From a virus: 32,627 nt of DNA. Position 1 is the first letter of the stretch. Each line of letters opens with the position of its first letter. Made by a program: the position numbers and the translations under genes. Below, piece after piece: positions 1 to 32,627 of the stretch. The DNA lies in IMG/VR virus record IMGVR_UViG_3300032116_000817, positions 1 to 32,627 of that record; one strand, 5' to 3'. Below the pieces are notes generated by a model. It saw nothing but the letters and a program-made list of their open reading frames with translations. It searched no databases and was not told the origin of the DNA.

Positions 1-572
1 GATGCAAAAAATGAATCTGCGATGTGATTGGGAACGAACGCAAATTCGTCCAAAAATAGAATATTGAATGACATACCACGAACTGCAGAAGCAGAAGTAG
101 AAGCAGCCAAGATTTTACTTCCATTCTCCAGTTCCAAGGAACCCTTGTTCCACGATATAATTCCTTGTTGCATCCACTTCGGCAAGTTTTCATAAGCGGT
201 CTGCAGTCTGTCTAAGAGTTCTCTTGCTGTTGCTGCTTTGTTTGCAAGAATGCCAATATTCACATTATCATTAAACACGGCATAATGTAATAGGAAAGAT
301 ACTACAGTAGTACTTTTTCCCGTCTGACGGGGCATTTTGCAGATATTAAATCTGTGCTCGTGGAATCTTCTTACAAGTTTCTCTTGAAAAGGATACAGCT
401 TGAAAGGTTGCAATCCATGATCAAGGGTTACAATTTTTACATAATTTTTTGCAAAATATACGGGATCTTCCATACATTTTGCAATCTCAATAATTTGCTC
501 TTCAGTAAATTCATGAGTGGTATTCGCTTTTTTTAATAGCGGATTACCAAGATAAACATCATTATTTGCCAT
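1..572 (-). CDS. gp17: Terminase large subunit gp17, N-terminal part (runs off the window)
   Basis: This is the ATPase half of the DNA-packaging motor, which docks on the portal, pumps DNA into the prohead and cuts the concatemer. My own translation from the ATG at 570-572 gives 190 codons to the window edge. Walker A is MPRQTGKST at residues 80-88. Walker B is ILFLDEFAF, with Asp175 followed by the catalytic Glu176. This matches the gp17 ATPase domain of T4-like phages (T4 gp17 is 610 residues). The C-terminal nuclease domain lies outside the window. An AGAGG ribosome-binding site sits about 8 bases before the start. The preceding gene ends only 17 bases upstream, so the two are probably co-transcribed. 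Confidence 0.95.
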   Translation of the reverse strand, partial: MANNDVYLGNPLLKKANTTHEFTEEQIIEIAKCMEDPVYFAKNYVKIVTLDHGLQPFKLYPFQEKLVRRFHEHRFNICKMPRQTGKSTTVVSFLLHYAVFNDNVNIGILANKAATARELLDRLQTAYENLPKWMQQGIISWNKGSLELENGSKILAASTSASAVRGMSFNILFLDEFAFVPNHIADSFFA

Positions 573-589
573 AACGAACCTCTAAAAAA

Positions 590-2662
590 TTAATTACAAT
601 TCCAACGTCTTCTTGCTGCTAATCCTCTTTCTCCATCCCAACTTCTACTACGAGAGCAAAATGCTTTACGTCTTTTTGCTGCTGCACTACCAGGTTTTAC
701 ATCTCCAGTTACAGGTGCCTGCAAATTAGATCCCGTAGCACGATTATATTTTTCTCTTCCCTTTTTAGTAAGACCTCCACCTCTACTTACAGGAAGTTTT
801 TCTCCCCTACCTACAGACAGAGGGGGACCTTCTTCTTCCAACTCAACTTCTTCTCCCATTGGTTTGACGTAGTTTATATTTGAACCTGGTTTAGCGGAAC
901 TACCTCCTTGAGGACCAAACGCTTGAATCAATGGTTGTCCGGGTTGAATTTCTGAGATTGAATGATAAACTACATTAGAACCTGGATAAACTTTTTGAAG
1001 TTCATCATTGATTTCTTTTCTTGTTGGAGTCTTAACTTGAGGGAAAAACATTTTAAGAGAATAATATTTCCCTCTCCAAGAAAGAGTGACGGCGATTACA
1101 TTTCCAGTTTGTGCTTGGAGTCTTGTTGCCTCACTTACTTGGGACTTAAATCCTTTAATTGGTTCTGGTTTTATTATATCAATTATTTCGGCAAAAGTAT
1201 TTCCATCGACATCCTCGATTGTTACATCTTCCTTCATTCTTTCCGCTGCTTTGCGCTTAGCAAATTGCATATAAGACTCACCTGGTCTTAATTTATTATC
1301 AGATTTTGAAGTAGAAGTAGATTTAGATGCAATACTATCTTCACGGGCCCGTTGATTTGCTCCAGGTCCACCTAGTTTGCGATCTTGTTCTGGGTCTGGA
1401 TGCCAAAAATCCGCACGTTCATGAACAACTTCTTCCTCATATCCTTTTGAAGGAACACAATTTGGAACCTGCTTTCCCCCCTTTTTCTTCATTCCAACTT
1501 GAGTATATCCTTTCCAACAAGGATCTTCTTCTTGAAGTTCGCCTAGAATTTTATCGACTAAAGTTTCTTCTTTATTGATTTTTGGAAGTTTTGCTCCTGT
1601 TGGTCTTGGTTGTTGACCTTTAGCAAAAACTCTTTTACCTTTTTCTTTCATGGGCAAAATGGGACCACGCTCAACATTTTCAGTTGTCATTTCTCCGCTT
1701 GCAATGTAGTCCGCTGCAGTATCAATATAATCTGCTGCTTTAGTGATCTTTGATTGTACCCATGCTTCCAAATCACCTTCTCCTTTGCCAACTTTTGCTT
1801 TAAGTCTCTTTACTGCATTCTCAATGGTTTTGAGTTCTGATCTTGCCATTGAATATTCTTCATCTTTAACAGAAACTTTATCCCATGCTTTCTCTCCATA
1901 AGAGCACTCGGATCTTGTTTCTCTTTTATCGCATAAAGGACAATATCTTTCTTCTTCGTGCATAGTTTCCTCCGATTTGGTTCCCCAGTTTGCTGCACCA
2001 ACTTTGCGACATTTGACAAGTGCTCCAGAAGCATATGCACTTGGCCAAACATCATATTTAGATTTTACTTTATGATAGCAGGCGTCTTTTTTACCTTCTT
2101 TTTTCTTTTCCTGTAAATCCATCTCTTCAGTTCTTACGTTAGTTGGTTTTGCAGCGTTTCTTTTCTGTGGTTGATTTGGATCTTGCTTGTTTTTTCTTCT
2201 AAATGCCTTTTCTTCTTTTTCTGGCGATAAATTTGCTGCCATTTTAGAACTTCCGCATTTTGGTGTAGAAGTTTGTCCTTCTTGACGAGCGCATGGAGCA
2301 CCAGCAAAAGGACCGCCAATTTGAACCCATCCTTTAACTTTTCTTCCGGTTTTTGGATCTCTTCCACTTGATTTATTAAACCAATCGCGCAATCCTTTAT
2401 CGCCAGATTTATTTTCTTCTTTTACATCTTTGAACTTTTTATGTTCTTTTTTTGCAGATGACTCCATTTTTTTCAAACGAGTATAATAATCTGGTATTTC
2501 GTCAAGATGTTGAAGGGCAATATTTCTGGCAAGATTGTGATCTTGAGTATGTTCATGCTCAATAGGCTCTCCCATATCAAGTTGCTTTTGTATAAAAGAA
2601 ACGTCAAGACGATGTTTCTTCGCAATTTGCTCAACTGTTTTATGAGATTTCAATCTAGACAT
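590..2662 (-). CDS. 690-residue chain of short cyanophage domains, between gp16 and gp17
   Basis: The function is unknown. The protein looks like beads on a string, with short domains joined by charged Glu/Lys-rich linkers. In order: residues 1-68, a helical segment with EHTQDHNLARNIAL and DYYTRLKKME (resembles DUF5661); 88-178, GLRDWFNKSSG then cysteines at 124 and 136 (resembles DUF5872); 192-228, a DVWPSAYASGALVKCRK segment; 241-253, CPLCDKRETRSEC, a possible zinc-binding knot; 308-322, ADYIDTAADYIAS; 381-404, DPCWKGYTQVGMKKKGGKQ; 485-585, a more ordered alpha/beta segment; 614-690, a basic tail rich in Arg and Lys ending WNCN (resembles DUF6321). DUF names are from memory. In T4, gp16 and gp17 overlap, so this gene is an insertion between them. 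No signal peptide or membrane segment is seen. It could be an internal head protein or a scaffold-like polyprotein, but that is inference. Confidence 0.85.
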   Translation of the reverse strand: MSRLKSHKTVEQIAKKHRLDVSFIQKQLDMGEPIEHEHTQDHNLARNIALQHLDEIPDYYTRLKKMESSAKKEHKKFKDVKEENKSGDKGLRDWFNKSSGRDPKTGRKVKGWVQIGGPFAGAPCARQEGQTSTPKCGSSKMAANLSPEKEEKAFRRKNKQDPNQPQKRNAAKPTNVRTEEMDLQEKKKEGKKDACYHKVKSKYDVWPSAYASGALVKCRKVGAANWGTKSEETMHEEERYCPLCDKRETRSECSYGEKAWDKVSVKDEEYSMARSELKTIENAVKRLKAKVGKGEGDLEAWVQSKITKAADYIDTAADYIASGEMTTENVERGPILPMKEKGKRVFAKGQQPRPTGAKLPKINKEETLVDKILGELQEEDPCWKGYTQVGMKKKGGKQVPNCVPSKGYEEEVVHERADFWHPDPEQDRKLGGPGANQRAREDSIASKSTSTSKSDNKLRPGESYMQFAKRKAAERMKEDVTIEDVDGNTFAEIIDIIKPEPIKGFKSQVSEATRLQAQTGNVIAVTLSWRGKYYSLKMFFPQVKTPTRKEINDELQKVYPGSNVVYHSISEIQPGQPLIQAFGPQGGSSAKPGSNINYVKPMGEEVELEEEGPPLSVGRGEKLPVSRGGGLTKKGREKYNRATGSNLQAPVTGDVKPGSAAAKRRKAFCSRSRSWDGERGLAARRRWNCN

Positions 2663-2684
2663 TGAATTGAGAAGTACCTTTTTA

Positions 2685-2692
2685 TATTTATT
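2685..2692 (-). promoter_or_regulatory. Late-promoter-like AATAAATA before the 690-residue gene
   Basis: The minus strand reads AATAAATA, close to the T4 late -10 element TATAAATA and to the NATAAATA form reported for a cyanophage. It overlaps the gp16 stop codon and lies 23 bases before the ATG at 2662. An AAAGG ribosome-binding site follows. The implied leader is very short, so the call is tentative. Confidence 0.35.
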
Positions 2693-3125
2693 ACTCTACA
2701 GTTTCTTGGGATTGTTGTTTTAAAAATTTTGCTAATTCTGCCGTAGATCCTACAAACAAGGCATTATTCACTGTTGTTGGTCCTTTTGGTTTATCTTCTT
2801 CAATATCCTTTAATTTTTTTTGCAGTTCCATTAATTTGTCCGTTGCATCAGCGACACTTTTAATGAGTTGTCCAGCAACTTCATATGCCCTCGGCATCTC
2901 ACTTTCCTGAGCCAATTCCAGGATCCCATTAATAGCTTCTTGACCCTTTTCTATAAGAGAGTATAAATTTCCTCTAGTATAAATGTAATCTTTTTTTATA
3001 TCATCAGAAATAGTATTTGTAGATATTTCAATATTTTCTGTATTGCTGTCTATTTTTTTAGATACAATCTCTGCGCTAGTATTAAACGTTTCATTCAAAC
3101 CATCGAATTTTTTTGTCATTTTCAT
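2691..3125 (-). CDS. gp16: Terminase small subunit gp16
   Basis: This is the DNA-recognition and regulatory subunit that works with gp17 to start packaging. The 144-residue length is close to T4 gp16 (164). The central helical segment YIYTRGNLYSLIEKGQEAI followed by ESEMPRAYEVAGQLIKS matches the gp16 core, where T4 has a NADSPRHMEV-type segment. The C-terminal VNNALFVGSTAELAKFL corresponds to the T4 segment ending NATVFMGSPTELM. The gene follows gp15 by five bases, as in T4. A second in-frame ATG two codons later (3117-3119) is equally possible because neither has a good ribosome-binding site. Translation is probably coupled to gp15. Confidence 0.88.
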   Translation of the reverse strand: MKMTKKFDGLNETFNTSAEIVSKKIDSNTENIEISTNTISDDIKKDYIYTRGNLYSLIEKGQEAINGILELAQESEMPRAYEVAGQLIKSVADATDKLMELQKKLKDIEEDKPKGPTTVNNALFVGSTAELAKFLKQQSQETVE

Positions 3126-3130
3126 AAATT

Positions 3131-4132
3131 TTATAGATTTGAACCACTAAAACCAAAATCGTCACCATCTTCTACCAATAAATTATCAGATGAGGTTATA
3201 GATTTTACTTCTGCTCCAATTAGATGAGAAGTAACTGTTGTTTCGTCTCTTCCTCTTTCTACAGTCAAAGTATTTGCTGAAATAATTTTTACAAACACCT
3301 CTTCCCCTTCAATATCAAGATATGTATTGGGGAGTATAGAAGATGAATCATTGACTTGAATTAATATATCCTCTGCACTTATATCTTTAGTTAATGTAGT
3401 CAGAACGTTGCCTGTGTAGTTTTTAATTGCTCTTGGTTGGGCAGAATAAACAACTTCTCGTATTGGAGAATTTGTAGTATCGCCTGCAATATAACCAATA
3501 GTTGCTTTTTTGATAATATCTTTTGTTGCGGAAGAAACTGGTCCAAAAAGATAAGTTTTTACTGTAAATCTTAAAGTATATAACAACACCCTTCTTGTAA
3601 GAAAGTTTCCTTCATAATCATCCTGCATACTAATGCTTTCTAAAACCACAGGAATATCTCTTTTTTCTCCAATATCTTCCACCAATTCTACAGACATAGC
3701 ATATGCTGGTTGAAAATATGGTAAAATTTGTTCAATGATTTGCAATGCATCATCATTCAATTTGGACATAATACTAAGTTCAAATTGCATATTATATGGA
3801 ACTGGCAAATATGCCTTCTTAGTTTCTGTCCCATTTGAAGACGATTTCATAGTGAATGTCTGAGTCGTTGTCGCCTTTCTTGAGGAATCATATGTTAATC
3901 CCGTAAATTCAAAAGACATTCTTGGCAGAGTAATTTGAACCGGTTTGTTCAAGTCTGGCGATTGCTCTAATCTTGCAAGAAATTTTTGAGTTGGTCCATA
4001 TGCAAGAGGTACTTTTATTACACTCTTTACATTCTGATTGTTGTCAGTATGCTTGATACTAATATCATTAAACAAAGAACCAAATGCAATAACTGTCCTT
4101 CTTAAAATTTCGTGATAAAAATATTCAAACAT
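3131..4132 (-). CDS. gp15: Tail sheath stabiliser / tail completion protein gp15
   Basis: gp15 forms the ring that caps the finished tail and joins it to the neck. The N-terminus MFEYFYHEILRR aligns with T4 MFGYFYNSSFRR. The internal DALQIIEQILPYFQPAY matches the T4 DMFQIVEQILPYFQP signature, followed by the conserved GEKRDIPVVLESISMQDD and LTRRVLLYTLRFTV segments. At 333 residues it is about 60 longer than T4 gp15 (272). The extra C-terminal part (about residues 245-325) has a beta-rich module, LDIEGEEVFVKI then LTVERGRDETT then a His-Gly pair. Related modules recur in the giant tail proteins of this window. A late-promoter-like element lies 46 bases upstream, and AAGGA precedes the start. 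Confidence 0.93.
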   Translation of the reverse strand: MFEYFYHEILRRTVIAFGSLFNDISIKHTDNNQNVKSVIKVPLAYGPTQKFLARLEQSPDLNKPVQITLPRMSFEFTGLTYDSSRKATTTQTFTMKSSSNGTETKKAYLPVPYNMQFELSIMSKLNDDALQIIEQILPYFQPAYAMSVELVEDIGEKRDIPVVLESISMQDDYEGNFLTRRVLLYTLRFTVKTYLFGPVSSATKDIIKKATIGYIAGDTTNSPIREVVYSAQPRAIKNYTGNVLTTLTKDISAEDILIQVNDSSSILPNTYLDIEGEEVFVKIISANTLTVERGRDETTVTSHLIGAEVKSITSSDNLLVEDGDDFGFSGSNL

Positions 4133-4177
4133 ACTTTAACTTTCCTTACTATATTAATAAATTGATTGATTATTTTC

Positions 4178-4185
4178 TATTTATG
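4178..4185 (-). promoter_or_regulatory. Late-promoter-like CATAAATA before gp15
   Basis: The minus strand reads CATAAATA across the gp14 stop codon, 46 bases before the gp15 ATG. This is the best-spaced late-promoter candidate in the window, because the implied leader (about 40 bases) leaves room for the AAGGA ribosome-binding site. It lies in one of the larger gaps (48 bases) of the structural block, which fits a promoter position. Confidence 0.5.
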
Positions 4186-5587
4186 GCATCCCAAAGGGAT
4201 TTCTTTCACTAAAATCTATTATTTCATCTGCTTCATCTTCAATTTCGTCATTATTTGTAAAACCATCTTTAACCGAAAGGGTTTCTACTCTTCTCAAATA
4301 ATGAGAAGCACTTGATGCAGTTCCTACTATGTTTTCTCCTGGATTAAATTGTCCATTTACATTAGAAACCTCTAACACATTTGTAATAGAATTCCAAGAT
4401 CTAACTCTAGCAGTTACTCCACTTTGATTTCCTGTTACAATTTCGTTGAATATAAAACTTCCACTCGAATTAATTGAAGGAGTACCAATGACAATTGTTG
4501 GTGTCTGTGTATATCCAAGACCGGCATTCGTGATTCTAATAGAAGTAATTGATCCAGCAGCGGAAACAACTGCTGTTGCTGCTGCAGAAACTGATGAAAT
4601 GCCAGTAAAAGTTATTGTTGGTGGATTTACATAACCTGAACCCGAATTAGTAATAGTAATAATTCCTACTATTCCATCTCCTAGAGTTGCTTTTGCGGTT
4701 GCTCCATTGCCACCACCACCAATAAATCTAACTCCAGGAGTTGTAGTATATCCATATCCTGGGTTTGTAATTTCAACACTTTGTACTGATTGTGCGGATG
4801 GATTTGTATTGTCGTTACATACGACTATTCCTCCAATCATCTTAGCGATTGCAGAAGCAGATTGTGTATTTGCTGGGGCAGAAGAAATTCCAACGGCAGG
4901 TATGCCAGTATAACCTCCTCCTCTATTGGTTACCGTTATAAATCTAATTCCACCATTTACTATTCCAGTGCTTGCGGTTGCAGTTATGCCCACCCCTATC
5001 ATTTGGAGTTTTTGTATTGGACCAATTGGAGATACATCTCCTCCTATACTTCCATTTATATTGTCATCAATATCTGTTATTCCAGTATCAATAATTTCAT
5101 CTTCGTAGCGGAACAATTCGCATTTTAACTGATAGGTATATAGTCCTTGAAGTTGATAAAAAGGTTTTTCGTGCTCGACATATTTTATTTCAAAAATTCT
5201 ATCCCCGAGAGGGAAATAAATTAAATCTCCTTCCTTAGGTCTTGTAGATAATTTAATATTTGGTATGTTCTCTATTAATGGAGAAATATAAGTTTTAAAT
5301 CTCTCTCTAGAAATTATTAAATTAATTTCATTAAGTGCTTGTATTCCAAATTTAGATAATATTGTTGTGTTATCACCATAACCTTCAAAATTGTCTAGGT
5401 AAGCTTCTATTGGATATGCATTTGAAAATTCAGATTCAATAACCTCTCTAATTACCTTTTTTTCTGTTATATATTTTCTTGGTAGATAATAAACTTCTAT
5501 TCCATACATCCTCAATTGCTCATTAATTAAGTCTTGTATGAGACCCTGCTCTGATTTGGAACCTTGTAGAAAAAATGGATTTAACAT
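4181..5587 (-). CDS. gp14: Neck protein gp14 with a large beta-repeat insertion
   Basis: gp14 works with gp13 to complete the head and connect it to the tail. Residues 1-165 carry the gp14 core: EVYYLPRKYI (T4 VECYYVPREYV), AAYLNSFEGY-like EAYLDNFEGY, KEGDLIYFPLGDRIFEI and KPFYQLQ. The C-terminal FSERNPFGMP corresponds to the T4 tail end. Between them is an insertion of about 270 residues that T4 (256 residues in total) lacks. It holds four repeats of the form I-T-N-x-G-x-G-Y-x-x-x-P, with GGGY at 223-226, GYGY at 277-280, GSGY at 316-319 and GLGY at 356-359. A G-E-x-I-V-G type module follows at about 381-425. The start lies two bases after the gp13 stop, so translation is probably coupled. 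Confidence 0.92.
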   Translation of the reverse strand: MLNPFFLQGSKSEQGLIQDLINEQLRMYGIEVYYLPRKYITEKKVIREVIESEFSNAYPIEAYLDNFEGYGDNTTILSKFGIQALNEINLIISRERFKTYISPLIENIPNIKLSTRPKEGDLIYFPLGDRIFEIKYVEHEKPFYQLQGLYTYQLKCELFRYEDEIIDTGITDIDDNINGSIGGDVSPIGPIQKLQMIGVGITATASTGIVNGGIRFITVTNRGGGYTGIPAVGISSAPANTQSASAIAKMIGGIVVCNDNTNPSAQSVQSVEITNPGYGYTTTPGVRFIGGGGNGATAKATLGDGIVGIITITNSGSGYVNPPTITFTGISSVSAAATAVVSAAGSITSIRITNAGLGYTQTPTIVIGTPSINSSGSFIFNEIVTGNQSGVTARVRSWNSITNVLEVSNVNGQFNPGENIVGTASSASHYLRRVETLSVKDGFTNNDEIEDEADEIIDFSERNPFGMP

Positions 5588-5589
5588 AA

Positions 5590-6438
5590 TTAACCAATCA
5601 TATCTAGTGGAGGGAGCTCATAAGTATTTGACATCTTCTCCATTAAAATATCAATCTCTTTTTGAGCATCATCATACATTTGTCTTCCATTCAATTCCAC
5701 TCCACCTGGAAGTTTAACTCCGGTGAATTTCATCATATTTTGTCCCCATTGTCTTTTAATCAAAGAAGTTAAATATGGTTTTATGAATGAATCATTCCAA
5801 ACTCTTGAATAATCATTTGGATCTAAAGTTGAATAACAATCTATAATAAAATAATGATTTTCTGTTACTGATCCCCAATCAATATCCAAATACAACCTAT
5901 CTTGCCTCTTATTAAATCTTATCTGTTTTTGTGTATTTAATAAGAAATCCAAATCTTCCAAATATGTTTTTACCATTGCATAACTTAAAAGTTCAGTAGT
6001 TCCCCAATAATAAATATCATTTAAAAATAGTTGATATTTAACACTAAACATATTGTGGGTAATAGTATTAGCACCATCAAAGGTGAAAATTTTATTTACT
6101 CCTATAACATTGGGCGGAACTTGCAAGTAATTGCTATTCTCTTCATAAGAAAATGTAGCAGCAGTTCCTACTATATTAGTTGATACTGTGGTAGTGACAA
6201 TACCTACAGAGTTTTGATTTAATCCTCTTGCTCTTCCTCTAGCGATGTCTTGTGATGTGACTTTATACTTATAGAATGTGGGATAAACGCCATCAAAATG
6301 CCTTTCTTGAAAAAATTGTATAGCATCATCTACCAAGTCTTCAATTTGCTCGTCAGCAACATTTATCTCTAAAACTGGGGCACCAAGTTTTCTTTTACAG
6401 TAATCTATTAATTCTTGCCTGGTAGATGGTTGTGCCAT
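5590..6438 (-). CDS. gp13: Neck / head-completion protein gp13
   Basis: gp13 binds the portal after packaging and forms the neck with gp14. The N-terminus MAQPSTRQELIDYCKRKLG followed by APVLEINVADEQIEDLVDDA and IQFFQERHFDGV is, from my knowledge of the family, the standard start of cyanophage gp13. The C-terminal part has KRQWGQNMMKFTGV and LPGGVELNGRQMYDDA. The 282-residue length is near T4 gp13 (309). It sits directly upstream of gp14 in the T4 order. A GAGGT ribosome-binding site precedes the ATG, and a CATAAATA late-promoter-like element lies 20 bases upstream. Nothing is unusual in the gene itself. Confidence 0.93.
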   Translation of the reverse strand: MAQPSTRQELIDYCKRKLGAPVLEINVADEQIEDLVDDAIQFFQERHFDGVYPTFYKYKVTSQDIARGRARGLNQNSVGIVTTTVSTNIVGTAATFSYEENSNYLQVPPNVIGVNKIFTFDGANTITHNMFSVKYQLFLNDIYYWGTTELLSYAMVKTYLEDLDFLLNTQKQIRFNKRQDRLYLDIDWGSVTENHYFIIDCYSTLDPNDYSRVWNDSFIKPYLTSLIKRQWGQNMMKFTGVKLPGGVELNGRQMYDDAQKEIDILMEKMSNTYELPPLDMIG

Positions 6439-6457
6439 TTTTATTACCTCGTAAAAA

Positions 6458-6465
6458 TATTTATG
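6458..6465 (-). promoter_or_regulatory. Late-promoter-like CATAAATA before gp13
   Basis: The minus strand reads CATAAATA across the stop codon of the upstream 60-residue gene, 20 bases before the gp13 ATG. It has the same eight bases and the same overlap with the upstream stop codon as the gp15 element. The leader would be only about 12-15 bases, just enough for the GAGGT ribosome-binding site. Confidence 0.4.
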
Positions 6466-6643
6466 AAAAATTCATAGACGAAAGGTTTAAAACAACTTCT
6501 TGTTGTTTTAAATACAATTTATAATAACATTTTGCAATATCTTTTAATTTATCAATATCATCTATAGAATCTATTTCTGAGGAATATTTAAAATATTCAA
6601 AACTTTTGCTCAAATTTTCCAATTTAATTTCATCGGGATTCAT
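6461..6643 (-). CDS. Small conserved cyanophage protein (60 aa), unknown function
   Basis: This is a 60-residue, mostly helical, acidic protein. It begins MNPDEIKLENLSKSFEYFKY and ends with a KLYLKQQEVVLNL segment. From memory, similar small proteins sit just before gp13 in marine cyanophages. The start lies inside the end of the upstream 75-residue gene (14-base overlap), which suggests coupled translation and a linked role. There is no membrane segment and no recognisable catalytic motif. Its position between the tail-fibre-like protein and gp13, where T4 has wac, suggests a structural accessory or chaperone, but this is inferred from position only. Confidence 0.8.
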   Translation of the reverse strand: MNPDEIKLENLSKSFEYFKYSSEIDSIDDIDKLKDIAKCYYKLYLKQQEVVLNLSSMNFS

Positions 6644-6857
6644 TTATTAAACTCCTTAGTAGAGATTTTATTTCATTGATATCATCTTTAATATTATTCA
6701 AATCATTTTCAAAATTCTGTAATTTTTTACTCTCAGCATCTCTATCCATTTTCATAGATAAGTATCTTTGATATTCATTTACATTTGTATTAATAATGGA
6801 ATTTGTGGTAACATCTCTTACCAAATCACTATTATCTTTTACTTTAATATATTTCAT
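6630..6857 (-). CDS. Small coiled-coil protein (75 aa), unknown function
   Basis: The N-terminal half (MKYIKVKDNSDLVRDVTTNS) looks like a short globular head. The C-terminal half (about residues 40-72) has regular hydrophobic spacing in KKLQNFENDLNNIKDDINEI and KSLLRSLI, which indicates a coiled coil. From memory it resembles small cyanophage proteins found next to gp13. It starts three bases after the stop of the 2569-residue gene and overlaps the next gene by 14 bases. It could be a small trimeric or whisker-like virion part, or a tail-fibre chaperone. The sequence does not distinguish these. Confidence 0.8.
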   Translation of the reverse strand: MKYIKVKDNSDLVRDVTTNSIINTNVNEYQRYLSMKMDRDAESKKLQNFENDLNNIKDDINEIKSLLRSLINESR

Positions 6858-6860
6858 AGT

Positions 6861-9800
6861 TTATGCAAGAGCAAGAACTCTTAGGTTTTTAATTCTAGGA
6901 ACATGAACTTGACTGCTCGATGTTCCTATTAGTTTTATTCTGAAATAACGGAAAGATGGTAAATTATTTGCGGTAAATGTACATTCTCTAAAATCAACAT
7001 TATTAAATGTTGATAATGTTGAAGGTAAAATATAGTTGTCCGGAAGACCGTCACTATCTTCAAAATTTATAACTTCTTTATATTTGTTTAAATTCAAATA
7101 TCCGGGGAATGGTATGAATATTGGCGAGAAATTAGGATTATCGCTAATTGCATAAAAAGCGCGAATATTTGAACTTGAAGTCAAATGAGAATCTAATATA
7201 ATTTTTATAGATGTAGAGGAAGTTTCTAATTGAACCTCTTTCGAAATGTACTTAAATGAAGTTGGATCATCAATTGGACTATTAACCCTATTATCCTGTG
7301 CATAGTCATCTATAACATCATTGACTCTATTTGTAACCAGAGTAATTGATGATGCTCTTGCATCAATCGTGGGACTTAATAAACTATCAGTAGAAGATAA
7401 ATTGACTCTCAAGTTGAATGATTTTTCTCCTAGTAAATTCTGAACCTCATTTACATCTGAACAGATGATCCTTGGGGAATCTAGATAATTATTTTCGTAT
7501 ATTGAAACTGGTTCAAAACCAACATCTATGAAAGAAGATTCATTACCATTTATACTTGTTCCTTGAGTAGTTCTAATTACTCCACTTATTGATGTTCCAG
7601 TGACTGTAGTGTTTGGGATTATTGGTTGAATTAGTTCAAATTGTATATTTTTGGAGGCAGAAATATTTAATCCTCCCGATGATTTAGATTCATTTATATA
7701 GAGTTTTGGTAAAGAGGTCTCTACAGATCTATCAATTCCAGCAGAAGACATATCAAGTTTAACGTGATATGAATCAAATTCTATTGGATCCTTAATAATT
7801 GAAGTATCAACAAGAGATAAATTATGTTGCTTATTGATTCTTCTTAGAGACACTCCGCCCAATTCATACTTATAAACCAAAGTTCCCACTTCATAATCTT
7901 TTTCAGGTTTTACTATTAATCCATTAATTGCTCCATTTGAGGTAGATTCGTATGGTATTATCTCATTTCCAATAAGCAAATAACCTGGATTTGTTGAAGC
8001 TACTCCAACATTTTCAAAAGATTGGAAGTTGCTGGAGTCATCTACATATATCGAACCTCCGGAGGTTATTGTGCTAGCAACAATATTTTGAGATAGTTTT
8101 GTTGGTTTTATATCACTCTCAACGCCAGAAATAATTACATAATTTTGGGATGAATGCATCCCATGATTTTTTTGATTTACTTTTACATGCAAACCATCAG
8201 AAACTGTAATTATATTACTTGCTGCAATATTTAAATTGACAGTTGAACCAACATCATTTTTATATTGAAGCGATGGTGTTCCAGAAACTATAAAGTCTCC
8301 CTGGACATTATCTACTATTATTTCATTTACTGAAGATATGCTTGATATAGAAACTCTTGCCCCAGACCCCACATTTAATGATCCGGACGAAATTCCGAGA
8401 ACATCGCCAATCTTATATCCTATTCCACCGTTGCTAATAAGAGCTGAAGATACTTTTCCGTTAGTTATAAAAATAGTTGCTGACGCATTTCTTCCATCTC
8501 CCGTAATAGTTTCTAAATTTACGTTAGAAAATACAAGGCTTCCCGAAGATGGAGTATATCCTATGCCAGAATTTATTAGATTTAGTGCTCCAAAAGCAGA
8601 TCCTGCACTTCCGACATAATTTCCAACACCTTTTGAATTTGATTGTAAAATAGTGTTTCCTATTACTAGTCCCGAATTGCTTGGTAGAGATGATGCTAAT
8701 CCAATTCTAAGCTTTCTGGAATTTAGTATAACTGAATCTGGGAATAATTTTTTAGAATAATTTAAAGTCTCATTAGTTAGTTTTGGATTATAGAAATTAA
8801 CAAAACCAGATCTAACAAAATCTGCTCTCCAAAGTTGATATTTTAAATCTTCCCATTGACTTGGTTCCCAAGTTGTTGAATTTTGGGATTTGAACAAGGA
8901 TCCAAAATCTTCTTGATTTGATACAAATGAATTTGTAATTAAATCAGTTTCATTAACTCTTGAAATAAATACCGAATAATCTGGAGATTGTGATAATAAA
9001 ACTATCGCGTATTCTTTATTTCCCTCCAAATAAATGGGATGCTTGAATCTAAATTCAGTTCCTACTGAACCATCATTTGAAATATTAACTTCAGATGGTA
9101 ATTTTGAAATTTGAGAACCATCTAAAATATAATCTGATGGTTTTGGACCGCTGGATACGTATCCATTTGACATAGATCTAAGTTCAAAATCTACAGTAAG
9201 ACCATCAGTTGATGGCTTGGAATTGAAGTAAATAACACACTTACTCAAAAATACTCCCTTTGAACCTACAGTAAATGATTGAGCTAAAGGATCTCTCGCA
9301 CAAATATTTGCTCCTTTCCCTACAAGTCTATTTGTAATTTTATCTCCCAATTCTTTGGATACATTTCCTCCTCCACCTCTTTCAAAGTTGTTAATTCCAA
9401 GTTGTTCTGCTACACTTCTTAGTCCTCCAGTTAATCCAACAGCAGCTGCTGCCTCTACTAATCTTTGCTGAGCACCTTGAGCATAAACTGGTCCATCATA
9501 GTTTATTTGTGTTGGTGCTGCGGGTGCTGCGGGTGCTGCGGGTGCTGCAGGTGCTGCAGGTGCTGCAGGTGCCGCTGGTTGTGGAGGGGGACTATAACTA
9601 TATGATGGCGGTGGTGGAGGCGGTGGGGTATTATCGACAGAAGTTCTAGATACAGTTTCTTGGGTTATATCTGTTTTAAGAACTCTTTCTTGAGTTTGCC
9701 CAGTTTCTAATATTTCCCTTGATGCTAATTTATAGGTTCTTACTGAAATTGTGGTAGGTTGGATAGTTTCTACAAATCCACTTGCAGTAAAGTTTTCTTG

Positions 9801-12800
9801 CGCATCTGTTGAGGATTGATCTGACAATTTAAATGTCTTTGTTCCTGTGCCAAATTTAACCAATGAGTCTTTTGCTGGGTATATAAAGAAACTACCCATA
9901 ACAACGGAACTGTAATCTACTTTCAATCTTGTACGAAGAACTTTAGCTTTTGCCTTAGAAGTAGCACCTTCTAGAATCATATTAGGGAAAACAATTCCAC
10001 CATAACTCGAAGAAGATGTATCTGATAAAAGATAAGTATCTATGTTTAAAATATCAGATGTCTCGCTATAATTGTTTGGAATTTCTACATTTGTGTAGGG
10101 ATTAATTTTGAAGTAAGTTTTAAAATCATTTTCATTTATAATTGCATGAGGACCAGATTTATGTCTTGGATGACAAGCTCTTAATGTTGCATTATGCTGC
10201 AAAGTAGTGCCATTATTAAAACTAGCAATGATATTTTCTCCAATCTGGAACTTTCCTGTACCAGAAACCATTTCTATTTCAAGTAATTTTGGAAAACAAT
10301 TATTTGTAACATCAACACCATCAAAATATGCCTTTACTTCCGTTCCTGGAAGAAGTCCCTTTCCTTCAAATTGAATATTTCTAGACCTTATAAATTGGGA
10401 ATTATCCCTTTTAACCACTCTTTGTCCTACACTTATTGGAGATCCGATAGAAGGATCTAGTGAAATTTTAGTCCCTGTTCTTGAAGTGGTTCCAGTTTCA
10501 AAAGTAGTAATAGTTTTTTCATTGTATATTCTAGTATTTGTGGTCCATCCCTGATAAGTCACTTGCCTTAAATTGGTTTTATTCTCTTCAGTCTTTCTAT
10601 CAGGAGTTCCTGACCATGTAGTTTGCCAATTATTATAAGTAACTAATGCCCCAGATTCATTTAGATTATACACTTTTTTGTATAAATCGGCATCTCCAAC
10701 ATCAGCAATAAAGTTTTCTGCTTCCAATAGTACTGGGGAATCAAACCAAGTATCTGTTGATGGAGTAAGTTCTATTGATCCTTTCCAGTAATTTAAGATA
10801 AAAGGCGTTACACTTTCTGTCCTAGTAGCTATATCTTGACTTCTCCATATAGTATCCGTGTATCTTAATGTGATAATACCATCATTAATAACTACATTTT
10901 CTCCTTCTATGGAGTTATCATCATCTACGGAAATTATTTTATCATTAAATGGAAGTAAATTGATATTTTGTGTATCTATGTTGGGTCTTAATTCTTGTGA
11001 TGATGGATCTATAGAGTTATTTCTTCCAAATGAAAGATCTTGAATAGGTGCCTTATCGTCAGAAAAATTATCTACAAAGAATCCAGATTTAAATTTATTC
11101 AATCCGTTAGAATCTTGAATTAAAAGATTTGAAGTTTTTGATTCAAGAAGAGAAAGGCTTGTATAGTATTCTAGATTTCTTATTCTATCTTCCAACACTT
11201 TAATATCATGCATTCGATATCTTTTATGTTCAGTGAGATTTATAACTGCATCTGAAGCATTGTAAAGATATGGTGGTAAATTAATAGTCGCGATTTCTAA
11301 AGAATCATCTATTGGAACTGGTCTTTCTGGATTTTCTGCAGATGCTCCTAACTTTGTTTGTAAAGTTCCATTTTTGCTCAAATAGATAGTATCTACTCTT
11401 CCGAGATAGAAAGAGTAATTTAATACAATAGATTCATCAGATGCTAAAGAATTTTTAGAAGAATTTTCGGATGTAGTAAATGATCTTCCATAAAATTCTA
11501 GTGGAGATCTAGTATCAATTGTTGCAGTATAAGGAGAAACTCTTGGTCTAATATCAATAATATCAGTCACTCTAGTATTGTCAACGACTGCTATTTCTTT
11601 TGAATAATCACATTCAAAATAAGAGTTTCTTGTTGTTATATCTCCTTCATCTGAAGAATCATAATATGCATTGGAAAAATATATTTTTAATTGTCTGGTT
11701 GGAGAATTAAAGTTAGATTTCTTTACTACAGTAGAGTAATCATAGAAAGTTGATCTTTGTCCAGAATTGAATGAGTAATGAGTAGTAATGTCATTACTAT
11801 CAGAATCCGAAGATGCTAAAATACACTTAATGTTAGACTCTTCAAACAATAAGGTTTCTCCAATTCTGAACGAAATATTATTTTTTGAAATATATCTAAT
11901 TTCAGAATCTGTTTTTCTTTCTACTAAAATTGCAACCGATCCACTAGACTCGCCTATAATTTTCTCTCCGATTATTAGATCCGAAGTTTTTCCACTCTGA
12001 CTTCCTATTGAAGAAAGTAACAATGATGGGGAATTGGCAGCGGAAGTTCCCTTAGATTCAAATATTGCATGAATTTCAATTACATCTGGATAATTTAGAG
12101 AAATTAGATCATCCTCAACTCTTGTTCCATAAGGATAATTTCCATACACTAGTCCATTGTTTATTGTATCTTGTCCAGTACCAGAACCTTCTAGTATTGA
12201 CTTGTCAATAATTGTATAATTGATTCTATTTTTCTTTTTGATTTTTTCTTTTGGTTTGCTTTTTCTAATAGTAGCAACTAAAGTAGATCCACCCAAATCA
12301 AATGAAATATTACTAATTGTTAAAGTATTTCCATTAATAGAAAACTTATCTTTAGTCAATGTTTGTATAGTTCCATTTGAATTTGTTAAAGTATATCTTT
12401 CTTCATCAAATGGCAAAAATGATTCGTCTGGATCACTTAAAGAAACTATCAATTTATCTGAAGTTATTATTTGATTATCAAAACTTTTTCTAATTGTTAA
12501 TGTAGAATTTGTTAAATCAACATTGGAAATATTACTTTTTGATAATTTTGAGTATAAAGTATTATCTTGTGATGATACTAAAGAAGTTGTTAATATTTCT
12601 AAATCATTCACAATAATGTTACTTGATGGGATACCACCTTCTATAAAATTTGATACGGAAGTAACTCCTACCGCTTCTATGGATGCAGTATTAATCCCAC
12701 TGACTTTTGCATAATAAGGCAAAGACAACTTTTGTGGATTTGTATATTTTATTATTTCTCCAACCTTTACATTTTTTCCAGAGAAAAGAGGATTTGTACT

Positions 12801-14570
12801 TGTAATGATAATAGAAGAATTGTTTGGTACTATGCTAGCAATTCCAACATTAAATTTGGTTGTTTGGATGACATCAGCAGAGAAAGTCTTTCCTGTTCCT
12901 ACTGTTCCATATACTGATCTAACATCAGAAATTCCATATGAAATTACATTCCTACAAATTCTGCTGATTGTCTCATCTCCATCAAAAATCAGAGTCTCAA
13001 AATTTGAAAATTCTCCTGTTGTTTGATAGAGAACCATTAAAGTACTATTACTTACGGAGGTTTTTAAGAATCCAGTAGCTCCACTATTCTTCCCTTTAAC
13101 AAAAGTAGGAGTACTTAATGTTATTGCTTCATTTAAAGTTATTTCTGTAGTTGTTTGAATATCATATAATGATATATTCCATTCATTGAGGTTGGGGTTA
13201 TTGCTGTCATATGATCCAGATTCTAGTCTAAAATCATATACTCGCGCAACACCAATTTCTTTTCCTTCTGAAGTTATTCCTGTGTTACCAACTCTAGAAT
13301 CTCTGAGACTAAGGACATAATTATTTCCAATTCCAACTTTCGGAGAACCATAAACTCTATTTAGTTTAAATGTTGGTCCGGTATTATATACGATAGTTTG
13401 ATTTTCTAGTGTTTTTGTTTCTCTTGGTTTAGGGACATCAATAAGAGAACTGCTTATGACTTCGAGTTCATAACCTCTTACATATGCTTTTCCGGGAGAA
13501 ATTTGATATAAAGCAAGATCATCTGAAGGCACTGATCCACCATCAGTTAAATCGGTGGAATTGAATATTCCACTATTACCAAGTTTATCATTTAATGAAT
13601 TTTTCAAAACAACATCAAAAGGTTTTATATAATAATCTCCAGATTCATCATATGTTCTTCTGGCAAATTCTTCTGCCAAACCACTGTATTGAGTATACTT
13701 ATCAGAAGAGTATTTAATAACACCAGATCTTACTCTTGCTAATTCAATGAAATTAGTATCCTCAAAGTCATCTAAACTTTTTTTAAATAAAGAAACAGTG
13801 ATTTTTAATCTATCTGCACCTGGAGAAGAATAATTATTAAATCCTTGAGAATTATCATTTAATTCTTCGTCTAAATCTGAGTTTATAATTTGCTCATTTA
13901 CAAAAAAACCAATTCTATAGTTGGGGGTAAATGAATATTGATCCAATATCAAGGTTTCTTTACTTACCCTTACAAAATGTCCCCTAATAAAATATATACC
14001 ATCGTTGACAGAAAATGAAGATCCTGTTGAGGTACAATTTCTAGAGACAGTTATCCCAAACGGTTCTCCTACTGGAATATTAGAAGTTCCTAGTAATTGA
14101 GAAATTACAATATTATTTGAAGAGAGTTGTTCTCCTTCAACAAATCTAGTTCCAGACCCAACTGTACTGGATTGGAGATAATTGAGGTATAATGTTAAGT
14201 TTCCTCTTTCAGAATTTTGGGGAAGTAAAACTTGGTTTACTACAGCAGTTATTCCAGAAGTTAGACCTGTTATTGTAGAACCTACCAATTGATCTGCATA
14301 AGAAGATACTGGGATTCCCAAATAAGTATTTTCTAATTCTACGCATTCATAAAAGTTATTATAAAAAGTATTTCCAGGGATTACCTTTGCGCCATCTTTA
14401 AAGAAATGCTGCCCAAATTTTTCTATTTGGTTTTGTAGAATTGATTGGAGTGTGGTTAATTCTCTCGCCTGTACGGGATATCCTGGTTTAAATAGGACTT
14501 TATAATAGTCATTGTTTGCGTCAAAATCATCAAAATATGGGGATACATTTAAATTTGTTTGTTGTGACAT
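6861..14570 (-). CDS. Giant DUF4815-type virion protein (2569 aa) in the gp9-gp12 position
   Basis: This is a structural protein, probably of the outer baseplate or tail fibre. The N-terminus has YFDDFDANNDYYKVLFKPGY followed by PVQARELTTLQSILQNQIEK and FGQHFFKDGAKVIPG, which I recognise as the DUF4815 start common in cyanophages. A middle conserved region has DPLAQSFTVGSKGVFLSKC (about residue 1750). The C-terminus ends VPRIKNLRVLALA. Residues about 1645-1690 are a poly-Pro run followed by an Ala-Ala-Pro repeat, a probable flexible hinge. GIGY-type and G-E-x-I-x-G-type beta modules also occur. It sits between gp8 and gp13, where T4 has gp9, 10, 11, 12 and wac, so it may replace several of them (inference). 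The start overlaps no gene and lies six bases after the gp8 stop. No clear ribosome-binding site is seen. Confidence 0.93.
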   Translation of the reverse strand: MSQQTNLNVSPYFDDFDANNDYYKVLFKPGYPVQARELTTLQSILQNQIEKFGQHFFKDGAKVIPGNTFYNNFYECVELENTYLGIPVSSYADQLVGSTITGLTSGITAVVNQVLLPQNSERGNLTLYLNYLQSSTVGSGTRFVEGEQLSSNNIVISQLLGTSNIPVGEPFGITVSRNCTSTGSSFSVNDGIYFIRGHFVRVSKETLILDQYSFTPNYRIGFFVNEQIINSDLDEELNDNSQGFNNYSSPGADRLKITVSLFKKSLDDFEDTNFIELARVRSGVIKYSSDKYTQYSGLAEEFARRTYDESGDYYIKPFDVVLKNSLNDKLGNSGIFNSTDLTDGGSVPSDDLALYQISPGKAYVRGYELEVISSSLIDVPKPRETKTLENQTIVYNTGPTFKLNRVYGSPKVGIGNNYVLSLRDSRVGNTGITSEGKEIGVARVYDFRLESGSYDSNNPNLNEWNISLYDIQTTTEITLNEAITLSTPTFVKGKNSGATGFLKTSVSNSTLMVLYQTTGEFSNFETLIFDGDETISRICRNVISYGISDVRSVYGTVGTGKTFSADVIQTTKFNVGIASIVPNNSSIIITSTNPLFSGKNVKVGEIIKYTNPQKLSLPYYAKVSGINTASIEAVGVTSVSNFIEGGIPSSNIIVNDLEILTTSLVSSQDNTLYSKLSKSNISNVDLTNSTLTIRKSFDNQIITSDKLIVSLSDPDESFLPFDEERYTLTNSNGTIQTLTKDKFSINGNTLTISNISFDLGGSTLVATIRKSKPKEKIKKKNRINYTIIDKSILEGSGTGQDTINNGLVYGNYPYGTRVEDDLISLNYPDVIEIHAIFESKGTSAANSPSLLLSSIGSQSGKTSDLIIGEKIIGESSGSVAILVERKTDSEIRYISKNNISFRIGETLLFEESNIKCILASSDSDSNDITTHYSFNSGQRSTFYDYSTVVKKSNFNSPTRQLKIYFSNAYYDSSDEGDITTRNSYFECDYSKEIAVVDNTRVTDIIDIRPRVSPYTATIDTRSPLEFYGRSFTTSENSSKNSLASDESIVLNYSFYLGRVDTIYLSKNGTLQTKLGASAENPERPVPIDDSLEIATINLPPYLYNASDAVINLTEHKRYRMHDIKVLEDRIRNLEYYTSLSLLESKTSNLLIQDSNGLNKFKSGFFVDNFSDDKAPIQDLSFGRNNSIDPSSQELRPNIDTQNINLLPFNDKIISVDDDNSIEGENVVINDGIITLRYTDTIWRSQDIATRTESVTPFILNYWKGSIELTPSTDTWFDSPVLLEAENFIADVGDADLYKKVYNLNESGALVTYNNWQTTWSGTPDRKTEENKTNLRQVTYQGWTTNTRIYNEKTITTFETGTTSRTGTKISLDPSIGSPISVGQRVVKRDNSQFIRSRNIQFEGKGLLPGTEVKAYFDGVDVTNNCFPKLLEIEMVSGTGKFQIGENIIASFNNGTTLQHNATLRACHPRHKSGPHAIINENDFKTYFKINPYTNVEIPNNYSETSDILNIDTYLLSDTSSSSYGGIVFPNMILEGATSKAKAKVLRTRLKVDYSSVVMGSFFIYPAKDSLVKFGTGTKTFKLSDQSSTDAQENFTASGFVETIQPTTISVRTYKLASREILETGQTQERVLKTDITQETVSRTSVDNTPPPPPPPSYSYSPPPQPAAPAAPAAPAAPAAPAAPAAPTQINYDGPVYAQGAQQRLVEAAAAVGLTGGLRSVAEQLGINNFERGGGGNVSKELGDKITNRLVGKGANICARDPLAQSFTVGSKGVFLSKCVIYFNSKPSTDGLTVDFELRSMSNGYVSSGPKPSDYILDGSQISKLPSEVNISNDGSVGTEFRFKHPIYLEGNKEYAIVLLSQSPDYSVFISRVNETDLITNSFVSNQEDFGSLFKSQNSTTWEPSQWEDLKYQLWRADFVRSGFVNFYNPKLTNETLNYSKKLFPDSVILNSRKLRIGLASSLPSNSGLVIGNTILQSNSKGVGNYVGSAGSAFGALNLINSGIGYTPSSGSLVFSNVNLETITGDGRNASATIFITNGKVSSALISNGGIGYKIGDVLGISSGSLNVGSGARVSISSISSVNEIIVDNVQGDFIVSGTPSLQYKNDVGSTVNLNIAASNIITVSDGLHVKVNQKNHGMHSSQNYVIISGVESDIKPTKLSQNIVASTITSGGSIYVDDSSNFQSFENVGVASTNPGYLLIGNEIIPYESTSNGAINGLIVKPEKDYEVGTLVYKYELGGVSLRRINKQHNLSLVDTSIIKDPIEFDSYHVKLDMSSAGIDRSVETSLPKLYINESKSSGGLNISASKNIQFELIQPIIPNTTVTGTSISGVIRTTQGTSINGNESSFIDVGFEPVSIYENNYLDSPRIICSDVNEVQNLLGEKSFNLRVNLSSTDSLLSPTIDARASSITLVTNRVNDVIDDYAQDNRVNSPIDDPTSFKYISKEVQLETSSTSIKIILDSHLTSSSNIRAFYAISDNPNFSPIFIPFPGYLNLNKYKEVINFEDSDGLPDNYILPSTLSTFNNVDFRECTFTANNLPSFRYFRIKLIGTSSSQVHVPRIKNLRVLALA
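9514..9576 (-). repeat. Seven tandem 9-bp repeats encoding Ala-Ala-Pro
   Basis: On the plus strand the unit GGTGCTGCG occurs three times, then GGTGCTGCA three times, then GGTGCCGCT once, with no interruption. It is in frame and encodes an Ala/Pro repeat directly after a poly-Pro run in the 2569-residue protein. The block is far more GC-rich than its surroundings. Runs of identical copies suggest expansion by replication slippage. Confidence 0.95.
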
Positions 14571-14576
14571 GATTCG

Positions 14577-16127
14577 TTAAAACTGCAAAATGACTTTAAT
14601 ATCTTCTTTTTGATTTGTTGATCTGGTAATAGATGGCCTATTATCAACATAAATTATATTTCCAGAATATTTTTGAACTTCTGGTTGAGCAACTCCGCCA
14701 ACAAAACTTTGTCCCAAATAGTATTTTTTATTATTTATTGTTGTATCTATGCCAGTAAATCCAGAATCAATATTCAAAGTTCCTCCAGTATTTCCAGTAA
14801 TTGTTAAACTACCTCCAGATGATATTGAACTTGTAAATTCGTTCAAATTAAATCCATATATGGGATTTGTTTGTTGAGAACCGTCAGTGTTAATTCCTGC
14901 TATAGATCTATCTTGCCAGTATTTTAAAACACCCGTGTTTTGATCGTAACTAACTACTCTTCCTGCTGCAGTAACTCCGGTTCCTATTGTTTGCGTTATT
15001 ACAGAATCTGGAGTAAAAGATGCGGTATTGTATGAAGAACCGGTTAATTTTAATGCGTAAGTAGCACTTGCCTTATCTGATGATAATATAGAACCATTAG
15101 ATGCTCTTGGTCTGTTAATAATTCCAACTCTTGCAATTTGGTTTCCTGTTATAAAATCTGGATTTTGAACATCATTTTCCAATCTAGAATAAATTAATAC
15201 ATTAAATGCCCCCAATTCTCTGTAAATATCAAATCCATGACCTCCTTTAGGTGGAATTATAACGTCAAATGTCGGTCTAGTATCAAAAGTGGTTATTCCA
15301 CCCGCAATTAAATCAACACTGCCAAAGGTATATCCTGATCCTTGATTTGTTATTGTTATTGATTCTACTTTTTGTTCTGAATTAGTTACTATTGTGCATT
15401 CTGCCCCAGTTCCATCTCCTTTTATAGGAACATTTTTGTAAATTTGATTTCCAGATCCTACAGAGACACCTCTATTTGTTATAATTATAGTTTTAATTGA
15501 CCCATCTGTTGAATTATTCTTAATCGCAGCATTTTCTACATTTGATTCCCAATCCGAAGGAACTGGTATATAATCTGTGGATTCGAATTTTACAATATCT
15601 GAAGGTTTTATTGTATACAAATATTTCCAAATATACCCATCATTACTAGATCCGGCTGGTCTTGGTTCTAAGTCTACAAATGTTGGTTCATCTAATGAGG
15701 GTTTCCCTTTTTCATTTTCTGGATTTGTCCCGTTCTCTAGGCAAATATAGACACGATAATCGCTATTTAATACGTAAAAAAATGAAGTATATAAAGTAGA
15801 AGAATCTGATATTTCAGGACGATTTGAAATTGTATAATCATGTCTATAATAATCATAAACTCTTCCAGAAGACCAAGTTATTTTTGGTATTACTAATCTA
15901 ACATCATTACTATTAATTTTTTTCAATGAGATCATTGTTTCCCAACAAATATTCTCATCATTAAAACTATCTTTGTGGGAAGGGGGATCTGAATCCCAAG
16001 TAGATAATACCTCTGATGGGTTTGGTAGACCTACAAAGGTATAGTATGAATCTTGAGTGGAAGAAATTGAACTCAAAAAATTTTTAGCATTTAATATTCT
16101 AAATTGATCAGTTATAATTGCCGACAT
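14577..16127 (-). CDS. gp8: Baseplate wedge protein gp8
   Basis: gp8 is a dimeric wedge component that links gp6/gp7 with the outer baseplate. The C-terminal signature YVDNRPSITRSTNQKEDIKV followed by ILQF matches T4 YMENRPPIIMAMDQTEEINI followed by LFTF. The N-terminal region has ITDQFRILNAKNFL and PRPAGSSNDGYIWKYLYTIK, which corresponds to the T4 GDGYVWEYLFEIPP segment. The protein is 516 residues against 334 in T4. The extra length includes a beta-rich stretch with ITNQGSGY (about residue 260) and a GTGVTAAGRVVSYD module, both seen in other proteins here. The ATG follows a TTAT-repeat with late-promoter-like AATAAATA motifs. No clear ribosome-binding site is seen. Confidence 0.93.
   Translation of the reverse strand: MSAIITDQFRILNAKNFLSSISSTQDSYYTFVGLPNPSEVLSTWDSDPPSHKDSFNDENICWETMISLKKINSNDVRLVIPKITWSSGRVYDYYRHDYTISNRPEISDSSTLYTSFFYVLNSDYRVYICLENGTNPENEKGKPSLDEPTFVDLEPRPAGSSNDGYIWKYLYTIKPSDIVKFESTDYIPVPSDWESNVENAAIKNNSTDGSIKTIIITNRGVSVGSGNQIYKNVPIKGDGTGAECTIVTNSEQKVESITITNQGSGYTFGSVDLIAGGITTFDTRPTFDVIIPPKGGHGFDIYRELGAFNVLIYSRLENDVQNPDFITGNQIARVGIINRPRASNGSILSSDKASATYALKLTGSSYNTASFTPDSVITQTIGTGVTAAGRVVSYDQNTGVLKYWQDRSIAGINTDGSQQTNPIYGFNLNEFTSSISSGGSLTITGNTGGTLNIDSGFTGIDTTINNKKYYLGQSFVGGVAQPEVQKYSGNIIYVDNRPSITRSTNQKEDIKVILQF
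14732..14739 (-). promoter_or_regulatory. AATAAATA inside gp8, possible late promoter for the 2569-residue gene
   Basis: The minus strand reads AATAAATA within the gp8 coding region, about 160 bases before the start of the DUF4815-type gene. The coding sequence here (Asn-Asn-Lys-Lys codons) is AT-rich, so the match may be chance. Confidence 0.15.
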
Positions 16128-16141
16128 TTTTTATGAGGTTT

Positions 16142-16157
16142 TATTTATTTATTTATT
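16142..16157 (-). promoter_or_regulatory. Triple overlapping AATAAATA late-promoter-like motif before gp8
   Basis: A four-base repeat (TTAT on the plus strand) creates three overlapping copies of AATAAATA on the minus strand, at 16150-16157, 16146-16153 and 16142-16149. They lie 15-30 bases before the gp8 ATG and next to the stop codon of the upstream giant gene. Several registers of the same element could give several start sites. Confidence 0.45.
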
Positions 16158-19100
16158 ACGTAACGTACCCAACATATCTTAGTGGATTGGATCTTATAAC
16201 AACCGCACTAGTACTCAATCCAATGATACCATTATTTCTATATGAGGAATATTCATTGGAAGAAGATCTTTGTTGTAGATCTATTTTACCCCAACTATAC
16301 TCTCCATAAAAATCACTAAATCCTAATCCGGTTAGATTATTATACGACGCTAGACTGACTACAACTTTTAATACTGAAGATTGTCCTCCACTAGGAACAA
16401 AAGATGACCCAACAGAAACTGACCGTGCGATATAAACATTATCTAACCTTGAAGTTCCGACCCCAACTATGCTTCCTGTAGAATTTAAGGAAGTTACTCC
16501 ATTTCCAACTTTAGAATTATAAACAACGAAATAGTCTCCGGTTTTAATTCCGCTTATAGTAGTTGCAGTTCCACTTATGGAACTATTTCTAAGATAAGAA
16601 TTATTTGGTATGAACAAATCAAATACCAATCCAGTAACAGCAACACCAACTATTGATGTAGTTGCAATACCCGTAATAATTCCATGATCTCCAAAATAAT
16701 CAGATACAATACATTTTTCTTTTTTAATTGAAGGTGGTTCAATTAAAACTTGAGGTGGATTTGTGGTTTCATACATACTTCCGCCATAAGTCACTGTAAT
16801 ATTTGATATTTTTCCTCCATTAATTGACGAAGATGCCGAAGCTCTAAAAGTAGTTCCTAGACCAACTGGGGATTCTAAAATAACAGAAGGTGCAGACACA
16901 TAACCACTACCTGCATCCGTAATATTAATTGAAGTAACTGTTCCTGCTGAAGATACAACAGAAGATGCTCTGGCAAATTCTGTTGTGTCATTGGATAATA
17001 AAGTCACTTCATATTGGAAATTTAAATTGCCGGTAGATGATTCTTTGGGGGAATTGAAAAATGGTCTTATATTATCAACATAAACAGTGGTTGAATTTAC
17101 ACCAACTGAATTTATAATATATGCGCTTGGATATATTGCAGGTTCATAAGTTACTCTATTTTTAGAAACAATAAGAAAATCTATAAGTTTATCTTCAGTT
17201 TGTTTTCTCCAAAATGTTGGGCGATATAGAGTTTGATCTTGTGAAATTCCTTCTCCAAAATATAATTCAGTTTCTGCTGAATTTGAGTATAAAGTAGTTA
17301 TTGTTCTTTTATTTTGTTCTAAACTTTGTGGTTGATTTGAAAAAATATCGTATGAAAGTTGTAGTTCATCGCCCTCTTTAATGGTTTCTATAGCATCAAC
17401 TGTATTTGTGTCATAAACAGAATTTCCGGTATAGAAAAGAATTTTGCAAGTATCTCCAGAAATTACATTATCTGAAGATTTTCCTTTAGGTGCTTCATTA
17501 AAAATTATTTTATCTCCTTTTGTAAAACTATAAGATTCGCCAGGAACTTGCAAAACATCATTTATGAACACTAGTAGGTTATTTTCAAGGTTTATTTTTG
17601 ATCCTTGGTTAGAAATCAAAGAATATCTTTGATTTCCTATAGACAATGGAAATCTTTTTCTAACCCCATCGAAAAGACCACTTATATTATCAAGTACTTT
17701 AATTCCACCAATAAACCATCCTGAGAACTTATCGGATCTTATTTCTTCAACAAAAATATTAAATTCTTTAAATTGTTTAGTTGTATCTGTAGGAATTCCT
17801 ATAGTACCACCAATAGGAATAGTTAAAATATCTCCTTTTTTATAGTTATAACCAAAGTTCTTTATTTCAAAATTTATTATACTGGATCCATTTCCAACAA
17901 TAACATCAATTTTTGCTTGAGTTCCTATGCCAGATGACTGTGATGAATAAATGAGTGGAATATTTGAATAAGGTAGAGGGTCATCAATAGTTAATATAGG
18001 AGGATTAGATTGGGAGTATCCAGATCCTGGATTAGTTATAGATACCCCAACTATATTTCCTTTGCTTACTGTTGCTATTCCAATATAAGTAATTTTATTA
18101 TCTTGTTCATATTGAGTTATAACACCAACCCTAATCGGACTTTGTATTCCTGATCTATATCCAGATCCACTATTTCCAATTGAAACTGAGGAAATCGTTC
18201 CAGATATTGAAACAATAACAGTGCCCCCCGCAGAAACTAATGGTTGATATCCAAGACTATCGCTAGATCCAACAGATACTATAACTCCTTTTGTGGGCAA
18301 ATTCCCAGTGTTAATGTCAGTTTGATTTGGAATGTTATTGGAACCCACAAAAAATACTGTAGTAACACCAGATCCTTCAGACAAATAATAATTATTTGTT
18401 AGAGTTATTTCGTTTGTTGTTATTGATGGTATCTGGGGAATGTTATTAATTAATAACATTATATTATCTGTTGATATTCCAGAAACATTCGTTTGATTGT
18501 TTTTAAGAATAAATCCACTGGAAATACCAGTAAAAGAATCTGAAATATCGTCAAAAATATAATTATTGCTATATGTATCTTTATTTTGGTCAGGATTGCC
18601 AGATTTTATAAAAGATCTTCCGTGGAATTTCGATTTTTGTGTTAAGAATGCGTCTAAAGGATCTACTAGTGATAAAGGGGGTGATGCAAAATTGATAGTA
18701 TTTTCATTTATGTTATAGTTTCCAATAATTTTTGTAATTATTGATCCTTGAGAATGTGATTCTGGATCTGTTCCTAATAAAGATCGATCTACTTTTATTA
18801 AATTTGTAGATCCAATACCTACGGAATTAATTTTCATTATTTCGTCATCAATTTTTATAAAATCTCCATTAAAAAATGAAGAAATTCCTGTAGCATAAAC
18901 AAAATCTGTCGATATTGAAATATTTTGAGACAATGAACTTTTCACTGATGTTATTGTAATTGGAGATTGAATAATTCCATCTATAGAAATTAATACTCTA
19001 GAATTTTGATTAAAGCAAGAAAAATAATGAGTTGTTCCTATACCGACACTAGTGATATCTAAAGTTTTTGGTGTAGAATTTAACGCATCTTCTGCATTTC

Positions 19101-22100
19101 GCGATATCTTTATTTTATTATCGTCTATTTTTACTACATATAGTTCATTTGGTAATTTATTTGTCGTCCCTATTCCCACTCCAAAGTAAGTAGAAGCAAT
19201 TCCAATTGAATTGGATACTGAATTTGTTCCATTAAAGTAGGAAATTTTTTCCCCAGTAACAAAAAAGTGATTTTCTATTTCTATAGTATCTGATGTAGTA
19301 TCTACGATAGACTGATCATTTCCTTTAAAAACTCTCTTAAATATCGGATAATCGTTACTGGTTAAAATAAAATCTTTTTTAGATACATTATCACTACTAT
19401 CAAATTGAGAACTTATATCATCTATGCTAAGAACTTTATTTCCGAATGATAAAATATAATCTTGTACTACTTTATTTTTAAATATAATCTCATTTGAGAC
19501 TAATTTTGAGTCTATATTGAAGATATTTTCTGAAGAAAGATCAAAATAATAAGTATTAAAATCCGATTTGCTAAAAATATCTAATGTAACGGAAAGATCA
19601 GATGGTTTAGTTGTTGATATTCCAGCATATTGAGTAGATTCTAATTGATAATCAGAAAAAACTTTGAACCCTTTGGGGTGATTTAAAGTTAAAACAGAGT
19701 CTTTCCAAGTATCATAATCTACTTTTGATTTTATTGAATATGAAAAATTTTGATAATAGAAACTATCTTGAATTTTTTGAATATCATCATTCAAAAATCC
19801 ACTATTTTGTTTCCATCCTTTATTCAACTTTGTTTTTGAAGAAATATTAGTTGTAGAATCTGTTTTGTATATGTTTAAAATTTTTGATTTTGCCCCAGTA
19901 GATTCTCCCTGAATTACTTCACCAATTTGAAATTCCTTAGTTGGATTTGAAATAGTTAAAAGACCCGAATATTCGTCCCAATCAGATACATAACCTTCTT
20001 TTTCTTGTGATGACTCTGATTTAATATTTTCTCCAACTAAATATTGACCTCTTTTTAACGTAATAGTAAATGAAGGGAAATATTTTTCCGGAATAATTCT
20101 ACCCACAGAATTAATATTATCAAAAACACCAGGATCTTCTCCAGATTCTAAGTAATCTTTTAAACTATAGGTTAATGTTCCTTGACCCAATCCAACATCT
20201 ACGGTTAATTGCTCTATAGTGAATAGTTCATAATTGTAATTTTCGGAATTATATCCTTTACTTTCACTGTCAGAAACCTTTGCATTTTCAATAAGTATTT
20301 TATCATTAAGAGAGAATGGAAAATCTCCAGTATATGGAAAAGTAATTGTAACAAGTTTGGTAGTAGAATTAAACTCTATGGAGTTTATTTTAAATCCATT
20401 GTTATTTTCTATTGGTATTATTTTTGGAATCAACCCACTCAAAGTAGAAGTATTTTTTACTATTTTTACGACAGTGTTGTTTAGGGAATACTCCAAATCC
20501 AAATCTTGTATAACTTCATTAGTTTTGCTATCTATTGCTAACAATTTTGGTGGAGTATTATAATTTATTCCAAAGGAGGAAACTGTTATTGTATCGATAG
20601 AATATAAAGATTCTAATTTTACTACTAGTATAGGATAATTTTTTGGCACTAAAGTGGTATCAGAAGAAAAATCAAATCCTATATTATTAATTTTATATCC
20701 TTTTATTTTTCCAATAGACTCACTAAAACCTTCCAATAAAGCATCTTTTCCATTAATTGAATTTATTTTCGAAATTCTTGGTAAAGAGTAATAATTTTTC
20801 CCAGGATCAACTACCTTTATCTCTGAAATGGGACCAAAAGCACTGATAGAATTTGTACTATAACTTAATGATGATATTGTTGATGAATACGAAACAACCT
20901 CTGGTTTATTGGGTAATAAGTACTCGAAAGAAGAAGTAGAACCAACACCAACAAAAACGGGGTAATTTCCTATATAACCACTTCTCAATAAATCTAAGGT
21001 ATTATTTGACTCTATTAATAAATTATCAACTATAATTTCTCTTTTATTTTCTGGATAAACAATTCCATCAGTAAATACTGGAACTAATCGATAATATAAT
21101 TTGTCAGGAAAATCACTCTTTATGTTTAAAATGACCTTTGCATTCTGACTAATTCCAACAGTTCCTTCTTGAATAATATTAAATTCTTCATATTCTTCTG
21201 TTTTATTGAAAACATTTTTAAAATATGGGTCAGTATAAAGTTCAAATTTAAAGGCTGAATATTGATTGTTATTTGCTGTATATGCTAGAGAAGAATCCGA
21301 TAAATCAAAAGTAACATCAGATTCTTTATATAATTTTATTAACGGATTAATTGGGGAAATCGATCCATTAGAAACAGAAGTTATTTTTATTGTTTTTGGG
21401 TCTGGAGAAATAGAGTCATAATAAGAATCACATAATTTTATAGTATTTTCATCTAAAACTAAAATGTAATAAATTTCATTATTGGTTAAATTTTGTGTTG
21501 AGGTATCTGTTTTGTAAATTATTTTTTGCCCTGTGACAAATCTGTGATCATCAATAGTAATAGTACTATTCAAAGTACTAACTCCTGAAGATATAAAATT
21601 CTTTGGATTTATAATAACTCTTCTTTTTTGATCATCATATTTTACAATTACTGATGTTGATGTCTTTGGATTTACATCTATGGATACTATGTCATTAGTT
21701 GTTAATCCATGAGTGCTTGATGTGGATACAGTAACAACATTTTTTGACACCGTTCCATATATTTTTTCATAATTGGTTTTAAAACTATGATTAGTTCCAG
21801 TTCCTATACCAGAAAAATACAAAGTTGTAGAATTTTTTGTTGCACTAGTAATCCCAACAAATCCACCTGTACTACCAATTCCTACCTTAACCGTCGAAAC
21901 TCCTATAATATCATCAGAAATCTTTGCTACAAAAAGTTTTGTATTATTGGATAAAGAAAAATTTGAAGATCCATTTATAGAGACTTGTATGGTAGATCCT
22001 CCATTGGAAGAATATATTAACTCATCTCCAGTTTTTAATCCATGATTTGGAAAATAAACTGATTTGCTTGGAATTAACAATGTTGTTGCTCCACTTCCTG

Positions 22101-25100
22101 GATTTGAAAAATTTAAAGTATATCCAATTCCAACACCCAATCCTAAAGAATCTTTTGGATTAAAATAGAGTTCATCATTTAGTTTATATTCGAATTTTGG
22201 CGAATATTGATTTTGGAATATTATTTTTCTTGATTTTTCCTCTAATACCTCCAGTGCTGAATGGGCAGAACCAACAGTTCCGTAAACAGACCTTAAAACT
22301 CTTATTCTAGAAGATAAATTATCAGCATTTAAAACTCTAACTTTTTCAGTTCCTATTCCTAAAATGTCGTTAGATTTAAAATTATCAATATTACCAGAGA
22401 CAGAAAAATAAGTTACTATTCCCGTGGAAGAAACACTACCTACATTTTCTCTTAGTACTAAGAAATTGCTTGGGACCTCAATTAAGTGCAATCCATCAAA
22501 AGTATAAGTTGTAGTACTCAATCCAGATATTGTTACTACTTCATCATCTTTAAACTGATGTGGGTCTTTAAAAATTCCTAAAAATGAATTATTTCTAAAA
22601 TCTGGATAGAATTCAACATTACTAACACTAGTCGTTGTTACACTTATATTTTGTATCGCTTTTCCAAAAACTTTAGAGACTTTTGCGGCAGCATTATAAC
22701 CAGATGTTCCTTGGTTATCAAATATTATATTATCTCCTACCCGGTAATTTTCTCCTGAATTTAATATTTCTACCTTTTCAATATATCCCGGAGAAATGGA
22801 TTTAACTTCAGAGAATTGTATTTTATAATCTTGAGTATTCAAATATTCATAGATAATATTTTTATCATCCAATCCATAAGAATTTGTATTTCTTAAACAT
22901 TCGATTTCATTCAAATCAAGTTTTTCTTGAGTTGAACCTGAAACAAAATTAAATCCATTTGGTTTTGAGCGGTAGAAATTTCCTACAAAATATGGGAATT
23001 TTGGTTTTTTATATCCATTAAATTCGCTAGATGTAGTTAAATCTAATGTAGAAAAATAAGCATATACTCCTAGGGGAAATTCTGGAGTAATACAAAATCT
23101 TCCATTGTACTCATCGAGACAATTTTCATCATTTTTGTTTTTATACTCATAATCTTCTATAAAAAATCCTAATGGAAATTCTGGTCTATTATTTTGAGCA
23201 GATGTTTTTAGTAAGTATCCTGAGTTTAATTGAACTATTCCACCACTACCATTTTTTTTATTATATCCATAAGGACCATATATGGGATTTCCATCGTATG
23301 CCCATCCTATTAAAGGAGAGTGTGATAAAATATTTGGATTTGTATTATCATTCAAAATTTCCTTAAATTTTCTTGGATAATACAAATGTCCATACTGCAA
23401 TTCATCTTCTTTAGAAATTGATTTAAATAATGCGCCATCATCTAACTGACTAAAAGATTTTAAAAATCTTTCTACTAAATTGATAGTCCATGTTTGAATC
23501 TTTGGATATAATTTAGCTCCGCTGCCATTTGCTAGCACAGTTATTTGTGTTCCGCTTTGACTATACCCAAATCCACTTTCTATAACTTTAACAGAAATTA
23601 TAGATCCTCCACTTACTATTGGATTTAAAACTGCACCAATTCCATCACCTATCACTGAAATGACGGGAGAAGAGTTATAATCCTGTCCTGAGGAAATAAT
23701 GGAGACATCTACTATTCTTCCTTCTTTTATGATAGGACTTAACACTGCTCCAGAACCAGATTCTAAAGAAATTTCAGGTAATCTATTGAAATTTAAAATA
23801 TCCGGAGATCCATAATTAGTTCCTTTATTGTTAAGATGAATAGAAGAAACTTTTCCTCTAAACTTTGGATTTACTCTAGATTTAAAAACATCCTTTGTTA
23901 TTGATCCACCTACAGTAGATACTCCAATTTCTCCAATAACACTTACATTTATTTCTGGATAATTGAAAATATGAGTACCAACCCCAACAGAATTAAATTT
24001 AATATACTGTGCTGATTTGTAATAAAAATCTTTCTCTGTAATTCCTACGCCAACTTCCGAAAGAGTAAAACGATCTTCATTCAGTTTTGTTATGAAGTAT
24101 TCTTTATTTGTAGATAAACCAGAAATCGCAGTTCCTTCCACTGAATATTTTAATATTTCTCCAGATTCATATCCATGGTTTTCTATAAAAATTGCTCCAT
24201 ATCCAGAGAAAGTACTAATCCCAGAAGAAGAAGTAGTTCTTTTTTTATTTTGATATCCGCTTCCTGGATCGATAATACTAATAGATCCTACAGTAATTTT
24301 TTTATCATATGCTAAAATTTTATGTTCCCCTACTCCCAGAGAAGTAAAAGATATTGCAATTCCAGAATTAAATTGTTCTATATTAGAATGAAGTTGAATC
24401 TCTGTTGGTGATTTTACTGACACATAGTATGAAGCATTAGTAGATATGCCTCCAACTGAAGAATATCCATTAGTCTTGTAAATTACTCTTTCGCCATTTC
24501 TAAATTTATGATAAGTAGAAAACCCTATTTTTGATGCAGTTGAATTTCCTGTGGTTACATTTTTTTGAGCGTCAAATAAGACTTCATGGTCAACTAACTT
24601 GATATTTGCTACAGCATTGGCACCGGTGCCGTTTCCTCCTGTAATGGATATTATGGGTGTTTCTACGTAATCAAATCCAGGATCTATAACTTCAATATCT
24701 GCTAAGATTCCCTCAACCGAGCAATATCCAGATACTCCACTTCCTAAAGAATCTTCTACTTTTAAAATGGGTGGATTTATTACATCATAATCATTTTCAG
24801 AAGACAATATCTCTATAGATTCAATTTGTCCATAATATATTTTATCCGTAGATTTATAATTGAATATTTCTGTTCCGTTTATTAATATTCCAATTGCTCC
24901 AGGAAAAGACTCATAATCATTACTGTCGTTTGTTGGTGTAGGAATTACTCTAAGTAGTTTTTGAGCATTTAGGGACTTTGAAGCAAAATTAAAAAATTCT
25001 ATTTTGCACCCGTCTGCATCATCATAGGTAGAATTTTCATCTAAATTTAATTCAACAAAATCTGATTTATAAATTGATGATCTACTTTTACCCAAGTTAA

Positions 25101-27006
25101 TTTGAGTATCGTTTTGTCTGTTTACGAAATAAATTCCTTCCTCAAGTAAATTTTGGGCTTTCTCATTATTTGCTGGAGTGAAATATACTATATCTCCGCT
25201 CTCAAAATAATGACCACCTTCTATTTGTATTGTACTAATTCCAATAAAATTGCCAGTGACTGAAAAGTCATTAGTACTTAAAGGCAAATCCTCATACTTC
25301 GGTAAAGAATTTGTTGCAACTATTAATTGATTATCTTTTTCGTATATATTTTGTACATCTGATGAAATTTTTAATAGATTAGAGTACTTTGATGATTGTA
25401 TATTTACCTTAGATATTTTTCTTCTTATTGAATATAGAACATTTGGTGATAGATCAATTCCTTTGATCGAAAATGAGGTTTTATTAAATACTTCATCTAC
25501 TTTCACATTAGAGTTTATATTTTTAATTTCTACAAAATCACCTTTTCTTATAATATTATTTGATTTTGTGGTTATAGTGTATTTTTTCTCTTGAGAATTT
25601 GTCAATTCTACCGAACAATTATTATAAGTTGGGGAAGTATTGAAAATCCAATTATTGAACGCAAAATTATTATCCTCATTAAATCCTAAAGATTTAACTG
25701 ATATTTTTGTATTGGGGTTATGATAAAAATTATCAGGGTTATTTTTTAATTCTACTTGATTCAATATAGAATTAATTTTAACCTTTATTACTTCTGAATT
25801 TAGGGAACTTCCATACGCAAAGGTGTTTATTGATACTTTAGAACCATTTGAAATTGATCCAATACTACTTCCATTTACACTAAAACACCCATAAAATTGA
25901 TTTACTGACTTTGATGTGTATGAAACTATTCCAGAAGTTCCATCTGTATACTCAACACTTAAATGTCCATTTTTAGGAAATCCTAATGTCGAGTCTACAG
26001 TAATCACGTCTGATAGTTCTGAATGATCATCAATTACTTTAGTTTTGGGGTGAATTGAAAACTCGCCATAAACAGAACCATCTACGCTAATATCTCTGGA
26101 GTATCCTGCATCTACGCTTAATTTATAATATTTTTCGCCAGATTTTGTGATAAGTGTTTCTACACTTGTAATCGGAGCATATGATTTTGCATAATTTCCA
26201 TATTCATATTCATCTTGATATAAAGTAGAATTCACCAAATCTAATGGATTTCCGTCTATAGATTCTACGACAAAATCATAGGTTACATTATACTGAGCAT
26301 CTGACGGCTTAAATAAGTAATCTTTTGGTCTTATAATTTTTACACTTTGCCCATAAAGACATTTAAATAATATGTTAAAAGATTCGTCTGTTCCCTTTGA
26401 AGAATAAAAATCATGTCCCTGTTTGATAAAAAGTTTTTCATTAACCGCAGAATATAAATTCTTTTCTTCAAATCCCGGTAAAAGTTGATATTTAGTTTTT
26501 TTTAAGAACTCATTTAAAAATAATACACTTAAATTAATTATTTTTGAACCAGATTTATGAGTGTCTGATAGTGAAGTTTTAAATAATACTTCATCTGAAG
26601 ATCCTTCTGCTTCATAAGAAACAATGCCACTAAATCCTCTAACACATCCAATGAAAGAATCTTGGGATGTTTCTTTATAGGTGATGATTTCGTCATCAAT
26701 TTGTAATAATCCGTATGATTTTGGAAATCCTTGAGTTCCTGTTGGATTTTTCTCCAAATCAACAGTGATTACCTCATCAAGAAACGATATATCTTCCTTT
26801 AAAATTACATCACTTACATTCTCTGCAGAGTTGTCAATTTTAGTATATCTATCAATATTCTGAATCAAGTCTGCAGGAGATCCTTGATATTCATTAGAAA
26901 TATAATATTGCGTTAAAAATTCTGAAAAAAGAGGAAATTCCTCTTTAATATATTCTGGAAGTTGATTTTCGACAATATTAGAGAATTTAATTCTGGTTTC
27001 TGACAT
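16156..27006 (-). CDS. Giant gp7-position baseplate protein with YHYH domain (3616 aa)
   Basis: This is a virion structural protein, 3.5 times the length of T4 gp7 (1032), which occupies the same slot between gp6 and gp8. The N-terminus (MSETRIKFSNIVENQLPEYI followed by FPLFSEFLTQYYI) is the usual start of the cyanophage protein in this position. A YHYH-type domain lies at about residues 1230-1320, with GWAYDGNPIYGPYGY and RFCITPEFPLGVYAYF. The rest is mostly short beta modules. At least eight have G-x-G-Y or G-x-x-Y turns followed by x-P-x-I, and about seven share H-x-F-x-x-G-E-x-I-x-Y. The segment VFINDVLQVPGESYSF, typical of fibre repeats, is near 17520-17580. A single unbroken frame supports it as real. 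The start is four bases after the gp6 stop. gp7 identity rests on position rather than on clear similarity. Confidence 0.92.
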   Translation of the reverse strand: MSETRIKFSNIVENQLPEYIKEEFPLFSEFLTQYYISNEYQGSPADLIQNIDRYTKIDNSAENVSDVILKEDISFLDEVITVDLEKNPTGTQGFPKSYGLLQIDDEIITYKETSQDSFIGCVRGFSGIVSYEAEGSSDEVLFKTSLSDTHKSGSKIINLSVLFLNEFLKKTKYQLLPGFEEKNLYSAVNEKLFIKQGHDFYSSKGTDESFNILFKCLYGQSVKIIRPKDYLFKPSDAQYNVTYDFVVESIDGNPLDLVNSTLYQDEYEYGNYAKSYAPITSVETLITKSGEKYYKLSVDAGYSRDISVDGSVYGEFSIHPKTKVIDDHSELSDVITVDSTLGFPKNGHLSVEYTDGTSGIVSYTSKSVNQFYGCFSVNGSSIGSISNGSKVSINTFAYGSSLNSEVIKVKINSILNQVELKNNPDNFYHNPNTKISVKSLGFNEDNNFAFNNWIFNTSPTYNNCSVELTNSQEKKYTITTKSNNIIRKGDFVEIKNINSNVKVDEVFNKTSFSIKGIDLSPNVLYSIRRKISKVNIQSSKYSNLLKISSDVQNIYEKDNQLIVATNSLPKYEDLPLSTNDFSVTGNFIGISTIQIEGGHYFESGDIVYFTPANNEKAQNLLEEGIYFVNRQNDTQINLGKSRSSIYKSDFVELNLDENSTYDDADGCKIEFFNFASKSLNAQKLLRVIPTPTNDSNDYESFPGAIGILINGTEIFNYKSTDKIYYGQIESIEILSSENDYDVINPPILKVEDSLGSGVSGYCSVEGILADIEVIDPGFDYVETPIISITGGNGTGANAVANIKLVDHEVLFDAQKNVTTGNSTASKIGFSTYHKFRNGERVIYKTNGYSSVGGISTNASYYVSVKSPTEIQLHSNIEQFNSGIAISFTSLGVGEHKILAYDKKITVGSISIIDPGSGYQNKKRTTSSSGISTFSGYGAIFIENHGYESGEILKYSVEGTAISGLSTNKEYFITKLNEDRFTLSEVGVGITEKDFYYKSAQYIKFNSVGVGTHIFNYPEINVSVIGEIGVSTVGGSITKDVFKSRVNPKFRGKVSSIHLNNKGTNYGSPDILNFNRLPEISLESGSGAVLSPIIKEGRIVDVSIISSGQDYNSSPVISVIGDGIGAVLNPIVSGGSIISVKVIESGFGYSQSGTQITVLANGSGAKLYPKIQTWTINLVERFLKSFSQLDDGALFKSISKEDELQYGHLYYPRKFKEILNDNTNPNILSHSPLIGWAYDGNPIYGPYGYNKKNGSGGIVQLNSGYLLKTSAQNNRPEFPLGFFIEDYEYKNKNDENCLDEYNGRFCITPEFPLGVYAYFSTLDLTTSSEFNGYKKPKFPYFVGNFYRSKPNGFNFVSGSTQEKLDLNEIECLRNTNSYGLDDKNIIYEYLNTQDYKIQFSEVKSISPGYIEKVEILNSGENYRVGDNIIFDNQGTSGYNAAAKVSKVFGKAIQNISVTTTSVSNVEFYPDFRNNSFLGIFKDPHQFKDDEVVTISGLSTTTYTFDGLHLIEVPSNFLVLRENVGSVSSTGIVTYFSVSGNIDNFKSNDILGIGTEKVRVLNADNLSSRIRVLRSVYGTVGSAHSALEVLEEKSRKIIFQNQYSPKFEYKLNDELYFNPKDSLGLGVGIGYTLNFSNPGSGATTLLIPSKSVYFPNHGLKTGDELIYSSNGGSTIQVSINGSSNFSLSNNTKLFVAKISDDIIGVSTVKVGIGSTGGFVGITSATKNSTTLYFSGIGTGTNHSFKTNYEKIYGTVSKNVVTVSTSSTHGLTTNDIVSIDVNPKTSTSVIVKYDDQKRRVIINPKNFISSGVSTLNSTITIDDHRFVTGQKIIYKTDTSTQNLTNNEIYYILVLDENTIKLCDSYYDSISPDPKTIKITSVSNGSISPINPLIKLYKESDVTFDLSDSSLAYTANNNQYSAFKFELYTDPYFKNVFNKTEEYEEFNIIQEGTVGISQNAKVILNIKSDFPDKLYYRLVPVFTDGIVYPENKREIIVDNLLIESNNTLDLLRSGYIGNYPVFVGVGSTSSFEYLLPNKPEVVSYSSTISSLSYSTNSISAFGPISEIKVVDPGKNYYSLPRISKINSINGKDALLEGFSESIGKIKGYKINNIGFDFSSDTTLVPKNYPILVVKLESLYSIDTITVSSFGINYNTPPKLLAIDSKTNEVIQDLDLEYSLNNTVVKIVKNTSTLSGLIPKIIPIENNNGFKINSIEFNSTTKLVTITFPYTGDFPFSLNDKILIENAKVSDSESKGYNSENYNYELFTIEQLTVDVGLGQGTLTYSLKDYLESGEDPGVFDNINSVGRIIPEKYFPSFTITLKRGQYLVGENIKSESSQEKEGYVSDWDEYSGLLTISNPTKEFQIGEVIQGESTGAKSKILNIYKTDSTTNISSKTKLNKGWKQNSGFLNDDIQKIQDSFYYQNFSYSIKSKVDYDTWKDSVLTLNHPKGFKVFSDYQLESTQYAGISTTKPSDLSVTLDIFSKSDFNTYYFDLSSENIFNIDSKLVSNEIIFKNKVVQDYILSFGNKVLSIDDISSQFDSSDNVSKKDFILTSNDYPIFKRVFKGNDQSIVDTTSDTIEIENHFFVTGEKISYFNGTNSVSNSIGIASTYFGVGIGTTNKLPNELYVVKIDDNKIKISRNAEDALNSTPKTLDITSVGIGTTHYFSCFNQNSRVLISIDGIIQSPITITSVKSSLSQNISISTDFVYATGISSFFNGDFIKIDDEIMKINSVGIGSTNLIKVDRSLLGTDPESHSQGSIITKIIGNYNINENTINFASPPLSLVDPLDAFLTQKSKFHGRSFIKSGNPDQNKDTYSNNYIFDDISDSFTGISSGFILKNNQTNVSGISTDNIMLLINNIPQIPSITTNEITLTNNYYLSEGSGVTTVFFVGSNNIPNQTDINTGNLPTKGVIVSVGSSDSLGYQPLVSAGGTVIVSISGTISSVSIGNSGSGYRSGIQSPIRVGVITQYEQDNKITYIGIATVSKGNIVGVSITNPGSGYSQSNPPILTIDDPLPYSNIPLIYSSQSSGIGTQAKIDVIVGNGSSIINFEIKNFGYNYKKGDILTIPIGGTIGIPTDTTKQFKEFNIFVEEIRSDKFSGWFIGGIKVLDNISGLFDGVRKRFPLSIGNQRYSLISNQGSKINLENNLLVFINDVLQVPGESYSFTKGDKIIFNEAPKGKSSDNVISGDTCKILFYTGNSVYDTNTVDAIETIKEGDELQLSYDIFSNQPQSLEQNKRTITTLYSNSAETELYFGEGISQDQTLYRPTFWRKQTEDKLIDFLIVSKNRVTYEPAIYPSAYIINSVGVNSTTVYVDNIRPFFNSPKESSTGNLNFQYEVTLLSNDTTEFARASSVVSSAGTVTSINITDAGSGYVSAPSVILESPVGLGTTFRASASSSINGGKISNITVTYGGSMYETTNPPQVLIEPPSIKKEKCIVSDYFGDHGIITGIATTSIVGVAVTGLVFDLFIPNNSYLRNSSISGTATTISGIKTGDYFVVYNSKVGNGVTSLNSTGSIVGVGTSRLDNVYIARSVSVGSSFVPSGGQSSVLKVVVSLASYNNLTGLGFSDFYGEYSWGKIDLQQRSSSNEYSSYRNNGIIGLSTSAVVIRSNPLRYVGYVT

Positions 27007-27010
27007 TTTT

Positions 27011-28921
27011 TTAAGATCTTACTAAATTTCCATTACCATAGCTTGAAGATACAATATAGTTTGATGCTGAAGGATCTGCTCCAGAAGAAATTTCATCAAC
27101 TACCATTTCAAATAAACTGCTATTAATATCTAGTTGCAAATATAAATCCTGCAATCCAATTACATCATTTGATTTTGGAATTGCAGATATTTGAATAGTC
27201 GGTTGTCCATTTATTATTTTTTCAGTAGATATTATATTTAATGGATTTAAATTAATTATACCTTTTTTATAATCTATAGTTCCAGCACTTCTCCTAACAA
27301 TAGTTGGGTTAGTTGAGGATTTATTTGGCAGACTAAAGAAGAATATGATCCCTGTTTCCCTATCAGTGTTTGGTATGTCTGATAAGTAGAGGTCTTCTTG
27401 TACCCCAGATATTCTAAATGCAGTAGATTTAATATTGAAACCGTTCAGATCCGAAATATGAAATTGATTGCCGAATCCAATTGAATATGTTGCAAAAGAA
27501 TTTGCTACTATTCTTAAATCCCTACGAATAGAAATTTTTGTAATGTTAGATGTAATTGCACTATGACTGTCATCTATAATTTTTAAAAATTTACTATATT
27601 TAAATCTCGCCCCATACTTATTCAACTCAGTGGATTTTGCATACTTATTTACATTATAATTAATTGCAGTTAATACCTGTTCTGACCCTGAAGATAAATT
27701 TGGATTATAATAAATTTTAGAATCTGTCTCTACGTAAAGATATTTTAAATCTAGAATTTCGGGAACTATTCCTGCAACAGAATATTGCTTTAACTTTAAT
27801 TTTATATTTTCTTTGATTAAATTTGGTAGAAAATCTCCAGTCCTTGGCTTAATACTAATGAAGACTTTTCCATACTGAGGGGGAATCAATTCTTCTCCAC
27901 CGAAAACAGAAATAGATTCTGTTTCTGGATATACTACAGTTTTAATAAGAGATTCGTAATCATTTGATGTTACGGCTCTATTTTGAGATGCGTATATCCT
28001 TCCTGAGTATTTTTTAATGGATTCAATCTCTTCTATATCCTCTCCACCAGACGAAATTAGCCCAGTTGATAATAAAGAAATTCCAGAGGTAATATTTTGG
28101 TTATTTGAAGACGACAATGTTCCAGAAAAAGAAAATTGAGATATTCCATTTCCAGATTCTCCATTGGATACAATATAAGAAACTTCTATTTGATCTCCAT
28201 TTTGCAGAGATTCTCCAAATACACCATCGCCAAAAATTATTTCATATCTTTCATCTTCTACTTCTTGTATGAAAAATACTTTGGAATTATTATCTATGTC
28301 TAGTATATTTTTATGAAGCATATAATTTGATTTGACACCATCTCTATCCACAGAGACAGAAAGCAAATCAGTATCAATGCCAGGATTGGGTAAAATAAAT
28401 CTTTGATTTAAATTATTAGTGTTATATGTAAAGTTAGTAGTAATCAATGAACCTTCATAGATTTTAATATCCTCAAAAGATGCAATGCCGTTAAAAATTG
28501 GTTTTGTAATATTCTCTAAGATTGAAAATACAAATGATTGGTTTGAAAATGTGTTTGAACTTGAAGATACTATTCCTTTTTTAAGAGTTATTGTAGAACT
28601 TTGTATATTCGAGTTTGAAAGATCTACAAAAAAACTTACTGTTGCTCTTGCTGATTTTTTGGATCTTGGAACATATCCAATGTTTCTCGCAAGAGCAACA
28701 ACATTTTCTCTTAATGTCGCACTATCTATAAAAACCTCATTTGCAACCATATTTGCATTATATGAAGTAATATAGGTATTATATGCTAATACATCTAAAA
28801 TTGTAGATAAATTAGATCCTTCAAAATTATAGTCAGTAAAATTTGAGTTTGATCTCAAATAATCTTTTAGTGTTGTCTTGATCTGATCGAAATCTAAATT
28901 TGAAAAATTTGTTAATGTCAT
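27011..28921 (-). CDS. gp6: Baseplate wedge protein gp6
   Basis: gp6 forms the inner baseplate ring and holds the wedges together through a dimer. The 636-residue length is close to T4 gp6 (660). The N-terminus (FDQIKTTLKDYLRSNSNFTD then GSNLSTILDVLAYNTYITSY) and VFIDSATLRENVVALARNIG, with the following YVPR, match the baseplate J-like / gp6 family. IEEIESIKKYSGRIYASQNR-like residues and AVTSNDYESLIKTV form the conserved middle. The ATG directly follows the gp25 stop codon (TAAATG), so translation is probably coupled to gp25, its partner in the wedge. Nothing unusual is seen. Confidence 0.94.
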   Translation of the reverse strand: MTLTNFSNLDFDQIKTTLKDYLRSNSNFTDYNFEGSNLSTILDVLAYNTYITSYNANMVANEVFIDSATLRENVVALARNIGYVPRSKKSARATVSFFVDLSNSNIQSSTITLKKGIVSSSSNTFSNQSFVFSILENITKPIFNGIASFEDIKIYEGSLITTNFTYNTNNLNQRFILPNPGIDTDLLSVSVDRDGVKSNYMLHKNILDIDNNSKVFFIQEVEDERYEIIFGDGVFGESLQNGDQIEVSYIVSNGESGNGISQFSFSGTLSSSNNQNITSGISLLSTGLISSGGEDIEEIESIKKYSGRIYASQNRAVTSNDYESLIKTVVYPETESISVFGGEELIPPQYGKVFISIKPRTGDFLPNLIKENIKLKLKQYSVAGIVPEILDLKYLYVETDSKIYYNPNLSSGSEQVLTAINYNVNKYAKSTELNKYGARFKYSKFLKIIDDSHSAITSNITKISIRRDLRIVANSFATYSIGFGNQFHISDLNGFNIKSTAFRISGVQEDLYLSDIPNTDRETGIIFFFSLPNKSSTNPTIVRRSAGTIDYKKGIINLNPLNIISTEKIINGQPTIQISAIPKSNDVIGLQDLYLQLDINSSLFEMVVDEISSGADPSASNYIVSSSYGNGNLVRS

Positions 28922-29323
28922 TTATCTAGAAGGCAGTAATACAAATTCTAACTGTTGTGGTTGTACATCTGCACCAATAATTCTATAGATTATTGTTACG
29001 TTAAAAGTATTATTATCATAATCTGGGACAGCACTAACATCAATTAATTCGACTCTTGGTTCATAATTTCGAATAGAATTTTCTATTTCATCTTTAATTG
29101 TAGTAGATGTAAGATCATCAAAGTTTTCAAATAACGATCTTTTTACTTGAGAACCAAAAAAGGGATTAAAAAATTTTTCTCCAGGTTGAGTGAAAACAAT
29201 ATTTCTTATAGAACGAGCAATTGCAGTTTCATTTTTAATTCCAATAAGGTCATTGTTCAGAGGATTAGCCTGAAATGACATACTTATATCTTTAAAACCA
29301 CTACTTACTCGTTCTAAAGGCAT
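28922..29323 (-). CDS. gp25: Baseplate wedge protein gp25
   Basis: gp25 is the small lysozyme-like-fold wedge subunit (GPW/gp25 family) that sits next to gp6 and nucleates sheath assembly. The 133-residue length is almost the same as T4 (132). The family features are present: an N-terminal DISMSFQANPLNNDLIGIKN, then AIARSIRNIVFTQPGEKFF, and NPFFGSQVKRSLFENFDD with the conserved Pro-Gly-Glu and Asn-Pro. The C-terminus has YRIIGADVQPQQLEFVL. The start is marked by a late-promoter-like AATAAATA about 21 bases upstream. There is no Shine-Dalgarno sequence, and a 9-bp A/T-only hairpin reaches into the start codon. Confidence 0.95.
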   Translation of the reverse strand: MPLERVSSGFKDISMSFQANPLNNDLIGIKNETAIARSIRNIVFTQPGEKFFNPFFGSQVKRSLFENFDDLTSTTIKDEIENSIRNYEPRVELIDVSAVPDYDNNTFNVTIIYRIIGADVQPQQLEFVLLPSR

Positions 29324-29343
29324 ATTAAATTAAAATTTAATAT
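29322..29343 (-). other. AT-only hairpin over the gp25 start
   Basis: ATATTAAAT (29322-29330) and ATTTAATAT (29335-29343) form a perfect 9-bp inverted repeat around a 4-base loop. In the transcript this pairs the leader with the first bases of the gp25 ATG. The stem has no G or C, so it would be weak, and the high AT content makes chance a serious alternative. Confidence 0.4.
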
Positions 29344-29351
29344 TATTTATT
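29344..29351 (-). promoter_or_regulatory. Late-promoter-like AATAAATA before gp25
   Basis: The minus strand reads AATAAATA 21-28 bases before the gp25 ATG, overlapping the stop codon of the upstream 84-residue gene. It stands at the head of the baseplate block, a logical place for a strong late promoter. Confidence 0.45.
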
Positions 29352-29604
29352 ATAGATTTTTTGTCTCATAAATTGGCTCTGTTCCATATTCCCAATCATC
29401 ATAGTCATTATCATTGCGAATTGTTGAATGGAGTTCGTTTTGATGAAAAAAATCATGCTTTTTTGGAGTAAGATCATCATTTGAGATCTCGCGAAGCATT
29501 TTCTGAGATGAGATTTTACTTTCCCACCCATATTCACTTGCCAAATATTGAGTTCCCCATTTACTTTGCATGAAGTTTTGATCTTTATCGACTTTTTTGG
29601 TCAT
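29350..29604 (-). CDS. Small protein of unknown function (84 aa) upstream of gp25
   Basis: This is an 84-residue charged protein. It begins MTKKVDKDQNFMQSKWGTQY and has an acidic, aromatic C-terminus (NDNDYDDWEYGTEP). I do not recognise a family. A good ribosome-binding site (CAGGAG, about 6 bases before the ATG) supports this start and frame over an overlapping 64-codon frame inside it. In T4 the gene before gp25 is uvsY, but this protein has neither the length (137) nor the character of UvsY. A 6-bp hairpin lies directly upstream and overlaps the edge of the ribosome-binding site. Confidence 0.8.
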   Translation of the reverse strand: MTKKVDKDQNFMQSKWGTQYLASEYGWESKISSQKMLREISNDDLTPKKHDFFHQNELHSTIRNDNDYDDWEYGTEPIYETKNL

Positions 29605-29612
29605 TTTAGCTC

Positions 29613-29630
29613 CTGATTATTGAAAATCAG
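29613..29630 (-). promoter_or_regulatory. Hairpin overlapping the ribosome-binding site of the 84-residue gene
   Basis: CTGATT (29613-29618) and AATCAG (29625-29630) form a perfect 6-bp stem with a 6-base loop on either strand. On the minus strand the stem runs straight into the GGAG ribosome-binding site (29610-29613), so folding would compete with ribosome access. It could also be a weak end point for the upstream transcript. It is not followed by a U-run. Confidence 0.4.
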
Positions 29631-29647
29631 AACTTTTTACGGGGTTG

Positions 29648-29863
29648 CTATCCCGAGTTCTCAAAAATGTTAGTATTGTGTCGATTTAAAGTATAATTTT
29701 TTTGTATTCTGACATCAGAATTTTTAAAAGTCCAACACTCTCCATTACTATCTAGGAACACAACCCACTCTAAATCATGCTCTTGAGAACGATCAATTAC
29801 AAAAAAAGCCCAACCTTTACCTTTAGGAGTAAAGACTGGGATTTGGGGATTTAATTGTAGCAT
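29648..29863 (-). CDS. Small conserved cyanophage protein (71 aa), unknown function
   Basis: This is a compact 71-residue protein. MLQLNPQIPVFTPKGKGWAF is followed by an alternating hydrophobic pattern (FVIDRSQEHDLEWVVFLDSN, GECWTFKNSDVRIQKN), which suggests a small beta-barrel or SH3-like fold. From memory, very similar proteins with a GECWTW-type motif are common in marine cyanophages, where they have no assigned function. It starts six bases after the stop of the 47-residue gene and ends 43 bases before the next gene. AAGGA lies about 15 bases before the ATG, further than usual. Confidence 0.85.
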   Translation of the reverse strand: MLQLNPQIPVFTPKGKGWAFFVIDRSQEHDLEWVVFLDSNGECWTFKNSDVRIQKNYTLNRHNTNIFENSG

Positions 29864-29869
29864 TTTATT

Positions 29870-30013
29870 TTATTTTCCTTGACCGCGATACCTTTTCTTA
29901 CGTCCATTACGAGAAGTTGCACTTAGCAATGTACGAGCAGAACGGCCCTGTCTGGTCTTCTTAGGTGCTCCAGGTTCAAAATTAACCTTATTACTTCCAC
30001 CTTTAGTTGCCAT
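29870..30013 (-). CDS. Small basic protein (47 aa), conserved in cyanophages
   Basis: My translation from the ATG at 30011-30013 gives 47 residues: MATKGGSNKVNFEPGAPKKT, then RQGRSARTLLSATSRNGRKK and RYRGQGK, ending in TAA. It is strongly basic and Gly/Arg-rich, with a ribosomal-protein-like feel, so it may bind nucleic acid. From memory, near-identical small proteins ending RYRGQGK occur in other T4-like cyanophages. A strong GGAGG ribosome-binding site about 9 bases before the ATG supports the start. It sits in a tight run with the 50-residue gene (one base between) and the 71-residue gene (six bases), so it is part of one transcript. Confidence 0.85.
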   Translation of the reverse strand: MATKGGSNKVNFEPGAPKKTRQGRSARTLLSATSRNGRKKRYRGQGK

Positions 30014-30014
30014 T

Positions 30015-30167
30015 TTAAATTTCCTCCAGTTCAATTAAATTTGGATCAATGTCTTCCCCTGAAAAATAACGTTCAGAGAAGTCTTGTAAGATCTCACTAC
30101 ATTCTTCTGCAGTAAGATCTTTATAAATTTTACGCCCTTTATATAAAAGATTGTAAGTTGTTTCCAT
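30015..30167 (-). CDS. Small protein of unknown function (50 aa)
   Basis: Translation from the ATG at 30165-30167 gives METTYNLLYKGRKIYKDLTA, then EECSEILQDFSERYFSGEDI and DPNLIELEEI before TAA. It is short and acidic, probably a beta hairpin followed by a helix. The ATG overlaps the TGA of the glycosyltransferase-like gene (TGATG), and the stop is one base before the next gene, so it is read by coupled translation. This tight fit and sensible codon use are the main support. I do not recognise a family with certainty, although it resembles small cyanophage proteins of the same position. Confidence 0.75.
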   Translation of the reverse strand: METTYNLLYKGRKIYKDLTAEECSEILQDFSERYFSGEDIDPNLIELEEI

Positions 30168-30937
30168 CAGATAATACGAGTTTTCTCATGACCAACTCTA
30201 ATACGAGGATCGCACCAGATTTCAAATCCCTCTTCCTTTGCATCAAGACAGAATGAAACATCTTCCCCACACATATCTTGCACTGCACCAGATTCAAAGA
30301 CTTGCATCTTAGGAGCAAACCAAGGATATTCAAGATTTTCAAAAACTCCATTTTTAATCATAACCCAACCAAAACCTGTATAGTCTACAGTGAATGGCTT
30401 ACGGCGCTTGGAGATGGACTCTACAGTCTCATGATTCATAACTCCACCATTCTTGCGGAAGTCATCTTCCTCCAACCAGTGCGCGACAGAGGTTGTGTGT
30501 CCGTCTTCAGTTGCATACCAACCAGCGACAATTTCACGCTCCTCTCCTTCTGCAGGGAAAGCAACATCACAGAGTTGCCAGAATTTGTTAGAATCAAAAA
30601 CAATATCACTATCAATCCAAAGTTGATAATCATATTGAAGTCTTCCATCCCAAGGAATTTGCTTTGGTCCTCTTAGAACATTTGCTCCAAGACATTTGCA
30701 ACGGGCGAAATTAACCATTGATGAGTAGTCTTGAGAAATCTGAATACTCATTCCATTTTGAACGATGTCAAAGCACAACTGTACAAATGCTTTGAGGAAA
30801 ATAAAAGAGCAACCTCTTCCGGGCAAACAGAAGACAATACTTTTACCTCTCATTCTCTCTTTAATAGCATCATAATCCCATTCTTGTTCTTGAGATGTTG
30901 TTGGTGCCTTTGCTTTTACTGTAAATCCTTTTGCCAT
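30167..30937 (-). CDS. Glycosyltransferase-like protein with DSD motif (256 aa)
   Basis: This is probably a GT-A fold nucleotide-sugar-dependent transferase. The hallmark is YQLWIDSDIVF, with Asp109-Ser110-Asp111 as the DxD metal and nucleotide-sugar site. It is preceded by an N-terminal strand GKSIVFCLPGRGCSFIFLKA. Later conserved-type segments are VDYTGFGWVMIKNGVF (about 184-199), CGEDVSFCLDAKEEGF (223-238), with a possible catalytic Glu225/Asp226 pair, and the C-terminal IRVGHEK (His250). There is no membrane segment. From memory, close homologues are common in marine cyanophages. The acceptor is unknown and could be a virion protein, DNA or a host glycan. A sigma70-like promoter candidate lies just upstream (30961-30990). 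Confidence 0.82.
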   Translation of the reverse strand: MAKGFTVKAKAPTTSQEQEWDYDAIKERMRGKSIVFCLPGRGCSFIFLKAFVQLCFDIVQNGMSIQISQDYSSMVNFARCKCLGANVLRGPKQIPWDGRLQYDYQLWIDSDIVFDSNKFWQLCDVAFPAEGEEREIVAGWYATEDGHTTSVAHWLEEDDFRKNGGVMNHETVESISKRRKPFTVDYTGFGWVMIKNGVFENLEYPWFAPKMQVFESGAVQDMCGEDVSFCLDAKEEGFEIWCDPRIRVGHEKTRII

Positions 30938-30960
30938 AAAGTTAATAAACCTTCATTTCA

Positions 30961-30990
30961 ATATTAACACTGTATATATTCGATTGTCAA
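30961..30990 (-). promoter_or_regulatory. Sigma70-like promoter before the glycosyltransferase-like gene
   Basis: The minus strand has a perfect TTGACA at 30985-30990, 18 bases, then TAATAT at 30961-30966 (4 of 6 matches to TATAAT). It lies in the gap before the ATG at 30937 and overlaps the stop codon of the 66-residue gene. Host-type promoters of this kind are used for early transcription in T4-like phages. Confidence 0.45.
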
Positions 30991-31187
30991 TGAGAAGAAT
31001 TTAATACAACCTCTTTATTCACAAACAAAGATTCATATTGTAAATCATCTTTGTTTATGTCTTTCCCAAGCAAATCAACCATCCTGTGTAGCATCTCCCA
31101 GACCTCAGAAAATTTTTCCTCTGGAAGACTGTGATATATGCACTTATCCTTTGCATATATGTGATATATCTTTTCTTGATTTCTCAT
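30987..31187 (-). CDS. Small conserved cyanophage protein (66 aa), unknown function
   Basis: This is a 66-residue protein. It begins MRNQEKIYHIYAKDKCIYHS, followed by LPEEKFSEVWEMLHRMVDLL and KDDLQYESLF. The pattern is a beta hairpin, an amphipathic helix, then another strand. From memory, small proteins with a KDECVYHNL...F.EVW..L..MV pattern are frequent in marine cyanophages and have no assigned role. The ATG follows a long A/T tract and lacks a clear ribosome-binding site. It lies 22 bases after the preceding gene, and that gap contains a weak AT-rich inverted repeat. Confidence 0.85.
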   Translation of the reverse strand: MRNQEKIYHIYAKDKCIYHSLPEEKFSEVWEMLHRMVDLLGKDINKDDLQYESLFVNKEVVLNSSH

Positions 31188-31209
31188 AAAAAAATTTTTC
31201 GGGAATTTT

Positions 31210-31350
31210 TTATTTGGTCACTGCATTATATATCATAACAGTCAGAATTCCAAGCGGAACGCCAAAGATTTTCAGCATTTTCCCCGGATAGCGTATCAGC
31301 CACCCCGCAAAGACTACTTTCCAGAAACTCCAATATGGGCGGTGTTTCAT
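31210..31350 (-). CDS. Small membrane protein (46 aa) coupled to the 45-residue gene
   Basis: The protein is MKHRPYWSFWKVVFAGWLIR, then YPGKMLKIFGVPLGILTVMI and YNAVTK. A hydrophobic segment at about residues 28-44 is a probable membrane helix, with basic residues in front. I chose the ATG at 31348-31350 because it overlaps the TGA of the upstream gene in the form ATGA, a common coupling arrangement. A longer frame opening with TTG at 31413 would run through the upstream gene. This stretch has a clearly higher G+C content than its neighbours, which may mean a different origin. The function is unknown. Confidence 0.65.
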   Translation of the reverse strand: MKHRPYWSFWKVVFAGWLIRYPGKMLKIFGVPLGILTVMIYNAVTK

Positions 31351-31484
31351 TTCTTTTTTCTTTTCGAAGATGCTCTTTTCTGTGCGGGTGTCCGAAATAT
31401 TCCAGTGGCGCAACTTTTATTCTTTTTGTGCTTTCCTCCGAAAATTCCCCAACCGTAACAATTTGCTTTCTTCTTTGGTGCCAT
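31347..31484 (-). CDS. Small basic Cys-containing protein (45 aa)
   Basis: Translation from the ATG at 31482-31484 gives MAPKKKANCYGWGIFGGKHK, KNKSCATGIFRTPAQKRASS and KRKKK, then TGA. It is very basic, with two cysteines (9 and 25) around a Gly-rich core and Lys/Arg clusters at both ends, so nucleic-acid binding is plausible. The support is the ATGA overlap with the following gene and an unbroken, sensible frame. There is no good ribosome-binding site, since the leader is TTTCCCAG followed by an A-run. A 12-base A tract (31499-31510) lies just upstream. I do not recognise a family with confidence. Confidence 0.6.
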   Translation of the reverse strand: MAPKKKANCYGWGIFGGKHKKNKSCATGIFRTPAQKRASSKRKKK

Positions 31485-31616
31485 TTTTTTCTGGGAAATT
31501 TTTTTTTTTTATAAGAGTGAGATAGAGGTCGAAAAAGACATACACTGTAGGTTAGGGACTTATCGATTTTTCATAACGGGGGGCAACGCAAAATATAAAC
31601 AATTAACAATAAAACA
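31485..31616. other. Non-coding leader region before the small-gene run
   Basis: No reading frame is supported here. On the minus strand it ends in CTTATAAAA followed by a 12-A tract, which gives a possible -10 or late-like TATAAA without a convincing -35 partner. A short G-run lies near 31578-31583. I see no tRNA and no strong terminator. Confidence 0.4.
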
Positions 31617-31850
31617 TAATAACTGCTATAACGAATAAACAACTGACAACGAATAACTATCATTATTCGTCATTGTTTATACTAACTGCCCCCAATCACT
31701 GCGTTATTACTATAAAACAACGCAGTTCTTTACACTAACTCCCAACAAAAACCCTACTTATACATAAAGAACTGCCTATTCTTTATACGAACTGCTGCCA
31801 ATTAACGACGAACAATAATAACTATAAAGAATTAAGTTGCCCCAAGTGAT
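31617..31850. repeat. Cluster of hairpins and degenerate direct repeats (array A)
   Basis: There are three strong inverted repeats in about 150 bases. (1) ACGAATAA (31649-31656) with TTATTCGT (31663-31670), enclosed by ATAAACAA (31635-31642) with TTGTTTAT (31673-31680). (2) ACTGCGTT (31698-31705) with AACGCAGT (31719-31726). (3) ATAAAGAA (31764-31771) with TTCTTTAT (31779-31786). The spacing element ACTAACT or ACGAACT starts at 31681, 31734 and 31787, exactly 53 bases apart, and each copy is followed by a C-rich stretch. ACGAATAA also occurs as a direct repeat at 31631 and 31649. No coding frame fits. The stems are not followed by U-runs on the minus strand, so they are not simple terminators. 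Confidence 0.75.
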
Positions 31851-31956
31851 ATAAACAATCAGACAAAGTAATAATAATAAACGAAACATCTATCAGGCGA
31901 TGTACCTTACTGACGCTGAGTATAATACACTTAGGGCGATTTGAAGAGTATTCTAA
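31851..31956. other. Non-coding gap between array A and the 55-residue gene
   Basis: No gene is supported. ACATC and GATGT form a weak 5-bp stem near 31886-31903. The plus strand has a TATAAT at 31921-31926, but without a -35 element or a gene downstream on that strand. I see nothing else. Confidence 0.3.
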
Positions 31957-32124
31957 TTACCAACGCACGTTGAGATCTTCTACATAACTCTTCACCTGTT
32001 CATTACGATCAAGTTCAAAGAGTTTGTTCCAGTTAATCTGATGTGGATTAAAATCTTCATTCACGTTGAGTTCTAACGTGATGCGATACTTATTCTTTTG
32101 TGCTGTGAGAGAAGCAGTTGCCAT
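31957..32124 (-). CDS. Small conserved cyanophage protein (55 aa), unknown function
   Basis: Translation from the ATG at 32122-32124 gives MATASLTAQKNKYRITLELN, VNEDFNPHQINWNKLFELDR and NEQVKSYVEDLNVRW before TAA. The first half is a beta hairpin (YRITLELNV), followed by a helical segment. From memory, small cyanophage proteins with the same LELNV.DDFNPHQIDW.KLF pattern exist, which supports coding. The gene stands alone, with non-coding repeat regions on both sides (arrays A and B). The ATG has no obvious ribosome-binding site. The role is unknown. Confidence 0.8.
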   Translation of the reverse strand: MATASLTAQKNKYRITLELNVNEDFNPHQINWNKLFELDRNEQVKSYVEDLNVRW

Positions 32125-32207
32125 AAGAGAGAAAGAACGGAGGAACGAATAAACTCTACTGTTGAATTCTACCAGACCCTACTCTACCCGTCAAGTTATT
32201 CCCTACA
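32125..32207. other. Leader between array B and the 55-residue gene
   Basis: No coding frame is supported. One copy of ACGAATAAAC (32145-32154) matches the end of the last array unit (32513-32522), but it is out of the 72-base phase. I see no clear -35/-10 pair for the 55-residue gene. Confidence 0.3.
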
Positions 32208-32517
32208 ACGAATCTTAATTATACACGAATACTTTCTATCTGTAAGTGCGCGGAAGACTTATACAACCAATTCTCCAATACGAATCTTATCTAAACACGA
32301 ATGAATTATCAGATTAGAATATAACAGCAGTGTTATATTGTTATGCTCTATACGAATCTTATCTAATCACGAACAAACTTATGAGTTCTTAATTCTCATC
32401 AGTTCGCATTATCAAATCTCTGTACGAATCTTATCTAATCACGAACAAGTTCTGAGATGTAATCTCATTGTCTGTTTGATTCTGATGGTTCTGTACGGTG
32501 TCTTATCTAATAACGAA
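32208..32517. repeat. Phased 72-bp repeat array with hairpin spacers (array B)
   Basis: Five copies of a 22-23 nt core start at 32208, 32280, 32352, 32424 and 32495. Aligned on the inner TCT, they stand at 32213, 32285, 32357, 32429 and 32501, exactly 72 bases apart each time. The core is ACGAA, then TCTTATCTAATC, then ACGAA. The third and fourth copies are identical, the second has one change, and the outermost copies are degenerate. The four spacers are 49-50 nt and unlike each other, but each holds an inverted repeat: TAAGT/ACTTA (32243-32261), AATATAAC/GTTATATT (32318-32339), ATGAG/CTCAT (32381-32399) and TGAGAT/ATCTCA (32453-32467). No coding frame is supported. The direction of action is unknown. 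Confidence 0.85.
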
Positions 32518-32569
32518 TAAACACAACAAAACCTTCTCACAAATTTCAAAGTTTTGCATAGAAAACTTA

Positions 32570-32627
32570 TCATCCAGAGAATGCTGATTTATTCGAATGT
32601 GCCGCTGTTTGGATTTCTAAGATATAA
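32570..32627 (-). CDS. Possible 3' end of a minus-strand gene (runs off the window)
   Basis: Two minus-strand frames are open to the window edge. One reads YILEIQTAAHSNKSAFSG and stops at TGA 32570-32572. The other reads LYLRNPNSGTFE and stops at TAA 32589-32591. Either could be the end of a gene upstream of the array. I slightly prefer the first because it is longer and ends in a TGA-TAA double stop. With fewer than 20 codons, neither is secure. Confidence 0.3.
   Translation of the reverse strand, partial: YILEIQTAAHSNKSAFSG

Follow-up and report, generated by a model that had tools for sequence, protein, structure and literature searches.

Evenly spaced direct repeats in noncoding DNA raise the question of what they are for, and a series of this kind lies near one end of the stretch of viral DNA analysed here (32,627 nucleotides of IMG/VR record IMGVR_UViG_3300032116_000817; hereafter the window). 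The initial annotation had offered three readings, namely mobile regulatory cassettes of the PeSL type (early promoter plus stem-loop), a tandem protein-binding site, or a series of small structured RNAs.

The repeat array and its genomic setting

The window is part of a T4-like cyanophage genome, since it carries gp25- and gp6-like genes (positions 27011-29323), its nearest records are mostly those of Synechococcus phages, and its gene order is that of S-SM2 and Bellamy, which match it in the direction of gp25/gp6. The array is located ~3 kb upstream of these two genes. The genes around it run on the minus strand, opposite to the cores as originally described, and continue to do so past the window end in L004, on the contig of the window's nearest relative (L004/L032; 98.5% identity over 1161 bp). 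Elsewhere in the window, two very long minus-strand ORFs (2569 and 3616 aa) occupy positions 6861-14570 and 16156-27006.

The array (32208-32517) consists of four plus-strand cores of the form ACGAA-N12-ACGAA and a degenerate fifth, which start at 32208, 32280, 32352, 32424 and 32496, that is, at four steps of exactly 72 bp. Core 1 (32208..32229, ACGAATCTTAATTATACACGAA) is the closest to a small gene encoding 55 amino acids and is followed by core 2 (32280..32301, ACGAATCTTATCTAAACACGAA), by cores 3 and 4 (32352..32373 and 32424..32445), both of which have the consensus sequence ACGAATCTTATCTAATCACGAA, and by core 5 (32496..32517, CGGTGTCTTATCTAATAACGAA). Since the last of these begins with CGGTG, its left ACGAA half being lost, the form initially ascribed to all five cores is valid for four, while the 72-bp spacing holds for all five. 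The hexamer TCTAAT is indeed present in copies 3-5, and the four 50-bp spacers (32230..32279, 32302..32351, 32374..32423 and 32446..32495) do differ from each other in sequence.

The window has 28 plus-strand copies of ACGAA, 15 of which fall in 975 noncoding bases surrounding the 55-aa gene (15.4 per kb versus 0.41 per kb in the rest of the window); TTCGT is found there once. Apart from the cores, these plus-strand half-sites include a lone one between the promoter and the 55-aa ORF (32145..32149), 63 bp from core 1 and out of phase, two that are 18 bp apart on the far side of the gene (31631..31653), and three more at 31787, 31808 and 31881 (31787..31885). The noncoding region past the gene (31485-31956), in which plus-strand half-sites lie, also contains a block, AAAAAGACATACACTGTAGGTTAGGGACTTATCGA, shared with the 156-kb contig G001. 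Taken alone, the window is not decisive: a loose core pattern allowing one mismatch gave 4 matches, a number reached by 5 of 100 shuffled sequences, and the array was absent from the list returned by Tandem Repeats Finder for the window.

The array lies upstream of the start of the 55-aa ORF (phrog_12516; 31957..32124, minus strand), which is preceded by a sigma70-like promoter (32166..32194, minus strand; hexamers TTGACG and TAGAAT separated by 17 bp, the latter preceded by TG). This gene is present in 18 phage records. Its product has no Pfam match and shows no similarity to RepEA/RepEB of T4, and structure prediction yielded one short helix and no DNA-binding fold (pTM 0.45); as far as the predicted structure goes, the protein is not an obvious binder of the array.

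Recurrence of the array in related phages

The exact core pattern ACGAATCTTATCTAANNACGAA matched 28 other IMG/VR stretches, 23 of which contain two to four matches, and all steps between these matches are exactly 72 bp. With looser cores the steps were 71-73 bp, except for steps of 55 and 17 bp arising from out-of-register matches. A search with the 55-aa protein led to 52 loci, of which 42 were found by inspection to contain the array, in some cases clipped by contig ends, and 10 to be array-less (L071, L072, L076-L083). A pattern with free gaps (periods of 62-82 bp) identified 56 IMG/VR stretches; six of them, unrelated and lacking the 55-aa gene, were dropped, and the other 50, all at the 55-aa locus, comprise 24 contigs known from the protein search, 25 found by tblastn, and L151, retained because the gene is present on its contig in L075. 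In the 26 newly found arrays, 55 adjacent steps measured 69-73 bp and five steps 141-1317 bp. Up to six core-like sites occur in a row, and in a few loci extra core copies are found 251-1317 bp farther on.

The search for the core beyond the window, proposed in the initial annotation, was thus productive among relatives (50 arrays, always at the same locus) and fruitless elsewhere in the same genomes. In 11 of 15 records (up to 156 kb) the core was matched at a single place and in a single orientation, and for a shorter core pattern matches were obtained from 19 of 20 records, likewise at the 55-aa locus; in both sets of 15 and 20 records, some of which are fragments, no core was found outside the array locus. 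Among named phages, a DNA search with the whole region returned zero matches and one with the core only weak partial matches among the 20 listed of 31, and the core is absent from nine phage genome records (S-SM2, SynMITS9220M01, Bellamy, S-PM2, S-SCSM1, S-SRM01, P-TIM68, S-B05 and DSL-LC03). Since the loci share ancestry, none of these locus counts are independent. For the measurements given below, 43 upstream regions were reduced to 33 distinct ones by merging 10 duplicates (that of the window with L032), and five with fewer than three cores were left out, leaving 28 distinct arrays. Contig ends lie within 300 bp of 4 of the 28 arrays versus 1.4 expected (p 0.04), a result obtained with a post hoc cut-off and given no weight.

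A scan of host genomes with the array pattern returned 68 stretches, many of them from Chryseobacterium. Two of the latter (L163, L222) carry 77-bp arrays with CTAATCACGAA which are CRISPR-like, being composed of a 47-bp repeat and a 30-bp spacer; this repeat differs from the phage core. The remaining stretches mostly have single matches. Judged by its repeats and spacers, the phage array itself was rejected as a CRISPR array, the 22-bp core being degenerate and spacer families being shared between phages. A coding tandem repeat was likewise discarded, as 27 of the 28 arrays have no frame on either strand that is free of stops, and 31 of the 96 intervals cannot be divided by three.

Spacing and spacer sequence

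Core-to-core intervals, of which the 28 distinct arrays provide 96, have a mean of 71.6 bp (sd 0.90, range 69-73), with 60 intervals of 72 bp, 19 of 71 bp, six each of 70 and 73 bp and five of 69 bp. Among six other landmark distances at the same loci, five have an sd of 55-214, and the sixth, within the late-promoter module described below, has an sd of 1.2. Because the interval chains admitted 66-76 bp only, the free-gap scan (62-82 bp) represents the freer test of spacing, and it gave the same range of 69-73 bp for adjacent intervals in the 50 arrays at the 55-aa locus. Array periods are largely lineage-specific, which implies that strict helical phasing is not required.

In an alignment of 81 non-redundant sites, part of which were retrieved with a pattern fixing CTAATNACGAA, information extends from -2 to +28 and is near background from +29 on (almost none at +29 to +49), delimiting a conserved element of ~31 bp around TATACGAATCTTATCTAATCACGAATGAAYTTT. 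Spacers within one array share 39.8% ungapped identity versus 31.2% in shuffles (60 pairs from 72-bp units), the identity being high at the first 13 and the last two positions. Whole units have been lost, as in L052, which is without the position-1 unit present in L047/L048, and one spacer family occupies different positions in different loci. The pairwise ratio of gaps to substitutions is 0.137 in arrays versus 0.106 in leaders (79 pairs), i.e. gaps are no fewer in the arrays; since the alignments paired non-orthologous spacers, this ratio was judged unreliable, yet it counts against a constraint on length. Single-linkage clustering of 85 spacers was discarded, as 80 of them ended up chained together.

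Elements surrounding the array

A strong promoter on the opposite strand (TTGAC..TATAAT/TAGAAT..AAGATCAC), antisense to the neighbouring genes, was matched in 31 of 36 loci, including 24 of the 26 that bear the array and 7 of the 10 that do not; the patterns used for this promoter and for the AT block derive from the sequences tested. In the seven array-less loci this promoter lies 86-152 bp from the ATG of the 55-aa gene, in contrast to 726-1496 bp in the 24 array-bearing ones, so that the array and further modules sit between two back-to-back promoters which are close together in array-less phages. The distance between array and antisense promoter is 320-1125 bp (20 loci). In the present phage the promoter is situated past the window end; in L004/L032 it lies 846 bp from the ATG.

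Past the antisense promoter there is an AT-rich block. Its exact form TTTTWAATACATTT is missing from nine of 15 records and occurs once in each of the other six, namely at the array locus in five and beside a box cluster in S-PM2. In 16 of 31 loci a longer form, derived from these very loci, scored above every one of 100 shuffles. The motif TTTTCCACA, which we take to be the cyanobacterial form of the DnaA box, is rare (0-8 per record); of 11 records, four have it clustered here, two have a single copy and five have none at this place. Such boxes were seen at 11 of the 36 loci, six of which show a 21-bp step between them, and at 11 of the 31 loci having the antisense promoter, and an exact box was not found in L032, the nearest relative of the window. 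The AT block and three boxes of S-PM2 occupy 9.69-9.75 kb of LN828717, ~4 kb from the junction of the ORFanage as mapped in this analysis.

Array-less relatives have other short repeats at the corresponding place, as found in all four loci counted: ATCTAG in L076 (11 copies in 560 bp versus 0 in 4315) and L080 (16 in 601 versus 2 in 5534), TCGTCGAGAT in S-SRM01 (L089; 5 in 560 bp versus 0 in 5581), and AAATCTTAAG in S-PM2 (L229 9601-10120; 3 in 520 versus 0 in 21480).

A late-promoter-like match, TATAAATA, is also found near the array, upstream of it in 19 of 26 array loci. Two recurring structured-looking modules, of the CCCGTAGGAAAGTTCAA and GGAGACCG..CTCCCTC types, lie to the right of the array in L004, L005, L006 and L024 and on its other (left) side in L070; the former is fixed at 43-47 bp from the TATAAATA match (13 loci). 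In the same region, homing endonuclease genes (GIY-YIG, HNH) were detected on the opposite strand (L028 4219-5025, L001 6051-6578).

Possible function of the array

Among the three initial readings, the tandem protein-binding site fits best with a ~31-bp element that is noncoding, confined to one locus and held at a constant spacing. From these features of the sequence we infer protein binding, and tentatively, at a confidence slightly short of even, we regard the array as a set of iteron-like DNA-binding sites in an intergenic control region of this T4-like cyanophage that is probably a replication origin. A protein of phage or host origin would bind each ~31-bp element around TATACGAATCTTATCTAATCACGAATGAAYTTT, and the equal spacing of ~72 bp (about 6.9 turns at 10.5 bp) would let the protein units touch each other or wrap the DNA regularly. 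The resulting complex could act on the strong antisense promoter and the AT-rich block, influencing opening or transcription, and the antisense transcript may serve as the primer for leading-strand synthesis, a mechanism that has been described for origins of T4.

The origin reading is supported by the held spacing, the single locus, the surrounding promoter, AT block and boxes, the replacement repeats of array-less relatives and the likeness to oriE of T4. Several observations count against it. The distance of 320-1125 bp from array to antisense promoter is far for direct action, and the array is unnecessary for that promoter, given that 7 of 10 array-less loci retain it. The boxes and the AT block are patchy, the 55-aa protein has no predicted DNA-binding fold, and GC skew along a 156-kb contig makes no turn at the array, the cumulative skew climbing nearly throughout and thus being uninformative. 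Iteron-like sites at a putative origin nevertheless remain the most likely explanation of a recurring, single-locus and spacing-constrained array.

A possible, if rather unlikely, alternative is that the array is an upstream control element, activating or silencing the 55-aa promoter, the antisense promoter or an early-to-late switch, and has no role in replication. Its position suits such a function: in the 28 distinct arrays the last GTCAA before the array, which is the complement of a -35 hexamer, is separated from the first core by 14-290 bp (mean 60), a loose sigma70-like match is located 24-53 bp upstream of the 55-aa ATG in all 36 loci, ACGAA half-sites occur on the far side of the gene too, and the TATAAATA match is near. 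However, array-less relatives keep the same gene and promoter, the core precedes no other promoter in the records searched, and several sites spread over 160-380 bp at a held spacing seem excessive for the control of one small gene.

A role of the array in packaging or segregation, either as a pac-like start or in the manner of a centromere, is improbable. In favour of it are the single locus per record, the tandem sites with a held period, and S-PM2, for which a 2-3 fold rise in read density immediately past the ORFanage was reported and attributed to terminal redundancy (PMC4503421), the AT block and boxes of that phage being ~4 kb off. Against it, T4-like phages package by the headful mechanism with weak site preference, the terminase match lies ~32 kb away at the opposite end of the window, and the ACGAA core is absent from S-PM2.

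Even less probable is the possibility that the units are RNA elements, be it PeSL-like cassettes of promoter and stem-loop or structured RNAs processed from a transcript crossing the array. TCTAAT resembles a -10 hexamer, and a late transcript would cross the array wherever TATAAATA lies upstream, although in L070 and L073 the late match is found solely between array and gene. Promoter-like sites number 7 in 1.2 kb versus 4.8 expected, and the three inside the array each occupy a different place in their unit. The inverted repeats noted initially in every spacer carry a structural signal in one of four only: compared with 200 shuffles, spacer 3 folds better than chance (z -2.7 on the plus and -2.6 on the minus strand), but folding of the others is ordinary (z -0.96 to +1.36). 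Over 38 spacers from 10 representative loci the mean z is -0.32 (plus) and -0.53 (minus), the corresponding values for 90 50-mers from the flanks being -0.38 and -0.35 (p 0.69 and 0.32), and 85 distinct spacers average -0.24 and -0.45. The suggestion that stems keep complementarity while changing sequence did not hold either, since among eight unit families pairs changed on both sides were absent from the plus strand and limited on the minus strand to one in each of four families; a TGAG/CTCA stem is nonetheless kept across the six units of family 3. No Rfam family reached the gathering score in the array regions of 11 loci (two tRNA matches lie elsewhere in those loci), and in the window all Rfam matches were sub-threshold (E 0.03 or worse). 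The possibility of tRNA-like units was considered and rejected: the window has no tRNA, and the tRNA-Met gene found in 4 of 23 loci scanned lies away from the array.

PeSL copies are dispersed in the genome, whereas the core was found at the array locus only in the records searched, some of them fragments. Given that no promoter recurs per unit and no second locus was found, the array is not a PeSL, and with spacers no more structured than their flanks the hairpin reading is rejected as well. What it shares with the PeSL cassettes of T4-type phages, which are taken up in a paper citing them (PMC4503421), is an intergenic position and the combination of a conserved and a variable part.

Least probable of all is neutral tandem duplication, according to which the units would owe their equal length to having been duplicated and to identical cores recombining with each other: the loss and movement of whole units, the lineage-specific periods and the undiminished gap counts agree with it, but spacers of one array are so diverged, at 39.8% identity, that the duplications must be old, with their length hardly changed.

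Comparison with known replication origins

The oriE region of T4 contains evenly spaced direct repeats of ill-defined role and an early-mode promoter, according to the section of the review consulted (PMC3016281). In the T4 record, the oriE primer RNA is complementary to the gene 5 transcript and oriE is near gene 6, and six copies of a repeat with a 24-bp (8-codon) period lie inside gene 5 (T4 79402-79569; L231 4903-5070). It is our identification that these are the repeats referred to in the consulted section of PMC3016281; coinciding as they do with an 8-codon repeat of gene 5, they may be coding repeats and not iterons. Both systems combine, in a T4-type phage, evenly spaced direct repeats with an early-type promoter giving RNA antisense to structural genes (deduced for the cyanophage from the sequences of relatives), near baseplate wedge gene 6 and a GIY-YIG endonuclease gene (segC in T4, that of the relative L028 here). 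They differ in that the cyanophage element of 22-31 bp is noncoding, has a period of ~72 bp and is unrelated in sequence, and in that T4 possesses repEA/repEB, to which the 55-aa protein bears no likeness. By analogy, the array may work like the oriE arrangement; with no kinship seen in sequence or between the 55-aa protein and repEA/repEB, it is not classed as an oriE homologue.

The R-loop origins oriF and oriG of T4 likewise have a promoter followed by an A+T-rich unwinding element, but their promoters are MotA-dependent middle promoters, no repeat array is described for them in the section consulted, and their activity is proven, whereas the cyanophage locus is a putative origin (PMC3016281). 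Iteron origins of plasmids and satellites, such as the RepA iterons of PLE, also consist of clustered noncoding repeats whose type varies between relatives at the same place, as described in the portions of the papers available (PMC8263062, PMC7145576). The cyanophage period is longer than that of the PLE example, and an initiator gene is only postulated here.

Implications for T4-like cyanophages

A more speculative and rather doubtful extension is that the origin of T4-like cyanophages is plasmid-like, with an exchangeable, lineage-specific array (ACGAA here; ATCTAG, TCGTCGAGAT or AAATCTTAAG elsewhere) that is recognized by its own cognate initiator and adjoins a conserved core of promoter, AT-rich block and DnaA boxes. 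The even ~72-bp ruler would then determine how the initiation complex is arranged in space, and the type of repeat could decide which phages co-replicate in one cell.

A literature search, outside the scope of which most subscription papers fell, found no paper on the replication origin of T4-like cyanophages, and the array region represents a concrete candidate for it. The array could also help to test what the evenly spaced repeats at oriE are for. Mutating the T4 repeats is hampered by the location of those found there inside a structural gene, whereas the cyanophage repeats are noncoding, recur across numerous phages and are missing from relatives in which the neighbouring promoters persist, thereby offering a natural comparison of genomes with and without the array.
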